Shown here: piece after piece, positions 1 to 64,000 of the stretch
How positions within the stretch are numbered: position 1 is the stretch's first letter
Layout: each line of letters starts with the position of its first letter
Virus record (IMG/VR): IMGVR_UViG_3300024262_006558
Location: 186,001 to 250,000 of that record
Direction: 5' to 3' (one strand)
Origin: a virus
DNA length: 64,000 nt
Program-made: the position numbers and the translations under genes
The notes under the pieces: model-generated
What the model was told of the DNA's origin: nothing
Databases searched by the model: none
The model's input: only the letters and a program-made list of their open reading frames with translations

Positions 1-1
1 C

Positions 2-106
2 AAGTTCATTAAAGAACAGTTTGAGGATTCAAACAAAATGTATATCTTAGACTATAAAACTAATGAGTATGTTTCGAATCCAAACTGGATTACTCCAGAG
101 AGGTAA
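2..106 (+). CDS. C-terminal end of an unidentified protein (partial)
   Basis: An open frame enters from the left edge and stops with TAA at 104-106, leaving 34 residues rich in Lys, Asn and Tyr and ending in TPER. A terminator follows directly, which supports a real gene end. The fragment is too short to identify. Confidence 0.6.
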   Translation, partial: KFIKEQFEDSNKMYILDYKTNEYVSNPNWITPER

Positions 107-130
107 TCTCAATTTATATTCAATTTTAAA

Positions 131-160
131 AGCCATGAATTAACGTTCATGGCTTTTTTA
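131..160 (+). terminator. Rho-independent terminator
   Basis: AGCCATGAA and TTCATGGCT form a 9-bp stem followed by a T run. It ends the partial gene on the left. Confidence 0.8.
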
Positions 161-208
161 TTGATTTTTTTAAAGTATATAACTACATTATCTTAAAAAG
201 ACAAACTA

Positions 209-811
209 ATGAGAATTGTAAGTAAAGCATTAGACAGGAGGCCAATTGACTTCTTTGCCAAAGACGAGGCTGGAAACGATATATCTATATCACTAGGATA
301 TCATCAATTTATTTTTACTCCAACTAATGAAAAAACTAGAACCATTAACATTCTAGGAAGAAGAGGAAATATATTTATAGATTTTGAAGAAAAACCAGAC
401 TTTGCGGAATACTTTAAAGCGTATACCGTAGCAGATCTAGACAGAATCAAAGCCATTCTTAATGGAGAACTCAAACCAACTACCTCAACCGCTACTAACA
501 GCGTTCAAGTTGAGATGGATGCGAATGAGGCAAAGAATCAGATGATAGAAGAGATTCAAAATGCGGATCCATATGAAGCTTTAAATGTGGCAAAACTAGC
601 TGAAGAAATACCAGCAGCAATACCTAGTTTGCAAGACATATTCGCAAATGATCTTTCTGAATCAGGATTTGAGGATGACGAAATAGAAGAGGTGATCGAA
701 GAAGAAAAACCTAAGAAAAAAATAGCTTCAAAAAAAGGTCCAGGACGCCCAAAGAAAAGAGGTAGACCTAAAAAGAAAAACCCTAGAGGAAGACCTCCTA
801 AAAAGAAATAA
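209..811 (+). CDS. Protein with a C-terminal AT-hook tail
   Basis: The protein has 200 residues. Residues 1-95 form a mixed alpha/beta part I do not recognise. An acidic linker (about 95-170) leads to a strongly basic tail with three GRPKK/GRPPKK repeats, the AT-hook signature that binds the minor groove of AT-rich DNA. A DNA-binding or DNA-condensing role follows from the tail; the N-terminal function is unknown. The next gene starts 2 bases after its stop, so the three genes to 1778 are probably one transcript. Confidence 0.75.
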   Translation: MRIVSKALDRRPIDFFAKDEAGNDISISLGYHQFIFTPTNEKTRTINILGRRGNIFIDFEEKPDFAEYFKAYTVADLDRIKAILNGELKPTTSTATNSVQVEMDANEAKNQMIEEIQNADPYEALNVAKLAEEIPAAIPSLQDIFANDLSESGFEDDEIEEVIEEEKPKKKIASKKGPGRPKKRGRPKKKNPRGRPPKKK

Positions 812-813
812 TT

Positions 814-1074
814 ATGAACTCAAAAGCTTTTAAAATAACAAGAGACGAGTTTGGCAGGAGAAAAAAGACAATCATTCAACATAAGTTAAGAGTGGTCTTA
901 AAATGTTACACTGTATTTAATTTTGTTCTTAATGAAGAAAATGATAATTTTACGTTTAGTAAGAGTTATAAAATTAGAGGTAGAAGAATAGAAGATCAAA
1001 ATATATTACAAGGCTTCTATGAATTGGAAGATCTTGATGATGATCATTTAAAATTGAAGATTTCAGTTCTATAA
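814..1074 (+). CDS. Hypothetical protein, 86 residues
   Basis: A small basic protein with no recognised domain. It starts 2 bases after the AT-hook gene, and its TAA shares one base with the ATG of the PcfJ-like gene, which indicates translational coupling in an operon. Confidence 0.7.
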   Translation: MNSKAFKITRDEFGRRKKTIIQHKLRVVLKCYTVFNFVLNEENDNFTFSKSYKIRGRRIEDQNILQGFYELEDLDDDHLKLKISVL

Positions 1075-1778
1075 TGGAGTTAACAAAAAAAGAACAGCAT
1101 ATTATTGACACCTATAAATTAGAAATGGGAGACATTTCTAAAATAAGGGGTATATCTGAAAAACTAGGGACCAACAAGTACTCAGTGTGGATTGCTAAAG
1201 AAGCTAGAAAGAATCCAGAATTACTAGAGGACTACCAAGGTATGTCTAGCGTAATAGATTGGGCTACTGCAAACAAAGCTGATATTTTTCGTTTCTCTTT
1301 TGAAGAAGCGAAAAAAGAAGAGGAAAATTGGCACGAGTCTTTAATTAACAATCCAGTCATATCTGAAAAAATAAAGAACAAAGAAATCGATGAAGATCGA
1401 ATTATTTTTAGATGCAGTGACAATAAATATTTCTTTTATTTATTAAACGAATACGACCTATCAGTAGAAGGTAATCAAATGATGCATTGTGTAGGCGGAG
1501 CTAACTATAAACAAAAAGTTAGGAATGCTGCAGAAAATAAAGGAGGATCCTTTATAGTTTCTTTGAGAGATGAACAGAATAGACCTCATGTTACAATTGA
1601 GATAAATTCCAATACGGGAAACGAAATTCAGATACGAGGAAAAGGGAATAGCAACCTTTCTAGCAAGCTTAAAAAAAAGATAATTGAATTTGCACTTTTT
1701 GCCAGCGGATATCAAAATATCAAAGACAAAGAAATACTGGATCTAATAAACATGAACCTCACACATTTCAACCAATAA
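1074..1778 (+). CDS. PcfJ-like protein
   Basis: The protein has 234 residues. The C-terminal half shows the PcfJ family pattern: a QMMHCVGG segment near residue 137, then FIVSLRDE, VTIEI and IQIRGKGN blocks. PcfJ is named after conjugative plasmids, and homologues occur in phages; the biochemical role is not known. The N-terminal 90 residues are helical and charged. It is the last gene of a three-gene unit. Confidence 0.7.
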   Translation: MELTKKEQHIIDTYKLEMGDISKIRGISEKLGTNKYSVWIAKEARKNPELLEDYQGMSSVIDWATANKADIFRFSFEEAKKEEENWHESLINNPVISEKIKNKEIDEDRIIFRCSDNKYFFYLLNEYDLSVEGNQMMHCVGGANYKQKVRNAAENKGGSFIVSLRDEQNRPHVTIEINSNTGNEIQIRGKGNSNLSSKLKKKIIEFALFASGYQNIKDKEILDLINMNLTHFNQ

Positions 1779-1840
1779 ACTATAAATCTTTTTCTATTTA
1801 TTAAAATAAAGCATTTATTTCAATAAATAATACATAAGAT

Positions 1841-3916
1841 ATGGGGCTGGGTTTACAAACAATCAATGACAGTGATGATCCTAACGCTGGAAAGGATAAG
1901 ATAAATTATAATTTTGGTATACTTGAAAATTTTTCTCCAAGTGGAATAACAAGCGCAAGCTCAGTTTCTTTTAGCGCAACATCAATTAGTGCTACCACGT
2001 TTTATTCAGGAGCTACAGATTTATCATTACTATTTGGATCAGGCGGGGGCGGAAGCAGTGATATCACAAGAGTGCAAAGCGGTGTAAACACATTCACTGG
2101 CGGGACGGATAATTTACCAACGATAAATGTTACTGGATTAACTGTCGACAACATAACGGTTAGCGGAGAGTCATCTTTCACTTCATTAAGTGCGACTACT
2201 TTGTATTCTGGGAGCACAGATTTATCTGACTTGTTCCAAGTCGCTGGAGGTTCAAGTTCACCATTTAGCGGTAATCCAACATTTGGGTCTATTATGGCTA
2301 TTAGTGGAAGCAGTATAGCAACTGGTATAAACTCATTCGCTTCAGGCTATGAAACTATAGCTTCAGCTAACTTCTCTAACGCTGAAGGTTATAGAACTAC
2401 AGCATCAGGTTTAGGATCTCACACCGAAGGTAATACTACAACAGCTTCTGGTTATCAAGCTCATGCTGAAGGTAACAGTACAATAGCGTCAGGTAATAGA
2501 GCTCACGCTGAAGGTCAAGGTACACTAGCATCAAGTGACACAGCTCACGCTGAAGGGTTAAATACAAGAGCAATAAATGCTCCAGGTGCTCACGCTGAAG
2601 GGGTTTCAACCCTAGCTTCTAATTATTGTTCTCACGCTGAAGGTGGATCAACATCAGCTACTACTGCATTTGCTCACTCAGAAGGTAGACAAACTTTAGC
2701 TTCAGGGCTTGCGTCTCACGCTGAAGGTTATCAGACTATAGCATCTAACTCATCTTCACACGCTGAAGGTCAACAAACAACTGCCTCTGGTATTTTCTCA
2801 CACGCTGAAGGACTCGGTTCTGATGCAACTGGATCACAATCTCACGCAGAAGGGCAAGATACCTTAGCATCAGGAAACACATCTCACGCTCAGAACTTTG
2901 GCACTGTTGCTGGAGGTGTATTTTCTCACGCAGAAGGTTATAGAACAACAACTACAGGAAATAATTCTCACGCTGAAGGGTGGAATACGTTAGCTATTGG
3001 CGTAACTTCTCACGCTGAAGGGTATAGAACTCAAGCTTCTGGGCAATACTCTCACTCTCAAGGGTGGTTAACATCAGCTACAACACAAGCCTCTCACGCT
3101 GAAGGGTATAAAACATTATCTTCAGGGTCAAGATCTCACGCTGAAGGAACAAGGACTACAGCTATTGGAGGGGCTTCACACGCTGAAGGTTCATACAATA
3201 GAGCTATAGGGCAAAATTCTCACGCTGAAGGTAATGACACTGAATCCATAGGCGTTTCTTCTCACGCTGAAGGTTTTTCCACATCATCTACAGGTGATCA
3301 TTCTCACGCTGAAGGTGGACAAACGGTTTCCCACGGATTCCGATCACACGCTGGTGGAGATAATTCAATAGCATCTGGGATAACATCTTTTGTTCATTCA
3401 CTTAGATCCACCGTTGAAGCTAATTATGCTGTTATACTTGGTGGCAGCAACAATAGACTAACATCTTTAGCTACTGGATCTACCATACTTGGAGGCACTG
3501 GAATAACTGGTGAAACGGAGAATACTGTATATGCTCCTAATTTTTATGTTCAAGGATCAGTTTCAGCTACTACGTTTTATTCTGGATCTACGGATTTGGG
3601 AGATTTAATTTTAAGCACAAATTCTATATTACCTTTAGTCAATGTTACCGCTGGAGACTCTTTAACGGCGACAACATCAAATAATGTAATAGCAATTAAT
3701 ATAGCGTCTGGAGTTACATACTCACTGCCTGATAATCCAGCACATGGACAATCTTTTGTTATAAAAGACGCCTCTGGACTAGCATCATCAAACAATATAA
3801 CTGTAGACGTTGTCGGAGGCGCCTATCTTATTGATGGCGCCGCTCAAGAGGTTTTGAGCGTTAATTATGAATGGGCTAAATATGTGTTTAACAGTATTCA
3901 ATATCTAAAGATATAA
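1841..3916 (+). CDS. Tail fibre or adhesin with YadA-head-like SHAEG repeats
   Basis: The protein has 691 residues. Two SATT-YSGSTDL segments (residues about 48-65 and 115-132) and a third near residue 580 resemble those of Bacteroidota phage fibres. Residues about 160-505 are roughly 23 tandem 14-residue repeats of the form SHAEGxxTxASGxx, the left-handed beta-roll repeat of trimeric autotransporter heads (YadA/Hep_Hag). The C-terminal 110 residues are a beta-rich tip. This fits a trimeric distal fibre that binds the host. A TATTTATTA element lies about 40 bases upstream and a two-way terminator follows. Confidence 0.85.
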   Translation: MGLGLQTINDSDDPNAGKDKINYNFGILENFSPSGITSASSVSFSATSISATTFYSGATDLSLLFGSGGGGSSDITRVQSGVNTFTGGTDNLPTINVTGLTVDNITVSGESSFTSLSATTLYSGSTDLSDLFQVAGGSSSPFSGNPTFGSIMAISGSSIATGINSFASGYETIASANFSNAEGYRTTASGLGSHTEGNTTTASGYQAHAEGNSTIASGNRAHAEGQGTLASSDTAHAEGLNTRAINAPGAHAEGVSTLASNYCSHAEGGSTSATTAFAHSEGRQTLASGLASHAEGYQTIASNSSSHAEGQQTTASGIFSHAEGLGSDATGSQSHAEGQDTLASGNTSHAQNFGTVAGGVFSHAEGYRTTTTGNNSHAEGWNTLAIGVTSHAEGYRTQASGQYSHSQGWLTSATTQASHAEGYKTLSSGSRSHAEGTRTTAIGGASHAEGSYNRAIGQNSHAEGNDTESIGVSSHAEGFSTSSTGDHSHAEGGQTVSHGFRSHAGGDNSIASGITSFVHSLRSTVEANYAVILGGSNNRLTSLATGSTILGGTGITGETENTVYAPNFYVQGSVSATTFYSGSTDLGDLILSTNSILPLVNVTAGDSLTATTSNNVIAINIASGVTYSLPDNPAHGQSFVIKDASGLASSNNITVDVVGGAYLIDGAAQEVLSVNYEWAKYVFNSIQYLKI
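2330..3360 (+). repeat. In-gene tandem repeat encoding SHAEG units
   Basis: About 23 copies of a 42-base unit centred on TCTCACGCTGAAGG. Codons are nearly identical in the core and free in between, so copy number could change by recombination. Confidence 0.85.
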
Positions 3917-3918
3917 AA

Positions 3919-3953
3919 TAAAAAAAGGGAAGTTAATAACTTCCCTTTTTTTT
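3919..3953. terminator. Bidirectional terminator
   Basis: GGGAAGTTA and TAACTTCCC form a 9-bp stem with an A run before and a T run after. It separates the convergent fibre and sulfotransferase genes. Confidence 0.85.
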
Positions 3954-4779
3954 ATTTTTCTCCAGCCATCTCGTTTATATCTGCATACTCTCTATCTATC
4001 CATTCACATACTTGCGGAGTGAGAATTTTTTCCCAATTTGGTCTCTTGTATTCTATTTCTTGCCTAATCTTGTGAAGCTCCATACCATGAACGGTATCAT
4101 CCTCTTTAGTTATTTGCTGAACATTGCTTGGATCATAGTCAAAGTGAGGCAAGCCTAATTGATCATGTAATTGATTCATAACTACATTAGTATTAGTTGT
4201 TAGCTCTTTATAGGGAAGTATTATTAACCTATCAGACACCCCTCTATCCAAAGCGTCTCTTGTTCTAGTTATTGAAAGACCAGCCACCGCCTTTACATCA
4301 AGCAGCTGCCTTGCTCTACCACCTATACTTTGAAGATCGTAGAAAGCATTTCCAGAAGGGCTTGGTTTTGTCAAATGATTCTCTCTATGTTTCATTTCAA
4401 AAGAAGCCACAATAGCTTTAACATCTCTTACAGTTACAATAACTTTAATCGGTCTTTGCAAGATATCTTCTAGTAATTCTATATTTGCAATCCACCCTCT
4501 GGATTTATCAAATACAATTTTGTTATTCAAAAACTCTTCAGAATAAAATCCCCACATCATAGCCTTCATAGCGTTTATAATACGAGGCTCTACAGTCTTT
4601 AGACCTTGAGCTTTAAAGCTAATATGGTTTTGCCAGCTATTTCTCAAAGTAACTATCAGCTCTATGAGATCATTAGTGGGTGTAACGTGATTTTGAGAGT
4701 TTTGACCCAATAGATTCATGAGAAGTGTGGAACCACTTCTAGGAAGGCCAGAAACAAAGAATATTGGTAAGTTTTTCAT
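3952..4779 (-). CDS. Sulfotransferase family protein
   Basis: The protein has 275 residues. Residues 11-20 (GLPRSGSTLL) are the 5'-phosphosulfate loop that binds PAPS. A DKSRGW block near residue 92 and VRDVKAIVASF near residue 117 match the 3'-phosphate-binding region of sulfotransferases. The enzyme would move sulfate from PAPS to a hydroxyl or amine on a glycan, lipid or protein; the substrate cannot be read. It lies beside the tail fibre gene on the opposite strand, so surface or virion modification is possible, but that is inference. Confidence 0.75.
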   Translation of the reverse strand: MKNLPIFFVSGLPRSGSTLLMNLLGQNSQNHVTPTNDLIELIVTLRNSWQNHISFKAQGLKTVEPRIINAMKAMMWGFYSEEFLNNKIVFDKSRGWIANIELLEDILQRPIKVIVTVRDVKAIVASFEMKHRENHLTKPSPSGNAFYDLQSIGGRARQLLDVKAVAGLSITRTRDALDRGVSDRLIILPYKELTTNTNVVMNQLHDQLGLPHFDYDPSNVQQITKEDDTVHGMELHKIRQEIEYKRPNWEKILTPQVCEWIDREYADINEMAGEK

Positions 4780-4833
4780 TAAGTTCTACTTTTTGTAAAA
4801 CTTAATGAAAATTACTTATATACCAAAAAGTTT

Positions 4834-5127
4834 TTAAAGATTGATGACTAAAACCTCATCATTACCAGAAGATTTTTTTGTAGACTCAGAAAGTATCTTT
4901 CCACTTTCCCTTTTTTTATTTTCAGCTAAGAATTTATCTACTTCACTAGCAGCATTCTCCTTTTGCTCACTAATAACCTGAGTACCCTCAGATGCTTTAG
5001 CTTTATTTTCGTTTATAGTTTTAAGAACGTCTTTGTCAGTAATGTAATCCTCAGAGTAAAGAGGTTTTTTCTCTGGATTAACTGATTCTCCTATAAGTTC
5101 TTCAAATCTTTTTGAGTTATTTGACAT
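4834..5127 (-). CDS. Hypothetical hydrophilic protein, 97 residues
   Basis: A Lys-, Glu- and Ser-rich protein with likely helical middle and a short hydrophobic end (VLVINL). No family is recognised. A TATTTATAA element (5143-5151 on the other strand) lies 16 bases upstream of the start, as with several genes here that may be late. Confidence 0.6.
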   Translation of the reverse strand: MSNNSKRFEELIGESVNPEKKPLYSEDYITDKDVLKTINENKAKASEGTQVISEQKENAASEVDKFLAENKKRESGKILSESTKKSSGNDEVLVINL

Positions 5128-5154
5128 GATTCAATTTTTTCTTTATAAATATGC

Positions 5155-5985
5155 TTATAAAAAAGGAATTCTAAACAATTGATAATTTAAACCAATGCCA
5201 ATTTGAGGCCCCATTCTAACAACTCCGTTACCATCGGTTCCAAATCCATACCCGCCATATATTCCGACAGCTACATTTCCCTTCTTTTTATTTTTGCTAT
5301 TATTGTATTTGGATTTATAATACTCCTCTAACTGAACCGCGTCTAAATTATCAAAAGTAATTTTATTAGTATAAGGATTTGATTTAGCGAAAACTCGATC
5401 TATACCATCTTTATCCTCTTTTATCCCCAGGACAAGACCAATCTTTATTTCAGTGGAATCGAAGTAGGTTGTTCCAGGATCGATATCTAACCCTAGACGC
5501 GTTTTAGAGCCGTCTAAGAACTTTGGATTAGCTAAGAACTCTGATCTACCATGTATCTTTAAAATGCCGTCAGAATCGTTATAAACGAATTTAAGAGAAT
5601 ACTTATTTGAATCTAGTTTTGCCACCGTATTTTTTACGTATCCAGTATCTCTATAAACAATTTTAGTTTTAATTATAATTTTTGGCTTAGACTTCTCTTT
5701 CTTCAATATATCATATTGTTCTTTTAAGTCTTTATTAAGCGAGTCTAGCTCTTTTTTACCCGCAATCAAAGTCGCTTTCTGAGCTATTACTTCTCCATTT
5801 TTAAGAGTTACAGTCTCCACATTTTTGGTAAGAGCTTCTATATTTTGCCTATTCTTTTTGCGTTCATACTTTACTGATCCGCATTGCTTTAAATATAGTA
5901 TTGCTAATATAATAGCAATACCTAGAGTTATCTTTGTTCTATGCGTCCATAGAAATGTCCCTGTACTTTTTACTTTGTTTATCAT
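5155..5985 (-). CDS. Membrane-anchored protein with coiled coil
   Basis: The protein has 276 residues. One membrane helix lies at about 16-32 after a basic start. A coiled-coil stretch follows (about 40-100), then a beta-rich part ending in Gly- and aromatic-rich strands like those of outer-membrane proteins. This suits a protein held in the inner membrane and reaching into the periplasm. A lysis (spanin-like) or injection role is possible but unproven. The start lies only a few bases from a TATTTATAA element. Confidence 0.6.
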   Translation of the reverse strand: MINKVKSTGTFLWTHRTKITLGIAIILAILYLKQCGSVKYERKKNRQNIEALTKNVETVTLKNGEVIAQKATLIAGKKELDSLNKDLKEQYDILKKEKSKPKIIIKTKIVYRDTGYVKNTVAKLDSNKYSLKFVYNDSDGILKIHGRSEFLANPKFLDGSKTRLGLDIDPGTTYFDSTEIKIGLVLGIKEDKDGIDRVFAKSNPYTNKITFDNLDAVQLEEYYKSKYNNSKNKKKGNVAVGIYGGYGFGTDGNGVVRMGPQIGIGLNYQLFRIPFL

Positions 5986-6003
5986 GGCAATTATAAATAT
6001 CCA

Positions 6004-6237
6004 TTATTTAATAATATCACCAACTCTCCCAAACCACCCTCGTTTTTCCTTAGCTTCTTGCGCAGCTTCCCCTGGAGCTTCTATTCCAACATTTGTTTGA
6101 ACTTCAAGGCCAGACAAAGCTTCATTAAGAAGGTCTTCAACTATTTCTTGAGATAAAACTTTTAACCCCTCTTTTGTAGAGTCATCATTGTGCCAAATAG
6201 CAATTTTGTTATATGTTTTCAAAATTGCGTTATCCAT
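6004..6237 (-). CDS. Hypothetical protein, 77 residues
   Basis: I chose the ATG at 6237 because it is one base past the stop of the upstream gene. A longer form from 6258 would overlap that gene. The middle is an amphipathic helix and the end is a WFGRVGDIIK segment. Function unknown. Confidence 0.55.
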   Translation of the reverse strand: MDNAILKTYNKIAIWHNDDSTKEGLKVLSQEIVEDLLNEALSGLEVQTNVGIEAPGEAAQEAKEKRGWFGRVGDIIK

Positions 6238-6238
6238 G

Positions 6239-6667
6239 CTAATTTTCTTTGTATTCATAATTTATTAATTTAATCCAGTTATTAATTATCGCGTGATCAA
6301 CATTAAACAAAATATTACTCTCAATCAACTTATCCTTTTCATAATATTCTGAATAAGCAATCTTTTTATCGCCTAATATTTTAGTTTTCTTTTTCCATAC
6401 AGTTTCTTTTTCAATATTCAATCGATATTCGTAACTATACTCACCATCTATCCAGATAGAGGATAAATATTTGCTATCTATACTCTTTTCTGTTGAATTT
6501 TCATCAGATCCATTGTATCTTTTTAAATATACTACTCGATCGCTATTGTCTATTTTAACCTCTTCAACATAATTATCATAGTATTTATATAAAGATATGA
6601 TTCCGAATTTGCTAACATAAATTCGCCTTCTACCTTGTTTATCATACACTCTTACTGAAGGGTTCAT
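6239..6667 (-). CDS. Hypothetical protein, 142 residues
   Basis: Beta-rich and charged, with many Tyr, Lys and Glu; alternating strands such as RRRIYVSKFG suggest a small beta-sheet fold. I chose the ATG at 6667 because a start further up would cross the start of the divergent gene at 6687. No family recognised. Confidence 0.6.
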   Translation of the reverse strand: MNPSVRVYDKQGRRRIYVSKFGIISLYKYYDNYVEEVKIDNSDRVVYLKRYNGSDENSTEKSIDSKYLSSIWIDGEYSYEYRLNIEKETVWKKKTKILGDKKIAYSEYYEKDKLIESNILFNVDHAIINNWIKLINYEYKEN

Positions 6668-6686
6668 GTTAAAATGTAATAAACAA

Positions 6687-7589
6687 ATGAGCAAATTACA
6701 AGCTAAGGATGTTTACGGTAAAATAAAGTTCACGTTTATAAACTATGTGATCAAAGCATGTCAAGATGAAATTGAAGTTAAAGAACTTGCTCATCTCATA
6801 AAGAATGCTGATTGGTCCCGTATGGCTGATCATATTTTAACTGATGATAACATAATAGATTACGTAGACTGGTCTCAAATAAAGCCAGCTCAAGCTTTAC
6901 GATCAGCAGCCAGATACAGGGATGTGGCTGAAAAAATTCCTTTGGAAATATACCTTTTTAAAATAAGTGATGTTTTATCATCACTCACTATGCAGCCACA
7001 TTTAATCAATAGAGTTAGAATTGATTTAGAGAACGCTAGTAAAGATGAAATGCTACAATTATGCATGATTGGAAAAGATGAGATTCTTGAAAAAATTAAT
7101 CTTGAGTCTTACGGGTTGAAACCTGCTGATAAGCTAAAGATTTTGAAAGCATTTAACTTTTCAAAGTTATCTGTAGAAAAAACTCAAATACTAACTAAAA
7201 AAATTAAAGATAGATATACTATTAAAGAAATATTATTTTATACTGGAGATAAATATATTGATGATATTGACATAGGTCTATTGGCAAATCAAGATTGGGT
7301 TAACCTATTAAAGGAAAGACCTGAGCTGGTGAGCTATGTAAACATAAACGCCCTTTTAAAGGGCGATATGTATTACTTAGTTATTATTTCTATAAATTTT
7401 CCTGAATTTCTTCAGTATATTACTGATGATAATATCTATAAATTAAGTTCTTTAGGATGGGAAAAGTTAATTATTAAATATCCAGAACAATTTATACATA
7501 GATGCACAACATCTAGCTTAGAGAATAGTAGTTGGCTTAGGATACGGGAGCATTATCCAAATCTTGTACCTTCCTCACTAGGTTCATAA
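6687..7589 (+). CDS. Hypothetical helical-repeat-like protein, 300 residues
   Basis: Successive helical units contain a returning D/NW motif (NADWSRM, DYVDWSQI, NQDWVNLL, SLGWEKLI, NSSWLRI) about 30-50 residues apart. This suggests a diverged helical repeat used for protein binding. I chose MSKLQAKDVYG as the start because it is the first ATG outside the divergent gene. Its last 53 bases overlap the end of the DHFR gene on the other strand. Confidence 0.65.
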   Translation: MSKLQAKDVYGKIKFTFINYVIKACQDEIEVKELAHLIKNADWSRMADHILTDDNIIDYVDWSQIKPAQALRSAARYRDVAEKIPLEIYLFKISDVLSSLTMQPHLINRVRIDLENASKDEMLQLCMIGKDEILEKINLESYGLKPADKLKILKAFNFSKLSVEKTQILTKKIKDRYTIKEILFYTGDKYIDDIDIGLLANQDWVNLLKERPELVSYVNINALLKGDMYYLVIISINFPEFLQYITDDNIYKLSSLGWEKLIIKYPEQFIHRCTTSSLENSSWLRIREHYPNLVPSSLGS

Positions 7590-8127
7590 ACTCGAAATCA
7601 TATTGGCCCTCGATAAATTCTGAGTATTCAGATGAAATGTTTACTTTCTCTTTTTCAGTTAAGTTATTAGCAGTTTCATATACTTGTCGGTGCGATTCTA
7701 GATTTTCTATCCCCCAAGTATTTTCGAAATCAATAAAAGGAAAATAAGTATCCCCTTCTACAATTTCTTGAACTCTAGTTAAATATATTTTATCAGCTAG
7801 ATCCATTGATTGATCATATATGTTTCCGCCTCCAGCGATAAATAACTCTTGTTCACCAGCCATTCTTGCTAATGCTATACCGCTCGCCAAACTATGACAC
7901 ACGTGACACCCTGGAGCTTTATAATCTTTATTTCTTGTCAGGACTATTATTGTTCTACTTGGCAAGGGTTTACCAATTGATTCATACGTGGACCTACCCA
8001 TTATAACATGGTGCCCAGTAGTTATTTTTTTAAATCTTTTAAGGTCTTCAGGGATATGCCATGGCATGTCATTATCTTTACCAATTACCCCATTTGCTGA
8101 CGCAGCTACAATTATTGAAATATTCAT
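7537..8127 (-). CDS. folA: Dihydrofolate reductase
   Basis: The protein has 196 residues and reduces dihydrofolate to tetrahydrofolate with NADPH. Visible signatures are the start MNISIIVAASANGVIGKDN, MPWHIPEDLKRFK with the substrate-binding acid, GRSTYESIGKPLPSR for NADPH, and IAGGGNIY. It runs about 30 residues longer than E. coli FolA at the C-terminus. It pairs with the thymidylate synthase at 11645, which consumes methylene-tetrahydrofolate. Confidence 0.95.
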   Translation of the reverse strand: MNISIIVAASANGVIGKDNDMPWHIPEDLKRFKKITTGHHVIMGRSTYESIGKPLPSRTIIVLTRNKDYKAPGCHVCHSLASGIALARMAGEQELFIAGGGNIYDQSMDLADKIYLTRVQEIVEGDTYFPFIDFENTWGIENLESHRQVYETANNLTEKEKVNISSEYSEFIEGQYDFEFMNLVRKVQDLDNAPVS

Positions 8128-8136
8128 AATTTTAAA

Positions 8137-8409
8137 TTACCCCAAATAATCGGAATTATCAATAGTAGTAGTTAAATTTTGACTTCCCCGCCCCGCTATG
8201 TGAACGCTTGAATCATTAGTAACCCAAGTAATTAAATCCTGTTGAGGAGGACCTATCATAGGCATTGTATTAGGATTAAAACTTGGAGTTTGCGTAAAAG
8301 GAGCTCTTACTGAGTCATTATTTCTATTTTCCTCTTTTAGGGATTTTATTTCTTTCTCAAGACTCTCTAATTTGTTGAGTATCTTTTCAAGCATATAAGC
8401 GTTGTCCAT
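8137..8409 (-). CDS. Hypothetical coiled-coil protein, 90 residues
   Basis: Residues 1-33 form a leucine-heptad helix (LEKILNKLESLEKEIKSL). A Pro-, Gln- and Asn-rich linker and a short beta C-terminus follow. The arrangement resembles a small oligomeric structural protein. A TATTTATTT element (8421-8429) lies 12 bases upstream; the DHFR gene follows after 9 bases. Confidence 0.6.
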   Translation of the reverse strand: MDNAYMLEKILNKLESLEKEIKSLKEENRNNDSVRAPFTQTPSFNPNTMPMIGPPQQDLITWVTNDSSVHIAGRGSQNLTTTIDNSDYLG

Positions 8410-8488
8410 AATTAGTTTTTAAATAAATATAACAATCACAATTAATTAAATCAATTATGTTGATAATATATTACCAGTTCCAGACATT

Positions 8489-8752
8489 TTAGTCCAATTG
8501 CTTATTAATCTTTTTCTTCCAAATCTTCAGACTTCCAGTTACCTTATCGATCAGAATTACACCTTTCTTGTACTCGTCATCTTCAAGATGCTTCATGAGC
8601 ATAACCATATCAGATCTTAGCTCTTTTTTTGCTTGACTCCAATCTTCTTTCTTTTTATAAATCAAGTCATATTCCTGGATTTCTTCATCGTTCATGATCA
8701 TATCTTTGATCATTTCTTTGATTTCAGCTTTTAATTTGTCGTTATTATCCAT
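8489..8752 (-). CDS. Hypothetical helical protein, 87 residues
   Basis: Highly charged, almost all-helical, beginning MDNNDKLKAEIKEMIKDM. No domain recognised. A TATTTATAA element on the coding strand (8768-8776) is 15 bases upstream of the start. Confidence 0.6.
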   Translation of the reverse strand: MDNNDKLKAEIKEMIKDMIMNDEEIQEYDLIYKKKEDWSQAKKELRSDMVMLMKHLEDDEYKKGVILIDKVTGSLKIWKKKINKQLD

Positions 8753-8767
8753 TATTGTATTCTTTTA

Positions 8768-8776
8768 TTATAAATA
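8768..8776 (-). promoter_or_regulatory. Candidate late-type promoter element TATTTATAA
   Basis: One of about eight TATTTATAA/TATTTATTA/TATTTATTT elements found 6-40 bases before starts of likely late genes (others at 1795, 5143, 5991, 8421, 8831, 17193, 20538 and 28012). It is the reverse complement of, or close to, the T4-type late element TATAAATA. This is inference from recurrence and position. Confidence 0.4.
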
Positions 8777-8830
8777 GTGCTCTAAAACTCTTTTTGGCTT
8801 ATTCTTTATAATGGTCTCTTTTTTTCCTAA

Positions 8831-8845
8831 TATTTATTTAGGAGA
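8831..8845 (+). promoter_or_regulatory. TATTTATTT element with a rare Shine-Dalgarno
   Basis: TATTTATTTA runs straight into AGGAGA. The Shine-Dalgarno precedes a four-codon frame (8850-8864, M-R-V-L) whose TGA overlaps the ATG of the gene at 8861. Strong purine sites are otherwise rare in this window. Confidence 0.4.
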
Positions 8846-8860
8846 ACAAATGCGCGTTTT

Positions 8861-10057
8861 ATGAATGAAAAAATCAACCTTGACTATTGTATCATGAAAA
8901 ACCCATTTGGGTTTGACTGCGAAGATGACTACAGCATATTTTTCACTAAAAAAGGCTTAGTTGATATAGATGATTCCCTTAAGCAGGAAGATCAGTATAG
9001 TAAGTTAGTGGACTTTCTTAAATCTAAAGGATACCTTGAAACGGATGACTTTAAATTTGAGTACATAGATAATAAGCTTAAATTAAAAAGGCTTAATATT
9101 GACCAAATCAAAAATATGTTAGAAAAAGCTGGAGCTAGATACAATCCCAAATTCGAACAAACTATTCAGGAAAGCTATGACCAGATCATGGGAGACTTAG
9201 ATCCAGAACTTCTAAGGGGAGCTTTTGAGATCATGCAAAATGATACTGATTTAGTAGAAATACTTCAAAGCCCAGAAGAATACATAGAAGAAGCTAAGAT
9301 GGAAGAAAATAAAGAAAACAAAAAAAAGAAAATAACAGATAAGATCAAAAGAAAGATAAATGTCCCCAAAGTTGGAGACAAGATTATGCTGAGTCTTTAT
9401 CTATTTTTGCAATGCACCTATCTTGAGGATGAGTCTGACTTTGACATAGACCTTCACACATCATTGACGCTTAAGAACAAAAAGAGTCAAGCATATAGAA
9501 GCTATATAAAGGTAATAAATACAGAATTTGAAAGAACTGAAGATTTAGACGGTGTAATGGTTTTAAAATCAGTTAGAGACAAAGGGGATTTCTTAAAAGA
9601 AATAAGCTTCTTATATGATGGCTTTTTTGATATAGTTAAATTGAAAGATTATACTAATGAACAATTATTCTTTGAAAAGAATAGATTCTTTTTTTGCATG
9701 ATGGATGTTAAAGATAGAATTAGAGAAGAGGAACGCTTAGTTCTTGAAATAGAAGATAATGATGAATACTTTGGTATGATAGATATTTCTGATGAGATAC
9801 TTGAAGAGCTTGAAGAGCAGAAAGATCACATGTTAAAAATTGAAGACATTGAAGACATGACTGAAGACGTATTAGATATATTAGAAAGTAAAATGTTTGA
9901 CTTCTCTGAAGATGAAGAATTTTTAGAAGCAGCAAGAGTAAAAAAAGAAATCGGTTATATAAAAAATGTTGTTGACAAGTTAGTTGAGGATAAAGGTGAG
10001 GATGGGGAGATTAACTTCCACGAGTTCCACGCTTTATTACCAGTGAAACCAAGTTAA
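8861..10057 (+). CDS. Hypothetical acidic protein with UVR-like C-terminal helix
   Basis: The protein has 398 residues and is very acidic, especially residues 285-350. Near residues 348-372 the pattern EDEEFLEAARVKKEIGYI resembles the UVR motif by which UvrB and UvrC pair, here possibly a protein-binding hairpin. The rest is unrecognised. It is a single-gene unit between a TATTTATTT element and a terminator. Confidence 0.6.
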   Translation: MNEKINLDYCIMKNPFGFDCEDDYSIFFTKKGLVDIDDSLKQEDQYSKLVDFLKSKGYLETDDFKFEYIDNKLKLKRLNIDQIKNMLEKAGARYNPKFEQTIQESYDQIMGDLDPELLRGAFEIMQNDTDLVEILQSPEEYIEEAKMEENKENKKKKITDKIKRKINVPKVGDKIMLSLYLFLQCTYLEDESDFDIDLHTSLTLKNKKSQAYRSYIKVINTEFERTEDLDGVMVLKSVRDKGDFLKEISFLYDGFFDIVKLKDYTNEQLFFEKNRFFFCMMDVKDRIREEERLVLEIEDNDEYFGMIDISDEILEELEEQKDHMLKIEDIEDMTEDVLDILESKMFDFSEDEEFLEAARVKKEIGYIKNVVDKLVEDKGEDGEINFHEFHALLPVKPS

Positions 10058-10080
10058 CAAAATTTACCTACCGCATTATT

Positions 10081-10113
10081 AAAAGACGACTATTTGTAAT
10101 GGTCGTCTTTTTT
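10081..10113 (+). terminator. Rho-independent terminator
   Basis: AAAGACGAC and GTCGTCTTT form the stem, followed by T residues. The loop and right arm also hold the promoter of the next gene. Confidence 0.75.
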
Positions 10114-10123
10114 AGTATATTTG
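10093..10123 (+). promoter_or_regulatory. Bacteroidota-type promoter, TTTG-N19-TATATTTG
   Basis: A perfect TAnnTTTG minus-7 box lies 19 bases after TTTG, the consensus for the Bacteroidota primary sigma factor. It sits about 35 bases before the VWA gene. Confidence 0.6.
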
Positions 10124-10155
10124 ATGTTCGAAGTAATAAACATTTAAAAAAAACT

Positions 10156-10818
10156 ATGAACAACACCACTGAGATAATCTGCGTATTAGACAGATCTGGA
10201 TCCATGAGCAGCATCAAAGCAGCTTCAATAGAAGGATTCAACACTTTCCTACAAGATCAAAAAGAAGAGGAAGGGGAAGCATTTATATCCGTACACCTTT
10301 TTGATGATCAATTTGAAACTCTTCAAGAAAGAGTTGCTATAAAAGATGCTCAAGAATTAAACGAAGGCAACTTTGTGCCAAGAGGGATGACAGCCCTCTA
10401 TGATGCGGTTTGCAAAACAATAAATGAAACAAACGGAGCTCATGCTTTATTAGCTGAAGACGAAAGGCCTTCAAAAGTTTTGTTTATAATCTTGACTGAT
10501 GGTGACGAAAACTCTTCACGAGAATATTCTTCTGAAAATCTTAAACAACTAGTTCAAGAACAGACTGACAAAGGGTGGGCATTTGTTTATCTTGCCGCAA
10601 ATCAAGATGCTGTAGAAACGGCTCAGAGCATGAATATTTCCGCATCTAACGCTATGAACTTCTCAGCTTCAGACAGCAGTTCTAAAGCGTTATACAGCTC
10701 TCTATCTAACAAGACCAAGATGTATAGATCAATGTCTAGCGTTCAAGCTAGATCAGCTTCACTGAACTTGTTTGACGCCGATGAGCAAGACGTTAGAGAT
10801 GACATTGACAAAAAATAA
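10156..10818 (+). CDS. VWA-domain protein with MIDAS motif
   Basis: The protein has 220 residues from the ATG at 10156. I rejected a longer frame from 10099 because it runs through the terminator and promoter. The metal-ion-dependent adhesion site is complete: DRSGS at residues 12-16, a Thr in RGMTALYDA and an Asp in ILTDGDENS. VWA domains bind protein partners through Mg2+; the partner is unknown. The C-terminal 60 residues are Ser-, Ala- and Asn-rich. A hairpin follows the stop. Confidence 0.85.
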   Translation: MNNTTEIICVLDRSGSMSSIKAASIEGFNTFLQDQKEEEGEAFISVHLFDDQFETLQERVAIKDAQELNEGNFVPRGMTALYDAVCKTINETNGAHALLAEDERPSKVLFIILTDGDENSSREYSSENLKQLVQEQTDKGWAFVYLAANQDAVETAQSMNISASNAMNFSASDSSSKALYSSLSNKTKMYRSMSSVQARSASLNLFDADEQDVRDDIDKK

Positions 10819-10835
10819 TTTTAGTATTTATTCTG

Positions 10836-10866
10836 AAGGGAAGATAAAAAGTTTATCTTCCCTTCT
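10836..10866 (+). terminator. Hairpin after the VWA gene
   Basis: GAAGGGAAGATAAA pairs with TTTATCTTCCCTTC, a 14-bp stem without a strong T tail. It is a likely terminator or mRNA-stabilising hairpin. Confidence 0.55.
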
Positions 10867-10926
10867 TGCTAAGAAGTAAAAATATCTTTAACTTTGACTA
10901 CATCTAGTCATTAAATAAATAAACAA

Positions 10927-11247
10927 ATGGGAGAAAACACAGTAGAGCTTACTAAAGATAATTTCGATGAAATCATATATGGAGAAAAGCCAGTAATAGT
11001 AGATTTTTGGGCTGAATGGTGCGGGCCTTGTAGATCAATAGCTCCATTGCTAGAAAAATTTGCAGGAGAACATGAAGAGGTTGTAGTTGGTAAGGTTAAT
11101 ATCGAAGATCAAACAGAATTAACATCTAAGTACGGAATTAGATCATTACCAACTTTCGCCTTATTTAGGGAAGGTAAGCTAGTTGCAACTAAAGTTGGAA
11201 TGCAATCAAATGAACAGTTGTTAGAATTAATAAAAGAAGAAAAATAA
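10927..11247 (+). CDS. trxA: Thioredoxin
   Basis: The protein has 106 residues and full thioredoxin length. The active site WCGPC has Cys32 and Cys35, and the cis-proline is Pro75 in SLPTF. It passes electrons from thioredoxin reductase, commonly to ribonucleotide reductase or, in T7, as a polymerase clamp. It starts a run of DNA-precursor genes (MazG-like, ThyA, dNMP kinase); the next gene begins 4 bases after its stop. Confidence 0.95.
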   Translation: MGENTVELTKDNFDEIIYGEKPVIVDFWAEWCGPCRSIAPLLEKFAGEHEEVVVGKVNIEDQTELTSKYGIRSLPTFALFREGKLVATKVGMQSNEQLLELIKEEK

Positions 11248-11251
11248 TAAG

Positions 11252-11629
11252 ATGGATAAAATTAATCACGCAGACATGGTTGCGGCTTTAGTTAAGCCAG
11301 GTCAAGACATTAAAGACTCTATAACTCCTGAGGAATGCGATTTATTGCATATGGCTGTAGGAGTTGCTGGTGAAGCTGGAGAATTGCTAGACGCAGTTAA
11401 AAAGCACATCATATACAGAAAGCCACTTGACATGGTTAACATGAAAGAGGAGTTAGGTGATTTAGAATTTTATATGGAGAGAATTCGACAAATTTGTAAA
11501 TTTTCTAGAGAAGAAGTTCTTGAAGCTAATATAGAAAAGTTAATGACTAGCGACAAGGCTAGGTATAAGCTAGGAAAATATACAGATGATGCGGCTCAAA
11601 ATAGAGCAGATAAAGAATCAGGAGAATAA
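11252..11629 (+). CDS. MazG-like nucleoside triphosphate pyrophosphohydrolase
   Basis: The protein has 125 residues. The MazG/all-alpha NTP-PPase fold is seen in GVAGEAGELLDAVKKH (near residue 45) and EELGDLEFYMERI (near 71), which supply the Mg2+-binding EExxE and ExxD acids. Such enzymes turn (d)NTPs into monophosphates and PPi; phage versions are thought to tune nucleotide or alarmone pools. It lies between thioredoxin and ThyA in one unit. Confidence 0.85.
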   Translation: MDKINHADMVAALVKPGQDIKDSITPEECDLLHMAVGVAGEAGELLDAVKKHIIYRKPLDMVNMKEELGDLEFYMERIRQICKFSREEVLEANIEKLMTSDKARYKLGKYTDDAAQNRADKESGE

Positions 11630-11644
11630 ACCCCATATATAATA

Positions 11645-12757
11645 ATGCAGCAATTCGTAGATTTAATTACCCGTATAATCAAAGAAGGCACTAGGAAAGA
11701 AGATAGAACTGGTACAGGGACAGTTTCTATATTCGGCCATCAATCCACATACAATATGGACAAAGGCTTTCCTTTACTTACTCTAAAAAGAACTTATTAT
11801 AGAGGGATATTCCATGAACTTTTATGGTTTTTAAATGCGGTTCCAGAAAAATATAAAGACTTTGGAAATACTAACATCAGATATTTAGTAGATAATAAAG
11901 TCAATATTTGGAATGAATGGCCTCATAAAAACTATAATGAAAAAAATCCAGACAGCCAACTAACTTTGGAAGAGTATGTTGATAAAATTAAAAATGATGA
12001 CGACTTTGCTTTTGAATGGGGCGATCTTGGCCCAGTTTATGGCAAGCAGTGGACAGCTTGGGAGCCTCCAGCTTGGAACATTGAAGGTGGCTTAATAAAC
12101 CAAGTTGACAAAGCGATTGATCAACTTAAGAACAATCCAGATTCAAGAAGAATTATTGTATCAGCTTGGAACCCTGGAGAAATTGATCAGATGCTATTGC
12201 CTCCATGTCATGCATTCTTTCAATTTTGCGCAGAGACATTATCTGATAACGAAAGATATCAGCTATACAATGTTAAAATGAGGGACATGGGCTGGGCTCT
12301 TAGAGCTTTTGATGATATACCAGAAGATGAGTTATCTCTGCATGAAATACCATCAAGAAGGTTAAATCTTCAATTATACCAAAGAAGCGCTGATGTATTC
12401 CTGGGAGTACCATTCAACATAGCTTCATATGCTTTATTGCTGCATATGGTGTCTCAAGTTGTTAATATGAAGCCAGGCAATTTTGTTCACACCATGGGCG
12501 ATGCTCACCTATATATGAATCATGAAAATCAAGTCAATGAATTCTTAAGTAGAACTGATAAGGATTGTGAAAAGGTTTTCGATTACTTCAACAACCCTAA
12601 AACAGCAGAGTCTATGCTAGGGTCTTATGAGGGACCTCCCTTGCCAACGCTTAAGCTAGATGATTCTATTAAAAATATTGAAGATTTTAGAATGGAGCAT
12701 ATAAACGTTGTAGATTATACTCCTTTAAAAACAATTAAAGCTCCAGTTGCAATTTAA
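11645..12757 (+). CDS. thyA: Thymidylate synthase
   Basis: The protein has 370 residues and methylates dUMP to dTMP with methylene-tetrahydrofolate. Signatures: RTGTGTVSIFGHQ, the catalytic Cys near residue 188 in LLPPCHAFFQF, DSRRIIVSAWNP, and GDAHLYMNH near the C-terminus. It is about 100 residues longer than E. coli ThyA, with insertions near residues 90-125 and 205-235 and a C-terminal extension near 320-350. It works with the DHFR at 7537. Confidence 0.95.
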   Translation: MQQFVDLITRIIKEGTRKEDRTGTGTVSIFGHQSTYNMDKGFPLLTLKRTYYRGIFHELLWFLNAVPEKYKDFGNTNIRYLVDNKVNIWNEWPHKNYNEKNPDSQLTLEEYVDKIKNDDDFAFEWGDLGPVYGKQWTAWEPPAWNIEGGLINQVDKAIDQLKNNPDSRRIIVSAWNPGEIDQMLLPPCHAFFQFCAETLSDNERYQLYNVKMRDMGWALRAFDDIPEDELSLHEIPSRRLNLQLYQRSADVFLGVPFNIASYALLLHMVSQVVNMKPGNFVHTMGDAHLYMNHENQVNEFLSRTDKDCEKVFDYFNNPKTAESMLGSYEGPPLPTLKLDDSIKNIEDFRMEHINVVDYTPLKTIKAPVAI

Positions 12758-12777
12758 ATGCATCTGTAGTATATTTA
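12747..12777 (+). promoter_or_regulatory. Bacteroidota-type promoter, TTG-N20-TATATTTA
   Basis: TTG at 12747-12749 is separated by 20 bases from TATATTTA at 12770-12777. It overlaps the ThyA stop and lies 17 bases before the dNMP kinase gene. Confidence 0.5.
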
Positions 12778-12793
12778 ATTTAAAATTAAAACT

Positions 12794-13597
12794 ATGGGAA
12801 AAACCTTACAAGAGAAAATAGATGGAATAGATCTAAAGATACCAGAAGAGTTCTTTGTTTCTGAAAAGCAAGATAAGATTGACTTTACTCTATTAGAAGG
12901 GAAGACTCTCGTAGGTCTTCTTGGATATGCTAAAAGCGGAAAGGATACTGTTGCTGAAACTCTTGAGTCTAAGTATGGATATCATAAAATAAAATTTGGA
13001 GACGCTCTTAAGCAGGTTTTAAATAAGAATTTTAAAGAAATTGTATTTGAAGACCTTCAAAAAAAAGGTGAATATATCGAATTTAGTCAAGTAGACTTTT
13101 TAATAGAGGAAGATCGTATAATAAAAGAGAAGCTGAGACCTTATATGATATGGTTAGCTGAAACTCTGAGGCGAGAAAATGGGGTTCACTTCTGGACCAA
13201 CAAAGCTCTTAAGTCTATTGGTCCAGAAATAAAAAAAATTGTTGGCGCTGACTTTAGGCGAACTGATGAATTGGACTTCTTTAGAGGAAACTACAACTCT
13301 CTTAAAAGAGAGTGGAATAGCAGCTCTAAAGCTGGAATGCTTACTAAAAGTGTTAGAGATGAATTTGAAGCAAGAGAACTTGAAGTTAAAGGTTATTCAA
13401 CAAATCTATTCCTTGTTAATCAATATGGTTTAGAAGAAGAGGATTCTCTAACTAAAGACACTATTTTATTAGCATTGCATGAGTGGTTAATTGATGGAAC
13501 AGTAAATGTAGACTCAAGAATACCAGATGAGGGAGAGTATAGAAAAATCTTCATGGAGAACACCGTGACAAATCTTGCTCTAGATCACAAACTTTAA
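12794..13597 (+). CDS. Deoxynucleoside monophosphate kinase-like P-loop protein
   Basis: The protein has 267 residues. A Walker A loop GYAKSGKDT lies near residues 37-45, followed by a YHKIKFGDALKQVL helix like the KFADPLK region of phage dNMP kinases (T4 gp1 family). A WTNKAL and ADFRRTDELD block near 135-155 fits the substrate and lid region. It would phosphorylate dNMPs to dNDPs for phage DNA synthesis. Its end overlaps the convergent gene at 13594 by 4 bases. Confidence 0.75.
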   Translation: MGKTLQEKIDGIDLKIPEEFFVSEKQDKIDFTLLEGKTLVGLLGYAKSGKDTVAETLESKYGYHKIKFGDALKQVLNKNFKEIVFEDLQKKGEYIEFSQVDFLIEEDRIIKEKLRPYMIWLAETLRRENGVHFWTNKALKSIGPEIKKIVGADFRRTDELDFFRGNYNSLKREWNSSSKAGMLTKSVRDEFEARELEVKGYSTNLFLVNQYGLEEEDSLTKDTILLALHEWLIDGTVNVDSRIPDEGEYRKIFMENTVTNLALDHKL

Positions 13598-14016
13598 TTT
13601 GAAGGACCTAATGGGGCATTAGCTCTATTAGGTGTAACTTCATTAACATTATTAATAGCCGTTCTAATACCTAATTGTTTTTCTATAATTAGCTTTACAT
13701 CACCTTTTATTTCACCCTGCTCTTTAACGATTTCTAGAATGTTTTGATTCATAGGGTTTACTATCACAAGAATATCATTTTTAAAAGACTTCAAGTCCTC
13801 TCTTATCTCTAATCTAACCTCCTTTTTACTGGCTTCCATATCTTTCTTTAGCTGAGCTCTCTCTGAGCTAGAATTAAAGTAAAACCATGTAAATAATAAA
13901 CTTAGCAATCCAAGAAAGCCTCCTAATATCCAAATAGCCACTTTAACGGTTAGCGTGATCTTTGTAGATTCTCCAATGACTCTAGTTCCTATTTGTAGTT
14001 CTTTATCGTCAGACAT
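13594..14016 (-). CDS. Membrane protein with coiled coil, 140 residues
   Basis: I chose the ATG at 14016, two bases past the stop of the upstream gene; a longer frame would overlap that gene. A membrane helix at about 20-42 is followed by a long charged coiled coil (about 45-120). The shape is that of a bitopic inner-membrane protein with a helical soluble part. Function unknown; it travels with a secreted protein gene upstream. Confidence 0.6.
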   Translation of the reverse strand: MSDDKELQIGTRVIGESTKITLTVKVAIWILGGFLGLLSLLFTWFYFNSSSERAQLKKDMEASKKEVRLEIREDLKSFKNDILVIVNPMNQNILEIVKEQGEIKGDVKLIIEKQLGIRTAINNVNEVTPNRANAPLGPSN

Positions 14017-14018
14017 GC

Positions 14019-14453
14019 TTAATAAGGGACTGGTGATGTATATGTAACTTTCACAATGGAGTTTGAATTTATACTCCAATAAGAAGCATAATAATAATCT
14101 CCCGTGACTAGCATCCAATTAGGGCCTATAACTATACCGTCTATTGTAATAGTGTAAGAAGGGATGTAAGTACCCATCTTTACCCATTGATTGTTTATTT
14201 TATTATAACTTTGATTGTAAAAATATACGTAATAGTAGTATACATAAATATACTTACCATTATAAAACATTTCATATGTATTTACAGATCTATCTACCTG
14301 ATAAGCTGTTTGCCCATACGAGTAAGAGTTAACCCAATTCTTTGAACCCTGAACTTTAGAAATATAGCGTACAGTGGATACTTGAGCATGGCCCAAGAAT
14401 CCTATAAAAAATAACGCTATAAATAATATAAGTTTAGAGATCGTAGATTTCAT
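14019..14453 (-). CDS. Secreted Tyr-rich protein, 144 residues
   Basis: A signal peptide (residues 1-23, ending GHAQ) leads to a Tyr- and Asn-rich, all-beta mature protein. It is likely exported to the periplasm or surface. No family recognised. It overlaps the end of the 749-residue gene by 20 bases. Confidence 0.65.
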   Translation of the reverse strand: MKSTISKLILFIALFFIGFLGHAQVSTVRYISKVQGSKNWVNSYSYGQTAYQVDRSVNTYEMFYNGKYIYVYYYYVYFYNQSYNKINNQWVKMGTYIPSYTITIDGIVIGPNWMLVTGDYYYASYWSINSNSIVKVTYTSPVPY

Positions 14454-16683
14454 CGTATCCGTTATTATGTGTAAAGTCTTTAATTAGCATGCCAGCAACA
14501 GAGTCAGCCTCATTTTCAATTTCACCCCCAATGTTCTGAACCTCTTCACCTAAGTTAAATTTACCTATTTCAATCTGTCTATTGTGAGTGAGTTCATGCG
14601 CTATAGATCTGCAAATATCAACTAGTGATCTACCTTGATAATTTATATGGTTGGAGTTCTCACTTGGAACATAAGACGCAGTAGTTTTAATGTACTCATC
14701 TCTTCCGTTTCTAAAGTGTATAGTAATAGGATTTTCCATACCAACCTTCAAACAGACAAATTCAACGAAATCCCTTAACAGCTCCATCTTTTCAGGAGTC
14801 ATCCCATCCCCTTTGTGGAAGAAAATAGAATTATCTCCATTTTTGGAATTATATTTAACCAATCTATCAACAGGTATATTTGGATTAAGAGGCCAATTTA
14901 TTCTTTTCCCACTAGGAGCAGAGTAAGACATCTCAGCACCCTCAAGCACTAAAGCTTGCGGTTTAAATTTGCTTGCATATCTTTTACCCATTCCTGGCTT
15001 AAGATAAGCTATAGTAATGTGCGGTTGATAGTTAGGGTAATCATTACTATGAGAAAACCCTTCCTTCATCACACCATTTAATCTATGAAGCTCTTTCCCA
15101 TCCACATCAAATTTTAGGACGTCATATTTATCCCCCTCGAAGCAAGACGCTCCTTTAACTTCTATTTTAAGAGGCCCTGAGCAATTATCTCTAGTTTTCT
15201 GTATAATGTCTTCGTAATCTATTTCATCATCGTGAAAGCCAAATAAAACAGTTGCATGAGGATCTTTTTCTAAGCCGAATCCAGGCTCATCTTCATACAG
15301 ATCTCCCTCTTCTATTTTAGATAATATTTTACTATCCCATGTAGGAATATCCATTTGCAACATTAAACACCCTTTTTCATACTTGTGATTTACACTACTC
15401 TCATTTAGATCTCCAGATTCCATTCTATCAAGCTTGTCGTAATATTTAGGATCTTCTAATAAATGATCTAAAGCTATTTCTTTAGCCATAGCCGCATCAT
15501 CAGTGTGCTCCATTTCTACTTGAACCCCTTTGTGTAATTGCGATATTATTTCCCATGAAGAAACACCATGCTTATTTGCGATGTCCTCATAAGTCATATC
15601 ATCAGATAAACCTCCAGGCACCATGTCTTCTTTAACTTTCTCTGGAAGCCCATCGTGATCGGTAGACGCGAAGTCTTCCACATCTTTATGACTCATATCT
15701 TTAGCCGCTTTACGAGCCTTTTTAGATGCTTTACTTAAAGGTATTTCTCCTAATTGTAAACCTCTAACTATACCAAAGAATCTCTGCTGAGATTTACTAC
15801 TTGATTCTTCATCTATAAGTTTAAACGCTTCAGCAAAGTCTTCATCTAAAGTGAGAGACTTGTCGAAAGAATTTATTTTAGTATCGGACAATTTTTCAAG
15901 GTAACCGCTATTTCTCAATGTTTTGAACGCGAGGTTTTCAACTGAGTATTCTCCCGCTGAAGAAAGTCCAGTTTGCCTCATTTTCCTAATCTTCTCTTTG
16001 ATAGCATCTGATTCACTCTCTCTTTCTTCATCATCTTTGATTCCAGCAAGAGCGTTAATCATATCAGCCATCATTTGAGATTTTTTTCTTACAGATTCTT
16101 TGTCTACTTTGACGTTTTCTTTCTCTGGCTTAACTATCCAGTCATCATTTTTAATAGAATAAATTCCAGAAGAATGATGCTCTTCTCTTTCATCCTGCAC
16201 ATACAATTCAACATCATGCCCTTTAACAGTGATGTCATGCTTCAAACCCCATAGAGCTTTCTGTATATCAAAGTAATCTCTTACAAATTCAGTGTTATCA
16301 TCGACATCATCAAAGTTGATGACGATGTGCAAGTCAATATCACTCGTATCAGTCCAGTTGTAGTTTGCCATACTACCAGTAAAGATAACGTCTTTAATAG
16401 GAGCTTTAAGACCAATGGATTCAATAAATTTAACAGCAATCTTCTTTAGCTGCTTTCTAATTTCAGACTTTAATTTATCTTGGTCATCCCATAATTCTCT
16501 ATTAAGATCATCCTGCACCCCAGAAGGCACAAACTTTTCTAAAGATTTATCAACAGCCTCACCAATCTCTTTTTTACTTTCACCTCTTCCTTTGTGGAAT
16601 CTGTAATAAGGATTATTTCTCCATTTAGCGCTATTAGCTGAAGCTAATGACATGTTTTTTGGTTGTTCGTTAATTCCAGGCAT
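14434..16683 (-). CDS. Multidomain protein: nucleotidyltransferase, 2H phosphoesterase, zincin-like
   Basis: The protein has 749 residues. Near 102-120, GSMANYNWTDTSDIDLHIV is the GS...DxD signature of a polymerase-beta-type nucleotidyltransferase. Near 476 and 554, HATVLFG and HITIAYL are the two HxT motifs of the 2H phosphoesterase superfamily, which includes 2'-5' RNA ligase-like enzymes and the anti-CBASS enzyme Acb1. Near 692-700, SIAHELTHN is an HExxH zinc motif. A middle part (about 200-460) is charged and helical. The substrate is unknown. The domain chain could be a virion-injected polyenzyme or a polyprotein. Confidence 0.75.
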   Translation of the reverse strand: MPGINEQPKNMSLASANSAKWRNNPYYRFHKGRGESKKEIGEAVDKSLEKFVPSGVQDDLNRELWDDQDKLKSEIRKQLKKIAVKFIESIGLKAPIKDVIFTGSMANYNWTDTSDIDLHIVINFDDVDDNTEFVRDYFDIQKALWGLKHDITVKGHDVELYVQDEREEHHSSGIYSIKNDDWIVKPEKENVKVDKESVRKKSQMMADMINALAGIKDDEERESESDAIKEKIRKMRQTGLSSAGEYSVENLAFKTLRNSGYLEKLSDTKINSFDKSLTLDEDFAEAFKLIDEESSSKSQQRFFGIVRGLQLGEIPLSKASKKARKAAKDMSHKDVEDFASTDHDGLPEKVKEDMVPGGLSDDMTYEDIANKHGVSSWEIISQLHKGVQVEMEHTDDAAMAKEIALDHLLEDPKYYDKLDRMESGDLNESSVNHKYEKGCLMLQMDIPTWDSKILSKIEEGDLYEDEPGFGLEKDPHATVLFGFHDDEIDYEDIIQKTRDNCSGPLKIEVKGASCFEGDKYDVLKFDVDGKELHRLNGVMKEGFSHSNDYPNYQPHITIAYLKPGMGKRYASKFKPQALVLEGAEMSYSAPSGKRINWPLNPNIPVDRLVKYNSKNGDNSIFFHKGDGMTPEKMELLRDFVEFVCLKVGMENPITIHFRNGRDEYIKTTASYVPSENSNHINYQGRSLVDICRSIAHELTHNRQIEIGKFNLGEEVQNIGGEIENEADSVAGMLIKDFTHNNGYDEIYDL

Positions 16684-17177
16684 TAGTTCATAAATATTTT
16701 GTATCTATCCTTTGGAGTGTTCTCCAGGGAATTAATTGCTTTCATTGTGTTCTTACCCAATTTCTCTCTCAATTCTTCAATGGAGTTATTATAGTCATAA
16801 ACTATGTCTTTTAGGTTTTCGATAATGCTAACATACATGTTTATTTTTTCAGCCAAATCCTCAGCTACATACATGTCTTGCTCAGAAACATCGTCTATAG
16901 TAAGAAAGTGGTCCATATAATTTTGAACAGCTTTAAATGGCTCACCTAAAGCTGTTAACTTTTCATCATACCCCTTTAGTTTTGAGGATGCATCCCCTCC
17001 AATACCTATTTTAAATATGCCTTGCTCTATCTTCTTGAGATCTTCGTGATTATCTTCGATTAGCTTGTTAAATACATTAACCTTTTCTTTCAGGTCTGGG
17101 TATTTCTCTAAAAGCTCTTCTAACTCGAACAGTTTGGCAATTTCTTCTTTGATGATTTTTTTTATACTAAGACTCAT
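16683..17177 (-). CDS. Hypothetical helical protein with N-terminal KKIIKEE motif
   Basis: The protein has 164 residues, mostly helical with a likely coiled coil. The start MSLSIKKIIKEEIA aligns without gaps with MKSWIKKIIKEELA at 27951 and resembles MDLKKIVKEELV at 27068, which suggests a shared N-terminal tag. Its stop shares one base with the start of the 749-residue gene. A TATTTATTA element lies 15 bases upstream. Confidence 0.65.
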   Translation of the reverse strand: MSLSIKKIIKEEIAKLFELEELLEKYPDLKEKVNVFNKLIEDNHEDLKKIEQGIFKIGIGGDASSKLKGYDEKLTALGEPFKAVQNYMDHFLTIDDVSEQDMYVAEDLAEKINMYVSIIENLKDIVYDYNNSIEELREKLGKNTMKAINSLENTPKDRYKIFMN

Positions 17178-17192
17178 GTTGATCCACTTTTT

Positions 17193-17201
17193 TAATAAAT
17201 A
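17193..17201 (-). promoter_or_regulatory. Candidate late-type element TATTTATTA
   Basis: It lies 15 bases upstream of the KKIIKEE-tagged gene and the 749-residue gene; same class as the element at 8768. Confidence 0.4.
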
Positions 17202-17257
17202 GTCTATTTTTTTAGTGTCTTTGACAACAAATTCCTTACATTAGCGTTAATAGCAAT

Positions 17258-17611
17258 ATGGAAGCAAAAGGAACAATTTGGATCAACAATAAATTTGAGC
17301 ATACTGAAATATGGCCAGAGAAACAAACTTTACCCAGCCTAGCTGCTGGGGTACCTGATTTAGAAGAGCACTATAAAGAGTGTCTTGCTGGAAAAGTATG
17401 CACAGTAATGGACATCTCTAAAGCTGGGCCAAAGTCATATCTCGTTTTAGGGAATAGTGATAAAATGGGGCAATTTATATGGCTAATTGATGAGAAAGAC
17501 ACTAAAGGATTTGTTCCAATCATAAAAAAGAATGGAGTAGTTATGCCAGCGGGAATGAGCCCTATGGAACAATTCGCTTGGATGGCAAGAAGTGATAAAT
17601 CAGGAAAATAA
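17258..17611 (+). CDS. Hypothetical protein, 117 residues
   Basis: A soluble mixed alpha/beta protein; the stretch KSYLVLGNSDKMGQFIWLID suggests a small beta sheet. No family recognised. Its TAA shares one base with the ATG of the lipoprotein gene that follows. Confidence 0.65.
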   Translation: MEAKGTIWINNKFEHTEIWPEKQTLPSLAAGVPDLEEHYKECLAGKVCTVMDISKAGPKSYLVLGNSDKMGQFIWLIDEKDTKGFVPIIKKNGVVMPAGMSPMEQFAWMARSDKSGK

Positions 17612-17994
17612 TGAGAATAAAACCTAGAGAATTCATTGTGTTATTAGCGCTATCATCAGCAGTATCATTTTCTACATTAAGCTGTTCTTCAGGAGAAAAG
17701 GACCTTTCCTATAAGAATGGTGAGAAATTTGAAGAAGTTATAGATCCACCTATCCTATGGAGAGTGGTACTTCTTTCCCCTAGTGGACATTTGGTGAAAC
17801 AGTGGCATTTAACAAAAAAACCAACTTGGTCAGGGGGTGAAGTGTTAAGATGCTATTTCTATGATCCGATCACTGGCGCTAATATAGTTTCCAAATACAC
17901 ATATATAGAGCCTTATTACGCGACAGAACCCAAAGATTCTATAGGATTGATAGATGGTCGTAATGATTCATTTTACGCAGATACCATAAAATAA
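17611..17994 (+). CDS. Predicted lipoprotein, 127 residues
   Basis: The N-terminus is basic, then hydrophobic, and reaches a lipobox STLSC near residues 21-25, so signal peptidase II would cut before the Cys. The mature protein is beta-rich and lies on the periplasmic face of a membrane. Function unknown. It starts on the stop of the gene before it, and a further exported protein follows, so the block may change the host envelope. Confidence 0.65.
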   Translation: MRIKPREFIVLLALSSAVSFSTLSCSSGEKDLSYKNGEKFEEVIDPPILWRVVLLSPSGHLVKQWHLTKKPTWSGGEVLRCYFYDPITGANIVSKYTYIEPYYATEPKDSIGLIDGRNDSFYADTIK

Positions 17995-18059
17995 TTCAAG
18001 ACACATGCAACAAAAGTATGCATTTTACGTTCCTATATTAGGAACTAACTTGTAATGCT

Positions 18060-18911
18060 ATGAAAAATTTGATAATAATTTTATTGTTTACTTCATTTAT
18101 ATCTTCTGCCAATAAGATTAATTGGGAGAACTTCAACTATGAAGATTATAATACTGCCCTAACGGAAGAGATTTCAAAAGTAAGAGCTAATTTGCTAGCT
18201 CCTAAGTATGATACAATTTTATTAAAAGCGGCTCAATACCATGGATACTACACGGCTTCAAATGAGTTAGTTGGTCACTATGACACCTCTAATGTTATGT
18301 CTAAAACTTGTTCTGATAGAATAAGAATGTTCCTTCCTAGCGCAAGCATTGTAAGTTACTACACTTTATGTGAATTAGGCTCTAGCAATGTAATAGATGA
18401 TAGCTATAGCCGTGAAATAATTTGTTCATTCACATTTAACAAAAGCATAAAAACTTATAGAGACTTAGCTGTTTATGTGTTGAGCATTTACAAAACATCT
18501 CCAGGGCATTGGCAGAGAGTTGTATATGGAAACAATAACAATAACACTAGCGCTAGTGAAAGGGTGGCAGGGTTTGCTGGAATGATAGATGGTAAAGTTT
18601 ACTCAGTTATATTATTCTATGATGATTCATATTACCATGATAATCAAAAGTGTTTTATTTCATTGATAGATCAAATGGGTGAAGGTATCCACAACGATGC
18701 ATATGATTATGTGCAATTAAACAATGTGGCCGCAAAAAACAACTCTACTTTAAAAGTATTAGATATTGGGGGTGAGAAGTTTGAAATAAAAGTATCTATA
18801 GATTACATAAATCATATAGACGAAGGCTTAATAGATTCTAACTTAAGAGATAGAATAGATAGAGATCTTCAGAAAAGAAAAAGTGATTACATAAAAAAAG
18901 CGGGATTTTAA
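18060..18911 (+). CDS. Secreted CAP/SCP-like protein
   Basis: The protein has 283 residues with an N-terminal signal peptide (about 1-17). The mature part follows the CAP (SCP-PR1-Ag5) pattern: EEISKVRANLLAP, then LLKAAQYHGYYTAS with H near residue 61, GHYD, SPGHWQRVV near residue 150 and a later beta strand. CAP proteins are secreted and act as proteases or lipid and surface binders in various lineages. The role in the phage is open. Confidence 0.55.
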   Translation: MKNLIIILLFTSFISSANKINWENFNYEDYNTALTEEISKVRANLLAPKYDTILLKAAQYHGYYTASNELVGHYDTSNVMSKTCSDRIRMFLPSASIVSYYTLCELGSSNVIDDSYSREIICSFTFNKSIKTYRDLAVYVLSIYKTSPGHWQRVVYGNNNNNTSASERVAGFAGMIDGKVYSVILFYDDSYYHDNQKCFISLIDQMGEGIHNDAYDYVQLNNVAAKNNSTLKVLDIGGEKFEIKVSIDYINHIDEGLIDSNLRDRIDRDLQKRKSDYIKKAGF

Positions 18912-18924
18912 ATCCCGCTTTAGT
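18896..18924. terminator. Bidirectional terminator
   Basis: AAAGCGGGATTT pairs with AAATCCCGCTTT. It lies between convergent genes and overlaps the end of the CAP-like gene. Confidence 0.8.
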
Positions 18925-18926
18925 TT

Positions 18927-20501
18927 TTACTTAACCGTTTTCAGTGTGATATTTGCAAATTGATCAGGTGCATACTTCTGAGCATTTTGCGGATCATTAG
19001 CATATTCAATGTCCCCAATTTTAGAAGTTGTATTTACTCCTGTAATTCTTTTAAGAATATCTGGATCTTTAACTTTAAGATCAACTAGAACTTGTTTTAA
19101 TAAAGCATCAGCTCTATCTTGCGCAAGCATTTTGTTGTTATCTACTCCAGCTTGTCCTGGAAGAGATTTAAAATTGTCACCAAGATTGTTGTTATCCTTA
19201 GTGTTGTCATATGATGTAGGAACTTGAGAAGAGTTACCATGAACCGTAATCTCAAATTTAGCTTCAGGATACTTTTCTACAAATACTTCAATTTGATTAA
19301 TCATTTCTTTGTAAGAATCCTTGTCAGTTTGAACGGTTGTTCTATTGTATTTGAAAAGATCATTCTCTTTAACAGACAGCTGTTCTGTAGAAGTTGAATC
19401 ACCTGGAGTCTCATTGCCTTCTATCCCTTTTCCATAAACCAATCCAATACTAATACTATTTCCCTTTACAGAAAAAGAAGTTTTACCTGGAGCTGCAATG
19501 AAATCTTTTGAACCTCCTTTTAATTTAGCAAAGTTAACGCCTTTTTTATCATAAAACGCGTTCTTGTTTCTAGGATTAGATTTTATTATGAAAAAACCTA
19601 CAAACTGCATAGTTTCTCCATTATTTGTTATCTCTTGAGGATAATCTGAAACCGTATATATAATAGGGGATTCATCCTCACTAGCAACAACTACATAATT
19701 TTTATTATCAGTAACACCTTTTACTGTATCTGTTTTATAAGCGTCATAGCTTCTTGATAATTGATGACCCCATCCAGCGCTTAACTTCTCTGATGTCTTC
19801 AACGTATAAGGAACTGCTATACCTCCAATATCGCTTCCATATTGATAATCTGAAACATCAATAGAAGCTTTCATGTCACTAATATTTTGATTAGTTAATG
19901 TATCTTGTACGAACATACCTCTTACAATACCAAAATTAAACACATCAGGTTTACCTTGAACATCAATACCTGCTTTCTCAGCAGCCATTTCTATTTTATC
20001 AGGATCAATACCAGCTTGTTCTAATTGTTGAGCGCTTGCTAAATTAGTACCTAACAAGTTAGCCATTATAGCAACAGTAAGCACTCCTCTTCTAAGATAC
20101 CTTTTAAGAACGTCAGTAATAGCCTCCTCAAGCATGCTAACCTCTTGTATTTTGTGCATTTCTGCCTCTAGAGCTAATTTAATTTCATTAAACACTCTTT
20201 CTTCTTGTATAACCTCAGACAAAATATCTCTGTCACCATCTGGCACAACTTGGTATTCAACCAAGTTGGAGAATCTACTTGTTTGTTCTGTAGGTATTAA
20301 TTTTTGCTTAGGCTTAGCGTCTTCAGCAACAAATTTGTCATTAAATTCATAAGAATTAGTAACTATCTTACATTGCTCAGTAAGACTTTTTATATCATCA
20401 AGTGTGATGTTTTTAAGTTCCTGGCGTTTTTTATCCGCTTCTTCTTTAAGCATTTGTCTTGCTTCAGAAATTACGTGCTTTTCGAAATCTTCTCTGTTCA
20501 T
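18927..20501 (-). CDS. Protein with C-terminal OmpA-like domain and internal hydrophobic segment
   Basis: The protein has 524 residues. The N-terminal 130 are helical and charged. Around 133-155 a basic-hydrophobic-LASAQ segment looks like a signal peptide, but it is far inside the protein. The C-terminal 140 resemble an OmpA/MotB peptidoglycan-binding domain (EITVHGNSS, NNKMLAQDRADALLKQVL). A virion protein whose tail part binds peptidoglycan at entry, or a host-membrane anchor, would fit. A TATTTATAA element (20538-20546) lies upstream. Confidence 0.6.
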   Translation of the reverse strand: MNREDFEKHVISEARQMLKEEADKKRQELKNITLDDIKSLTEQCKIVTNSYEFNDKFVAEDAKPKQKLIPTEQTSRFSNLVEYQVVPDGDRDILSEVIQEERVFNEIKLALEAEMHKIQEVSMLEEAITDVLKRYLRRGVLTVAIMANLLGTNLASAQQLEQAGIDPDKIEMAAEKAGIDVQGKPDVFNFGIVRGMFVQDTLTNQNISDMKASIDVSDYQYGSDIGGIAVPYTLKTSEKLSAGWGHQLSRSYDAYKTDTVKGVTDNKNYVVVASEDESPIIYTVSDYPQEITNNGETMQFVGFFIIKSNPRNKNAFYDKKGVNFAKLKGGSKDFIAAPGKTSFSVKGNSISIGLVYGKGIEGNETPGDSTSTEQLSVKENDLFKYNRTTVQTDKDSYKEMINQIEVFVEKYPEAKFEITVHGNSSQVPTSYDNTKDNNNLGDNFKSLPGQAGVDNNKMLAQDRADALLKQVLVDLKVKDPDILKRITGVNTTSKIGDIEYANDPQNAQKYAPDQFANITLKTVK

Positions 20502-20590
20502 AGCTATTAATTGATCAATAATCGCAAACCGATTTACTTATAAATATCAAAAAAAACAGTATATTCAACTTTTTAATTTTTTTGTTGTAA

Positions 20591-20622
20591 TTTGTTTTTT
20601 CACTTTCCTTTCTTTAGATTTA
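20591..20622 (+). promoter_or_regulatory. Bacteroidota-type promoter, TTTG-N20-TAGATTTA
   Basis: The minus-7-like box ends 3 bases before the ATG at 20626, so the transcript would be nearly leaderless. Confidence 0.4.
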
Positions 20623-20625
20623 AGC

Positions 20626-20811
20626 ATGGAATTTTCAGATTTAAATATAGACACATTTATTGAGAATAAAGATAGTAAATTACAAGTGAAATATCACTGT
20701 GTTTGCGATGATCCAGAGAACCCTAAATTCACATTATTAAACGAGTCTGGAGAAGTAGTTTTTAAAACTCTTCAGGAAATAAAAAAAGAAGAATATGTCA
20801 AATGTAGTTGA
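20626..20811 (+). CDS. Hypothetical protein, 61 residues
   Basis: A small acidic protein with no recognised family. Its end overlaps the next gene by 17 bases, which suggests coupled translation. Confidence 0.55.
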   Translation: MEFSDLNIDTFIENKDSKLQVKYHCVCDDPENPKFTLLNESGEVVFKTLQEIKKEEYVKCS

Positions 20812-21091
20812 AAGCTTACAGAAAATACTTGATAAGTCTAGCGGTAATGGTTTTGAGTTTAGAACTGGTTCAGAAATAACAAACATAGAATATTTAGGTT
20901 TTGGTAGATTTGATGTTGGGATAATACCTTCAGATTCAGACACGGAAATTTCTTTTATTTTTCATTGGAACGAGTTGTTTTTTAATCACAATTTTGCTAA
21001 ATGTTTTTTCGGAGAAGACTCGTATAAACAACAGTTGCAAATTATGGTGCTGGAAGAGAATCCTTTAGAGTATCTTTTGAAATTAATCTAA
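20795..21091 (+). CDS. Hypothetical protein, 98 residues
   Basis: A small protein with beta strands and a C-terminal helix (LQIMVLEENPLEYLLKLI). It overlaps the preceding gene and lies upstream of the NAD block. Function unknown. Confidence 0.6.
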   Translation: MSNVVESLQKILDKSSGNGFEFRTGSEITNIEYLGFGRFDVGIIPSDSDTEISFIFHWNELFFNHNFAKCFFGEDSYKQQLQIMVLEENPLEYLLKLI

Positions 21092-21148
21092 ACATTTAGC
21101 AACAATTAATTGTTTTTTTCGTTTTATAATTGAACGTGCAATTAATTT

Positions 21149-21667
21149 ATGTTAAAAAAGATTATAAGTGGAGGTCAGACTGGGTCTGACCTAGGAGGAT
21201 TAGAAGCAGGTAAAGATCTCGGTCTAGAAACTGGCGGAACGGCTCCAGAAGGCTGGCTGACAGAACTAGGCCCACAAAAAGAGCTACTACAACAGTATGG
21301 TTTATCTGAAGGTCCAAAGGATGTTAGAAAGTTTGTTAAAAGAACAATGCTGAATGTAGATTGTTCTGATGCTACTATTGCATTTAGATTGAAGAAAAGC
21401 CCTGGCACTGATAAAACCATTGGATATGCTCACAATAAAAAGTGGGAATATCCAAATGACATCTTGGAAACAAGCAATTATAAACCTATATTTGTCATCC
21501 ATAATCTCAACGCTGTGCCTATTAGAAAAATTGCCGCATGGTTAATAGATAATAAAGTTAAAGTTCTTAACGTTGCTGGGCATAGGGAAAAATCTTGGCC
21601 AGGACTACAACAGATAACAAGAGAAATAATTAAAGCAATATATTATGAGCAAAAATCTAAAGCCTAA
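21149..21667 (+). CDS. SLOG-superfamily / putative molybdenum-carrier-like protein
   Basis: The protein has 172 residues. The start KKIISGGQTGSDLGGLEAG is the nucleotide-binding loop of the MoCo-carrier (cpYpsA/SLOG) family; TGGTAPEGW and later NVAGHREKSWPG also match. SLOG domains bind nucleotide-derived ligands, and some occur in NAD-linked immune systems. Its end overlaps the nicotinate phosphoribosyltransferase gene by 23 bases, so it is part of the NAD operon. A role with ADP-ribose-type ligands is inference. Confidence 0.7.
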   Translation: MLKKIISGGQTGSDLGGLEAGKDLGLETGGTAPEGWLTELGPQKELLQQYGLSEGPKDVRKFVKRTMLNVDCSDATIAFRLKKSPGTDKTIGYAHNKKWEYPNDILETSNYKPIFVIHNLNAVPIRKIAAWLIDNKVKVLNVAGHREKSWPGLQQITREIIKAIYYEQKSKA

Positions 21668-23162
21668 AGATTGTGCAGTTCCATCCGCTTCAGCACCTAT
21701 GGTAGCTGATGCATATGAATACACTATGGCGGAAGCCAATATTGTAAACCAAATAACAGGAATCAAGTCTATATTCAACGCAGCCTTAAGAGGTATGCCA
21801 ACTAATAAGGTAGTTGGAGAGTTTGAGCATAAAGGTATTAAATACCCTGAGTTGCAAAAAAGGAGCTTCATGATTAATTGCGGACTTGAACAAGTACTAG
21901 CTCTTGTGACAAACACAACCCCAGAGGGGATGGTAGTCATAAAGAATTATTTCAAAGACATTCTAGGGAACAAAAATCAAGAATTTCTAGATTGGATTGA
22001 GCAATTTTCATTCAAAGGCGATTTATATGCCATGGATGAAGGGATTCCATTTTTCTCTCATGAGCCACTAGTTAAAGTGGTTGATGATTTTGAGAGCGGT
22101 CAATTATTCGAAAGCGTAATACTATCGGTCCTTAATAGGGAAATAAATGTAGCAACTACCGCACATGACGTTTATAATGCATGCAAGGATAAGGTGTTGC
22201 TGGAAGGAGCTTCTCGTAGAGCAATGTCTCAACAGGATGCGATAATGCTGTCAAGAGCAGCTTTAATAGGCGGATTCACAGCAACTTCAAATGTGGGATA
22301 TGGAATTCAAAACGATACAAAAGTAGGGGGTACTCACGGCCATTCTTACGTATTGCTTTATGGAAGCGAATACGAAGCTTTTACAGCGCAAGCAAAACTG
22401 CATGGCGATAACACCACTTTCCTTTTAGATACTTATGGAAACGTCAAGAGAGCCATGTTTATAGCGCTTATAGTAGCGGAAGAGCAAGGTTTAAACCATT
22501 GGAAGTACAGATTAGATAGCGGAGACCTACTAAAGCAAGCTATATGGATCCATAGCGCTATGAAAAAGTGCAATTTCAAAAGGAATCAATACGACATTGT
22601 AGCTAGTGATGATCTTAATGCGGGTAAAATCGCAGCAATAGAAGCTGGCGGAGGGGATATTGCATCATATCTAATGGGCACATTTCTAAGTATTCAATCG
22701 AAAGGTCCAGGTATTGTATTCAAGCTTACAGCAAGGGAAGGTGAAGAAGGTAGATGGATTCCTACAGCTAAGTATTCAGAGAACCCAGCAAAATCAACTA
22801 TTGGAGGAGATCTTCAAATTTACAGAATAGAAGGGTCTGATGGGTTCTATGTGAAAGACATAATCGCATTAGCTGATGAAGAAATAGGAGGGTTGATTAA
22901 AGAGGGGGAAAAGGCTAAAGGGTTATTGAAGCAAAGGATTCAAGGGGGTAAGTTAATATATCCAATACCTACTATATCTGAAATACAGCAAATAAGAGAT
23001 GAGGAGTTAGCTAAATTCAAAGATATTGAAAACTACCCTGTTTTTAGAAGCAATAAAGTTAAAGATACTCAGGATGAAATAAAGCGAGAGATTGACTCTC
23101 AAAATTCTAAAGTAATTATTCCTGAAAAATTCAGAAAAATATTTGAAGAAGAGTGTAAATAA
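21645..23162 (+). CDS. pncB: Nicotinate phosphoribosyltransferase-like enzyme
   Basis: The protein has 505 residues and is read as joining nicotinate and PRPP to give nicotinate mononucleotide. Motifs of the nicotinate type: VADAYEYTMA at the start, LEGASRRA near residue 187, GGFTATSNVGYG, GTHGHSYV near 233, YRLDSGDL near 290, and IVASDDLN. I prefer nicotinate over nicotinamide specificity because of LDSGDL and the EGASRRA/TSN blocks; this needs an alignment. It is the first step of a pathway completed by the genes at 23963 and 24933. Confidence 0.8.
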   Translation: MSKNLKPKDCAVPSASAPMVADAYEYTMAEANIVNQITGIKSIFNAALRGMPTNKVVGEFEHKGIKYPELQKRSFMINCGLEQVLALVTNTTPEGMVVIKNYFKDILGNKNQEFLDWIEQFSFKGDLYAMDEGIPFFSHEPLVKVVDDFESGQLFESVILSVLNREINVATTAHDVYNACKDKVLLEGASRRAMSQQDAIMLSRAALIGGFTATSNVGYGIQNDTKVGGTHGHSYVLLYGSEYEAFTAQAKLHGDNTTFLLDTYGNVKRAMFIALIVAEEQGLNHWKYRLDSGDLLKQAIWIHSAMKKCNFKRNQYDIVASDDLNAGKIAAIEAGGGDIASYLMGTFLSIQSKGPGIVFKLTAREGEEGRWIPTAKYSENPAKSTIGGDLQIYRIEGSDGFYVKDIIALADEEIGGLIKEGEKAKGLLKQRIQGGKLIYPIPTISEIQQIRDEELAKFKDIENYPVFRSNKVKDTQDEIKREIDSQNSKVIIPEKFRKIFEEECK

Positions 23163-23173
23163 ACATTATTATT

Positions 23174-23776
23174 ATGGATAAATTAAATATAAAAAAAGAA
23201 GAAACGGTTTTTGACAATTACTTTCAAATAGTTCAAGCTGATATTGAAGTAGGGAAAGGCGATGGCGCTAGGATTATTAAGCGTTTAAAACTTGACAGGC
23301 CTGACGCTGTATCTGTGTTAATTTTTAATTCTGACACAAATGAGTTTGTTTTGGTAAAACAAAATAGGTATCCTATTGTAGCTAAAAATGGAAACGATCC
23401 AATCTATGAAACACCAGCGGGTATTGTAGATCCAGGTGAAGAGCCAATAGAGGCTGCTATTAGAGAAACTAGGGAAGAGGTTGGGTATGAAGTTAAAGCT
23501 GACAATATGGATCTTTTCCGTGAATACTATTCTGGGGTAGGTTATTCTTCTGAAAGAATTTTTCTTTATTTCACAACTGTCACCAACAAAGATAGAGTGG
23601 AAGAAGGCGGGGGTCTAGAAGATGAAGGGGAATTCCTTGAAGTTATACATGTTTCAAAAGATGAAGTGTTTAGAATGTTAGACACAAATGAGATAGTCGA
23701 TGGTAAAACAATCATTTCTCTTTTCTTTATAAGAACGGCTCTTATGGATGCTGAAATCGAAAATCTAAACGGATAA
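23174..23776 (+). CDS. Nudix hydrolase, ADP-ribose pyrophosphatase-like
   Basis: The protein has 200 residues. The Nudix box lies at residues 83-105 (G-x5-E-x7-RETREEVG) with the N-terminal extension usual in NudF-type ADP-ribose pyrophosphatases. It would split ADP-ribose into AMP and ribose 5-phosphate. In this operon it could clear ADP-ribose released by NAD-cleaving defences and supply ribose phosphate for PRPP; that link is inference. Confidence 0.8.
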   Translation: MDKLNIKKEETVFDNYFQIVQADIEVGKGDGARIIKRLKLDRPDAVSVLIFNSDTNEFVLVKQNRYPIVAKNGNDPIYETPAGIVDPGEEPIEAAIRETREEVGYEVKADNMDLFREYYSGVGYSSERIFLYFTTVTNKDRVEEGGGLEDEGEFLEVIHVSKDEVFRMLDTNEIVDGKTIISLFFIRTALMDAEIENLNG

Positions 23777-23780
23777 TAAA

Positions 23781-23984
23781 ATGTCAAACATAACGTTATT
23801 TAGCATGAGTATGGGGGCTTTATGGTCCGCATACTCATGGCTTGTTATTGGCGACTCGTTAGTTTGGGGATGGAAAATTCCAATAGGAATAGTTGTGTGC
23901 GTGATTTCTCAAGCGTTAATTGAGATTTCTTTAAACGGTTTAGGTATTTTAATCCAAATGTTATGGAAAAAAATAAGAAAATAG
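23781..23984 (+). CDS. Small membrane protein, 67 residues
   Basis: Two hydrophobic helices (about 5-25 and 29-58) end in a basic KKIRK tail. It starts 4 bases after the Nudix gene and overlaps the NadD start by 22 bases, so it belongs to the NAD operon. Function unknown. Confidence 0.6.
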   Translation: MSNITLFSMSMGALWSAYSWLVIGDSLVWGWKIPIGIVVCVISQALIEISLNGLGILIQMLWKKIRK

Positions 23985-24604
23985 GATTATATTTTGGATC
24001 ATTTAACCCAATAACTAATGCTCACATAATGGTATCTTTACAAGCTATAGAGTATAAAAATAAATTCGAATTAGATGAAGTTTGGTTTGTGGTTTCTCCG
24101 CAAAACCCTCACAAGGACCCAATCGATCTCGCCCCTGTAGAAGATAGAGTGAAAATGATAAGGGGTGCAATAGAGGATATAGGTGGCTGGAGTGATGAAA
24201 ATCATCGTTTAAAATGCTGCACTAAAGAGCTTGAGCTTCCCTCACCATCTTACACCCACATTACATTCGAAGAACTTGAAAAAGAGAATCAAGATTGTGA
24301 ATTCGTTATTGTTTGTGGAGCTGATACTTACGACAATATTCCTAAATGGAAATATGGAGAAAGCATTTGGAAAAAATATAACTTTCTTATCGTTGAGAGG
24401 GGTGACAGTGGAAAGGGAGGGTTTTACCGAAAGTCTGGAGATGATTTTATTCCTGGTCATTTTAGCGTTTCAGCATCCCTAGTGAGAGAGCGTTTGAAAA
24501 ACGGATTGAATATAACTCCTCTGGTTTCAGAAACAGTAAAAAAGCACATATTAAATAATAAGCTTTACGTAAGTTCAGCATCAACAAGCAATGAACTTAA
24601 TTAA
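23963..24604 (+). CDS. nadD: Nicotinate-nucleotide adenylyltransferase
   Basis: The protein has 213 residues. GLYFGSFNPITNAHI (residues 8-22) is the nucleotidyltransferase GxFxPxHxGH-type motif, and FSVSASLVRERLKNG near 170 replaces the ISST-x-R motif. It adenylates nicotinate mononucleotide to nicotinate adenine dinucleotide, the second step. The family also includes NMN-using members, so substrate choice is inferred from the neighbours. Confidence 0.85.
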   Translation: MEKNKKIGLYFGSFNPITNAHIMVSLQAIEYKNKFELDEVWFVVSPQNPHKDPIDLAPVEDRVKMIRGAIEDIGGWSDENHRLKCCTKELELPSPSYTHITFEELEKENQDCEFVIVCGADTYDNIPKWKYGESIWKKYNFLIVERGDSGKGGFYRKSGDDFIPGHFSVSASLVRERLKNGLNITPLVSETVKKHILNNKLYVSSASTSNELN

Positions 24605-24926
24605 GCCTCATATATTATTTGTAATATCAGCATTCCTATTTAGCACACTGTTCATAGTTGTCTCAGTAACAACTATGACAGCTAATAGTAATATTAAAAC
24701 CTATCACAAAGACAATAAACAATTATTATCACTCTACATAGATGAATATAGTGATAGCTTATATTGCGCAGTAACTGTTGAGCAGATACAGGTTCATATA
24801 ATGTTTCTTAATAGAGTTTATGAAGAAGTTGATGTTGAAAATGCAACAATTGAGTACTTTCTCTCGTTATACGTTATAAGGTACGGATCAACCATATATG
24901 AAGAAGAGCATCAAATAAAAAATTAG
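24591..24926 (+). CDS. Membrane-anchored protein, 111 residues
   Basis: One N-terminal membrane helix (about 8-30) is followed by a soluble part of about 80 residues. It overlaps the NadD gene by 14 bases and ends 6 bases before NadE. Function unknown; co-transcription with the NAD genes is likely. Confidence 0.6.
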   Translation: MNLIKPHILFVISAFLFSTLFIVVSVTTMTANSNIKTYHKDNKQLLSLYIDEYSDSLYCAVTVEQIQVHIMFLNRVYEEVDVENATIEYFLSLYVIRYGSTIYEEEHQIKN

Positions 24927-24932
24927 AATAGC

Positions 24933-26747
24933 ATGAAATTAAAAACAGCAATTAGTCAGATTAAGCCAGTTACTGGAGATATTGATGGGAATACCCATCA
25001 AATAATCACGGACATTAGAAAAGCTATTAATGAAGGCGTTGATATTATCGTTTTTCCAGAATTAGCAATTACTGGATATTGTTGCGGAGCTCTTTTTGCA
25101 CAAAAACACTTCATTCAATATAATCTTGATTTCCTTTACAAAAAAATATTGCCAGAGGTGACTGGCGACCTTATTTGCGTAATAGGTCACGCGTCTTTCC
25201 ACAAAATAGATGAAGATAACCCTTTCGACAAAGGTGTTGAAAATCAAGACTTTGCATTATACAATTCATGTTCAGTCATTCAGAGCGGGGAGATATTGAA
25301 AAAATACAATAAAGTGTTTCTAGCAAATGATGGACATCATGAGGATAGAAAATATTTCACCCCAGGCATTCATAGCGATAATCTAGATGAAAACCCAATA
25401 GGGCTTTCCATTAAAGTCAAAGGTCAATACATACGTCTTAACACGCTTATTTGTGAAGACATATGGCAAAATCCTGAAGTGTATGATTATGCATTTGACT
25501 CAGTACACACGCAAGGTTTCCCATCAGTAACTATCGCATTAAATCATTCTTATTTCTATTATGGAAAAACAAAAGAAAGATTAAAGATTTGTGAAAAGAT
25601 AGCTAATACATTTGGGCATTCGGTTATCTATTGTAATCCAGTGGGGGTCGGAGACATTGTCAAAAACATCATGATATATGATGGAAACAGTTTTGCTATA
25701 GATGGGTTTGGTCAACTAGTATATCAGGCCCCAGCTTTTAAAGAGGAGTTAGGTATATTTAATCTTGACATCAAAAATGCTAATGAAACAATTAAAGAAA
25801 ATCACCCCAGCAAATACGAAGAAATATTTGACGCCCTAGTATTTACTCAAAAAGAATTCTTTAGAGTTTGCGGATTGAAAAGAGCTCAAGTTCACATAAG
25901 TGGCGGCTTAGATTCAGCGGTTGCTGCAGTTATTAGCGTAAAAGCTATGGGGGCTGAAAATTGCTTTTTCATCTCTAATCCAACATCCTTCAATGGCGAG
26001 GAAACTAGGAGGGCAGCTCAAAGTATATCTCAATTCTTAAGAGTTAAGTTGTGGTGGAATCCAACTGGTGAAATAGTTAATCTTATTGAAAGAGTTCATG
26101 AGAAATCTTTCAATGATAAACCTAATCAAACTGGATTAGCATCTATACACGCTGTCTCTAGAACTGTTCAAGGTTTAGCTGCGTCACACTTCTTCTCTAG
26201 CGGTATAGTAGCTGCAGGCAATCATACAGAGATAGTTTTAGGATGGGCTAGTTTCCATGATATAGGTAGCATTGGGGTCATGTCTATAATAGGAGACCTT
26301 ACTAAAGTTGAAGTGTTCGAGTTAGCTAAATATATTAATGAAAGACTTGAATTAGAAGTGATACCTTCAGAACTGTATGATGGAAGAATGAAGCCTGCGG
26401 CTGAATTGCCAGATGCAAATGAAGACCCGTTTGATTACTTTGTGGTAAGCGGTATATGCGCAGAGATTATAAGAAATAAAAAAGGTATTAAAGAATTAAC
26501 CGAAGCATTCAATACTAAAACTTTAACTGAAGAGTTTTTCCCGCTAGACTGGGATAATAAGACCGTTTATGAAAAGCTAACGTTAGAACAATTTAAGAAG
26601 CAGTTAGAGGGATGTTTTCACCTCGCTAGAGTGAGTGTTTACAAAGCCGCTCAAAGTGCTCCAGTTCCATTGATATCTAGATTTAGTAGAGGGTTCTCAA
26701 GTAGAGAGACCCTTATTAATCACTACAAAGGAGATTATAAATTATAA
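24933..26747 (+). CDS. nadE: Glutamine-dependent NAD synthetase
   Basis: The protein has 604 residues. The N-terminal nitrilase-type glutaminase has the triad Glu43 (FPELAITGY), Lys127 (YNKVF) and Cys174 (ICEDIW). The C-terminal synthetase has the ATP-binding SGGLDS loop at 323-328. It converts nicotinate adenine dinucleotide, ATP and glutamine to NAD+, the last step of the Preiss-Handler route. Both catalytic parts look intact, so the enzyme should work. Confidence 0.95.
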   Translation: MKLKTAISQIKPVTGDIDGNTHQIITDIRKAINEGVDIIVFPELAITGYCCGALFAQKHFIQYNLDFLYKKILPEVTGDLICVIGHASFHKIDEDNPFDKGVENQDFALYNSCSVIQSGEILKKYNKVFLANDGHHEDRKYFTPGIHSDNLDENPIGLSIKVKGQYIRLNTLICEDIWQNPEVYDYAFDSVHTQGFPSVTIALNHSYFYYGKTKERLKICEKIANTFGHSVIYCNPVGVGDIVKNIMIYDGNSFAIDGFGQLVYQAPAFKEELGIFNLDIKNANETIKENHPSKYEEIFDALVFTQKEFFRVCGLKRAQVHISGGLDSAVAAVISVKAMGAENCFFISNPTSFNGEETRRAAQSISQFLRVKLWWNPTGEIVNLIERVHEKSFNDKPNQTGLASIHAVSRTVQGLAASHFFSSGIVAAGNHTEIVLGWASFHDIGSIGVMSIIGDLTKVEVFELAKYINERLELEVIPSELYDGRMKPAAELPDANEDPFDYFVVSGICAEIIRNKKGIKELTEAFNTKTLTEEFFPLDWDNKTVYEKLTLEQFKKQLEGCFHLARVSVYKAAQSAPVPLISRFSRGFSSRETLINHYKGDYKL

Positions 26748-27068
26748 TAAAGTTTCTAAAAAAGCAACAACTTCTCTATAAGGAGAAGTGTTGCTTTTTT
26801 TACTATCTTTTAAAGTAAGCGTGACATAATTTAATATATCTTGTCCAGACAATTGCATTTCTTCACCTGAAGAATCAAACATATCCATCTCATAAAAACT
26901 AGCAGGTTTTTTCTCAAAGTAATTATCTTTAGCCTTCAATATTTGATCAATAGCCTGGTCATTCATTGGTGAAAGAGCTTGAGACATTTCTTCATCAGTG
27001 TAAGCTGGAGCTCCATACTCATTTAAGTAGCTCACTAATTCTTCTTTAACTATTTTTTTTAAATCCAT
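26742..27068 (-). CDS. Hypothetical protein with KKIVKEE N-terminus, 108 residues
   Basis: It begins MDLKKIVKEELVSYLNEYG, the same N-terminal pattern as the genes at 16683 and 27313. The remainder is acidic and helical. Its 3' end overlaps the end of nadE and holds a two-way terminator. Confidence 0.6.
   Translation of the reverse strand: MDLKKIVKEELVSYLNEYGAPAYTDEEMSQALSPMNDQAIDQILKAKDNYFEKKPASFYEMDMFDSSGEEMQLSGQDILNYVTLTLKDSKKSNTSPYREVVAFLETLL
26760..26800. terminator. Bidirectional terminator
   Basis: AAAAGCAACAACTTCTC pairs with GAGAAGTGTTGCTTTT (one mismatch). It lies inside the 3' end of the minus-strand gene and just after nadE. Confidence 0.75.
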
Positions 27069-27316
27069 TATCTATTAATTTTTTTCCAAAATTTACGTAC
27101 ATGTCGTTTAATATACCCCCAAATCCCCTCTTCCGCATTTAGAATAGATAATTCTTTTTTTAGCTCAAATGCTAAATCATACTTCTCTTCTTCTACGCAT
27201 ATTGATATCCAGCTATTTAGAATAACTCTCCTCTTATCTTGAGTAAAGTTAGCCTTTTCCCTTACATACCACGTTAGGATATCCTCATTTTTATTTTTAT
27301 CAGATTCTACAATCAT
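27068..27316 (-). CDS. Hypothetical protein, 82 residues
   Basis: A small protein with a charged helical middle and a very basic C-terminus (KRHVRKFWKKINR). It overlaps both neighbours by a few bases in a three-gene minus-strand unit. Confidence 0.6.
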   Translation of the reverse strand: MIVESDKNKNEDILTWYVREKANFTQDKRRVILNSWISICVEEEKYDLAFELKKELSILNAEEGIWGYIKRHVRKFWKKINR

Positions 27317-27951
27317 TTTGTTTTATAAGCCTGAAGTTTTTTGTAATATTTTATTTGAGGTATTTTGTTTAATGTGTTAATTAACCCATTATACTTCCAT
27401 TCATACCTATCTTTTAACATCTTCACCAAATCATCATCATCTGAATCATCTCCTAAGGTTTTAAGAGTTCTGTACACATCTTTCAAATCTTCTAAATCCC
27501 CTTCAGGAACGGCTTTCAAATCATCCCCCATGCTTAATAGCATTTTAGAAAGCGTTATTACTTCAGAATTCAATGCTCCAAAGTAATCATTGCTCAGATT
27601 TTTAGGGTCTAACAATGGGTTTTGAGGCAGTTTTTTATTTAACTCGTACACTAACTCTTTATATTCAATAAAAGGCCCCCACTTCAACTCCCCGCCAGTA
27701 GCGTGTTTCAGGCTGTTAGCATATTTTAAATCACAACTCCACCCTGAATCAGATTTGCTAATAGTCACAACTATGTCATTGTGATTTTTTGATTTACTAA
27801 AACTAAATAGCATATTTTCTGGATCAGCATCTACAGCAACAATTTCTAAATCTTGAAGATATACAATGTCTTTTTGTATCTGAGACACAGCTTGTTTACC
27901 ATTGTAGATAGCAAGCTCTTCTTTTATTATTTTCTTGATCCAACTTTTCAT
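27313..27951 (-). CDS. Hypothetical protein with KKIIKEE N-terminus, 212 residues
   Basis: I chose the ATG at 27951 because MKSWIKKIIKEELA then aligns without gaps to MSLSIKKIIKEEIA at 17177. A longer frame starts near 27981. A beta-rich middle (about 40-90) is followed by acidic helices. First gene of a three-gene unit; a TATTTATTT element is at 28012-28020. The shared tag suggests a common destination such as the virion interior, which is inference. Confidence 0.6.
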   Translation of the reverse strand: MKSWIKKIIKEELAIYNGKQAVSQIQKDIVYLQDLEIVAVDADPENMLFSFSKSKNHNDIVVTISKSDSGWSCDLKYANSLKHATGGELKWGPFIEYKELVYELNKKLPQNPLLDPKNLSNDYFGALNSEVITLSKMLLSMGDDLKAVPEGDLEDLKDVYRTLKTLGDDSDDDDLVKMLKDRYEWKYNGLINTLNKIPQIKYYKKLQAYKTK

Positions 27952-28038
27952 AAATGCTTTTACCTGCGGAAACCCATTCATCAACTAAGTTGTGAAAGGG
28001 TCATTGACTTTAAATAAATATAAACAAATAGATTGTAA

Positions 28039-28069
28039 TTGACTTTGTCTTTGGTTTTTAGTATATTTT
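28039..28069 (+). promoter_or_regulatory. Bacteroidota-type promoter, TTG-N20-TATATTTT
   Basis: TTG at 28039-28041, 20-base spacer, TATATTTT at 28062-28069. It lies 30 bases before the gene at 28100. Confidence 0.5.
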
Positions 28070-28099
28070 TTTAACTATTATTTAAATAAAACATTATTC

Positions 28100-28390
28100 A
28101 TGGTATCAGTATACGTAATTATTAAAGGCACTTATCCAGATCAATACGAACCAGTAGCAGTTGCTGGCAATTTATCAATAGCAAAAAAAACAGCATTAGA
28201 ATGGGTAAATAAATTTAATCTAGAAAATGATGGATTTAATAATGAACTAAGCAAAGATGGGGACAATGGAGCAAGGATATCGGATTATGAATTTAAAAAA
28301 CCGCTTACAGAAAAAGGGGCAAGCGGAGACTATTGGGACAATGACATGGACTTCGTAACATTCAAACAAATGGAAATAGTTACAGAATAA
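28100..28390 (+). CDS. Hypothetical protein, 96 residues
   Basis: It starts with a beta strand (MVSVYVIIKGTYP) and a helix, a common layout of small phage regulators. No family recognised. The next gene follows after 2 bases. Confidence 0.6.
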   Translation: MVSVYVIIKGTYPDQYEPVAVAGNLSIAKKTALEWVNKFNLENDGFNNELSKDGDNGARISDYEFKKPLTEKGASGDYWDNDMDFVTFKQMEIVTE

Positions 28391-28392
28391 AC

Positions 28393-29148
28393 ATGGTTAC
28401 ATTAAACACTTCAGATTTTACAAATCTATTACACGACATATATACTATATACGCTCCAGATAAGATGGACGGGATAGATGTTCTTATTGCAAAGTATGAT
28501 GGAGAATACACATCTCAGAGAAACGCAATTCAAATGGCTTACATAATATATAACAAGCCTAAACACCCTAGTTTTAACCCAGAATCTGGCACTGAGATGT
28601 ACATCACTAAGTTGATGGAAAAATATGCTAGAGGAGAGAGAATAATCTCTCAGGAGACTATAAATGAGGAAAAGTCATTAGCGGCTCAAGCAGCAGAAAG
28701 GCAAAGTGAAGAATCTCAACGTGAAGCTGAGGAAAGAGCTATGAGAGAAATTGAAGCAAGAAATGCTTCAGAGGACGAAAAGAAAAAAGCTTTAAAAGAA
28801 ATATTAGAACAAACTAATGAGCAAAGTAAAAAGCTAAAAGAACTGGATGAACTAAAAAAGCAAATTGAACAACAGAAAGAATTCATTAAAAGTGAGAGTC
28901 AGAATTTGCAAAAAAACATCACATCTACTGGGAGTTTGTTTTCTGAAATAACACTGGAATGCGATATACCTATAAACTTTCCTGGAGGAAATGATTATCT
29001 AACAACTCTATGCATAGGGCAACGTTTAATCTATCAAAACCCAGATTCTGGAGCCATAATAGGTTTAGAGGTTGAAGATATTAATGATGACCTTTTTTCT
29101 TCTGAAGATAAAAAGCCAATTAGGATAATGAAAATAAAGAGAATATGA
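28393..29148 (+). CDS. Coiled-coil protein, 251 residues
   Basis: A globular start (1-85) leads to a long Glu-, Gln- and Lys-rich coiled coil (about 88-185) and a beta-rich C-terminal domain. It overlaps the next gene by 4 bases. Function unknown. Confidence 0.65.
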   Translation: MVTLNTSDFTNLLHDIYTIYAPDKMDGIDVLIAKYDGEYTSQRNAIQMAYIIYNKPKHPSFNPESGTEMYITKLMEKYARGERIISQETINEEKSLAAQAAERQSEESQREAEERAMREIEARNASEDEKKKALKEILEQTNEQSKKLKELDELKKQIEQQKEFIKSESQNLQKNITSTGSLFSEITLECDIPINFPGGNDYLTTLCIGQRLIYQNPDSGAIIGLEVEDINDDLFSSEDKKPIRIMKIKRI

Positions 29149-29450
29149 TTTGTTATGGGCATATTTCTTCCGTTGATGATGATCAGTCGTATATTGTGGC
29201 TAGTCCAAAGAATAAAATTATAAAATATACACTTAGAATAGATCATGATTGTGAGGAGCTAGGCCCAAAGCAGAGAGTTTGGATTAAAACTTTGGGAAGA
29301 ATAGTAAAGCTTAACATCACTAAGAATGAGGATGATAGCCTAGAGTTAGATTCAATAACTTTCCCGCGAGGTAAAAACATGACTCAAGAAGAGCATCAAA
29401 ACGTAATGAATCAAACTGAAAAATTGTTTAAAGGAATATCTTGGGAATAA
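29145..29450 (+). CDS. Hypothetical protein, 101 residues
   Basis: Residues 1-65 form short beta strands with the layout of a small OB- or cold-shock-like barrel (CYGHISSVDDDQSYIVAS ... PKQRVWIKTLG). That fold is a guess from the pattern. It overlaps the coiled-coil gene by 4 bases. Confidence 0.55.
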   Translation: MICYGHISSVDDDQSYIVASPKNKIIKYTLRIDHDCEELGPKQRVWIKTLGRIVKLNITKNEDDSLELDSITFPRGKNMTQEEHQNVMNQTEKLFKGISWE

Positions 29451-29580
29451 TAATTTATTTATGGAATTAGAGTTGTCTATTTTGGAAACTTATAAAACTT
29501 ATTCATTAAACAAGGAAACAAAATAGAATTTTTGGCGTTATATGTCCTAGAAGGAAGTTAAACTAAACAGGAAACATATA

Positions 29581-30444
29581 ATGAAACAACTTAAGATACA
29601 GCACAAAATCTCTAATAGAGACTCAGAGTCAATTAACAAATATTTTACAGAGGTGTCTCAGATTCCAATGATTACAATAGAGGAAGAAAGAATCTTATCC
29701 GAAAAAATACAACAAGGAGATCAATTAGCAAAAAATAAATTGGTTAGCGCTAATCTTCGTTTTGTTATATCTGTCGCTAAACAATATCAAACTGGTAACG
29801 TATCTTTATCTGATGTAATTAATGAGGGCAATCTAGGGTTAATGGTGGCCGCAGAACGATTTGATCACACTAGAGGCTTCAAGTTTATTTCATACGCAGT
29901 ATGGTGGATTAGGCAAAGTATAATTGCATCAATCGACAAAAACAGCAGAGTTGTTAGGCTGCCAGGAAATCGCTCATCACTTCTTAATAAGATAAATCAA
30001 TTTGTAGACCTTAGAGTAAAGGAAACTGGAGAAATTCCAGGTCCAGACGAAATATGTCAACATGTTGAAATAGAGCATAGCACATATATTTTAATCATAG
30101 AAACTTCACTTCCTCACGCGTCTTTAGATAAACAATTGACGGAAGGAGAGTCTTCCACATTAGCTGATGTGATTGAATCTGATCTTTTTGAAGCTCCCGA
30201 CAACGATATAATCTGCGAAGGTAGAGACAAAAGAATAAATAATATGCTTTCTCAACTAAGCGTTCGTGATGCTGAAATAATCACATTAGCATTTGGAATT
30301 GGAGAAACTCAACCATGGACTCTTGAGGCTATTTCTGAAAAGCTAGGCTTATCTAGAGAGCGAGTTAGACAAATAAAAGAGAAGGCAATATCTCGATTAG
30401 GACGAACTCAAGGGTTGAGAAAGAATTATGCTGAATATTTATAA
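29581..30444 (+). CDS. rpoD: RNA polymerase sigma factor of the Bacteroidota RpoD type
   Basis: The protein has 287 residues, the length of Bacteroidota primary sigma factors. Region 1.2 is near residues 15-50. Region 2 is NLRFVISVAKQYQ, NEGNLGLMVAAERFD, RGFKFISYAVWWIRQSI. Region 3 is degenerate. Region 4 is DAEIITLAFGIGE then LEAISEKLGLSRERVRQIKEKAI, the minus-35-binding helix-turn-helix. It would redirect host RNA polymerase, possibly to the 32-copy promoter of the right half. It resembles an acquired host gene more than the usual short phage sigmas. Confidence 0.9.
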   Translation: MKQLKIQHKISNRDSESINKYFTEVSQIPMITIEEERILSEKIQQGDQLAKNKLVSANLRFVISVAKQYQTGNVSLSDVINEGNLGLMVAAERFDHTRGFKFISYAVWWIRQSIIASIDKNSRVVRLPGNRSSLLNKINQFVDLRVKETGEIPGPDEICQHVEIEHSTYILIIETSLPHASLDKQLTEGESSTLADVIESDLFEAPDNDIICEGRDKRINNMLSQLSVRDAEIITLAFGIGETQPWTLEAISEKLGLSRERVRQIKEKAISRLGRTQGLRKNYAEYL

Positions 30445-30463
30445 ATAACCCCGATCATTATTC

Positions 30464-30504
30464 AATTGTTTTTAGAGAACCTCAGAGGTTCTCTAAAAAC
30501 AATT
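30464..30504 (+). terminator. Terminator / long perfect palindrome
   Basis: A 41-base perfect inverted repeat centred on ACCTCAGAGGT, with A/T-rich outer arms. It ends the sigma factor gene. Confidence 0.75.
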
Positions 30505-30549
30505 AGGTCAAAATTTGTTTTTTAATATTAAAATTTTAAATTTTGCATT

Positions 30550-30867
30550 ATGAATAAGTATCAAACACTAATTCAACAATTAGAAGAAAAAGGAGAAGGA
30601 GAAATGACCTGTTTTGGTCAGAGTATGAAACCTATCCTAAAAAGCGGAAGCACGCTTAAATTCAAGAAGCAGGAAACCTACGAAAAAGGTGATATTGTAT
30701 TCTGTAAAGTCAAAGGGCGATTTATAGACGCTCACAAGATCATTAAGACTAATAAGGTGAAAGGTTTTCTTATAGCCAATAATCAAGGTTGGGAAAATGG
30801 GTGGACTACAACTATTTACGGACGAGCAGTAGAAGCAACTCACAAAGGAGAAAGTAAGAAATTATGA
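30550..30867 (+). CDS. S24/S26-like serine protease-fold protein
   Basis: The protein has 105 residues. FGQSMKPILKSGSTL has the Ser-Met catalytic motif, YEKGDIVFCKV follows, and IDAHKIIK puts a His where archaeal/SipW-type signal peptidases have one (Ser-His pair instead of Ser-Lys); NQGWENGWT is the last box. There is no membrane helix, so it is closer to S24-like self-cleaving or regulatory proteins. Its end overlaps the Pth2 gene by 4 bases. Confidence 0.6.
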   Translation: MNKYQTLIQQLEEKGEGEMTCFGQSMKPILKSGSTLKFKKQETYEKGDIVFCKVKGRFIDAHKIIKTNKVKGFLIANNQGWENGWTTTIYGRAVEATHKGESKKL

Positions 30868-31292
30868 GTGAAGAAAGAAAGAGTGTTGATATTAAACAAG
30901 TCATCGTCCTCAGGAAAGATTTAAAAAACCAGGAAGGTCATAAAATTAGAACGGGAAAGCTGGTAACTCAGGGTTCTCACGCCTCTAGTCAAGTGTTCTT
31001 CCAAAGAGGGATTGTAATAGAAGAGGGTGGGAATAAATTCTTAAAAATCCCATTAACCGATGAGATGGGAAAGTGGCTAGAAGACAGGTATGCAAAGATA
31101 ACTCTTAAAGTAGAAAGTGAAGAGCAGCTGCTTGACACCTATCAGCAAGCTCTTGACCAAGGACTTCCTTGCGCTTTAATACAAGATGCTGGTTTAACCG
31201 AGTTTAATGAGCCTACATATACAGCTATTGCTATTGGTCCAGCTCACAAAAATGATCTGGATAAAATTACAGGAGGGTTAAGTCTATTATAA
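30864..31292 (+). CDS. pth2: Peptidyl-tRNA hydrolase, Pth2 type
   Basis: The protein has 142 residues. KQVIVLRKDLK, GKLVTQGSHAS, ESEEQLLDTYQQALDQGLP and AIGPA are Pth2 family blocks, including the basic residues and His that bind tRNA. It would free tRNA from peptidyl-tRNA. Pth2 is the archaeal/eukaryotic form and is uncommon in bacteria but found in large phages. Confidence 0.85.
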   Translation: MSEERKSVDIKQVIVLRKDLKNQEGHKIRTGKLVTQGSHASSQVFFQRGIVIEEGGNKFLKIPLTDEMGKWLEDRYAKITLKVESEEQLLDTYQQALDQGLPCALIQDAGLTEFNEPTYTAIAIGPAHKNDLDKITGGLSLL

Positions 31293-31871
31293 ATGAGAAT
31301 TCACGCCTTTATTAAAAAATGCATTAAAGACGTTTCTCAGAAAATAACGTCTCTACCAGACCTAGGAGAACATGAGATCTATTGCTGGGAACAGTCATGG
31401 CCAAATAACTCTAAAGGTTTTTCAAATATTGGAGCAGACATGCTAACAACATCTATGAGCTGCGTAATTTCATTTGAGGAAATTTCCTTTGTGTATCACG
31501 ATGATTTTGCTTATGCATGTAAAACAGATAACAGTCTAAAGAAAACCCTTAAAGAAAAGTATATACCTGGACTTGTAGAGACTCATGACGCTAAAATAAC
31601 ATTGATGCAATACAGAGTGCATCCATTTAAATCTTTAGATCACACTAAAAAAAAGCCTCCCCTGTCAATCACATCCAAAAGTGAGTCAACATTAGAGAAG
31701 GTTAAAGGTATAGTTACCATATCCGTTCGAGTTAATACAGAAAAAGCTAAAGAAATATATGAGTCGGAGAAAGAACATAATGATGTGTTTACTAGATCAG
31801 GAATGACTTTCGACCAATGGATAGACCATCAAAAATGGCTAGCTCTTAGAGAAAGAATTAACAAATTATAA
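31293..31871 (+). CDS. Hypothetical protein, 192 residues
   Basis: It starts directly after the Pth2 stop. Soluble and mixed in structure, with a C-terminal helix rich in Trp and Arg (WLALRERINKL). No family recognised. Confidence 0.65.
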   Translation: MRIHAFIKKCIKDVSQKITSLPDLGEHEIYCWEQSWPNNSKGFSNIGADMLTTSMSCVISFEEISFVYHDDFAYACKTDNSLKKTLKEKYIPGLVETHDAKITLMQYRVHPFKSLDHTKKKPPLSITSKSESTLEKVKGIVTISVRVNTEKAKEIYESEKEHNDVFTRSGMTFDQWIDHQKWLALRERINKL

Positions 31872-31887
31872 AACAAATATAAGTTTT

Positions 31888-32553
31888 ATGCGTTATACAA
31901 GTATAAATTATTACACTATAAACCATGAAGTTATGGCAAGACCTGATTTTAACATACCAAACGATTTAGAGACTAAAGATTATAAAAAATTTTTAGACAA
32001 TTTTATCAAAATCCTTAGAGGATACGAGAAAGTAGAGGATAGAGGAGAATTCTACGCTACCATGATGCACAAGTTTAGGAGATATGATTATAATGGCAAT
32101 GAATATTCATTTCACTTAAACATGGTTAAAGATGCGGCTATGAAACACATTAACTTCTTTCCAAAAGAAGTTAGAGGGCATGTTATAGCATCTATTTGGG
32201 TTCACGATATCATAGAGGACTGCGGAGAGACTTATAACAACGTTAAAGATATATGCAGTAGAATGACCGCAGATATTGCCTTAGCCGTCACTAATATTCC
32301 AGATAAAAACAGAGACCTTAGATCGCTAAGAACTTATCCTCACATTATTAAAGAAGGAATTCTTGCAATGTTTGTTAAGTGCTGCGACAGATATGCGAAC
32401 ACTAAATTCTCTAAAGATTCTGGTTCAGGTATGTACAAAAAATATAAATCAGAATATCCAGGTTTTAGAAAAGCATTCCACCAATATTCTCCAAACAATC
32501 CAATATGGAATGATCTGGATGAAATAAACGAATATTCAGATGATAGAGGTTGA
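31888..32553 (+). CDS. HD-domain protein, SpoT/MESH1-like
   Basis: The protein has 221 residues. The HD signature is spread as in (p)ppGpp hydrolases: YSFHLNMV with the first His near residue 72, WVHDIIEDC (HDxxED) near 108, and KCCDRYANT near 167, matching the KxxDRxxN block of SpoT and MESH1. No synthetase or TGS domain is present. It could remove the alarmone (p)ppGpp during infection; the activity is inferred from motifs only. Confidence 0.65.
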   Translation: MRYTSINYYTINHEVMARPDFNIPNDLETKDYKKFLDNFIKILRGYEKVEDRGEFYATMMHKFRRYDYNGNEYSFHLNMVKDAAMKHINFFPKEVRGHVIASIWVHDIIEDCGETYNNVKDICSRMTADIALAVTNIPDKNRDLRSLRTYPHIIKEGILAMFVKCCDRYANTKFSKDSGSGMYKKYKSEYPGFRKAFHQYSPNNPIWNDLDEINEYSDDRG

Positions 32554-32675
32554 AGTTAAAATACTCCCTCATGGACAATGAAAAATGTATAGGCTATAAA
32601 AAGAGTTAAAAATATTGTATAACAAATTTATTCGACATACATTTGTTGTCTCATAATTAATATAAATTAGAAAAC

Positions 32676-33506
32676 ATGTCAGAAATTTCACTACATGAAG
32701 AGCTGAAGCAAACCAAAAAAAAATTTACTAAAAAAAGTTTAATTCAGAAAAATTCCAGCCCAACACTTTTATTAGCTGAAACTAATGAAATTAGGGAAAC
32801 GGAAGCACTTCGAGCAATGGGTCTTGTTCCAGAAGTTGAGGAAGACCTCGCGGAGAGAGGTCGTCAAATTGTTAGGAAAAATTTAGAAGACAAATATGAC
32901 ACTTTATATTCGGGAGAAGAAATAAAAGATCTCTGCATTAAGTATGGATTAAGATTTCTTCCTACAAAACATTATTCTGGACCTCTTACTGAAGATTTCG
33001 GAAACAAGATAGTGGAATTCAATGAAATTCATGGAGTTAATTCAAACTTAAGTGAACATGAGGCTATGAACTATAAAATTTTAGCCCCATCTGAAGCGTT
33101 TGGTAAATCTTCTAGAAAATCACACCTTTCCACGGACCCTATTCTATTCTATAAAGTAGATGATAATGACAATGGAACTTCCAGTCACGATAGTCACACT
33201 AAAGAACAGTATTACACAATCGTTTACGAATGGGGCAATAAATTTAACACATGGAGAATGATTACTTCTTATAAAAACAGAAGTACTGAATCTAATTTAA
33301 TTCACACATTCTTTACAGTATTTTCACTATCCCTAATTGTAGCAGGGCTTATCGGATTTAGATCAACACCAGTAGCAATGGCATCATCTATGGCGGTAAG
33401 TTTTATTGCAACCATAATTAAAATGTCAGCACTCACTGGTTCAAACTCAAGTTTTGGAAATAATATAATAGCAAGAAATTGGAACAAAGAAAAAACAATA
33501 ATATGA
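32676..33506 (+). CDS. Membrane protein with soluble N-terminal domain, 276 residues
   Basis: A charged soluble part (1-205) precedes two membrane helices (about 212-230 and 235-255) and a basic tail. No family recognised. Its TGA overlaps the ATG of the next membrane protein. Confidence 0.6.
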   Translation: MSEISLHEELKQTKKKFTKKSLIQKNSSPTLLLAETNEIRETEALRAMGLVPEVEEDLAERGRQIVRKNLEDKYDTLYSGEEIKDLCIKYGLRFLPTKHYSGPLTEDFGNKIVEFNEIHGVNSNLSEHEAMNYKILAPSEAFGKSSRKSHLSTDPILFYKVDDNDNGTSSHDSHTKEQYYTIVYEWGNKFNTWRMITSYKNRSTESNLIHTFFTVFSLSLIVAGLIGFRSTPVAMASSMAVSFIATIIKMSALTGSNSSFGNNIIARNWNKEKTII

Positions 33507-33823
33507 AAAAAGATATCTTAAAGCAATTTATTGAAAGACGTGGGATATTTATGTATTATGCATTCTTCATCCTATTGTCAACAGCATCCTTTCTAGGAAT
33601 AAGATGGACTAAGTATAAAACTAATCCTGATGTTTATTCAGAAACAGTAGAAAGGCAAATACCTGAAAATCAACTTGAATCTAGAGTCAAGAACCCTCAA
33701 AGTAATAGAAATTATTTTGAGACCGTTGAAATTGTATACGTTACTGAAGCGTTAAATTTTCCCAACGTTATAACAAGGGAAAAGGAACAAATAGTTAAAG
33801 GCGGGAAGTCGAAACCTAAATAA
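33503..33823 (+). CDS. Single-span membrane protein, 106 residues
   Basis: I chose the ATG at 33503 because it overlaps the previous stop (ATGA). One membrane helix lies at about 14-30, followed by a polar tail. Function unknown. Confidence 0.6.
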   Translation: MKKDILKQFIERRGIFMYYAFFILLSTASFLGIRWTKYKTNPDVYSETVERQIPENQLESRVKNPQSNRNYFETVEIVYVTEALNFPNVITREKEQIVKGGKSKPK

Positions 33824-33889
33824 GTTTCTATTTTAGCAACATTTTATACTATAATTACGTTATATAATTAGAAACTAACTTATAAAATT

Positions 33890-34108
33890 ATGTTGATAAC
33901 CGAAAATAACGAATTATATTACCCTAATCCAGATGGAACAATACAACTAGGTCAAGTAATAGCTCCTCCAGCTAATGTAACATGGACTCTGTGTACTATT
34001 AAAATAGACGATGGGCATTATGGTATTTATCCAGGAGAAGCTATTCTTAAGGCTCAGCTACAAATTATGGCCGAAGAAGAAGGTTTAGAAAATAAAGAAG
34101 TTAATTAA
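33890..34108 (+). CDS. Hypothetical protein, 72 residues
   Basis: A small acidic protein starting MLITENNELYYPNPDGT. No family recognised; a terminator lies about 55 bases downstream. Confidence 0.55.
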   Translation: MLITENNELYYPNPDGTIQLGQVIAPPANVTWTLCTIKIDDGHYGIYPGEAILKAQLQIMAEEEGLENKEVN

Positions 34109-34161
34109 GTTTTTGAATATATTGACATATTTATATAAGCATTCAGGCTTTCACAACTTTG

Positions 34162-34199
34162 AAAAAGCTCTAACCTTAAAAAGTTAGAGCTTTTTTTTT
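34162..34199 (+). terminator. Rho-independent terminator
   Basis: AAAAAGCTCTAAC pairs with GTTAGAGCTTTTT, with a run of nine T. Confidence 0.85.
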
Positions 34200-34231
34200 A
34201 CTTTAAATCAGGGTTGTGCTATATTTACAAT

Positions 34232-34426
34232 ATGGAATTAAATAAAGAAATCTCAACACATGTAACAGGTAAGTATGAAGAATGGTTAAGTAGCGCAGCT
34301 TTAAACGACTTTCAGAAAGAAGAAATAGCCTTAATAGTTAGCATGGCTTATTCGGATGGTAAATCAAAAGGTAAAAGAGAGGGCAGCATAATGTCCAATA
34401 AAATAGGACCTTACCTTAATAGGTAA
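34232..34426 (+). CDS. Hypothetical protein, 64 residues
   Basis: I chose the ATG at 34232; the longer frame uses a TTG inside the probable promoter. Helical, with a basic C-terminus (GKSKGKREG). Function unknown. Confidence 0.5.
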   Translation: MELNKEISTHVTGKYEEWLSSAALNDFQKEEIALIVSMAYSDGKSKGKREGSIMSNKIGPYLNR

Positions 34427-34428
34427 TA

Positions 34429-34656
34429 TTATTTATTAATATCATCTTTATTTTTTACAGAACGTAATTCATCAAGGAAATCTAAAATACAGCATGTAGA
34501 AAGCAATAAGAAAGAAAAAGGTCCAAATAAAAAAAAGATAGCACACCCAAACATGACTTCATCATCCTCCCAATTTACAAAACCATTAACCCACACTAAT
34601 GCAACAGACATAATGCTAAAAAATAAATATATAATAGAAAATTCTATAAAACTCAT
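34429..34656 (-). CDS. Small membrane protein, 75 residues
   Basis: Two membrane helices separated by a short WEDDE loop, with a charged tail. Last of four overlapping minus-strand genes that all code for small membrane proteins of similar plan. Confidence 0.6.
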   Translation of the reverse strand: MSFIEFSIIYLFFSIMSVALVWVNGFVNWEDDEVMFGCAIFFLFGPFSFLLLSTCCILDFLDELRSVKNKDDINK

Positions 34657-34874
34657 ATCTGTTTTTTTCTAAAATCTACATATCTTGTAACTTCCTCTCC
34701 TAACAAAACAGGGAAGACAGCTATTCCAAATATAATTAGAATTATACATAATAAAGCGTGGAAAAAATACCCTCTAAACGCCCACTCCGCAGGTCCAGTA
34801 CTAACGTATATCATGACTATAGACATTAATCCAAATACTAAGTCCAAACACGCTAATTCTTGCCAAATATTCAT
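34653..34874 (-). CDS. Small membrane protein, 73 residues
   Basis: Two membrane helices around a short polar loop and a basic tail. It overlaps the neighbours on both sides by 4 bases. Confidence 0.6.
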   Translation of the reverse strand: MNIWQELACLDLVFGLMSIVMIYVSTGPAEWAFRGYFFHALLCIILIIFGIAVFPVLLGEEVTRYVDFRKKQI

Positions 34875-35113
34875 TTCTTTTTGCTTTTTATCTCATTTAT
34901 GCATTCTTGCGCGTCGTCATCTTCAATCCATGATAATAAAATCATAGGCACCACAAAAAAACCCATGATAATATAAATAGGAATAATCAAAAACAGATAA
35001 GGCCATTTTTTAACCTCTTCCCAATCTCCCCATATAAAAATAAATGTAGAAATACACCCAGCTAACAAGTAAAGAGAAAGTATAATGTAAATAAAGATTA
35101 ACATTCCCACCAT
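34871..35113 (-). CDS. Small membrane protein, 80 residues
   Basis: Two membrane helices joined by a WGDWEEVKKW loop, then an acidic segment and a Lys-rich end. The shared plan with both neighbours suggests paralogues. Confidence 0.6.
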   Translation of the reverse strand: MVGMLIFIYIILSLYLLAGCISTFIFIWGDWEEVKKWPYLFLIIPIYIIMGFFVVPMILLSWIEDDDAQECINEIKSKKK

Positions 35114-35364
35114 TTTTTCTTAGTAAACAACAGATTAATAAAAGGCTTTACTACAGCATCATACAAAATAGCGATTAAAACAATATACCCTAACCCTAAA
35201 GACCCTATCAACATCACCCATTGAGGGTAAGGGTCAGTTTTTATCTTTTTATGCAACCCGTCTTCATCAGGGAATAAAAGTGTAGCCAGGTAAATCGCTA
35301 TCTTTTTAAAGCAAAACCCCATGAACCCAGATATGAAATGCCATATAAATATTGTTAACCACAT
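35098..35364 (-). CDS. Small membrane protein, 88 residues
   Basis: I chose the ATG at 35364. Membrane helices lie at both ends with a Pro-rich loop (FPDEDGLHKKIK) between them. First gene of the four-gene membrane block. Confidence 0.6.
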   Translation of the reverse strand: MWLTIFIWHFISGFMGFCFKKIAIYLATLLFPDEDGLHKKIKTDPYPQWVMLIGSLGLGYIVLIAILYDAVVKPFINLLFTKKKWWEC

Positions 35365-35444
35365 ATATTCTAATTTAACCAAAACTTTAAAGGTAAATAT
35401 ACTAATTTATTTGACATTTACCATAAGTATATCGATATTGAATT

Positions 35445-35933
35445 ATGAAAAAGACATTCTTTTGGCTTTCTATTTTAATTATGTTACTAGTAAGTTGTGC
35501 AGATAAAGTGATCACAGCCACATACACGTCAGATAAATATTTATACGAACAAACATTTAATTTGCCATATGTTGTCATCTATCAATCGCAAATAGACAGT
35601 AATGAATACGTATTCTGGAAAGACTCTTGCTCTCATGAATTAAATCTAAATATAAAACAGGTTAACCAAAGATTTGGATCATGGTTTATAGATACTAATG
35701 GAGACGCTAATTTAGACCAAATGAAGACCTATATAATTGGATCAAAAGGCACCTTCACAGTTTTACAGACATATTACACAACAGTAAACTATTCATACAG
35801 TAAGTATACACAGGATATGGTAACAACATATTTTGCAGAGGCAGATTCAATCCTGCAAATAGGAATTATGCACATGAAGAGTGATCTTGAAATAAAAATA
35901 GAGAATGATAGTTTAGAATTAATTACTCGTTAG
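35445..35933 (+). CDS. Predicted lipoprotein, 162 residues
   Basis: The lipobox LLVSC lies near residue 18 after a basic-hydrophobic start, so it is likely lipid-anchored outside the inner membrane. The mature part is beta-rich. Its last 11 bases overlap the convergent gene. Confidence 0.65.
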   Translation: MKKTFFWLSILIMLLVSCADKVITATYTSDKYLYEQTFNLPYVVIYQSQIDSNEYVFWKDSCSHELNLNIKQVNQRFGSWFIDTNGDANLDQMKTYIIGSKGTFTVLQTYYTTVNYSYSKYTQDMVTTYFAEADSILQIGIMHMKSDLEIKIENDSLELITR

Positions 35934-36789
35934 ACTTCCCCATTTCATTAGCCAATTCTTCTCTGACATCCGTCATTCCATGCATGCTATGGAATCGGAA
36001 CCAGTTATTCTTTACTATTCTTATATAGTTTTCCTTTTCCATATAAGCAAACTCTTTAGCTAACAAACTTATATACCTTTCTGGGAAAAAAGTTTTAAAA
36101 TTAGCATGAGTTAACATGCTCCTATTATTTATTTTATTTTTTAATATCTTAATTAAATTATCAAATAAATATTTTTCTTGAGTTTTAAAAGAAAGAGTAA
36201 GAAGACTCCTGATATCTTTTGAAGTCAGACTCTCATTAACCGAGTTCCACTCCAAAAAAACATCTATTAATTCTTTGTATTTACTCTCATTGTAAGGGAT
36301 AAGTTTATCATCATTTTTGTTCATCTTATCAATAGCCGACGAAAATACGCGAACCACTTTATCCTTTAATGTGAGTTTCATGCCAAGTAAATGGATGCTT
36401 TTACTTACGCCAGTCTCTATATTTAATAAATCTTTATATTCACTAGCAATATGCTGAGCGCCATCTATATCACTATGAAGGATAGCCTTAATAAATAACT
36501 CAACCTTATCATCCCACAATAAACCAGTCTCCTCCTCATAAGTCGGAGTCCACATATTAACTAATTTAACAAAACCTTGCTTCTCCCATAAGAGAAGCAA
36601 GGTTTGTAAATTGGGTTTTATATTTAATTCGCTAGAAAACTCTAGTAAAAAATCTTCTGAAAACTGCTTTATAGCACTCACGCTCAACTGACTTAGGTCT
36701 ATTATATCAGAATTACATCTAATCATCTCTTGAGCCTGCTCAAACTCTCGACCCATACTAACCTCTATTCTTAAAATAACCTTTTCCAT
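35923..36789 (-). CDS. Hypothetical helical protein, 288 residues
   Basis: Almost all-helical, soluble, with repeated leucine-rich helices. No domain recognised. It is divergent from the MRKxFYI operon and shares a 69-base region between starts with it. Confidence 0.65.
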   Translation of the reverse strand: MEKVILRIEVSMGREFEQAQEMIRCNSDIIDLSQLSVSAIKQFSEDFLLEFSSELNIKPNLQTLLLLWEKQGFVKLVNMWTPTYEEETGLLWDDKVELFIKAILHSDIDGAQHIASEYKDLLNIETGVSKSIHLLGMKLTLKDKVVRVFSSAIDKMNKNDDKLIPYNESKYKELIDVFLEWNSVNESLTSKDIRSLLTLSFKTQEKYLFDNLIKILKNKINNRSMLTHANFKTFFPERYISLLAKEFAYMEKENYIRIVKNNWFRFHSMHGMTDVREELANEMGKSNE

Positions 36790-36819
36790 AAGAGCAAATA
36801 TATAGAAACTAAACTAAAC

Positions 36820-36850
36820 TTTCAAAAGTCAAAGTTAAATACTATCTTTA
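36820..36850 (+). promoter_or_regulatory. Candidate promoter of the MRKxFYI operon, TTTC-N19-TATCTTTA
   Basis: The boxes and spacing resemble Bacteroidota promoters with one mismatch each. The predicted start would fall only a few bases before the ATG at 36859. Confidence 0.4.
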
Positions 36851-36858
36851 CTTAATAG

Positions 36859-37299
36859 ATGGGAAGAAAATTGTTTTATGTAAACGCTCCTAGTAATGCG
36901 GAGATAATGAACTGGCACAAGCAAGGTCAGATGCAAATAAAGATACCATCCAGGCCCGCTACGGACATCTCTCTTCTAACCGAGAAGATTGTATCAAAGG
37001 AAGATATGGAGAGCATGTACGCATGGGCATTTGGCTCAAACTGGAGAATGGAGATACAGTGGAAAGACTTATCGCTATTTGTTGGAACAAAAAGATCATT
37101 CTTCACTAAGAACATTGGATTGTTTGAAATAATAGAGGCGGAGTGGTGGTGGACGCTAAATGTCGTAAGCGAAAACAAAGACCTAATAAAGATAACGCAC
37201 CAAATCTGGACATATTTCAAAAATAAAGCATCACAACAATCAAACTACATAATCTCTAGGAAAAATTATGAGGAAACAGTTTTACATACAACCAAGTAA
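36859..37299 (+). CDS. MRKxFYI-family protein 1 (MGRKLFYV)
   Basis: The protein has 146 residues and begins MGRKLFYVNAP, the first of 20 genes sharing this N-terminus. Residues 16-26 (IMNWHKQGQMQ) return in the gene at 53070. A central DMESMYAWAF segment resembles KDIFKWAFA at 39305, so at least these two are paralogous beyond the tag. It overlaps the next gene by 32 bases. Function unknown. Confidence 0.8.
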   Translation: MGRKLFYVNAPSNAEIMNWHKQGQMQIKIPSRPATDISLLTEKIVSKEDMESMYAWAFGSNWRMEIQWKDLSLFVGTKRSFFTKNIGLFEIIEAEWWWTLNVVSENKDLIKITHQIWTYFKNKASQQSNYIISRKNYEETVLHTTK

Positions 37300-37729
37300 T
37301 TTAAGCTTCATAGCAAGAAGGCACACAGGTAATATGTACTCCCTGGAAAAGGATGTGAGAAACTTCTATGAAGATCATGTAACCTGGAAAGTAATAGACG
37401 TACTAATGTCTTGGGCGGCTCAAAACAAAGAATGGTACAAGATGGGGCATAATGAATTTAAAAAAGCTTTTCATTCTCACGCCAAACCAATTAACCACAT
37501 CCCTAAAAACGCCAGCGTAAATATAGGGCTCAAACAAGTCGAAACCGCTTATTTCTCATACTTGCTAAGCCCAAAAAGAATTAGCATAGAAGAAGAAAAG
37601 AAGTACTATATCACAAAGTCCCTGAAAAACGCAGAGCGAATTCGCGACCATATTTTTTTTAGGCAATTCTTTAGATATCCAAAACAAAAATCCTATATTT
37701 ACTCAAAATATATTAACTATGTCAAATAA
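37268..37729 (+). CDS. MRKxFYI-family protein 2
   Basis: The protein has 153 residues, begins MRKQFYIQP, and is basic and helical. VIDVLMSWAAQNKEWYKMGHNEFKKAF aligns loosely with the gene at 39305 (similar spacing of the Trp-Ala and following aromatic-basic block). It overlaps both neighbours. Confidence 0.8.
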   Translation: MRKQFYIQPSNLSFIARRHTGNMYSLEKDVRNFYEDHVTWKVIDVLMSWAAQNKEWYKMGHNEFKKAFHSHAKPINHIPKNASVNIGLKQVETAYFSYLLSPKRISIEEEKKYYITKSLKNAERIRDHIFFRQFFRYPKQKSYIYSKYINYVK

Positions 37730-37982
37730 AACCGAAGTATTTCAATATACCATAACAGGAATGAGCGAACTATCTAATCAGGTAAAAGATGTGTTCCTAT
37801 CCAATATGCTAAAACAAAATATAATTACCAATTCTCAATACGAAGAAATGATTAAGTATTCGGTAATAGCCGCTGAAGAAAAAATGTTAGGTAATATTTG
37901 GAAAAAGCTTTGGTCAAAAGACAAAACAACAACCAAATTAGTGGTGGTAAAAGTAATTCAAGAAATAGAAGAAGAATCATGA
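37719..37982 (+). CDS. Hypothetical protein, 87 residues (no MRK tag)
   Basis: A helical protein inside the MRKxFYI operon that does not carry the tag. It overlaps the preceding gene by 11 bases, and its TGA overlaps the next ATG. Confidence 0.65.
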   Translation: MSNKTEVFQYTITGMSELSNQVKDVFLSNMLKQNIITNSQYEEMIKYSVIAAEEKMLGNIWKKLWSKDKTTTKLVVVKVIQEIEEES

Positions 37983-38116
37983 GAAGATTTATACAAAAAA
38001 ACAAGTTCCCATTTGTACTAATAGGAATAAATGTAGGTATATATTTTTTGTTCGGAGGGTTTTTTAGCCTATTCATAGCATTAGCAATAATAGGAATGAT
38101 AATCTGGAAAAAGTAA
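37979..38116 (+). CDS. Small membrane protein, 45 residues
   Basis: MRRFIQKNKFP is followed by two hydrophobic helices and a KK end. I chose the ATG at 37979 (ATGA overlap). The start resembles the MRK tag only in its first residues. Confidence 0.55.
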   Translation: MRRFIQKNKFPFVLIGINVGIYFLFGGFFSLFIALAIIGMIIWKK

Positions 38117-38120
38117 ATAT

Positions 38121-38288
38121 ATGAACCCTGCGCTAATACTAATTATTTATACGTTTGCAATATTGTCTAATTTATTGCCCCTACTTAAACGTAACAACCT
38201 TAAAAAATTCTGGGTAAACTGGCATTCGACACTACTCGGATATTTCATGTTTATGTTTTCCGTTAGAATAGTATCTTACATATTTTGA
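38121..38288 (+). CDS. Small membrane protein, 55 residues
   Basis: Starts MNPALILIIYTF; two hydrophobic helices flank a basic loop (LLKRNNLKKFW). Its TGA overlaps the TTG start of the next gene. Confidence 0.55.
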   Translation: MNPALILIIYTFAILSNLLPLLKRNNLKKFWVNWHSTLLGYFMFMFSVRIVSYIF

Positions 38289-38500
38289 GAAAACTGTTCT
38301 ACATAAGACAAGGAGGCAATGCTATACCATACTACATCACAAGAGCAAAAGAGTTAAACGCGATTATACTTGCTCACAGAAGAGGAGGGTCAAGAGTTAG
38401 AGCCGCTATGCTAAGCATATCCTTCTATAAAGCTAAAGATGAAGCAAGAAGAGATAATTATTCAGAATCATTAAAAATTCTTATGAAACATGGGCTCTAG
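38285..38500 (+). CDS. MRKxFYI-family protein 3 (TTG start)
   Basis: The protein has 71 residues and is very basic. The tag MRKLFYIRQ is read from a TTG that overlaps the previous stop. The tag itself is the reason to accept the TTG. Confidence 0.75.
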   Translation: MRKLFYIRQGGNAIPYYITRAKELNAIILAHRRGGSRVRAAMLSISFYKAKDEARRDNYSESLKILMKHGL

Positions 38501-38717
38501 AAAACTATTCTACATAGGATCTAAAAAAGCTCCATCAAAAGAAACAAAGGTGTTCAAAAAGATTGTGTGCAACTGTTCAGAATGCCCATTAGTCTCCAGA
38601 ATCGCTATACCCCATAAAGGAATGCTAAATGAAATGTATAGATGCGAAGAACTAAACATCAATCTATATGCGGCTAAAAATACCATACACCCAGATTGTC
38701 CACTAGATAAAAAATGA
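38490..38717 (+). CDS. MRKxFYI-family protein 4 with Cys pairs
   Basis: The protein has 75 residues and begins MGSRKLFYIGS. CNCSECP near residue 26 plus Cys near 50 and 71 could bind zinc. It overlaps both neighbours. Confidence 0.75.
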   Translation: MGSRKLFYIGSKKAPSKETKVFKKIVCNCSECPLVSRIAIPHKGMLNEMYRCEELNINLYAAKNTIHPDCPLDKK

Positions 38718-39043
38718 GAAAGCAGTTTTATATTTCAAATGGGTGGAGTATATACCACATCATAGTAACAATAACTCAAGAAGGCGGGGGTCACGCCTTT
38801 GACTTGGAAGTGTATGCTCAAAATGAAAGTGGAGCAAGAAATAAAATATACAAAGAAGTGTTAGGAGTTTCCGATGGAGAAAAAGAAGGGGATACATTCG
38901 AATATAAAGGAATCACGTTCACGGACCCATGCCACATAAGTTTCAAAAAAGGACCGCTTAATAAATTGAGGAGCCCGCTAGATGCATCCTCTACTTCAGA
39001 CGAAAACTATTACCCTGGAGGTGAAGAATATGATATAAATTAA
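38714..39043 (+). CDS. MRKxFYI-family protein 5
   Basis: The protein has 109 residues and begins MRKQFYISN. A beta-strand-helix-strand pattern (IIVTITQEGG...AFDLEVYAQNESGARNKIY) resembles a small ferredoxin-like fold. The ATG overlaps the previous TGA. Confidence 0.75.
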   Translation: MRKQFYISNGWSIYHIIVTITQEGGGHAFDLEVYAQNESGARNKIYKEVLGVSDGEKEGDTFEYKGITFTDPCHISFKKGPLNKLRSPLDASSTSDENYYPGGEEYDIN

Positions 39044-39057
39044 TATGGAAAAGATTA

Positions 39058-39088
39058 TTGACATTGTCCTCTAAATTCCGTATTTTTG
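39058..39088 (+). promoter_or_regulatory. Bacteroidota-type promoter, TTG-N20-TATTTTTG
   Basis: A perfect TAnnTTTG box ends 4 bases before the GTG at 39093, so the mRNA would start at or near the codon. It is a second entry point into the MRKxFYI operon. Confidence 0.55.
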
Positions 39089-39092
39089 CCGA

Positions 39093-39308
39093 GTGAGGAA
39101 ACTGTTCTACTATTCTATGTCATACAATATCAGAGTCGAAGTTAGACCCAAAAGAGGAGGCGTTCCAGAAAATATCATTTTCAAAAATGTAGAAGGAATA
39201 AACCCAGACGAAGCCATAAAGAACATTAAATCTACGGCTCTAGATATCGCAGAAGACCTAAAAGACTTCTGGGAATGTAGAGTAGTGGTTAAATACTTCA
39301 TAGTATGA
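39093..39308 (+). CDS. MRKxFYI-family protein 6 (GTG start)
   Basis: The protein has 71 residues and begins MRKLFYYSM from GTG. Strands and one helix follow (YNIRVEVRPKRGG ... DEAIKNIKSTALDIAEDL). It overlaps the next gene by 4 bases. Confidence 0.75.
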   Translation: MRKLFYYSMSYNIRVEVRPKRGGVPENIIFKNVEGINPDEAIKNIKSTALDIAEDLKDFWECRVVVKYFIV

Positions 39309-39739
39309 GAAAGCAGTTCTATATATCCAATAAAGACAATAGGCTTACAAAGAATTCTTTCTTAGCGGTAAATAGAGCCTTCCTATCGGCTTCCGAGAAA
39401 TTCTATAAGAAAAAGAAAGAACTTCATGAGAAGTTTCCAGCCCTAGAAAAGAAATCTATGAAAGATATATTCAAATGGGCCTTCGCCAATAAAAAACAAG
39501 AGGTATACCTCTTCAATATGGACCAGTTTAGAACAACCTGGAATAATAAGTTTCCAAAATCTAAACTGTCTAAAGGTAAAGCTGGAGCCCTCTCCGAAGG
39601 AGAGATATCTTTTATAATTAGAGAGTACGTGAGGATTGGCGCCCTAGAGCCAAAGACTCACATAGAACAAGCAATCGATAAAACAATTAAAGTGTCATAC
39701 ATGACGCGCGAAATAATAAACCAATGGAAGAATACTTAA
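39305..39739 (+). CDS. MRKxFYI-family protein 7
   Basis: The protein has 144 residues, begins MRKQFYISN, and is highly basic and helical. It shares a W-A-x-A core with the genes at 36859 and 37268. The C-terminal part (EGEISFIIREYVRIGALEP) looks like a winged or helical module. Confidence 0.8.
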   Translation: MRKQFYISNKDNRLTKNSFLAVNRAFLSASEKFYKKKKELHEKFPALEKKSMKDIFKWAFANKKQEVYLFNMDQFRTTWNNKFPKSKLSKGKAGALSEGEISFIIREYVRIGALEPKTHIEQAIDKTIKVSYMTREIINQWKNT

Positions 39740-40005
39740 TAACCACAGACAACGAACCCCACTACACATGCACCGTAAAAGAAAACGATGTTAAAAAGTT
39801 CACCCTTAAAAAAATTAAATCAGAATCTTTCCATGATGCTGGAGAAACCCTAATAACCATAAAAGATACTGGAGATGGAATTAAAGTAGGTAAACATAGT
39901 TATGAATACCATGAACTGCAAGAACTATACTGCATCCTTAAAGTGGTAATGGAACATAATGATTCAGAATTTGGAGGAGAAGTAAGTCTGTATAAAAAAC
40001 AATGA
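39724..40005 (+). CDS. Hypothetical protein, 93 residues (no MRK tag)
   Basis: A small beta-rich protein within the operon, starting MEEYLITTDNE, without the tag. It overlaps the previous gene by 16 bases and the next by 4. Confidence 0.65.
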   Translation: MEEYLITTDNEPHYTCTVKENDVKKFTLKKIKSESFHDAGETLITIKDTGDGIKVGKHSYEYHELQELYCILKVVMEHNDSEFGGEVSLYKKQ

Positions 40006-40211
40006 GGAAGCTATTCTATATAAAGCCCTCTAAGAGAACTTTTAGCTTTAAAGCCGCTATGAGCTGGGATGAATATGGAAACCCTTTATTCGACTACCTT
40101 GAAACTTTAACGGGGTATTACACAAAGAAGGAAGCAAATAACATATTTCAAAAAAACATTAAAAGAACTTATTCATTAGACCCATTAGATTATTCAATAG
40201 AAGAAGTATGA
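40002..40211 (+). CDS. MRKxFYI-family protein 8
   Basis: The protein has 69 residues and begins MRKLFYIKP. ATGA overlap with the previous gene. Body unrecognised. Confidence 0.75.
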   Translation: MRKLFYIKPSKRTFSFKAAMSWDEYGNPLFDYLETLTGYYTKKEANNIFQKNIKRTYSLDPLDYSIEEV

Positions 40212-40507
40212 GAAAACTGTTTTACATAGGACCAAATCCGTTAGCGTATAACATACACATGATATTCTATGTAGCAGATAACTCAGATTTTAGAAATCAT
40301 AATATAGTACATCAACATTGCTTTCCATTTACAACAATTTACTTGCTGGATAAAGTCATGGAAGAATGTAAACCTAAAGCTAAAGAGTTTGCAAGAGAGG
40401 TAGCTGGAGAATGCGGATTCACTCACTACACAATAGATATTTCAATTGGACTCGTAACATTAATTAAAAGCGTCACATTAAAAAGAGAAGAGATATTCAA
40501 GCCATGA
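40208..40507 (+). CDS. MRKxFYI-family protein 9
   Basis: The protein has 99 residues and begins MRKLFYIGP. The body (YNIHMIFYVADN ... THYTIDISIGLVTLIKSV) looks like strand-helix-strand. ATGA overlaps at both ends. Confidence 0.75.
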   Translation: MRKLFYIGPNPLAYNIHMIFYVADNSDFRNHNIVHQHCFPFTTIYLLDKVMEECKPKAKEFAREVAGECGFTHYTIDISIGLVTLIKSVTLKREEIFKP

Positions 40508-40800
40508 GAAAACTTTTCTACATAGCGCCAAGATTTAGATTGTATGTGGCTCTAACTACAGATTATATATTCGACATTACAGATGATAGATACTATTTCT
40601 TATGCTACGGACCATTCAATAAAAAAGAAGCTACCGATATATCAATAAGAGAATTAGCTATGCATAAAGATTATATATTCCAAGAAGTGATGGAAGTTGA
40701 GGATTTAACCGATCTAGTTATTCCATATAAACCCTGCTTTTATAAATACCTACTTGGAGAAAGTGTAGAAAAAGCAATAAGCAATATTATATACCTATGA
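40504..40800 (+). CDS. MRKxFYI-family protein 10
   Basis: The protein has 98 residues and begins MRKLFYIAP. Two strands, a helix (NKKEATDISIRELAMHK) and a second strand region follow. ATGA overlaps at both ends. Confidence 0.75.
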   Translation: MRKLFYIAPRFRLYVALTTDYIFDITDDRYYFLCYGPFNKKEATDISIRELAMHKDYIFQEVMEVEDLTDLVIPYKPCFYKYLLGESVEKAISNIIYL

Positions 40801-41186
40801 GAAAACAATTCTACATACCATTTACTAAACAAGTATACGATGTTGTATTTAAATGCGAAGGTTATGATGTGTTTATAGGAGGGCATCATGATTTTACAGC
40901 AATAGCTAGCGTAGAATCTCTCAATTGGAAAGATTTAGTAGAAAAACAAAACCACCTTAGCGAAATGCTCGGCTTCATTCCAGGCAATATAGAAATTACC
41001 GACTATTATCTGTACAGCATAAGAAACAAACATGGTGAAAAACTATGGGAAACAACTAGGCCAGATAAAAAACCTACACACCGCGCCTTGCGAATATTTA
41101 AAGAGTACTTGAGCATATTTTACTCACCATTTCTTTTGTTAGCCGTAGGAGCAGCTTATATTTGTAATAGATTTAATAAAAAATGA
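40797..41186 (+). CDS. MRKxFYI-family protein 11 with C-terminal membrane helix
   Basis: The protein has 129 residues and begins MRKQFYIPF. It has a soluble strand-helix body and, unlike most members, a C-terminal hydrophobic helix (SPFLLLAVGAAYIC) with a basic end, so it is probably tail-anchored. Confidence 0.75.
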   Translation: MRKQFYIPFTKQVYDVVFKCEGYDVFIGGHHDFTAIASVESLNWKDLVEKQNHLSEMLGFIPGNIEITDYYLYSIRNKHGEKLWETTRPDKKPTHRALRIFKEYLSIFYSPFLLLAVGAAYICNRFNKK

Positions 41187-41455
41187 GAAAACAATTCTAC
41201 TTACAAACAACCGTACCCGTAGAATCGGCGGCTAAAGAATGGATTGAAAGGTGGTCTAAGAAAAACCCATATTTATCCATGGATTACAATGACTATGACC
41301 AGCTATTACAATTAGGCAAGTATATAGAACTAAGGTCTGGAGTAGCAAGCTGCTTAGCAACCCTTGAAGAAATAACGCACAGTTATATATTCCTTAAACT
41401 ACACATACACAAATGGAATAAAGAACAAATAACTATAAACGAAATTATAATTTAA
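41183..41455 (+). CDS. MRKxFYI-family protein 12
   Basis: The protein has 90 residues and begins MRKQFYLQT. The body is helical. About 109 bases follow without a gene before the next member. Confidence 0.75.
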   Translation: MRKQFYLQTTVPVESAAKEWIERWSKKNPYLSMDYNDYDQLLQLGKYIELRSGVASCLATLEEITHSYIFLKLHIHKWNKEQITINEIII

Positions 41456-41564
41456 CAACACTAGATAAACTATCCATTGCAATCACTAAATTTAACAACC
41501 TCATACAATATCCTAGTAGAAAAATATTAGAACTAGCTACTAAACTATGGAGCAAGTATATCCC

Positions 41565-41792
41565 ATGAGAAAACAATTCTACATATCACCGCCTGAAGTA
41601 AACTATTACTTCAATACCACAGTAAAAGATATGCATACGCATAATGAAAGTCTTACAAGCTATGAATCCATCACTATGTTAGATTTCCTGGGACAAAAAG
41701 AAAGAGCTCTCAAAAGAGCGGAGAAATTCGCCCCAACAGTATTTAGTTATACAATAGTAAAAATTGAACTAGCTCGATATGAAATTATATGA
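41565..41792 (+). CDS. MRKxFYI-family protein 13
   Basis: The protein has 75 residues. I chose the ATG at 41565 because the tag MRKQFYISP begins there; a longer frame from 41547 adds six residues. ATGA overlap with the next gene. Confidence 0.75.
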   Translation: MRKQFYISPPEVNYYFNTTVKDMHTHNESLTSYESITMLDFLGQKERALKRAEKFAPTVFSYTIVKIELARYEII

Positions 41793-42112
41793 GGAAACTA
41801 TTCTATATAGGTCCAAAGATAGGATACTCCATAATACAATGCGGATCATCTGAAAGAATAGCGGGAACCCCATTCTGTACCAGAACTATAAAATCATACA
41901 ATCAGTATTCTAGAAAAGAATTACTCAGTATGTTTGAAATAGAACTTGAAGCTGAACTATGGGAAAAGTTTGATGAACATCTCTTCATATTTGACTTTAC
42001 CACAATATTTGTTGAAGAATATCTCCTGCCAAAACCAAACAAAGTACTACAAATTAGAATATCCCACTTCACGGAAGATCGACCAAGAAAAGGAGTAACA
42101 ATAATAACATGA
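41789..42112 (+). CDS. MRKxFYI-family protein 14
   Basis: The protein has 107 residues and begins MRKLFYIGP. A strand-helix-strand body contains a Phe- and Glu-rich helix (LLSMFEIELEAELWEKF). ATGA overlaps at both ends. Confidence 0.75.
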   Translation: MRKLFYIGPKIGYSIIQCGSSERIAGTPFCTRTIKSYNQYSRKELLSMFEIELEAELWEKFDEHLFIFDFTTIFVEEYLLPKPNKVLQIRISHFTEDRPRKGVTIIT

Positions 42113-42366
42113 GAAAACACTTCTATTATAGACCACCAAAATCTACATGGAGAGTAACCTTCAAACCCTTTATAATGATAGGGTATAGAGAAGAAATGTC
42201 TACAGAGTATATCTCTGGAGTATTCATGAATAAAAACAGAGCAATTGAATCTTACTTCCAAACATTACAACACAGAGGAATCAAAGAAGCTCTTATAACG
42301 GATATATATGCTATAGAAGTAAAAGGTAGACCAATAGTATTTAATTATGAAAACATTATAATTTGA
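42109..42366 (+). CDS. MRKxFYI-family protein 15
   Basis: The protein has 85 residues and begins MRKHFYYRP. The body shows the same strand-helix-strand plan as the neighbours. Its TGA overlaps the next TTG start. Confidence 0.75.
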   Translation: MRKHFYYRPPKSTWRVTFKPFIMIGYREEMSTEYISGVFMNKNRAIESYFQTLQHRGIKEALITDIYAIEVKGRPIVFNYENIII

Positions 42367-42617
42367 GAAAAAGATTTTACATATCACCAGCATATAAGAA
42401 GTATAAATACTCATTCATAGCCGAAAGCCCTAAAGCTACACCTAACAGACAAAAATTCCACGTAATCAGAGCATATGTGAATTCCGCATTCGGAAAAGAA
42501 ATCGCCGAATTAGCTGGAGCCAAAAAAATAAAACATCTCATAACAAAACTCAAAAAGAAAGATGAACGAGAAGGGAAGTTTAGAATTTATTACACAGAAT
42601 TTGTAGAAGTGACTTAA
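42363..42617 (+). CDS. MRKxFYI-family protein 16 (TTG start)
   Basis: The protein has 84 residues and begins MRKRFYISP from TTG. Very basic. A hairpin separates it from the next member. Confidence 0.75.
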   Translation: MRKRFYISPAYKKYKYSFIAESPKATPNRQKFHVIRAYVNSAFGKEIAELAGAKKIKHLITKLKKKDEREGKFRIYYTEFVEVT

Positions 42618-42630
42618 AAACGCTATTTTT

Positions 42631-42654
42631 AAAAAGGGCGCTAAAGCCCTTTTT
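42631..42654 (+). terminator. Hairpin between MRKxFYI genes
   Basis: AAAAAGGGC pairs with GCCCTTTTT. It ends 4 bases before the next ATG, so it may be a partial terminator or a translation-control hairpin. Confidence 0.6.
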
Positions 42655-42658
42655 AAAA

Positions 42659-42949
42659 ATGAGAAAAAGATTCTACTTTATGCCGCACAAAGAAACTAAG
42701 GTGACGCTAACCTTTCTAGCTCAAGGGACAAACTTTAGGGGAGCCGTGGAAAATGTATATAAAAATATAGAAACCACGTTGCTTAGAAGAAATATAGTAG
42801 AACAAGCTAAGAGATATGCGGAAGCCAGCTCATACCTAAGGCCATGCTTTGTAATACACGACTACCTGGCCGACTGCAAATCTATGCTAGTGAATATTAA
42901 AGGCCCGCAAGGAGATATCATCTGGGAAAATGATATGCAAGAAATATGA
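42659..42949 (+). CDS. MRKxFYI-family protein 17
   Basis: The protein has 96 residues and begins MRKRFYFMP. Strand, long helix and strand plan. ATGA overlap with the next gene. Confidence 0.75.
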   Translation: MRKRFYFMPHKETKVTLTFLAQGTNFRGAVENVYKNIETTLLRRNIVEQAKRYAEASSYLRPCFVIHDYLADCKSMLVNIKGPQGDIIWENDMQEI

Positions 42950-43149
42950 GAAAAGTATTCTACCTAGGAATTAGAAGATACACAATAATAGGAACCGTGC
43001 AAAAATATGACAATGGAGGATACTCAATGCACACAATGAAAAAAACCTACTTTGGACTACATATCACATCAGCTGACGTGTTTGAAAGATTTAGTGAAGA
43101 AGCAGAAGGAACACTAATACTTTCATCAGTAAAAATAATACCATTTTGA
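42946..43149 (+). CDS. MRKxFYI-family protein 18
   Basis: The protein has 67 residues and begins MRKVFYLGI. Beta-rich, with a helix near residue 45. Its TGA overlaps the next TTG. Confidence 0.75.
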   Translation: MRKVFYLGIRRYTIIGTVQKYDNGGYSMHTMKKTYFGLHITSADVFERFSEEAEGTLILSSVKIIPF

Positions 43150-43361
43150 GAAAAGTATTCTACATAGCCCCTCACAAAAAAGATCCAATGCATATTATTT
43201 ATAATACGCCATTCGAAGATCTACTGGCAATTAATATAGCAGACATATTAAAAACAAAAGATATAACAATAGAATTTGTGGAAAAACCCGAAGATCACCT
43301 TAGTAACGCGTACACAGTACACTACAAAGACGGAACCAGCGTACCACTTGAATGGATTTAA
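43146..43361 (+). CDS. MRKxFYI-family protein 19 (TTG start)
   Basis: The protein has 71 residues and begins MRKVFYIAP from TTG. Body unrecognised; acidic helix in the middle. Confidence 0.75.
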   Translation: MRKVFYIAPHKKDPMHIIYNTPFEDLLAINIADILKTKDITIEFVEKPEDHLSNAYTVHYKDGTSVPLEWI

Positions 43362-43364
43362 TAT

Positions 43365-43682
43365 ATGAGAAAAGTATTCTACATAGCGCCCTCCTTCTCT
43401 GGATACGAATTATCCACCCCAGTACACATACACTCTAAAGTAGGATTCGTTTCTAACAGTCTCATAGGACGCTACGTAGGGCCTTCGATTGATTTAGATA
43501 AAGTACGAGCTGATTATAAAGAAAAAGTCCTTAAATACATACAACATAGGCGAGCAGAGGGGTGTGGGTTAACCTTGGGAGATCTTAATATTAATCTAGT
43601 TAGAAATGTTTGTGAATATTCATACAGTTTCGATTCTGTAATGATTTTTCTTAATGAGGACAAGTTGGTGTCTGAATTTTAG
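43365..43682 (+). CDS. MRKxFYI-family protein 20
   Basis: The protein has 105 residues and begins MRKVFYIAP. A strand-rich body follows. Last gene of the operon, directly before the TTAGACCCC repeat region. Confidence 0.75.
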   Translation: MRKVFYIAPSFSGYELSTPVHIHSKVGFVSNSLIGRYVGPSIDLDKVRADYKEKVLKYIQHRRAEGCGLTLGDLNINLVRNVCEYSYSFDSVMIFLNEDKLVSEF

Positions 43683-44048
43683 ACCTAAAAATTTGGGGAA
43701 AAAATTTTAAGACCTCACTATTTGGATAAGTCGAAAAGAGGAGGGGGTGTTGTTTTTAGACATAGTGTTCCCTAAAGAAATCTTTCCTGGAGAAGTGCGT
43801 TTCTGGGTCAAAATAGATGGTGGGATTTTTTGGGAAAAAATTTGGTAGAAAATTTCTCTACGCACTGGGCCTCCCCACCACACCCCCCTGTTTAGGGGGT
43901 TAATTATTGATACGACCCTAAATAGACCCCCTAATTAGACCCCTTAAATACCACATTAGACCCCCTAACCGCTTGCTTAAGGGGCTTAAATAACCAAACC
44001 CCCTTACAGGGTTTGGATTCATTAGGGGCTTAATTAGACCCCTTAAGA
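43683..44048. repeat. Gene-free region with TTAGACCCC(C)TTAA repeats
   Basis: Of 366 bases, the right 170 hold at least six copies of (T)TAGACCCCYTAA and complementary AGGGGCTTAA/AGGGGGTTAA units, so many hairpins are possible. The left part has G- and A-rich patches (GGGGAAAAAATTTT). It is the boundary between the MRKxFYI operon and the promoter-rich accessory region. An origin, packaging site or strong transcription block are all possible. I see no gene. Confidence 0.7.
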
Positions 44049-44276
44049 TTAGACCTCTAAAACACCGTCCTCTATATGTCCAAAGAATGGTGAAAGACCA
44101 TTATAAACATTACTGTCAAAGTTACGAGGGAATTCAATAGCTTTTACTTTGCCTATCTTTTTTACGTTCGCCTCTTTAGAGTATAAGCCGTCTACGAATT
44201 TAAAAACTTCACCTTTGGAGTTTTTAAAGTAAGGTGTATTGTTTCCTTTGTTGTCGTTAATTGCTGCAAATATCAT
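44049..44276 (-). CDS. Hypothetical protein, 75 residues
   Basis: I chose the ATG at 44276 because a longer frame (from 44309) would translate the promoter itself. It begins MIFAAINDNKG and is basic and soluble. It lies 13 bases downstream of a minus-strand copy of the 38-base promoter. Confidence 0.65.
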   Translation of the reverse strand: MIFAAINDNKGNNTPYFKNSKGEVFKFVDGLYSKEANVKKIGKVKAIEFPRNFDSNVYNGLSPFFGHIEDGVLEV

Positions 44277-44289
44277 AATCCTTTGTTTT

Positions 44290-44327
44290 GATTCACCAAT
44301 ATATACCACGAGTGGGATATTATGTAC
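44290..44327 (-). promoter_or_regulatory. Repeat promoter copy 1 (minus strand)
   Basis: GTACATAATATCCC, TATATATT and GGTGAATC on the minus strand, ending 13 bases before the ATG at 44276. One of 32 copies in this window. Confidence 0.8.
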
Positions 44328-45095
44328 TTACTCATAGAAGTTCAATTTATTTTGTAGTGCTACTAACATGTTAATATCTTGTATTGGGGTCATTGTATTT
44401 ACGCTCTCTATTTCTTTTGTTGATATAGGTGTTTTGTTTCTTTTTATATCTACAATCATAATAGTATTATCTAAAAATGAATGAGATATATTTATGACGT
44501 CTATACGTTTGTCTTTAACTATTATTGTGTTACCAATAAATTCATAGACAGGTAGGATTCCAGTATTTACTTTTACAGTATTTTTATTCTTATAAAAGTT
44601 CTTTTTAAATCTTGTTAAGTTTGGCACGTTACAAGTCGCTCTTTTACATAAGTGAATTGATTTTTTAACGTTATCTAGTGAAATATCTTTTACAAAGACG
44701 TTTCTTAGTGGCATATCATTTACATATATGGCTATTTTGTCTCCATACATAAAAGCGTTTACAGTAACGTTATTAAAAACAAATGTAGTGTGTTTAGATT
44801 CTCTATGTATGTTTATGCGTTCGATTTGTTTTTTACTTCTATATTCTATTTCAGAATCAATTTTACTTTTTACATATTCTAGGCTTGTTCCGTCAACAGG
44901 TTTAGGTGAATAGCATCCTGTTTGAAATGTGTAGTTTTTATATTTACCAACACTAACGGAATAATAAGGGTTGTCGATTGAGTTAAGCTTTAACCCATCC
45001 TTGTCAGTTATAGACACGCTATTGGAGATAGGCTCATCGTTCATAAAAATATCTACACCTCTATATGTTTCAATTACTGTTTTTTGATTAATCAT
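44328..45095 (-). CDS. Hypothetical protein, 255 residues
   Basis: A beta-rich protein with repeated short strands (NNVTVNAFMYGDKIAIYVND ...) and no recognised family. It is one of two minus-strand genes in the right third of the window, each with its own copy of the repeat promoter. Confidence 0.7.
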   Translation of the reverse strand: MINQKTVIETYRGVDIFMNDEPISNSVSITDKDGLKLNSIDNPYYSVSVGKYKNYTFQTGCYSPKPVDGTSLEYVKSKIDSEIEYRSKKQIERINIHRESKHTTFVFNNVTVNAFMYGDKIAIYVNDMPLRNVFVKDISLDNVKKSIHLCKRATCNVPNLTRFKKNFYKNKNTVKVNTGILPVYEFIGNTIIVKDKRIDVINISHSFLDNTIMIVDIKRNKTPISTKEIESVNTMTPIQDINMLVALQNKLNFYE

Positions 45096-45110
45096 AATGC
45101 GTTTCTTTTT

Positions 45111-45148
45111 GATTCGATAATATATACGTTGGAGGGGATATTGTGTAC
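45111..45148 (-). promoter_or_regulatory. Repeat promoter copy 2 (minus strand)
   Basis: GTACACAATATCCCC, TATATATT and ATCGAATC on the minus strand, 15 bases before the ATG at 45095. Confidence 0.8.
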
Positions 45149-45156
45149 TAAATAAG

Positions 45157-45189
45157 AAAAACCCTTAGTATGGGAGTACTAAGGGTTTT
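45157..45189. terminator. Hairpin in divergent region
   Basis: AAAACCCTTAGTA pairs with TACTAAGGGTTTT. It lies in the 377-base gap between divergent starts, outside both transcripts as drawn, and may block read-through from further promoters. Confidence 0.6.
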
Positions 45190-45341
45190 ATAGCGAAAAT
45201 GAAAACAAAACTTTAGAAGTGATATCTAATTATAATTTTGAAGAAATAAGTTAATCAAGTATCTACGAAGTTTTATCATTTCATTTATATATACACTAAC
45301 GAAGTAATTTTAAATTTGTTGCCACATATGAAACATTTATA

Positions 45342-45375
45342 TTTCTCTTAGTAATTCCGCACCTTCGTATACCAT
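45342..45375 (+). repeat. CCGCA-CGTAAACC intergenic element, copy 1
   Basis: TTTCTCT, TTCCGCACC, TTCGTATACC: a diverged copy of the ten-copy element, 43 bases before a repeat promoter. The rest of the 45149-45417 gap shows no gene. Confidence 0.6.
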
Positions 45376-45417
45376 GATATTCAATACACTATAGGGTTGG
45401 AGCTTGTATCCTGGAAA

Positions 45418-45455
45418 GTACATAATGTCCCCGTGGTCGTATATATTGTTGAATC
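45418..45455 (+). promoter_or_regulatory. Repeat promoter copy 3
   Basis: GTACATAATGTCCCC, CGTATATATT, TTGAATC; 17 bases before the ATG at 45473. Confidence 0.8.
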
Positions 45456-45472
45456 AAAAAAACATACATATT

Positions 45473-45853
45473 ATGAAAGCTCACATGGAAATCGCAAATA
45501 CAATTTTATCACAGTTAAAAACTGGACAACAAAGCAAAATTAGAATGATGCGTTGGGGTGCAACTGGTTTTATGGGAATGAAGAAAGAAGGCAAGCTTGG
45601 CACGCTTAGATTTAAAGTGAACGGTTTGAAGTTCAAAGGATTTGTTTATATCTCTTTGAATGGCTCAGATACTTACGACATTGAATTTGTGAAAGTTAAG
45701 AGACGTAAAGATGAAGAGCTTAGCAAATTATACGGAAGAACTAAGTTTGAAGAGTACACTGAAACGGTGAAAGAGATGAACGGTATCTATTGCGACCAAA
45801 TGAATGAGTTGATAGATGAATATGTAGAGAAACAAAGTAACTATGCGTTTTAG
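45473..45853 (+). CDS. Hypothetical protein, 126 residues
   Basis: I chose the ATG at 45473, downstream of the promoter; a longer frame runs through it. A basic N-terminal half (LKTGQQSKIRMMRWG) precedes acidic helices. Its TAG overlaps the next promoter (TAGTACATAG), a recurring arrangement here. Confidence 0.65.
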   Translation: MKAHMEIANTILSQLKTGQQSKIRMMRWGATGFMGMKKEGKLGTLRFKVNGLKFKGFVYISLNGSDTYDIEFVKVKRRKDEELSKLYGRTKFEEYTETVKEMNGIYCDQMNELIDEYVEKQSNYAF

Positions 45854-45890
45854 TACATAGTTTCCCCTTGGGGGTATATATTATTGAATT
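45853..45890 (+). promoter_or_regulatory. Repeat promoter copy 4
   Basis: GTACATAGTTTCCCC, GGTATATATT, TTGAATT; 15 bases before the ATG at 45906. Confidence 0.8.
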
Positions 45891-45905
45891 TTAAAAGAAG
45901 ATATT

Positions 45906-46124
45906 ATGTCACTTATAAAAAATGCAAAGTATAAAGATAACACCACTTACAAGTATGGGACACTTACTTATACGGGTAAAAAGAAAGATATTAATTATGG
46001 CATGGGTTCTTTTGAAATGTCTCATTGTTTTGATTACGTAGATAACAACTTCCCAAAAGAGTTTGGAGTAACAAAGAAATGGCTTACAGAATCTTATATT
46101 AAAAATCATTTAACAGCTCTTTAG
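45906..46124 (+). CDS. Hypothetical protein, 72 residues
   Basis: It carries a YGTLTYTGKK segment that returns as YGTLTIPKGT in the gene at 46290, so the two are probably diverged duplicates. The stop lies within the terminator stem. Confidence 0.65.
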   Translation: MSLIKNAKYKDNTTYKYGTLTYTGKKKDINYGMGSFEMSHCFDYVDNNFPKEFGVTKKWLTESYIKNHLTAL

Positions 46125-46141
46125 TTAGAGCTGTTTTTTTA
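46112..46141 (+). terminator. Rho-independent terminator
   Basis: AACAGCTCT pairs with AGAGCTGTT, followed by seven T; overlaps the stop codon. Confidence 0.8.
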
Positions 46142-46147
46142 TTTGTG

Positions 46148-46180
46148 TATCTCTGAATTTTTCCGCAACTGCGTAAACCT
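46148..46180 (+). repeat. CCGCA-CGTAAACC intergenic element, copy 2
   Basis: TCTCTGAATTTTTCCGCA then ACTGCGTAAACCT, directly after a terminator and 60 bases before a repeat promoter. Confidence 0.7.
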
Positions 46181-46239
46181 TATCAGATACAGAGGGAGAG
46201 ATTGAGGTCACAAAAGCTGAAAAGTAAACTTTCCTATAA

Positions 46240-46277
46240 GTACATAGTTTCCCCCTCGTGGTATATATTGGTGAATC
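46240..46277 (+). promoter_or_regulatory. Repeat promoter copy 5
   Basis: GTACATAGTTTCCCCC, GGTATATATT, GGTGAATC; 12 bases before the ATG at 46290. Confidence 0.85.
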
Positions 46278-46289
46278 AAATTTAAAGAC

Positions 46290-46529
46290 ATGAAAACCAT
46301 TAAAGATTATAAAGTAGATTTTAAAGTAGCCAATAGTGATTATGGAACTTTAACTATACCAAAAGGAACAAGTGTGACAAATCAAACAGCAATGGGAATT
46401 GATAAAAACTATCATTTTGTTAATGATTTTTCATGGGTGAAAAAACATGAATGCGGTACTATACAACATGGCTTATTGCATGATTTAAAACACTATGGAA
46501 TTAATGTCCCAAAAGAATATGTGTCTTAG
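46290..46529 (+). CDS. Hypothetical protein, 79 residues
   Basis: A small protein with the YGTLT motif and a His-rich C-terminal half (KKHECGTIQHGLLHDLKHYG). Its stop codon is part of the next promoter. Confidence 0.65.
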   Translation: MKTIKDYKVDFKVANSDYGTLTIPKGTSVTNQTAMGIDKNYHFVNDFSWVKKHECGTIQHGLLHDLKHYGINVPKEYVS

Positions 46530-46566
46530 TACATAGTTTCCCCCTCGTGGTATATATTGGTGAATC
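46529..46566 (+). promoter_or_regulatory. Repeat promoter copy 6
   Basis: Same sequence as copy 5; 12 bases before the ATG at 46579. Confidence 0.85.
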
Positions 46567-46578
46567 AAATTTAAAGAC

Positions 46579-46743
46579 ATGAATCAATTACTTAGTACTC
46601 CGAACAAAAGCAAACAAGCATCAAAGGTTTTACAGTTGATGGATAGAGATTATAGTTATGAAGAATCTTTAGCAATCATATTGAATGCTGACAAAAGGCT
46701 TAGTAAGTCGAAGTTAGAAACTGAATTAAATCTTTACATATAA
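46579..46743 (+). CDS. Hypothetical protein, 54 residues
   Basis: Begins MNQLLSTPNKSK and is helical and charged. Accepted because it lies at the standard distance from a repeat promoter and ends at the next one. Confidence 0.65.
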   Translation: MNQLLSTPNKSKQASKVLQLMDRDYSYEESLAIILNADKRLSKSKLETELNLYI

Positions 46744-46744
46744 A

Positions 46745-46782
46745 GTACACAGTTTCCCCTTGGGGGTATATATTGGTGAATC
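46745..46782 (+). promoter_or_regulatory. Repeat promoter copy 7
   Basis: GTACACAGTTTCCCC, GGTATATATT, GGTGAATC; 15 bases before the ATG at 46798. Confidence 0.85.
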
Positions 46783-46797
46783 AAAACAAAAAAAGTT

Positions 46798-47130
46798 ATG
46801 TGTTATTATTCAGATGAATTAAAAAGAATTAGTACAAAGTCAGAATTTCCAGCTCAAGTAAAATTATCTGATGCGGAAGGGAATAAGACAAAATTCTTAA
46901 GTCTCAATAAAGAGAGTGCAAAGGTTTTAGTTGAGTGGTTAACTACTAACTTTTTAGAAGCACCCGCAACTTTAAACGAAGTTATTGAAGGTGGTAAAAT
47001 GGTTGCCGAATATGAAACGCAGGATTTTGATGATACAGAAATGTATTTAGTAGAAGTCTATCATTTTGAGGATTCTCTTTATTATATCGCAAATGGCGCA
47101 ATAATCAGAAGAGGCCCTATAAAGAAATAA
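46798..47130 (+). CDS. Hypothetical protein, 110 residues
   Basis: An acidic protein of strand-helix-strand pattern. It begins MCYYSDELKRIS, which recalls SRAP (HMCES) proteins with a Cys directly after Met, but the rest is too short to match. Function unknown. Confidence 0.65.
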   Translation: MCYYSDELKRISTKSEFPAQVKLSDAEGNKTKFLSLNKESAKVLVEWLTTNFLEAPATLNEVIEGGKMVAEYETQDFDDTEMYLVEVYHFEDSLYYIANGAIIRRGPIKK

Positions 47131-47131
47131 A

Positions 47132-47169
47132 GTACACAGTTTCCCCTTGGGGGTATATATTATCGAATC
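47132..47169 (+). promoter_or_regulatory. Repeat promoter copy 8
   Basis: GTACACAGTTTCCCC, GGTATATATT, ATCGAATC; 17 bases before the ATG at 47187. Confidence 0.85.
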
Positions 47170-47186
47170 AAAAAAACATTAAGATT

Positions 47187-47348
47187 ATGAAGACTAATAA
47201 AAGACAAGAGAGAAGAGACGTTTCAGAAAAGAAAAAAGAAACATTCAATCAAAGTGCTAAAAAAGGGATGACTCCTTACAAGAGCAGAAAGCCTAAGCAC
47301 AAGAATGAAGATTTATTTGCTCATCTTGATGCTGTCTTAAAATACTAA
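47187..47348 (+). CDS. Hypothetical basic protein, 53 residues
   Basis: About a third Lys or Arg, beginning MKTNKRQERRDVSEKKK; likely nucleic-acid- or ribosome-binding, by composition only. Confidence 0.6.
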   Translation: MKTNKRQERRDVSEKKKETFNQSAKKGMTPYKSRKPKHKNEDLFAHLDAVLKY

Positions 47349-47372
47349 AAGTACCATAGCGATAGTTCAAAT

Positions 47373-47399
47373 AAAGAGGTTTCTAACCTCTTTTTTTTG
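47373..47399 (+). terminator. Rho-independent terminator
   Basis: AAAGAGGTT pairs with AACCTCTTT, followed by a T run. Confidence 0.8.
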
Positions 47400-47407
47400 T
47401 TTACTTG

Positions 47408-47440
47408 CTTCTCTGGTTTTTTCCGCACATTCGTAAACCT
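47408..47440 (+). repeat. CCGCA-CGTAAACC intergenic element, copy 3
   Basis: TTCTCTGGTTTTTTCCGCA then CATTCGTAAACCT, after a terminator and 30 bases before a repeat promoter. Confidence 0.7.
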
Positions 47441-47469
47441 TGATGTCCCCCTATGCTGTTTGACCAAAA

Positions 47470-47507
47470 GTACATAGTTTCCCCGTCACCGTATATATTA
47501 GCGAATC
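47470..47507 (+). promoter_or_regulatory. Repeat promoter copy 9
   Basis: GTACATAGTTTCCCC, CCGTATATATT, AGCGAATC; 12 bases before the ATG at 47520. Confidence 0.85.
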
Positions 47508-47519
47508 AAAACAAACATT

Positions 47520-48419
47520 ATGAAAACGGCTGATATTTACCAAAAAGTTACAGATAGAATTTTAGACCTAATAGATAATGGCGGTAAATTGCCATGGGAA
47601 AAGCCATGGGACTATAATGGTCAGCTACCTTGTAACTATGCAAGTAAGAAGCCTTACAGAGGTATTAATTTAATTATGACTGCATTCGATGAATTTAATA
47701 GTCCTTTTTACTTAACTGCAAATGAGATCAAAAAGCGTAAAGGCTCTTGGAGCGGTAAGGGTACTTTAATAGTATTTTGGAAGTTCTTAAAATTCAAAGA
47801 CAAAGATGATGAAAACAAGTTAAAGACTGTACCAATGTTAAAACATTACTATGTTTGGAATGAAGAACAAATAACGGGTATAGAGTTCAAGCATAACGAT
47901 AAGCATGAAATAAAAGATTTCGGCACAATCAATGAAGTAGAAGACATTTTTGCAAATATGCCTAATAAGCCTTCTATCATTCATGAAGAACAAGACAGAG
48001 CTTGTTATTCTCCAATTGCTGATACTGTAATGATGCCTTTAAAAGGTCAGTTCAAATGTTTAGAGTCTTATTACAAAACATTTGCGCATGAATTAATTCA
48101 TTCTACTGGTCATGAAGACAGATTAAATAGAGATGGTGTTGCAAACTTTGACAAATTCGGTTCACATCAATATTCTAAAGAAGAACTAGTTGCTGAAATG
48201 GGTGCATCTTTTATTATGGGTATGGCTGGATTAGAGTCAACTCAAGAAAATTCAGCATCTTATATTAAAAGCTGGAGAAACAAAATAGCTGGAGATAATA
48301 AGTTAATTATTCAAGCTGCTGGACAGGCTCAAAAAGCGGTGGACTATGTTTTGGGAACTTACAAGGATTACGCTGAAATTGAGAAGGAAAACGATAATTC
48401 AAAAGCAATGGCGGTTTAA
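47520..48419 (+). CDS. ardC: ArdC-type antirestriction protein with zincin domain
   Basis: The protein has 299 residues. The N-terminal ssDNA-binding domain (DUF1738-like) is seen as DRILDLIDNGGKLPWEKPW and KPYRGINLIM; the C-terminal metallopeptidase domain has FAHELIHSTGHEDR (HExxH near residue 194) and a downstream EELVAEMGASF helix. ArdC of plasmids binds single-stranded DNA and protects incoming DNA from some restriction enzymes. An anti-restriction role fits expression from the repeated, probably early, promoter. Confidence 0.85.
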   Translation: MKTADIYQKVTDRILDLIDNGGKLPWEKPWDYNGQLPCNYASKKPYRGINLIMTAFDEFNSPFYLTANEIKKRKGSWSGKGTLIVFWKFLKFKDKDDENKLKTVPMLKHYYVWNEEQITGIEFKHNDKHEIKDFGTINEVEDIFANMPNKPSIIHEEQDRACYSPIADTVMMPLKGQFKCLESYYKTFAHELIHSTGHEDRLNRDGVANFDKFGSHQYSKEELVAEMGASFIMGMAGLESTQENSASYIKSWRNKIAGDNKLIIQAAGQAQKAVDYVLGTYKDYAEIEKENDNSKAMAV

Positions 48420-48420
48420 T

Positions 48421-48450
48421 AAAAAGGGTGGATTATTTTCCACCTTTTTT
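48421..48450 (+). terminator. Rho-independent terminator
   Basis: AAGGGTGGA pairs with TCCACCTTT, followed by T residues; directly after the ArdC gene. Confidence 0.75.
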
Positions 48451-48461
48451 ATTGGGGAGAG

Positions 48462-48493
48462 TTCTCTGAAAAATTCCGCATTATCGTAAACCT
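48462..48493 (+). repeat. CCGCA-CGTAAACC intergenic element, copy 4
   Basis: TTCTCTGAAAAATTCCGCA then TTATCGTAAACCT; 29 bases before a repeat promoter. Confidence 0.7.
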
Positions 48494-48521
48494 TAACCTC
48501 GTAATACATACCAATAACAAA

Positions 48522-48559
48522 GTACATAATATCCCCTTCGCCGTATATATTGATGAATC
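48522..48559 (+). promoter_or_regulatory. Repeat promoter copy 10
   Basis: GTACATAATATCCCC, CCGTATATATT, GATGAATC; 14 bases before the ATG at 48574. Confidence 0.85.
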
Positions 48560-48573
48560 TAAACAAAATCATC

Positions 48574-48894
48574 ATGAAAATAGAGTTAATAAACAAAAAA
48601 CAGCATAAAGTTCTAAAAGACATTCAATCTAATCACCCATTGTTAACATTTCAAAATGTAGGTTACGAATACATTAACAAAGACAAATTAAGCAATGATG
48701 ATTTAGAGGCTTTAGAAGTGATAAAAGGTATTTTAAAATCGCACGTTTGCGGTTTCTCAAAATTCTTCAATTTCAAAATAGATAGTGATAATGATATAGT
48801 TATGCGATTTGATTATAATTATGGTTATGATGGTGGTCAATACTTCATTGGGGTTGGATATCTAAAGTTAGATGAATTACTAAAGGGGTTTTAG
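48574..48894 (+). CDS. Hypothetical protein, 106 residues
   Basis: I chose the ATG at 48574; the longer frame starts inside the promoter. Basic N-terminus, acidic middle, Gly- and Tyr-rich C-terminus. No family recognised. Confidence 0.65.
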   Translation: MKIELINKKQHKVLKDIQSNHPLLTFQNVGYEYINKDKLSNDDLEALEVIKGILKSHVCGFSKFFNFKIDSDNDIVMRFDYNYGYDGGQYFIGVGYLKLDELLKGF

Positions 48895-48901
48895 AAATAA
48901 G

Positions 48902-48939
48902 GTACATAATATCCCCCTCACCGTATATATTAGTGAATC
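48902..48939 (+). promoter_or_regulatory. Repeat promoter copy 11
   Basis: GTACATAATATCCCC, CCGTATATATT, AGTGAATC; 32 bases before the ATG at 48972. Confidence 0.85.
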
Positions 48940-48971
48940 AAAAGTTAAACAAAACCAAAACAAATACAATT

Positions 48972-49226
48972 ATGAAAAAGACTTATGCAATCATCGCAAT
49001 TTATCTATTAGCTGGTCTTGCAGGACACGCAGGAAACAGCACTGAGGTTACTGAGTTTATGACTCAAACGGTTAACGTCAACGGTCATGGGGTGAACAGT
49101 TCACTTCAAATGTGGCAAAGCTTATTAGCATTAGCTACACCCGTTATCCTCATAGGAGGTGCAACGCTAATCGGTTACGTAAAGTATCGTAATGCAGAAG
49201 CAAAAAAAGCTACACAATTAGGTTGA
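48972..49226 (+). CDS. Small exported membrane protein, 84 residues
   Basis: A signal-like N-terminus (residues 1-20, AGLAGHAG) and a second membrane helix (about 50-70) end in a cytoplasmic tail. The plan resembles a minor-coat or holin-like protein; function is not known. Confidence 0.6.
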   Translation: MKKTYAIIAIYLLAGLAGHAGNSTEVTEFMTQTVNVNGHGVNSSLQMWQSLLALATPVILIGGATLIGYVKYRNAEAKKATQLG

Positions 49227-49341
49227 AACCCTTCGGGGTTTTCACATTCAGACAAGGAAGGCGAATATGGCTGAATGCGTTAAGTCCGCGAAGTACGGCT
49301 AAGTATAACATAAGAAAAGAAATAAACTTAATTGAAAGCAT
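49227..49341. other. Non-coding stretch
   Basis: It opens with a small hairpin (GAAACCC-TTCG-GGGTTTTC) at the stop codon. The rest, to the terminator at 49342, shows no convincing gene; possible processed leader or small RNA. Confidence 0.4.
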
Positions 49342-49376
49342 AAAAAACCCATCTATTAAATTAGATGGGTTTTTTA
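49342..49376 (+). terminator. Rho-independent terminator
   Basis: AAAACCCATCTA pairs with TAGATGGGTTTT, followed by T residues. Confidence 0.8.
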
Positions 49377-49386
49377 TTAGGGAGAG

Positions 49387-49418
49387 TTCTCTAAGTATTT
49401 CCGCAATATCGTAAACCT
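49387..49418 (+). repeat. CCGCA-CGTAAACC intergenic element, copy 5
   Basis: TTCTCTAAGTATTTCCGCA then ATATCGTAAACCT; 51 bases before a repeat promoter. Confidence 0.7.
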
Positions 49419-49468
49419 TAATCTCATGATACATATCCAGAAAAGCTGAAAAGTAAACTTTCCTATAA

Positions 49469-49506
49469 GTACATAGTTTCCCCATTACCGTATATATTGG
49501 TGAATC
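49469..49506 (+). promoter_or_regulatory. Repeat promoter copy 12
   Basis: GTACATAGTTTCCCC, ACCGTATATATT, GGTGAATC; 13 bases before the ATG at 49520. The 25 bases before it match those before copy 5. Confidence 0.85.
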
Positions 49507-49519
49507 AGAATTTAAAGAG

Positions 49520-49996
49520 ATGAAAAAGATAGCATTAGTAGACGTATTCAATGGAGAGGGATATTCAGACCCTACGGTCAAAGTAGTAGAAGATTGTAGT
49601 CAAGAAATGTTTGACTCAATAGAGGAAATGCGTACTTCTTATGGGGGAGATGACTTCGAGCAAGTGGAGGGAGAGTTAGAAGATTATTCTGATACCGTTC
49701 ACATGGCTTTTAATGGGATAGGTCATTCAGAAGATGATAACGGAGCAATTCATGTTATTGAAATTCCTAAAGGGAGAGTTTTACTTTTGTTATTGCAACC
49801 GTGTGAATGTGAGGTTAAAGTTTTTGGAACGTATGATTCAAAAGAAGAAGCTGAAATTGCTATGAAAGAAGAGGTTTATAAGGATTCAAACGGATATGAT
49901 TCTGATGAAGTAGAAGAATGGGAAGAAGAAGAAATTACTGATAGCTTTTCAGCACATGGAAAAGATAGTTTTGATTTTTATAAAATCATTAGTTAG
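49520..49996 (+). CDS. Hypothetical acidic protein, 158 residues
   Basis: Very acidic (EVEEWEEEEI near residue 135), beginning MKKIALVDVFNGEGYS. Such acidity is common among DNA-mimic or host-takeover proteins, but no family is recognised. Confidence 0.65.
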   Translation: MKKIALVDVFNGEGYSDPTVKVVEDCSQEMFDSIEEMRTSYGGDDFEQVEGELEDYSDTVHMAFNGIGHSEDDNGAIHVIEIPKGRVLLLLLQPCECEVKVFGTYDSKEEAEIAMKEEVYKDSNGYDSDEVEEWEEEEITDSFSAHGKDSFDFYKIIS

Positions 49997-50033
49997 TACA
50001 TAGTTTCCCCATCACCGTATATATTGTTGAATC
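49996..50033 (+). promoter_or_regulatory. Repeat promoter copy 13
   Basis: GTACATAGTTTCCCC, ACCGTATATATT, TTGAATC; 13 bases before the ATG at 50047. It begins at the last base of the preceding stop. Confidence 0.85.
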
Positions 50034-50046
50034 AAAAATTAAGAAC

Positions 50047-50289
50047 ATGGAATTATTAAATGCAAAAGAAATGGCAAATAAAGTAGTTATTGACGAAAGT
50101 TTTCTTAAAGAAATAACTAAAAAAATTAATGAAAACGCTAAAAGTGGACGAATAGCTATTAACTGCGGTTGGAGATGGTGTTCCGCACAAGCAAAGTCTC
50201 ACGCTATTAACGTTTTAAAAAGTAATGGATATGGTATTGGATTTAGTACAAATTGTCATGGTGTGGACAGGCTGATAGTGACTTGGTAA
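50047..50289 (+). CDS. Hypothetical protein, 80 residues
   Basis: A small basic protein with a helical first half and a Cys- and Gly-rich second half (INCGWRWCSAQAKSHAI). Function unknown. Confidence 0.65.
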   Translation: MELLNAKEMANKVVIDESFLKEITKKINENAKSGRIAINCGWRWCSAQAKSHAINVLKSNGYGIGFSTNCHGVDRLIVTW

Positions 50290-50291
50290 CA

Positions 50292-50348
50292 ATATATAAC
50301 TTAAAAATAAAGATAACTCTATAGGGTTATCTTTATTTTAGTTATCGG
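50292..50348 (+). other. Terminator hairpin resembling an empty attC-like site
   Basis: The stem (AAAATAAAGATAAC with GTTATCTTTATTTT) is flanked by TATATAAC and GTTATCGG. The same hairpin type, with AAC on the left and GTTATCGG on the right, ends the cassette cluster at 63085-63154. No cassette is inserted here. It is primarily a terminator; the recombination role is inference. Confidence 0.5.
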
Positions 50349-50385
50349 TACATAATATCCCCATCACCGTATATATTGGTGAATC
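50348..50385 (+). promoter_or_regulatory. Repeat promoter copy 14
   Basis: GTACATAATATCCCC, ACCGTATATATT, GGTGAATC; 42 bases before the ATG at 50428. The leader TTTGCCAGTAAACGAAA is shared with copy 15. Confidence 0.85.
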
Positions 50386-50427
50386 GGACAAACAGATAGT
50401 TTGCCAGTAAACGAAACAAAATCAGTT

Positions 50428-50739
50428 ATGAATAAGTCGGAAGAAAAGTTACACAATCAAGCGGTTAAGTATTTGGAATCTATAGGAGCAAAAGCTATAG
50501 ACAAAGAAGATATGCAAAGGTCGTATACTCACGCTTATGAATGTGCTATTGGAACTTTGTTTTTGAGAGTGGATACAGAGGGAACTATTTTCACTTTGTT
50601 TGGAAACTTTTTAAATGACATAGAAAAAGCAAAGAAAGAAATTGGGCATTGGAAACACAATTTACATATGTCAAAGAAATGTTTGAAATTAGTAGGATAT
50701 AAGAATGCTATTGATGAGCATTTAGAAATCGTGTCATAA
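50428..50739 (+). CDS. Hypothetical protein, 103 residues
   Basis: I chose the ATG at 50428 after the leader; a TTG at 50401 opens a longer frame. Helix-strand-helix protein with basic residues. Its stop lies at the next promoter. Confidence 0.65.
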   Translation: MNKSEEKLHNQAVKYLESIGAKAIDKEDMQRSYTHAYECAIGTLFLRVDTEGTIFTLFGNFLNDIEKAKKEIGHWKHNLHMSKKCLKLVGYKNAIDEHLEIVS

Positions 50740-50777
50740 GTACATAGTCTCCCCATCACCGTATATATTGTTGAATC
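50740..50777 (+). promoter_or_regulatory. Repeat promoter copy 15
   Basis: GTACATAGTCTCCCC, ACCGTATATATT, TTGAATC; 45 bases before the ATG at 50823. Confidence 0.85.
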
Positions 50778-50822
50778 GGACAAACAACAAGTTTGCCAGT
50801 AAACGAAAAACAAACAAACATT

Positions 50823-51035
50823 ATGAAAAGAGCATTATTTATCGCATTAAAAGAAAACGGTCAAGTTGTAGATTACGTTGATAGCGTAGGGGTAAAGAAC
50901 AGAACCGTTGAAGACCTTATCGAAATGATTGTTGCTAAAGGCGACAAAGTAACCAACATGGTTATTAACAAAGTAAAAACAGCTCCAAAGGAGACTTGGA
51001 ACAAATTGAAAGCGGGATTCGCTAGAGCAAACTAA
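50823..51035 (+). CDS. Hypothetical protein, 70 residues
   Basis: A small basic protein beginning MKRALFIALKENGQVV. I chose the ATG at 50823 for the same reason as in the gene before. Function unknown. Confidence 0.65.
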   Translation: MKRALFIALKENGQVVDYVDSVGVKNRTVEDLIEMIVAKGDKVTNMVINKVKTAPKETWNKLKAGFARAN

Positions 51036-51054
51036 TTGTTTGATTCAAAGATTC

Positions 51055-51080
51055 GGGGACTTGTTCCCCTTTCTTTTTGT
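51055..51080 (+). terminator. Terminator
   Basis: GGGGA pairs with TCCCC, with a T-rich tail. The stretch TGTTTGATTCA before it also precedes the terminators at 52190 and 59801. Confidence 0.65.
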
Positions 51081-51085
51081 TTGTG

Positions 51086-51118
51086 CATCTCTGAGTTTTT
51101 CCGCATCTTCGTAAACCT
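51086..51118 (+). repeat. CCGCA-CGTAAACC intergenic element, copy 6
   Basis: ATCTCTGAGTTTTTCCGCA then TCTTCGTAAACCT; 45 bases before a repeat promoter. Confidence 0.7.
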
Positions 51119-51162
51119 AATCTTTTGTTAACCAGATCCAGGAAAGCTGATCTTTCCCATAA

Positions 51163-51200
51163 GTACATAATATCCCCATGGTCGTATATATTACCGAATC
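51163..51200 (+). promoter_or_regulatory. Repeat promoter copy 16
   Basis: GTACATAATATCCCC, GGTCGTATATATT, ACCGAATC; 12 bases before the ATG at 51213. Here the flanking arms read GGT...ACC in place of the common CACC...GGTG. Confidence 0.85.
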
Positions 51201-51212
51201 AAAAGTAAAAAC

Positions 51213-51545
51213 ATGAACTATTCAAAAAACAATCGTTTAATAGCAGAATTTATGCAAGCGCCATTTTATTCTCCAAATGATTTTGATTTATATAGCACTA
51301 GCGGTTTAAATCATATCTTTAGAGATGTTGAAAGTGATGATGCTAATGCTCAACACTTCTTTAGAGGTGAACAAATGTTATTTCATAATTCATGGGACTG
51401 GTTAATTCCTGTAATACAAAAAATTAAAGAGATTGATTCTTCTATTGGTATAGAGCAAAGGCTTAATCCTTTTACTTACAACTTAGATTCTGTTTATGCT
51501 GGAGTTATTGAGTTCATTAAATCTTATAACCATAAAAGTACATAA
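51213..51545 (+). CDS. Hypothetical protein, 110 residues
   Basis: A soluble helical protein with many Asn, Phe and Tyr. No family recognised; it ends in the next promoter. Confidence 0.65.
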   Translation: MNYSKNNRLIAEFMQAPFYSPNDFDLYSTSGLNHIFRDVESDDANAQHFFRGEQMLFHNSWDWLIPVIQKIKEIDSSIGIEQRLNPFTYNLDSVYAGVIEFIKSYNHKST

Positions 51546-51575
51546 TTTCCCCCGTACCGTATATATTGGTGAATT
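51538..51575 (+). promoter_or_regulatory. Repeat promoter copy 17
   Basis: GTACATAATTTCCCCC, ACCGTATATATT, GGTGAATT; 15 bases before the ATG at 51591. It overlaps the 3' end of the preceding gene. Confidence 0.85.
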
Positions 51576-51590
51576 TAAACAAAGCATATT

Positions 51591-52163
51591 ATGAAAACTA
51601 TTGAACTATCAAATAATCGAGTATTAAAGATTGAGCAAGATACAGATTTAGAAAGTCCACGTAATTGGGATAACTTAGCTAAAATGATTTTCTTTGGCAA
51701 GTATTCTCATTTAGGAGATAGTCACGAGATTAACAGTAGAGACTATGAAAGTTTTGAAGAAGTTGAAGCTGCAATCAAAAGAAAGTATAATGTAGCTTGC
51801 ATTAAAAAAATATATGGTTATTCGCATGGTGGATTAACAATAGCAACAACGCCTTTCTCTTGCTCTTGGGATAGTGGAGTTTTAGGATTTGCTATTATCA
51901 CAAAAGAAGACCTTAGAGAAAATTACTCTATCAAAAGAGTAACAAAACAATATGTTAAAAAAGGAAATGGGCATATTGAAGGTGAAGTAAAAACATTAGA
52001 TCAATTCATTAGCGGTGACGTTTACGGCTTCACGCTAGAGAAAGAGGGCGAATATGAAGATTCATGTTGGGGGTTCTATGGGGACAACGTATTAGAAAAT
52101 GGTATGCTTGACCACATAACCGAAGAAGTAAGTGAAGAAATTAAAAAAGCCTTAGCGGCTTAA
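51591..52163 (+). CDS. Hypothetical protein, 190 residues
   Basis: A mixed alpha/beta protein with a Gly- and aromatic-rich middle and an acidic C-terminal helix. No family recognised. Confidence 0.65.
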   Translation: MKTIELSNNRVLKIEQDTDLESPRNWDNLAKMIFFGKYSHLGDSHEINSRDYESFEEVEAAIKRKYNVACIKKIYGYSHGGLTIATTPFSCSWDSGVLGFAIITKEDLRENYSIKRVTKQYVKKGNGHIEGEVKTLDQFISGDVYGFTLEKEGEYEDSCWGFYGDNVLENGMLDHITEEVSEEIKKALAA

Positions 52164-52189
52164 AAAGAATTGTGTTTGATTCAAGAACT

Positions 52190-52213
52190 AAGGGGCGAAA
52201 GTCCCTTTTTTCT
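52190..52213 (+). terminator. Rho-independent terminator with GAAA loop
   Basis: AAGGGGC-GAAA-GTCCCTT followed by a T run. Confidence 0.8.
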
Positions 52214-52221
52214 TTTTCTTG

Positions 52222-52254
52222 TTTCTCTGAGTTTTTCCGCATTTTCGTATACCT
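52222..52254 (+). repeat. CCGCA-CGTAAACC intergenic element, copy 7
   Basis: TTTCTCTGAGTTTTTCCGCA then TTTTCGTATACCT; 62 bases before a repeat promoter. Confidence 0.7.
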
Positions 52255-52315
52255 AGGTTTTAAATTCAAGTTTCCATTTTGGCAACAAAAAGCAAAAAAT
52301 TTCGTTATAGTAAAA

Positions 52316-52353
52316 GTACATAGTTTCCCCACCACCGTATATATTGGTGAATC
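52316..52353 (+). promoter_or_regulatory. Repeat promoter copy 18
   Basis: GTACATAGTTTCCCC, ACCGTATATATT, GGTGAATC; 18 bases before the ATG at 52372. Confidence 0.85.
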
Positions 52354-52371
52354 AAAAAACAAATAGAAGTT

Positions 52372-52920
52372 ATGAAAAATGAAGTTAAAAGAATATCGCA
52401 AGAACAATTTATCGCACTTATCAACGGTAGTTCAGATGTAACAATCAACGGTAACACGTTTATCAACATCGAAACAATGACCGCAGTAAGTGATCTTGTT
52501 AAGCCAAAAAGCAATCCTTTTAACGGTGCAATGAAAATGAACATATCAAATGTTCAAATCTTTCAAAACAAAAACGGTTCATCTTATGAAGCGAAAGTTA
52601 AAAGAGAGATGGCGAAAGAGGGTAAAGATCCAGAGTCTTTCGAGTTACAGCCTAGAACGTGGGGCGAAAGAATCAAAAACACTCCATTAGTAATGCACAA
52701 AGGAGAATTTTACTTGGAAGTTATGTTTAACTCACAAGTGGGAGCAACAAAATTCTTCCACGAAGGAAAAGAAATTTCAGCCGAAACTTTAAAGCCTCAT
52801 AGAAGAATAAAGGTAGAAGGTAAGCAAGGAGGATTAGAAAACAAAGTAATCATTAGAACTTACAAAGTAGCTTCTATTCAATCAATCACTATCGCAAAAC
52901 AAAAGTATGTGATAATGTAA
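52372..52920 (+). CDS. Hypothetical protein, 182 residues
   Basis: A basic, soluble protein with a helical start (VKRISQEQFIALIN) and beta-rich C-terminal half with repeated Lys. Nucleic-acid binding is possible by charge; no family recognised. Confidence 0.65.
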   Translation: MKNEVKRISQEQFIALINGSSDVTINGNTFINIETMTAVSDLVKPKSNPFNGAMKMNISNVQIFQNKNGSSYEAKVKREMAKEGKDPESFELQPRTWGERIKNTPLVMHKGEFYLEVMFNSQVGATKFFHEGKEISAETLKPHRRIKVEGKQGGLENKVIIRTYKVASIQSITIAKQKYVIM

Positions 52921-52924
52921 AAAC

Positions 52925-52956
52925 AAAAAAGGAACTTTAATTAGTTCCTTTTTTTT
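52925..52956 (+). terminator. Rho-independent terminator
   Basis: AAAGGAACT pairs with AGTTCCTTT, followed by eight T. Confidence 0.85.
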
Positions 52957-52963
52957 GCTTGTT

Positions 52964-52997
52964 GTTTCTCTGAATTTTTCCGCAACTGCGTAAACCT
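52964..52997 (+). repeat. CCGCA-CGTAAACC intergenic element, copy 8
   Basis: TTTCTCTGAATTTTTCCGCA then ACTGCGTAAACCT; 37 bases before a repeat promoter. Confidence 0.7.
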
Positions 52998-53033
52998 AGT
53001 CCACTCCATAGGGAGAGGTGCAGATCACCATTA

Positions 53034-53069
53034 GTACATAATCTCCCCACCACCGTATATATTGTCGAG
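53034..53069 (+). promoter_or_regulatory. Repeat promoter copy 19, overlapping a start codon
   Basis: GTACATAATCTCCCC, ACCGTATATATT, GTCGAGATG. The GAATC end is replaced by the start of the gene at 53070, so no usual leader is left. Confidence 0.75.
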
Positions 53070-53333
53070 ATGAAAAGAAAACTATTCAAATACAAGTATA
53101 CTCGAAGAACTTTCTCTAAGGATGGAAGTTTTTGCACGGAGGAACATACTAGGGAGAGCGACTTTAGCTTAAAAGCTTTTGAGGGAGAGGTTGCTGACTG
53201 GCATCGACAAGGGCAAATGATGAAGCACAGAGACACTCTAAGCGAGATTCAAGGCTATGACTACTTCATCACTAAGGAGCAGGGAGAGTTTAACGAGAGA
53301 GCCTATAAAGTTAGAGTACTAGTAAGTACATAG
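53070..53333 (+). CDS. Protein related to the MRKxFYI family, 87 residues
   Basis: It begins MKRKLFKYKY and carries DWHRQGQMM near residue 45, which matches NWHKQGQMQ of the gene at 36859. It may therefore be an outlying relative placed under a repeat promoter. Leaderless, or the true start is further in. Ends in the next promoter. Confidence 0.6.
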   Translation: MKRKLFKYKYTRRTFSKDGSFCTEEHTRESDFSLKAFEGEVADWHRQGQMMKHRDTLSEIQGYDYFITKEQGEFNERAYKVRVLVST

Positions 53334-53363
53334 TCTCCCCATGGTCGTATATATTGGTGAATC
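53326..53363 (+). promoter_or_regulatory. Repeat promoter copy 20
   Basis: GTACATAGTCTCCCC, GGTCGTATATATT, GGTGAATC; 14 bases before the ATG at 53378. Confidence 0.85.
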
Positions 53364-53377
53364 TAAATAAAGGAATC

Positions 53378-53545
53378 ATGTATCAAAAACAATATGCAGA
53401 TAGAAGATTGGAATCTTTGATTAAAAGTCACATAGGAGCATCTGACTCTTATATAGAAGCGGTTGCTTGGGCTAGTTTTAGCGGAACTCATAGTATTACT
53501 GAAATAGCAAATGAGGTAGCTAGATTAAAAAAATGTCATTCATGA
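53378..53545 (+). CDS. Hypothetical protein, 55 residues
   Basis: A small helical protein starting MYQKQYADRRLESL. I chose the ATG at 53378 after the promoter. It overlaps the next gene by 13 bases. Confidence 0.6.
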   Translation: MYQKQYADRRLESLIKSHIGASDSYIEAVAWASFSGTHSITEIANEVARLKKCHS

Positions 53546-53868
53546 AAAACATTATAATCATAGGAGCTGTAAGCGTTAGTCAATCAGTCCATATAATGAA
53601 TGTATTGGCTGGTATGGATACGGATATTTCTATTGTCGTAAACGCTAAAGGCGGCATGATGCAAAACTTCATGGATATGGAGAGAGGAACGAGTCTTTCA
53701 TCTCTTAAGTTTGATGTCACAAAAGATTATTGTTTAGAAGATATTCCCGAATTTGAATATGAAAAGATTGGAGACCGTAAACAGTTAACCTCAAAGCAGC
53801 GTAAAAATAGAAAAGCTAAAAGAAGGCAAGTAAAGCAGTCAAGGAATTTTATGCACAAAAGTACATAG
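53533..53868 (+). CDS. Hypothetical protein, 111 residues
   Basis: A hydrophobic strand start (MKNIIIIGAVSVSQS) leads to a very basic C-terminus (KQRKNRKAKRRQVKQ). Likely nucleic-acid-binding by charge. An alternative start is ATG 53542. Confidence 0.6.
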   Translation: MSFMKNIIIIGAVSVSQSVHIMNVLAGMDTDISIVVNAKGGMMQNFMDMERGTSLSSLKFDVTKDYCLEDIPEFEYEKIGDRKQLTSKQRKNRKAKRRQVKQSRNFMHKST

Positions 53869-53898
53869 TCTCCCCATCACCGTATATATTAGTGAATC
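53861..53898 (+). promoter_or_regulatory. Repeat promoter copy 21
   Basis: GTACATAGTCTCCCC, ACCGTATATATT, AGTGAATC; 16 bases before the ATG at 53915. It overlaps the end of the preceding gene. Confidence 0.85.
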
Positions 53899-53914
53899 GA
53901 AAAACAAGACACAA

Positions 53915-54259
53915 ATGGAAAGTTCAGCATCTTATACGCATTTACCTTTAGCATCATTAGAAAGCTTATTACAAACGGCTTTAAAATCAGAGAATTATAA
54001 GAAGGCTCACCATGTGCAAAAAGCAATGGAGCATAACTTACTACATTCAACTATATCTTTCACTAAGAATGGAGATATGATATTGACTCCCGCATTTGAA
54101 GAGGTTGTTGAGTACTGGTTGAATGGTAAGGTTATTTTAAGAGAAAGCGTTGATGGGTCAAGTGTTGAATCCGTTGGATTAACTAGAGGGTTATTAGCTT
54201 TTGAGAATGAAGTTAGAGAAACTGAAATTAGTATCAACGTAAACATGAGGAGGGTATAA
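53915..54259 (+). CDS. Hypothetical protein, 114 residues
   Basis: A helical N-terminal half (LASLESLLQTALKSENYKKA) and a beta C-terminal half. No family recognised. The next gene begins 2 bases after its stop. Confidence 0.65.
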   Translation: MESSASYTHLPLASLESLLQTALKSENYKKAHHVQKAMEHNLLHSTISFTKNGDMILTPAFEEVVEYWLNGKVILRESVDGSSVESVGLTRGLLAFENEVRETEISINVNMRRV

Positions 54260-54261
54260 TT

Positions 54262-54729
54262 ATGAATCATTTATCATTAGCAACAGTAGCAGCAATCATA
54301 TCGGATACAATCATAAAAAAGTTGTATAAGCACGTTCAGAAAAACATTGGAGAAGGTTATATCTATACGGTTGACCTTATTGGTCAATGGGCGGTGGAGT
54401 TTGAAACTAAGTATGGAGAGGTAGATTGGGAGGATTTCCAAATGAATCCTACTAAGTACGGATTTGATGAAAGTCATTGTGCATGGGATGATGCGGTTAT
54501 GTCATTCGCTAAAAAGAAATTTAAAGAGTTAAAGGGAGAGGTTGAGAAAGAGGTAAATGAGTTTACCCCTGTTCCCAAAGAAGAAAGAAGCTTAACGCAT
54601 TGTGTATGTCCTAAATGCGACAAGAAACATGAGTACACAAAGTACGCTTTGGCTCAAATGGCTTCGGGCGTTCATTTAAAGAAGGCTTGTGATTGTGGAA
54701 AGAATATTGTAATAGCACCATTTAAGTAG
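54262..54729 (+). CDS. Hypothetical protein with zinc-ribbon-like C-terminus, 155 residues
   Basis: A helical N-terminal part is followed by CVCPKCDKKHEYTKY and CDCGKNI near residues 118-150, two Cys pairs that could bind zinc. Function unknown. Confidence 0.65.
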   Translation: MNHLSLATVAAIISDTIIKKLYKHVQKNIGEGYIYTVDLIGQWAVEFETKYGEVDWEDFQMNPTKYGFDESHCAWDDAVMSFAKKKFKELKGEVEKEVNEFTPVPKEERSLTHCVCPKCDKKHEYTKYALAQMASGVHLKKACDCGKNIVIAPFK

Positions 54730-54737
54730 GGAGAGTT

Positions 54738-54911
54738 ATGGAAAGATTAGGCTACTATGCAAAAGATGTTGAAGACAATTTGTTTCAATTCAAATGGGGA
54801 GAGGATGATAAATTCTATATCTTCAAGAATCAAAAGTATCATTTAGATAATCCTAATAACTATGTGATATTAGAGGTAGGTTTCTTTACGGCTGATAATC
54901 CAAGTACATAA
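54738..54911 (+). CDS. Hypothetical protein, 57 residues
   Basis: Begins MERLGYYAKDVEDN after a GGGAG purine site. The stop is the TAA in GTACATAA of the next promoter, so promoter and stop share bases. Confidence 0.6.
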   Translation: MERLGYYAKDVEDNLFQFKWGEDDKFYIFKNQKYHLDNPNNYVILEVGFFTADNPST

Positions 54912-54941
54912 TATCCCCATCACCGTATATATTGTTGAATC
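54904..54941 (+). promoter_or_regulatory. Repeat promoter copy 22
   Basis: GTACATAATATCCCC, ACCGTATATATT, TTGAATC; 18 bases before the ATG at 54960. Confidence 0.85.
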
Positions 54942-54959
54942 AAAAAACAAACAAACATT

Positions 54960-55355
54960 ATGGAAAAGCATTTAGTAACAATTGAGTTCAGATATTCAAG
55001 TGCTCCCGATAAATTCGATTCTACTAGTCAAGACAAAGTAGTGACAATAGGGGTTTATGACGATTTTGATGAAGCTTGTAAAGAGGGAAACAAAGCCCTT
55101 GAATTACTTGAGAGTAAATTTGACATTCATACTTTCCCTCAAGGAAATAAGGCTAAAAAAGAAAGATTTAGTAAAAATGGCGGTTGCTTTGGAAGTAAGA
55201 ACACCTTAGTTTCAAACTTGGCTTATTTGAAAACACCATTTCAGTTTTTTGCAAAGATAGAAACATTAAAGCTTGATTCGTTAGAGGATGCAGTTAATGA
55301 AGTAGTTGATTCTGTAAAAGGATATAGAAAATATAAAGCCTCAATTGAGGATTAG
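54960..55355 (+). CDS. Hypothetical protein, 131 residues
   Basis: A soluble alpha/beta protein (strand, DDFDEACKEGNKALELLE helix, strands). No family recognised. Its TAG begins the next promoter. Confidence 0.65.
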   Translation: MEKHLVTIEFRYSSAPDKFDSTSQDKVVTIGVYDDFDEACKEGNKALELLESKFDIHTFPQGNKAKKERFSKNGGCFGSKNTLVSNLAYLKTPFQFFAKIETLKLDSLEDAVNEVVDSVKGYRKYKASIED

Positions 55356-55392
55356 TACATAGTTTCCCCATCACCGTATATATTTTTGAATA
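55355..55392 (+). promoter_or_regulatory. Repeat promoter copy 23
   Basis: GTACATAGTTTCCCC, ACCGTATATATT, TTGAATA; 15 bases before the ATG at 55408. Last phage promoter before cassette cluster A. Confidence 0.85.
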
Positions 55393-55407
55393 GAAACAAA
55401 AGCAATC

Positions 55408-55599
55408 ATGAAAAAGCAATTTAGAAAAACTTGGAGACACGAAGTAATTATTGAAGCTGAAACAAAAGAAGAAGCACAACAGATGTGGGAAAGTATTTCA
55501 CTTGGTAAACTTGACAAAGAAGTAGCTGATGGAGAAATATATTCACACGAATTTGTGGAGAACGTTTCTTTTGAAGATGAAAACTACGATGATGTATAA
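55408..55599 (+). CDS. Hypothetical protein, 63 residues
   Basis: A small protein of strand-helix-strand type (WRHEVIIEAETKEEAQQMW). The first attC-like site begins 2 bases after its stop, so cassette cluster A was joined right behind it and its transcript may run into the cassettes. Confidence 0.65.
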   Translation: MKKQFRKTWRHEVIIEAETKEEAQQMWESISLGKLDKEVADGEIYSHEFVENVSFEDENYDDV

Positions 55600-55600
55600 T

Positions 55601-55699
55601 GGCATACAACGGCTTGGATATGCACCGTAAAGCGTAGCACAATGTTTAATCTTAACACTTCACTATCACGCTTAATGGTGTATAGGTTGTGTTAGCAAA
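55601..55699 (+). other. attC-like site A1
   Basis: R'' core CATACAAC at 55603-55610; R' core GTTAGCAAA at 55691-55699. Inner stems: TATGCACC with GGTGTATA, and AAGCGT with ACGCTT. First site of cluster A. Confidence 0.7.
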
Positions 55700-55710
55700 T
55701 CGTTTTAATT

Positions 55711-55956
55711 ATGGAATTTAGGGAAGAAACAATACAAGAATTTAACTCATACAGAGATACAACATTAACAGAAGATATGACTTTTGCAGACGCAGTTGAA
55801 AATATTGAAAATGCAAATAATAGTTATTTTTATATTTCACTTAGTCAAAATGATGTTATTGAAGCTATTAATGATGAAAAAGAAATAGCAGAGCAGTTTG
55901 ATTTAGATTTAGTTTACTTGTTACCTCAAGGAATAGCTATTGCATTACAGGTGTAA
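55711..55956 (+). CDS. Cassette A1 protein, 81 residues
   Basis: An acidic protein beginning MEFREETIQEF, with helices and one strand. No family recognised. The cassette starts GTTAGCAAA and ends TTTGCTAAC. It has no repeat promoter of its own. Confidence 0.65.
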   Translation: MEFREETIQEFNSYRDTTLTEDMTFADAVENIENANNSYFYISLSQNDVIEAINDEKEIAEQFDLDLVYLLPQGIAIALQV

Positions 55957-55958
55957 TG

Positions 55959-56024
55959 TTTGCTAACGTTTAGTGTATGGTGTCGTTTGAGGCACGAAAA
56001 TGCACTATACATATTGTTGTGTGT
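55959..56024 (+). other. attC-like site A2
   Basis: TTTGCTAAC (55959-55967) to GTTGTGTGT (56016-56024). GTGTATGGTG pairs with CACTATACAT with G-T pairs. Confidence 0.75.
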
Positions 56025-56056
56025 AGTGCGGAATTTAAAAACTAAACTTGATTAAA

Positions 56057-56236
56057 ATGAAATACAAAAGTAAAACCACAAATAATATTGTAACCGTTAT
56101 TGAAAAAATAGGTGCTGGAATGTGTAGTAAAACATTAGGTATGACTTTAGTTATATTTAAGTTTGAAGACGATTTAGACTTTCATAGAGTAATGGAACAT
56201 AGAGAGTTCTATGCTAAATACGAAGAGGTAGAGTAG
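56057..56236 (+). CDS. Cassette A2 protein, 59 residues
   Basis: A small basic-acidic protein beginning MKYKSKTTNNIV; I chose the ATG at 56057 over a TTG at 56048. Cassette bounded by GTTGTGTGT and ACACACAAC, a perfect 9-base complement. Confidence 0.65.
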   Translation: MKYKSKTTNNIVTVIEKIGAGMCSKTLGMTLVIFKFEDDLDFHRVMEHREFYAKYEEVE

Positions 56237-56240
56237 CATT

Positions 56241-56309
56241 ACACACAACGTTTTGGCTATGTGCTGAACGTAGAGCAACGGAGTTTTGCATATAGGTAGT
56301 GTTATATGC
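56241..56309 (+). other. attC-like site A3
   Basis: ACACACAAC (56241-56249) to GTTATATGC (56301-56309). GCTATGTGC pairs with GCATATAG. Confidence 0.75.
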
Positions 56310-56336
56310 TTTTATTAACAATTAAAATTAAACAAG

Positions 56337-56915
56337 ATGAAAATATTATTTCAAAGAGAAAGTGAAAACCTTAACTGTATTGTTTCTTGTAAAGACAATT
56401 CAAGAATAGAGACACCAAATGAGAGTAAGAGTTTATTGAATGAGAATGATTTATATGAAATTGCAAAATGGGGATTAGAAGGTGAATATTCATCGAGTGG
56501 GTGTTGGGATGATACTGATAATCTTGAAGATGCTATAAAATGTGCTGTTGAAGATTTTAAACTGTTTTTATCAAAACCATATCCGATTGAATTGGGTAAC
56601 ATACCAAATAATCCAATAATATATAGATTAGTTAGATTAAAAAACATAAATGACCTAAGAAAAAACGAATTAGGTAATAGTTGGTTTTCAAATCCAAACC
56701 AAATCCACGAAGAAGGGTTTTTTCAGATGTTAGATTATTTAAAACCGTTTAAAAATAAAGATGGTCAAGTTTATATAATCAAAGGACAGATAAATAAAGA
56801 CAATATTGATATGAAAAGAACTTTATGGGAACGAAGCACACAGTGGTGGGAAAACGAAATAGTGGTAATTGATGATTCCAACATAAAAATAATTTCAATC
56901 GAAGCACTATCTTAG
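56337..56915 (+). CDS. Cassette A3 protein, 192 residues, possibly ADP-ribosyltransferase-like
   Basis: The C-terminal 110 residues loosely follow an R-S-E pattern of ADP-ribosyltransferase folds: IIYRLVRL near 97, LGNSWFS near 116, and WWENEIVVID near 172. The N-terminal 85 residues look like a separate helical part. The assignment is weak and rests on order of motifs only. Its cassette is the one that does not show complementary ends. Confidence 0.5.
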   Translation: MKILFQRESENLNCIVSCKDNSRIETPNESKSLLNENDLYEIAKWGLEGEYSSSGCWDDTDNLEDAIKCAVEDFKLFLSKPYPIELGNIPNNPIIYRLVRLKNINDLRKNELGNSWFSNPNQIHEEGFFQMLDYLKPFKNKDGQVYIIKGQINKDNIDMKRTLWERSTQWWENEIVVIDDSNIKIISIEALS

Positions 56916-56920
56916 TATTG

Positions 56921-57050
56921 GTGCTAACGTTTAGTATAAGATTAGTTGCGATTAATAGCACTCACCTACGCAAACTACAACAGTTGATTAAAAGTAAAAT
57001 GATTAAATAACCAAACAACGTAGCAATTAATTTTATACGTTGTTATAAAT
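56921..57050 (+). other. attC-like site A4 (long form)
   Basis: GTGCTAAC (56921-56928) to GTTATAAAT (57042-57050), 130 bases. AGTATAAGATTAGTTGC pairs with GCAATTAATTTTATAC. The long inner loop makes it the largest site. Confidence 0.65.
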
Positions 57051-57061
57051 CTGTAAAAATT

Positions 57062-57244
57062 ATGGAATGGATAGTAGTACCAAAGATTGGATTTAAACAT
57101 AAAATTGGTAACATGATATGTGGATTATTAAAAGTGATTGATGGATTGATTATGGTAATTTCATTCGGAAATTTAGCAACCAATTTTTGTTTAAATTTTA
57201 CAATAGTTAGAAAAAGGCACAACTTTATGTTAGACAATAAATAA
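57062..57244 (+). CDS. Cassette A4 membrane protein, 60 residues
   Basis: Begins MEWIVVPKIGFKHKIG; one or two hydrophobic helices (about 18-42) between basic ends. Cassette bounded by GTTATAAA and TTTATAAC. Confidence 0.6.
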   Translation: MEWIVVPKIGFKHKIGNMICGLLKVIDGLIMVISFGNLATNFCLNFTIVRKRHNFMLDNK

Positions 57245-57253
57245 TTTTTATTG

Positions 57254-57320
57254 TTTATAACACGAAAATAAAGATAAGCGTTAAGCGACCCGAAGGGTTA
57301 TCTTTTATTTTCTGTTATGA
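57254..57320 (+). other. attC-like site A5 with the shared hairpin
   Basis: TTTATAAC then a stem GAAAATAAAGATAA with TTATCTTTTATTTTC, then GTTATGA. The same hairpin follows two other cassettes (58319, 63085). It would also end transcription. Confidence 0.7.
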
Positions 57321-57390
57321 TCTGATAGTCCAAGTACATAGTCTCCCCATCACCGTATATATTGGTGATGGGGAAACAGAAAAATGGTAA
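57259..57390 (+). repeat. 132-base direct repeat, left copy
   Basis: Identical to 58325-58456. It contains the shared hairpin, GTTATGATC, a repeat promoter and the AAACAGAAAAATGGTAA stretch. The two copies flank cassettes A5 and A6. Confidence 0.9.
57334..57373 (+). promoter_or_regulatory. Repeat promoter copy 24 (perfect palindrome form)
   Basis: GTACATAGTCTCCCC and GTATATATT as usual, but the end reads GGTGATGGGG, giving a perfect 10-bp inverted repeat (CCCCATCACC, 57345-57373). 68 bases before the ATG at 57442. Confidence 0.8.
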
Positions 57391-57441
57391 TGGGTTATAC
57401 ATTGTGTTATAGCCTTTTAATTAACAATTAAATAAACAAAA

Positions 57442-57639
57442 ATGAAAGATTTAGATTTAACAAAAGACCAACACTTAATGAGTATTAGAGTTGATGGGGA
57501 ATGTATAGGACACGTTGAAATAGAGGATGGTAAAATAATTACAAATGGCACAGTAGGAGAAAACACTTACGAGAATTTTGTAGACTTAATATACGGACTA
57601 CAAGGGTTTGGGATAAGTGTAGATGACTTCTTCTTTTAA
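57442..57639 (+). CDS. Cassette A5 protein, 65 residues
   Basis: An acidic beta-rich protein beginning MKDLDLTKDQHL. Its cassette starts GTTATAGCC (57406) and ends GGCTATAAC (57642-57650), a perfect complement. Only the right half of a site precedes it, joined to the phage promoter. Confidence 0.65.
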   Translation: MKDLDLTKDQHLMSIRVDGECIGHVEIEDGKIITNGTVGENTYENFVDLIYGLQGFGISVDDFFF

Positions 57640-57641
57640 TT

Positions 57642-57700
57642 GGCTATAACGGTTAGTATATGAGCCTGTACTTGTATGGCTTATATACATTGTTGTATGC
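57642..57700 (+). other. attC-like site A6
   Basis: GGCTATAAC to GTTGTATGC (57692-57700). TAGTATATGAGCC pairs with GGCTTATATAC with small bulges. Confidence 0.75.
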
Positions 57701-57764
57701 TGGTGCGGTTTTGAAGCACTAATTTTCAAATAATAACTAAAGTAATAATTAAATATTTTGAGCG

Positions 57765-58130
57765 ATGGAAAAACAAAAAAATCAAACAAGTGCAATAAAT
57801 GCACAAGTTGGTGTAAAAAATGCACATACTGAACTAATCGGAAATTCCGAACAGTTGAACTTTACAAAAGGCGAATGGAAAGCCGAAAGAAAATCAGAAA
57901 ACCAAACTTGCCACTTAGTAAAAACAGGCGCTAAATACACTATTCACGTGTACGACTCTAAATATGGGATAGAAGAGTCTGAAAGTTGGCAAAATGCTAA
58001 ATTAATAGCAAAAGCACCTAATTTGCTGGAAATGCTAAAAAAAGTAACTGATGAATTAGAATTTTACGCAGGGAATGAAATTATAAAACACCCACTTATA
58101 AATGAATCAAGAAATTTAATGAAATTATGA
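57765..58130 (+). CDS. Cassette A6 protein, 121 residues
   Basis: The C-terminal pattern TKGEWKAE ... NAKLIAKAPNLLEMLKKV is typical of small proteins in Bacteroidota phages and prophages of unknown function. Its TGA overlaps the start of the next small gene, so this is the only two-gene cassette. Confidence 0.7.
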   Translation: MEKQKNQTSAINAQVGVKNAHTELIGNSEQLNFTKGEWKAERKSENQTCHLVKTGAKYTIHVYDSKYGIEESESWQNAKLIAKAPNLLEMLKKVTDELEFYAGNEIIKHPLINESRNLMKL

Positions 58131-58246
58131 AAAACTTTATAACAAAAGCAAATGAGTTGAAAGTTAGTTATTCAACACTATACAAACTAATTTTAGGAAA
58201 AGAAATTGAGTGTATATTAGTTTGTGGTAGGTATTATTTTAATTAA
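58127..58246 (+). CDS. Excisionase-like small HTH protein, 39 residues
   Basis: ANELKVSYSTLYKLILGK ... VCGRYYFN matches the outline of AlpA/excisionase-type winged helix proteins (A-x-x-L-x-V-S-x-x-T-L-Y and a GRY end). It could regulate or assist recombination; very short, so caution. ATGA overlap with the gene before. Confidence 0.5.
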   Translation: MKNFITKANELKVSYSTLYKLILGKEIECILVCGRYYFN

Positions 58247-58318
58247 GAGCGAGGGCAAAAATATTTAATTATGGTATTAGAAGCACTAAACTTGAATATT
58301 AGCACTAATGTAGCACTT

Positions 58319-58386
58319 GCATACAACACGAAAATAAAGATAAGCGTTAAGCGACCCGAAGGGTTATCTTTTATTTTCTGTTATGA
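58319..58386 (+). other. attC-like site A7 with the shared hairpin
   Basis: GCATACAAC (58319-58327), complementary to the cassette start GTTGTATGC at 57692, then the shared hairpin and GTTATGA. Confidence 0.7.
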
Positions 58387-58456
58387 TCTGATAGTCCAAG
58401 TACATAGTCTCCCCATCACCGTATATATTGGTGATGGGGAAACAGAAAAATGGTAA
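58325..58456 (+). repeat. 132-base direct repeat, right copy
   Basis: Identical to 57259-57390. Confidence 0.9.
58400..58439 (+). promoter_or_regulatory. Repeat promoter copy 25 (perfect palindrome form)
   Basis: Identical to copy 24. No gene begins within 300 bases downstream. Confidence 0.75.
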
Positions 58457-58648
58457 AGCGTTATATGGATTGTATCTATATAACTAACGTGGGGAAATAA
58501 ATAGACGACTGATTTGAGTACTTGAAAAAGTTTAAAAGATTCCTAAGATGTTGGAATATCATAAAAAACTCTGTTAACTGTTGGGCAGTCGAGCCAATTG
58601 CGTCTATAACGTAGTATTGTTGAATACAATCTGTCCCAATTACCTAGG
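58457..58648. other. Non-coding region with long-range base pairing
   Basis: GTTATATGG (58460) and CTATATAAC (58476-58484) are complementary at 8 of 9, like a cassette without a gene. Further on, ATAGACG (58501-58507) pairs with CGTCTAT (58601-58607), and ACTG with CAGT inside. It may be a worn attC-like remnant or a structured RNA driven by promoter copy 25. No gene seen. Confidence 0.45.
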
Positions 58649-58680
58649 AAGTCTGATTAATTTCAGGCTTTCTTTTTTTA
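58649..58680 (+). terminator. Rho-independent terminator
   Basis: AAGTCTGA pairs with TCAGGCTT (one G-T), followed by a T run. Confidence 0.65.
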
Positions 58681-58686
58681 TATTTG

Positions 58687-58719
58687 TTTCTCTGACTTTT
58701 TCCGCAACTGCGTAAACCG
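58687..58719 (+). repeat. CCGCA-CGTAAACC intergenic element, copy 9
   Basis: TTTCTCTGACTTTTTCCGCA then ACTGCGTAAACCG; 36 bases before a repeat promoter. Confidence 0.7.
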
Positions 58720-58754
58720 ATCGATTATATTCCCTGGAGGAACCAATCAACAAA

Positions 58755-58792
58755 GTACATAATATCCCCATCACCGTATATATTGGTGAATC
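58755..58792 (+). promoter_or_regulatory. Repeat promoter copy 26
   Basis: GTACATAATATCCCC, ACCGTATATATT, GGTGAATC; 13 bases before the ATG at 58806. Confidence 0.85.
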
Positions 58793-58805
58793 TAAACTTA
58801 AAGAC

Positions 58806-59228
58806 ATGAAAGACTTATTTGAACATTACGAAGAAATGCCTAGCCACCTTACCGCTATTTGCGATAAGTGGACAGAGAAGCATTTGGATGAAGGTTTAAG
58901 TTACATTGACTGTGCAGACTTCCTAAAAGAATTGGAAGCGATTGGATATACTTTCGAGTATGGTTTGGATGCAGAGCCGTATGGATTAGTTGAAATTTCT
59001 AAAAAGAAAGTATTTGTTTACTTGGCAAAACTTGGAGTTGTGGTAAGTACAGATGAAAATGGAGAAACGGAGGTTCAAAGAATTGACAGTCCCGAAGAGT
59101 TTAGAGATGACAACGAATTGTTTTTGGATTTCACTCCTCCATTATTGGAGAGCGACCAAGAAGCAAAAGACATTTATAATAGCATCACGCATTCAATGTG
59201 GATTCATTTAACTGGAGACAAAACGTAA
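58806..59228 (+). CDS. Hypothetical acidic protein, 140 residues
   Basis: Helical, acidic, with a DEGLSYIDCADFLKELEAIGYTFEYGLD segment typical of small phage proteins of unknown role. Confidence 0.65.
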   Translation: MKDLFEHYEEMPSHLTAICDKWTEKHLDEGLSYIDCADFLKELEAIGYTFEYGLDAEPYGLVEISKKKVFVYLAKLGVVVSTDENGETEVQRIDSPEEFRDDNELFLDFTPPLLESDQEAKDIYNSITHSMWIHLTGDKT

Positions 59229-59231
59229 AAG

Positions 59232-59269
59232 TACATAATATCCCCGCCACCGTATATATTGGTGAATCT
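59232..59269 (+). promoter_or_regulatory. Repeat promoter copy 27
   Basis: GTACATAATATCCCC, ACCGTATATATT, GGTGAATC; 14 bases before the ATG at 59284. Confidence 0.85.
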
Positions 59270-59283
59270 AAACAAAGGAAATT

Positions 59284-59781
59284 ATGAAAACTATAAAAGT
59301 AAGACACTACAACGGAACGGAATTACAAGTTAGTCTTGGAGATGTTATAATAGGCGAAGGTACTATGGGAACATCAAAAGGTAGAGATGTAACTGGGGTA
59401 GTTCACAAAATAGAAGTAGGTAACATCACGTTGAAAAGAGGTAACACTTTACACTTGGTAGACCACACGACTTTAAAAGTTGCTCAAATGAGAGAAAACA
59501 ACTTTGAAGTGTATACTAAGAATCCGAAAACGGGTGAAGAAGGTTGGGAAATTGAAATGGTATCGGTAATAGCATATAGTACATATCACGCTAGGCAGAT
59601 ATTGAAGAAGTGGAATTTGTTTGACGAAGTTATCTTGTTTAATTTCTCTGCTCCACTCGCAGAATCTAACGAAGCAGGATTGTACACTTTAAATGAAACG
59701 ATGAAAGCAGTAGAAGGTACAATTCTTGAAACGGATTACCACAACAAATATTATAAACCATTAGCACACATTAAAGCATAA
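59284..59781 (+). CDS. Hypothetical protein, 165 residues
   Basis: A beta-rich N-terminal half and a helical C-terminal half. No family recognised. Confidence 0.65.
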   Translation: MKTIKVRHYNGTELQVSLGDVIIGEGTMGTSKGRDVTGVVHKIEVGNITLKRGNTLHLVDHTTLKVAQMRENNFEVYTKNPKTGEEGWEIEMVSVIAYSTYHARQILKKWNLFDEVILFNFSAPLAESNEAGLYTLNETMKAVEGTILETDYHNKYYKPLAHIKA

Positions 59782-59800
59782 GTGTTTGATTCAGAAATTT

Positions 59801-59824
59801 AGAGGGCGAGAGTCCTCTATTTTT
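59801..59824 (+). terminator. Terminator
   Basis: AGAGG pairs with CCTCT, followed by T residues; preceded by TGTTTGATTCA as at 51036 and 52174. Confidence 0.65.
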
Positions 59825-59831
59825 CGTTATT

Positions 59832-59864
59832 GATTTCTCTGAGTTTTTCCGCAGCTGCGTAAAC
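59832..59864 (+). repeat. CCGCA-CGTAAACC intergenic element, copy 10
   Basis: TTTCTCTGAGTTTTTCCGCA then GCTGCGTAAACCA; followed by GATCGGA...TCCGATC and then a repeat promoter 41 bases on. Confidence 0.7.
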
Positions 59865-59905
59865 CATACGATCGGAATCCCTGGAGGATCCGATCATGCA
59901 ACAAA

Positions 59906-59943
59906 GTACATAGTTTCCCCGTTAGTGTATATATTACTGAATC
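59906..59943 (+). promoter_or_regulatory. Repeat promoter copy 28
   Basis: GTACATAGTTTCCCC, AGTGTATATATT, ACTGAATC; 12 bases before the ATG at 59956. The arms read AGT...ACT. Confidence 0.85.
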
Positions 59944-59955
59944 AAAAGAATTATA

Positions 59956-60762
59956 ATGAATATCCCAAAAGAACAATTAAAGCGAATAGTGGACTTACTT
60001 AATAGCGATGTCTTTGCGGTAACGTTTAGACTGGAAACGGGTAATAAGTTAGAAACGGCAGAACAAGCCGTTGACGCGCTCTTTGATGGGGTAGTCACTT
60101 TAGAGGATATGTTCTTTTGTAGATTGGACGAGTCATTTAGACACGCAACCCAAGAGGTAAATGATACATGGGAGGATAATATGGAAATGTTTGCTCCAGA
60201 AAACTATCTTCCAAGTGAAAAAACATTACCCGAAGGTGGAGCGTGGATAAAGGTTAGGCATGAAACTGGATACCAATTACATTTTGCAAAGGTTTCAAAT
60301 AGAAAAAGAAGATTTGCCGAAGAGATAAAGAAAGTTTCTCAAACTCTCAATAAAGAGATGGAAAAAGTAAGAGAGTTCAATTGTTCTATGGACAAAGCTG
60401 AAGCTCTCCACAAAAAGATGGACATTCTTTTTGTTTATCATGAGATTGATATTCCTTTATATGAAGTTAGATATCAGAGAACTAAAACAAAAGTCGAATA
60501 TTTAAACCCATTTCAATATGAGATTTGCAGCGATGAAGATTTGCAAATGATATTGGATGCGGTTAGAAAGAAAACCTTTGGCGTTAAGATGAGAAATCTT
60601 TACACGTCAGTAAACAAGGACCAAATCTTTTATTTGAGAAGCAGAGGTATAAGCGAGCAAGAAGCGATGATTATGGCTAACTTGAAACAATGTTACTTTG
60701 ATGTTGATATTATGGGCATGAACGAGGTTTTTAATGAGTCATTCAGACTTGTAAAAGCATAA
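59956..60762 (+). CDS. Hypothetical protein, 268 residues
   Basis: A helical, charged protein with a likely C-terminal UBA-like helix bundle (YLRSRGISEQEAMIMANLKQCYF), seen also in SufB/SufD-like ends. The function is not clear. Confidence 0.65.
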   Translation: MNIPKEQLKRIVDLLNSDVFAVTFRLETGNKLETAEQAVDALFDGVVTLEDMFFCRLDESFRHATQEVNDTWEDNMEMFAPENYLPSEKTLPEGGAWIKVRHETGYQLHFAKVSNRKRRFAEEIKKVSQTLNKEMEKVREFNCSMDKAEALHKKMDILFVYHEIDIPLYEVRYQRTKTKVEYLNPFQYEICSDEDLQMILDAVRKKTFGVKMRNLYTSVNKDQIFYLRSRGISEQEAMIMANLKQCYFDVDIMGMNEVFNESFRLVKA

Positions 60763-60773
60763 CTCTCCCCATA

Positions 60774-60811
60774 GTACATAATATCCCCCGTACCGTATAT
60801 ATTGGTGAATC
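60774..60811 (+). promoter_or_regulatory. Repeat promoter copy 29
   Basis: GTACATAATATCCCCC, ACCGTATATATT, GGTGAATC; 15 bases before the ATG at 60827. Confidence 0.85.
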
Positions 60812-60826
60812 TAAACAAACAAAGTC

Positions 60827-61156
60827 ATGAATATTATAGTTTTCACATTAAACACTAAAGCGAAATCAGAGTACAGAAATGGAAATGGTGAAATTGATCG
60901 CAATGAATATCCAGTTCATATCAAATTAGATACTGATTATTCACATGGTTTTATTTTGAAAATTGAAGACACTCCAGGCTCTTGGCATATGTCTACTCTT
61001 ATGGGTGATCGTTATGGTAATGCATACAATGAAGACAATCAAGTTTTAAGTATTCATGGTACGGAGTGGATGTGCGTTAACATATTTGATTTAATCAAGG
61101 AAGCGAATGAAACGCTAGAAAAAATGGATATGAAAGTAATTCCCGACAATAGATAA
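60827..61156 (+). CDS. Hypothetical protein, 109 residues
   Basis: A beta-rich protein beginning MNIIVFTLNTKAKSEY. No family recognised. Confidence 0.65.
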   Translation: MNIIVFTLNTKAKSEYRNGNGEIDRNEYPVHIKLDTDYSHGFILKIEDTPGSWHMSTLMGDRYGNAYNEDNQVLSIHGTEWMCVNIFDLIKEANETLEKMDMKVIPDNR

Positions 61157-61161
61157 CGGAA

Positions 61162-61199
61162 GTACATAATATCCCCACCACCGTATATATTGGTGAATC
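61162..61199 (+). promoter_or_regulatory. Repeat promoter copy 30
   Basis: GTACATAATATCCCC, ACCGTATATATT, GGTGAATC; 15 bases before the ATG at 61215. Confidence 0.85.
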
Positions 61200-61214
61200 T
61201 AAACAAAACTCATT

Positions 61215-61730
61215 ATGGCAACAGATTATAAAAAATTAGCACTAGAAGCATTAAGTTTCATTAGAGATAACACCGACAACGAAGCTTTTCAAAGCACCGT
61301 TGATGGAACGGAGATTGACATAGATAAAACTATCCAAGAACTTACTCCTATCTTGCCAGATGTTGACTTTACATTATCTCAAATAGTCGAAGGCAAAAGA
61401 CAACTTAATCTAGCATCTCAAATTGTTAAACAAAACATGAAACTTCTTATCATGCACTACATGAAAGAGGCGGGCTTAGAAGAAATAATCATTGAAGATT
61501 TAGATGTTATCCACAGTGATGCAGGAATTTCAGCTGGAGATTATATGGATTCGGTTACTAGAGTCCTAGCAAATGGAGATTACTTCTATACTCACAATGG
61601 CGAAAGAAGCGAAGAAACGGAAGCAGGCGGAATTGAAAGCTTGCCAGTAAATTCTTTAGACAAATTATTAAAAAGATTACAGGATTATAATGGTAGTAAT
61701 TTAGCATTAAGCACAACGCTTACTGTATGA
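61215..61730 (+). CDS. Hypothetical protein, 171 residues
   Basis: A helical, acidic protein with no recognised family. Cassette cluster B begins 27 bases after its stop, so its promoter may also serve the cassettes. Confidence 0.65.
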   Translation: MATDYKKLALEALSFIRDNTDNEAFQSTVDGTEIDIDKTIQELTPILPDVDFTLSQIVEGKRQLNLASQIVKQNMKLLIMHYMKEAGLEEIIIEDLDVIHSDAGISAGDYMDSVTRVLANGDYFYTHNGERSEETEAGGIESLPVNSLDKLLKRLQDYNGSNLALSTTLTV

Positions 61731-61757
61731 TTAGAATTTGAAACTAAATCTTAGTTG

Positions 61758-61823
61758 TTGCTAACGTACCGTATAAGAAGCGTTGAGAGGTACGAACAAT
61801 GATTTTTATACATTGTTATATGC
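61758..61823 (+). other. attC-like site B1
   Basis: TTGCTAAC (61758-61765) to GTTATATGC (61815-61823). GTACC pairs with GGTAC and GTATAA with TTATAC. Confidence 0.75.
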
Positions 61824-61853
61824 TTTTATTAATAACAATTAAAATTAAACAAG

Positions 61854-62102
61854 ATGAAAAAAGTAACCCATTGCATAGTATATAGATTACACAAAGACAA
61901 TTCACCAACTGTAATAGATTGTTCTTCGGAAAAGGAACAAGGTGAACAGTTATCTAAAATAATAAAAGAGGGGTATAAAAATGCGTATAAAGCAACACCT
62001 GAACAAGCTACGAAAGTCTTGAATGATTACGGAAAACAATTTGAACCTAAGCCATTAACACAACAGGAAAGATGGGATAATTGGGCTATAGGTAAAGGGT
62101 AA
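61854..62102 (+). CDS. Cassette B1 protein, 82 residues
   Basis: Begins MKKVTHCIVYRLHKD; strand-helix layout, basic. No family recognised. The leader TTAACAATTAAAATTAAACAAG matches that of cassette A3 almost base for base except for one inserted A/T. Confidence 0.65.
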   Translation: MKKVTHCIVYRLHKDNSPTVIDCSSEKEQGEQLSKIIKEGYKNAYKATPEQATKVLNDYGKQFEPKPLTQQERWDNWAIGKG

Positions 62103-62104
62103 TT

Positions 62105-62166
62105 GCATATAACGAATTGTATATGAGGCGTGAGGAACGAATGACTGCATATACGCTGTTATATGC
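62105..62166 (+). other. attC-like site B2
   Basis: GCATATAAC (62105-62113) to GTTATATGC (62158-62166). GTATATG pairs with CATATAC; the site is 62 bases and compact. Confidence 0.8.
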
Positions 62167-62196
62167 TTTTTTATTAACTAATTAAAACAGATTAAA

Positions 62197-62520
62197 ATGA
62201 TTATAGGATTAATACAAGGAAATAGAGTTGAATTAGGAGAAACTGATAACGGATATGTATACAAAAACAGTTTTGCGTTTGACAAAAAGACTGATGAAAT
62301 ATGTTATATACCAGAGTTAGGGATTGAGGGAGATATAATTACAGAAGACACTTCTGTTTATAGATATTCCGACTTTTTAGAAATAGCTACTGATTATGTA
62401 AAAAGAAATGGGTTAAGTAATACACCTCAAGATATGGCTGAACAATTATTTGAATGTGTTGATTGGCAACATCCAAGTACATTACTTGATGAATGGGAAA
62501 TTCATTTAGAAGATGAGTAA
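62197..62520 (+). CDS. Cassette B2 protein, 107 residues
   Basis: An acidic protein beginning MIIGLIQGNRVELGE, strands then helices. Function unknown. Bounded by GTTATATGC and GCATATAAC. Confidence 0.65.
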   Translation: MIIGLIQGNRVELGETDNGYVYKNSFAFDKKTDEICYIPELGIEGDIITEDTSVYRYSDFLEIATDYVKRNGLSNTPQDMAEQLFECVDWQHPSTLLDEWEIHLEDE

Positions 62521-62522
62521 TT

Positions 62523-62587
62523 GCATATAACGGTTAGTATATGAAATGTGGAGCAAAGCGGAATTTTTTATATACCGTGTTATGCTC
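62523..62587 (+). other. attC-like site B3
   Basis: GCATATAAC (62523-62531) to GTTATGCTC (62579-62587). GGTTAGTATATG pairs with TATATACC. Confidence 0.8.
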
Positions 62588-62604
62588 TTTTAAATTAGAT
62601 AATT

Positions 62605-62760
62605 ATGATAAGTTTTAAATATTACAAGAATTACGGAATTGAATACTGCTTTGGTAGTGCAACTGTACAGGGATTTATGGGTAGACCTCTTAAAACTTTT
62701 ACAGGTGGATGTATAAAGGCAGTAGAAAAAGCAGAAAAGTATATAGATAGCCTTAATTGA
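62605..62760 (+). CDS. Cassette B3 protein, 51 residues
   Basis: Begins MISFKYYKNYGIEY, with GFMGRPLKTFTGGCIKAVEKAEKYID: a strand-strand-helix miniature protein. Its TGA overlaps the GAGCATAAC core, so gene and site share bases. Confidence 0.6.
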   Translation: MISFKYYKNYGIEYCFGSATVQGFMGRPLKTFTGGCIKAVEKAEKYIDSLN

Positions 62761-62825
62761 GCATAACGGTTAGCGTATAGTGACGTGAAACGAAGTGAAA
62801 TGCACTTATACGCCTTGTTGTGGTG
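62759..62825 (+). other. attC-like site B4
   Basis: GAGCATAAC (62759-62767) to GTTGTGGTG (62817-62825). GCGTATAGTG pairs with CACTTATACGC. Confidence 0.8.
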
Positions 62826-62858
62826 AGTACGGGTTATTAACCAATAAATTAAATTGAA

Positions 62859-63080
62859 ATGATACAAGACAAATTAGAAAATCAAATCCATAACGTAATT
62901 ATGGAAACGGCAAGAGAACCTAAACTTATTGTAATGCACCCACAAACATGGGTTGACCTTGCAAAAGAAGTTACTGGCAAAGATGGGATGACAATAAATA
63001 GATACGACCCAAATATGAAGTACAGAGGGATTAAGGTGATTAGAAGTTTGGATTTGTTGGAGGGTGAGTTTGAAATGTAG
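62859..63080 (+). CDS. Cassette B4 protein, 73 residues
   Basis: A small basic protein (LIVMHPQTWVDLAKEVTGKDG ... KYRGIKVIRS) whose pattern resembles the end of some phage capsid-type proteins, but too short to assign. Bounded by GTTGTGGTG and CACCACAAC. Confidence 0.65.
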   Translation: MIQDKLENQIHNVIMETAREPKLIVMHPQTWVDLAKEVTGKDGMTINRYDPNMKYRGIKVIRSLDLLEGEFEM

Positions 63081-63084
63081 TATT

Positions 63085-63153
63085 CACCACAACACGAAAA
63101 TAAAGATAAGCGTTAAGCGACCCGATAGGGTTATCTTTTATTTTCTGTTATCG
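63085..63153 (+). other. attC-like site B5 with the shared hairpin
   Basis: CACCACAAC (63085-63093), then the shared hairpin (loop differs by one inserted base), then GTTATCGG as at 50341. Confidence 0.75.
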
Positions 63154-63191
63154 GTACATAATATCCCCCGTACCGTATATATTGGTGAACT
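63154..63191 (+). promoter_or_regulatory. Repeat promoter copy 31
   Basis: GTACATAATATCCCCC, ACCGTATATATT, GGTGAACT; 14 bases before the ATG at 63206. Confidence 0.85.
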
Positions 63192-63205
63192 TAAATAAAA
63201 ACATC

Positions 63206-63472
63206 ATGGCAAAGCAAAACTTTAAAAAGAGATATAGAGATTTAGAGGTACAAGTATTCGCAACCCTTAGGGATGCGATTGAGAATAGTGAGTTTAAATC
63301 TGAACACTTAAGCGAAAAAGCTATTAAGGTAAATGTGTTTGATTATACAGAATTATCAATACTTAATGACCGCTTGGTATTATTAGACCATAAAGGTTTC
63401 CATTATTCAATTTATTCTGATTGTACGTTGGAAGATTTAATTGACATCATTAACAAATTGGAAGATGAATAA
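63206..63472 (+). CDS. Hypothetical protein, 88 residues
   Basis: I chose the ATG at 63206 after the promoter. A basic start and a strand-helix body ending in an acidic helix. It overlaps the next gene by 8 bases. Confidence 0.65.
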   Translation: MAKQNFKKRYRDLEVQVFATLRDAIENSEFKSEHLSEKAIKVNVFDYTELSILNDRLVLLDHKGFHYSIYSDCTLEDLIDIINKLEDE

Positions 63473-64000
63473 ATATTCAAATACCGTAAAAATGTTAGGT
63501 GTAGATACTAGAAGCTCATTTCTTTTTGGGGATGCGTGCGACAATTTAATTAAGTGTAGCAGTAAAGAAATCCAACAAGAAGCAAAGGACGAAATTAGTC
63601 AGATACTAATCAAGCTAAAGCCCGTTGAAGGCGGTATAACTATTCAAATGGTTGACGCGCTTTTACATGGTATGATTACGGAACATGCACACAAAGATAC
63701 TTTGCCTTTAAAAGGGTTTAGTATAAAAGTACATAATTCCCCCGAAGCCGTATATATTGGTGAATCAAAAGAAAAGAATATGCACACTATAAGAAAAAGA
63801 ACGCCAGTATTTGAAACCGATGACTTTCAAGAAGTATTCAATACAGATTCTTACAATGTATTTGTGAAACCTGAATTTGAATCTAAATTCAAAAGCTCTT
63901 TATCTTATCCTGATATCGTACTAAGAAAGTATGACCACGAAAATGGAATGACTACAGTAGTGGCGGACTATCAAAACAAAATAGGAAGCAAGATGCTTGC
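63465..64000 (+). CDS. Open frame running through a promoter (partial at right edge)
   Basis: The frame opens with ATG at 63465 and stays open to the window edge, passing in frame through promoter copy 32, which is read as SIKVHNSPEAVYIGESK. Either an upstream gene of about 90 residues has lost its stop and is fused to the downstream gene, or the downstream gene starts on its own at ATG 63780, 13 bases after the promoter. The second part begins MHTIRKRTPVFETDD. No family recognised. Confidence 0.55.
   Translation, partial: MNKYSNTVKMLGVDTRSSFLFGDACDNLIKCSSKEIQQEAKDEISQILIKLKPVEGGITIQMVDALLHGMITEHAHKDTLPLKGFSIKVHNSPEAVYIGESKEKNMHTIRKRTPVFETDDFQEVFNTDSYNVFVKPEFESKFKSSLSYPDIVLRKYDHENGMTTVVADYQNKIGSKML
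63729..63766 (+). promoter_or_regulatory. Repeat promoter copy 32 (inside an open frame)
   Basis: GTACATAATTCCCCC, GCCGTATATATT, GGTGAATC; 13 bases before an internal ATG at 63780. Confidence 0.8.

Follow-up and report, generated by a model that had tools for sequence, protein, structure and literature searches.

IntI, attI and attC cassettes folded as the bottom, non-coding strand are what defines an integron. In the canonical integron the crossover takes place at G^TT of R' and the attC site moves with the upstream gene (PMC2727003), and in the 'atypical' integrons of Treponema intI has the opposite of its usual orientation (PMC3607928). CALINs have already been described in phages, with methyltransferase cassettes in Polaribacter phage P12002L (Qi et al. 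2023; PMC9892861). In the literature searched, no description of reversed polarity, of the Xer-type integrase or of its attI-like site was found.

The window analyzed here, a stretch of 64,000 nucleotides within a 388-kb phage record, contains two cassette clusters, A (55.6-58.4 kb) and B (61.8-63.1 kb), and two further arrays of the cluster A kind are located elsewhere in the record. Clusters A and B are very probably integrase-less arrays of a reversed-polarity, integron-like cassette system of Bacteroidota phages and plasmids, in which exchange at AAC would be carried out by a XerA-type recombinase, acting here in trans. This explanation is based on the observed structure, the cassette indels among relatives, the AAC junctions and the linkage between recombinase and arrays.

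The system shares with canonical integrons and CALINs the tandem single-gene units, the AAC..GTT hairpin sites with L''/L' arms and the complementarity of each unit's own R' and R''. As in canonical integrons, a recombinase and a recipient site are situated at one array end and whole cassettes are gained and lost, and as in the CALINs of Qi et al. the arrays are phage-borne and include methyltransferase cassettes. It differs from canonical integrons in that the crossover falls at AAC of R'', attC lies ahead of the gene moved, the genes point toward the recombinase, the coding strand folds better, the recombinase belongs to the XerA type and has no IntI insert, and the attI-like site is distinct. 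As in the Treponema integrons (PMC3607928), integrase and cassette genes share one direction of transcription, but here it is the cassette genes that are turned round with respect to attC, the recombinase having its usual place and orientation.

Cassettes and attC-like sites of clusters A and B

Direct reading of cluster A bore out the first-pass annotation, which had described six successive cassettes on one strand, with a single gene in all but one. The cassettes start with GTT at 55691, 56016, 56301, 57042, 57406 and 57692, all genes are on the plus strand (as are all features listed below), and each of the first five carries one ORF and the last several. The site bodies, from AAC to GTT, are imperfect hairpins. 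The claim that R' and R'' of the same cassette are complementary in five of the six likewise held; the same applies to all four cassettes of cluster B.

Site a1 (55608..55693), a hairpin following a phage gene (55408-55599), folds at -10.0 kcal on the gene strand vs -7.9 kcal on the other. It is followed by cassette A1 (55691..55967; ORF 55711-55956, 81 aa; R' GTTAGCAAA pairing with R'' TTTGCTAAC) and site a2 (55965..56018; covariance-model match of 65.8 bits, E 7e-11), whose body is common to 10 other viral contigs. Cassette A2 (56016..56249; ORF 56048-56236 with an internal ATG at 56057; GTTGTGTGTAGTGC/GCATTACACACAAC, matching at 11/12) and site a3 (56247..56303; 27.5 bits; 89 % DNA identity to positions 488-585 of contig L008) precede cassette A3 (56301..56928; ORF 56337-56915, 192 aa), the sole mismatch of the cluster (R' GTTATATGC vs R'' GGTGCTAAC), homologues of which are ordinary phage genes in contigs L035-L038 (62-74 % aa identity). 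Site a4 (56926..57044), with a long loop, gave 22.9 bits (E 0.12) and 71 % identity to the array of Polaribacter phage Danklef, and leads into cassette A4 (57042..57261; ORF 57062-57244, 60 aa; GTTATAAA/TTTATAAC). The segment 57251-57399 is a 97 % duplicate of 58317-58465, comprising element X and a promoter, and cassette A5 (57406..57650; ORF 57442-57639, 65 aa; GTTATAGCC/GGCTATAAC) is therefore preceded by a truncated site. Site a6 (57648..57694; 45.8 bits, E 1e-6; fold z -3.8; 85 % identity to Cellulophaga phage phi13:2) and cassette A6 (57692..58327; ORF 57765-58130 plus smaller ORFs; GTTGTATGC/GCATACAAC) complete the cassettes of the cluster. The last site of the earlier layout was corrected to a copy of X followed by a phage promoter.

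Cluster B is of the same kind. It starts with site b1 (61763..61817; 32.2 bits) and continues with cassette B1 (61815..62113; ORF 61854-62102; GTTATATGC/GCATATAAC), site b2 (62111..62160; 31.9 bits), cassette B2 (62158..62531; ORF 62197-62520; again GTTATATGC/GCATATAAC), site b3 (62529..62581; 35.5 bits), cassette B3 (62579..62767; ORF 62605-62760; GTTATGCTC/GAGCATAAC), site b4 (62765..62819; 34.1 bits) and cassette B4 (62817..63093; ORF 62859-63080; GTTGTGGTGA/TCACCACAAC).

Element X at the array ends

A repeated element of 58 bp, X, closes the arrays of the record; it is joined at AAC every time and each time to a different last cassette. Its 26-nt core recurs unchanged at 5 positions of the record and is also present in contig L019. 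Copy 1 (57259..57316; 23.0 bits), an attC-like, terminator-like terminal site, is followed by a phage-type promoter (57331..57362) of the GTACATAGTCTCCCC..GTATATATTG family, which has about 30 copies in the window. Copy 2 (58325..58382; fold z -4.0) ends cluster A ahead of a promoter at 58397-58430, and copy 3 (63091..63149; fold z -4.2) ends cluster B ahead of one at 63151-63184. The attI-like sequence described below (AAC followed by TATWATATATA) was not found at the array ends of the window; X (AAC followed by ACGAAAATAAAG) is there instead. X was also considered as a copy of a host attI, and this was dropped since it has neither the attI-like consensus nor genome matches.

Statistical support and covariance model

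With all six of six R'/R'' bases paired and flanking stems of at least 6, the record contained 12 units, all but one within array loci, compared with 1.0 per shuffled record. With flanking stems of at least 7, there were 7 units vs 0 in the shuffles. The first-pass annotation had proposed scanning the window with an attC covariance model. A model built only from the sites of other contigs (L019-L061) matched the arrays on the gene strand only, with up to 65.8 bits in the window, and gave no match outside the arrays in the 388-kb record. No Rfam family reached the gathering score in the window and a tRNA search found none.

X, a GC stem then a T-rich run ahead of phage promoters, is what would be expected if these were ordinary, immobile phage operons with terminators forming the hairpins between the genes. 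That explanation is hardly tenable in view of the pairing of each gene's own R' and R'', the independent covariance-model matches and the presence or absence of cassettes among relatives.

Gain and loss of whole cassettes

Eight whole-cassette indels were found: between viral contigs L031 and L032, between Danklef_1 and Danklef_4, and, for Polaribacter phage Freya, in six isolates compared with Freya_10. Ten cultured isolates from one host differ by whole cassettes beside the recombinase gene, and two plasmids with one and the same backbone differ in their cassettes, which are joined at AAC. It is thus confirmed that cassettes in relatives of the phage are really mobile and are gained and lost whole, as the earlier proposal of integron-type mobile cassettes in a phage had it; the fixed arrangement in related phages, named there as the opposing outcome, is contradicted. 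The array at the 86-kb locus is unchanged in the sister contig L020 (99.96 % identity), the nearest relative, and within the phage itself neither gain nor loss was therefore seen.

All eight indel junctions are at AAC of R'', with an overlap of 3-4 nt (exactly AAC for the Freya isolates vs Freya_10), and none is at G^TT of R'. A crossover on the R'' side implies a cassette polarity opposite to the integron rule invoked in the first-pass annotation. Among sites with similar bodies the shared sequence was 0.70 downstream and 0.58 upstream, against a background of 0.59; the attC body moves with the downstream gene, and the polarity is therefore reversed. Of 35 sites, 34 had the more stable fold on the coding strand, unlike the Vibrio control, and this could also be explained by selection for mRNA hairpins. 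A G.T wobble at R' position 11 was rejected as strand evidence, the ATT of R'' being conserved even where R' is without AGT.

Such changes could also be put down to short repeats within the intergenic hairpins, at which homologous recombination or template switching would occur without a site-specific recombinase: phages are mosaic, a 338-bp stretch identical in contigs L029 and L030 ends away from attC boundaries, and the duplication of X and promoter at 57251/58317 is not cassette-bounded. The placement of every indel junction on AAC with so short an overlap, and the own complementary R' and R'' in each moved unit, make this explanation very improbable.

Xer-type recombinase and attI-like site

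Phages, plasmids and viral contigs, among them Freya, Leef, L057, L059, L061 and others, encode XerA-type recombinases without the IntI insert directly 3' of arrays of this type. Among 63 recombinase loci, which include near-duplicates and some IMG/VR contigs that may not be viral, cassette units were found upstream in 52 and downstream in 1 (shuffles, 1); 11 of the 63 had no strict unit upstream. The attI-like consensus lies about 50 bp ahead of the recombinase gene. The array-linked recombinases are about 265 aa long with invariant catalytic R, K, H, R, H and Y, as in XerA/XerC/XerD-type recombinases (PMC8138268), and their best family and structure matches are XerA-type (NF040815; PDB 4a8e). 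Unlike the latter enzymes, they are located at a cassette-array end with an attI-like site and not with a dif site for dimer resolution. Against the IntI model they scored 92-206 bits (cut-off 265), most matches being split at the insert.

The search for an IntI-type recombinase in the rest of the phage genome, also proposed earlier, found no IntI in the 388-kb record, which may be incomplete and in which no XerA-type recombinase was found either. A TIGR02249 match at 281.6 kb (E=0.02) was rejected, the ORF there not being an integrase. A host or helper integrase had been suggested to have placed the cassettes; the array-associated recombinase turned out to be XerA-type and encoded by phages and plasmids themselves.

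It could be argued that a host IntI moves these cassettes, which would be canonical ones with genes antisense by chance, that the phages are passive CALIN carriers and that the adjacent Xer-type enzyme is an unrelated phage integrase. A laboratory assay showed that IntI1 uses attC sites taken from other phages (PMC9892861), and the AAC..GTT hairpin with R'/R'' pairing is integron geometry. This is unlikely, since the gene sense is reversed alike in every array, the Freya indels are located at the site adjoining the phage-encoded recombinase, cassette units are upstream of the recombinase in 52 of 63 loci and downstream in 1, a fixed attI-like site precedes the recombinase and every recombinase is under the IntI cut-off. 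Furthermore, exact-pattern scans, which diverged relatives could escape, found X and the common attC body in none of 84,980 species genomes, and nothing there tied them to canonical integron arrays of bacteria. The same scans of viral contigs found X in 2, the common attC body in 10 and the attC3 pattern in none, and blastn of plasmids with the cluster A or L057 array gave no match.

The proposed cassette system

As judged from sequence, the exchange is probably carried out by the array-linked Xer-type recombinase, although phage recombinases such as that of Freya could mainly serve another role (lysogeny). The mobile unit would consist of the hairpin attC body, R', the gene and R'', cut at AAC, with attC in front of the gene that moves with it. 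In complete versions the array would end at the attI-like site, about 50 bp before the XerA-type recombinase gene, where units presumably join or drop out. The recombinase would most likely fold the coding strand of attC and exchange at AAC, which would leave the cassette genes directed at attI and the recombinase. In the jumbo phage X probably acts as both landing site and transcription terminator, and the recombinase may be supplied in trans by a co-resident phage, plasmid or host.

A broader proposal, to which we give an even chance, is that Bacteroidota phages and plasmids have integrons of a second kind, derived separately, with opposite polarity and with Xer-type recombinases that lack the IntI insert. 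Their cassettes, among them methyltransferases, other phage genes and even erm(F), would circulate between phages and plasmids, and the integrase-less arrays of jumbo phages, with X as landing site, would be served in trans. If true, cassette capture would be possible without the IntI insert, and the system would offer a natural comparison for the origin of integrons from Xer. IntI-keyed searches would miss such a platform as a complete integron. A Flavobacteriaceae plasmid with the reversed platform holds the erm(F) macrolide-resistance gene, so the system bears on the spread of resistance in Bacteroidota. Phages would then be active owners of cassette platforms, not occasional carriers.

Cassette arrays in the phage record

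The window covers positions 186001-250000 of a virus record of 388,594 bp. The sequence at 54.6-59.6 kb of the window and the ORF list again displayed the six successive plus-strand cassettes (cluster A), bounded by AAC..GTT hairpin sites, that the first-pass annotation had interpreted as integron-type cassettes in a phage. In five of the six, R' (the first 8-9 bases) is the reverse complement of R'' (the final bases preceding the next AAC), as had been claimed; the sole cassette with an R'/R'' mismatch is located at 56301-56928. Cluster B (61.76-63.15 kb) is organised like cluster A, with four cassettes and an R'/R'' match in 4/4. Two other arrays of the same record, both ending in a repeated element designated X, are a minus-strand array at ~86.6-89.2 kb (6565-9250 of the stretch L006), 99.96 % identical to the sister-phage contig L020, and a plus-strand array extending from the end of L007 through L008 1-2322 and ending at ~122.3 kb.

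A strict unit search requiring 6/6 R'/R'' bases beyond the core and flanking stems of at least 6 returned 12 units in the record versus 1.0 per shuffled record, and all of them except one (L006 1695-3231) were placed in the array loci. With stems of at least 7 there were 7 units versus 0 in shuffled sequence (104 kb tested). A covariance model built of 14 sites taken from other contigs only was used to search the whole record and three control loci (455 kb), yielding 18 matches at E values up to 1, the top one at 55956-56027 (65.8 bits). All matches in the phage record fell within arrays and on the gene strand, with none outside the arrays in the 388 kb.

The 192-aa product of cassette A3 in cluster A has homologues (62-74 % at the amino acid level) encoded by ordinary, non-cassette genes of the viral contigs L035-L038, and at least one of the cassette genes is thus phage-type. 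Elsewhere in the window (21645-26747 and 29581-30444), the translations appear to represent NAD-salvage enzymes (nicotinamide phosphoribosyltransferase-like, nadD-like and NAD synthase-like) and a sigma-70-like factor.

Cassette movement and polarity

A common attC body, the hairpin between AAC and GTT, was present in ten viral contigs and in none of the species genomes searched. Two of these ten, L031 and L032, match at 100 % over 609 and 1153 bp and differ only by one whole methyltransferase cassette; since the cassette-less contig retains the downstream body, the junction is the TAAC of R''. Of the cultured Polaribacter phages, Danklef_1 has a methyltransferase cassette that is precisely missing from Danklef_4, with the junction again at TAAC. 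Freya_1, 2, 5, 7, 8 and 9, each compared with Freya_10 from the same host, showed whole units precisely gained or lost, the overlap being exactly AAC, at or near the site preceding the recombinase gene. Integrons or cassettes are not mentioned in the source paper of these Polaribacter isolates. All eight events (L031/L032, the Danklef pair and six Freya comparisons) were cut at AAC, and the mobile unit therefore comprises body, R', gene and R''. The otherwise different contigs L029 (4878-5215) and L030 (6316-6653) share a 338-bp stretch of 100 % identity covering one attC and one cassette, the ends of which are not attC boundaries; this identity suggests a recent exchange.

In canonical cassettes attC follows the gene, whereas here the attC body precedes it, i.e. 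the polarity is reversed. Where two sites had similar bodies (X left out), their identity was 0.70 over the 40 nt following R' and 0.58 over the 40 nt ahead of R'', against a background of 0.59 for both. Of 35 sites, 34 formed a more stable DNA fold on the gene strand than on its complement (mean difference 1.25 kcal, Wilcoxon p 4e-7), and Vibrio repeat sites used as a control had no such bias; because mRNA structure may also account for it, the bias was taken as supporting evidence only.

The X element

The 26-nt core of X, ACGAAAATAAAGATAAGCGTTAAGCG, occurs in five identical copies in the record (window 57259, 58325 and 63091; L006 6565; L008 2263). X also terminates the array of L019, an unrelated 40-kb phage contig (3865), and is present in the near-identical sister phage L020; no exact match was found among 84,980 species genomes of bacteria and archaea. 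Each core is preceded by the AAC of an array's last cassette and opens a 58-59 bp hairpin with a GTT end. These last cassettes are all different and each R'' pairs with its own cassette. X is conserved but the flanks on either side are not, and its loop stem varies pairwise (CCC/GGG to CTC/GAG). The joining of X at AAC to ever-different cassettes conflicts with canonical integrons, in which the crossover is at G^TT of R' (PMC2727003). X occupies the attI position but without an attI-like consensus; it looks like an attC doubling as a terminator ahead of phage promoters, and would act as the landing site for cassettes.

X and a promoter form a 149-bp duplication (97 %) at window 57251-57399 and 58317-58465, the first copy being fused to a truncated attC. 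In window 45400-64000 and in L012, nearly all genes are preceded by a conserved phage promoter, GTACATARTNTCCCC-N6-GTATATATTG; over the record its pattern matches 58 times, 56 of them on the same strand. A perfect CCCCATCACC/GGTGATGGGG hairpin surrounds the -10 in the copies at 57331 and 58397.

The recombinase and its attI-like site

The Freya phages encode a 271-aa tyrosine recombinase directly after the last AAC, and Danklef carries an N-terminally truncated copy. The best curated family for the Freya protein was XerA-type NF040815 (146 bits); IntI TIGR02249 scored 96.5 bits versus a cut-off of 265, and alignment to IntI4 (2a3v) broke at the IntI insert. Six further recombinases were all below the IntI cut-off, the plasmid one being above the XerA cut-off, and the catalytic R, K, H, R, H, Y were invariant across the seven.

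Cassette arrays lie immediately upstream of the recombinase in all first relatives, of 36-39 % identity (the 276-kb contig L057, L059 and L061), and likewise in phage Leef_1. A profile scan revealed 80 further recombinase loci. At least one strict unit was found upstream in 52 of the 63 loci with sufficient upstream sequence (159 units in 224 kb), compared with 1/63 in the downstream control (1 unit in 234 kb); shuffling the upstream sequence left 1 unit. In most loci AAC|TATWATATATA comes next after the last R'', usually ~49-57 bp before the start codon, and forms an attI-like site.

No such recombinase is encoded in the 388,594-bp phage record. The attC bodies of the window arrays are common to integrase-bearing relatives, and the window arrays are integrase-less arrays of the reversed system, which the recombinase would reach in trans.

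Plasmid arrays

The Flagellimonas plasmid NZ_CP092416 (L062) carries at 1989-3869 erm(F) and a dihydrofolate-reductase-family gene as reversed-polarity cassettes adjoining an XerA-type recombinase. The erm(F) cassette (R' GTTATGCGGTCGGC, R'' GCTGCCGCATAAC) is placed behind the dihydrofolate-reductase-family cassette. Two Flavobacteriaceae plasmids, L062 and L063, share 4,899 identical bases from the AAC followed by TACTGGATATCC ahead of the xerA gene and differ upstream of that AAC, with the erm(F) cassette in one and other sequence in the second. The arrays beside xerA indicate that the platform is not confined to phages.

Relation to known integrons

Phage CALINs, among them that of Polaribacter phage P12002L, which has methyltransferases and divergent attC directions, have been published and are used by IntI1 in the laboratory (PMC9892861). 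In Treponema integrons the orientation of intI is atypical but cassette polarity is not different (PMC3607928). No description of reversed-polarity cassettes with an Xer-type integrase was found in the open-access papers searched. The initial observation holds, and the finding goes beyond it; the system works in the manner of an integron but departs from canonical integrons in the two defining features tested, the crossover side (AAC) and IntI. As judged from sequence, this is a mirror-image, Xer-type integron-like system with predicted recombinase activity, of which the phage carries integrase-less arrays.
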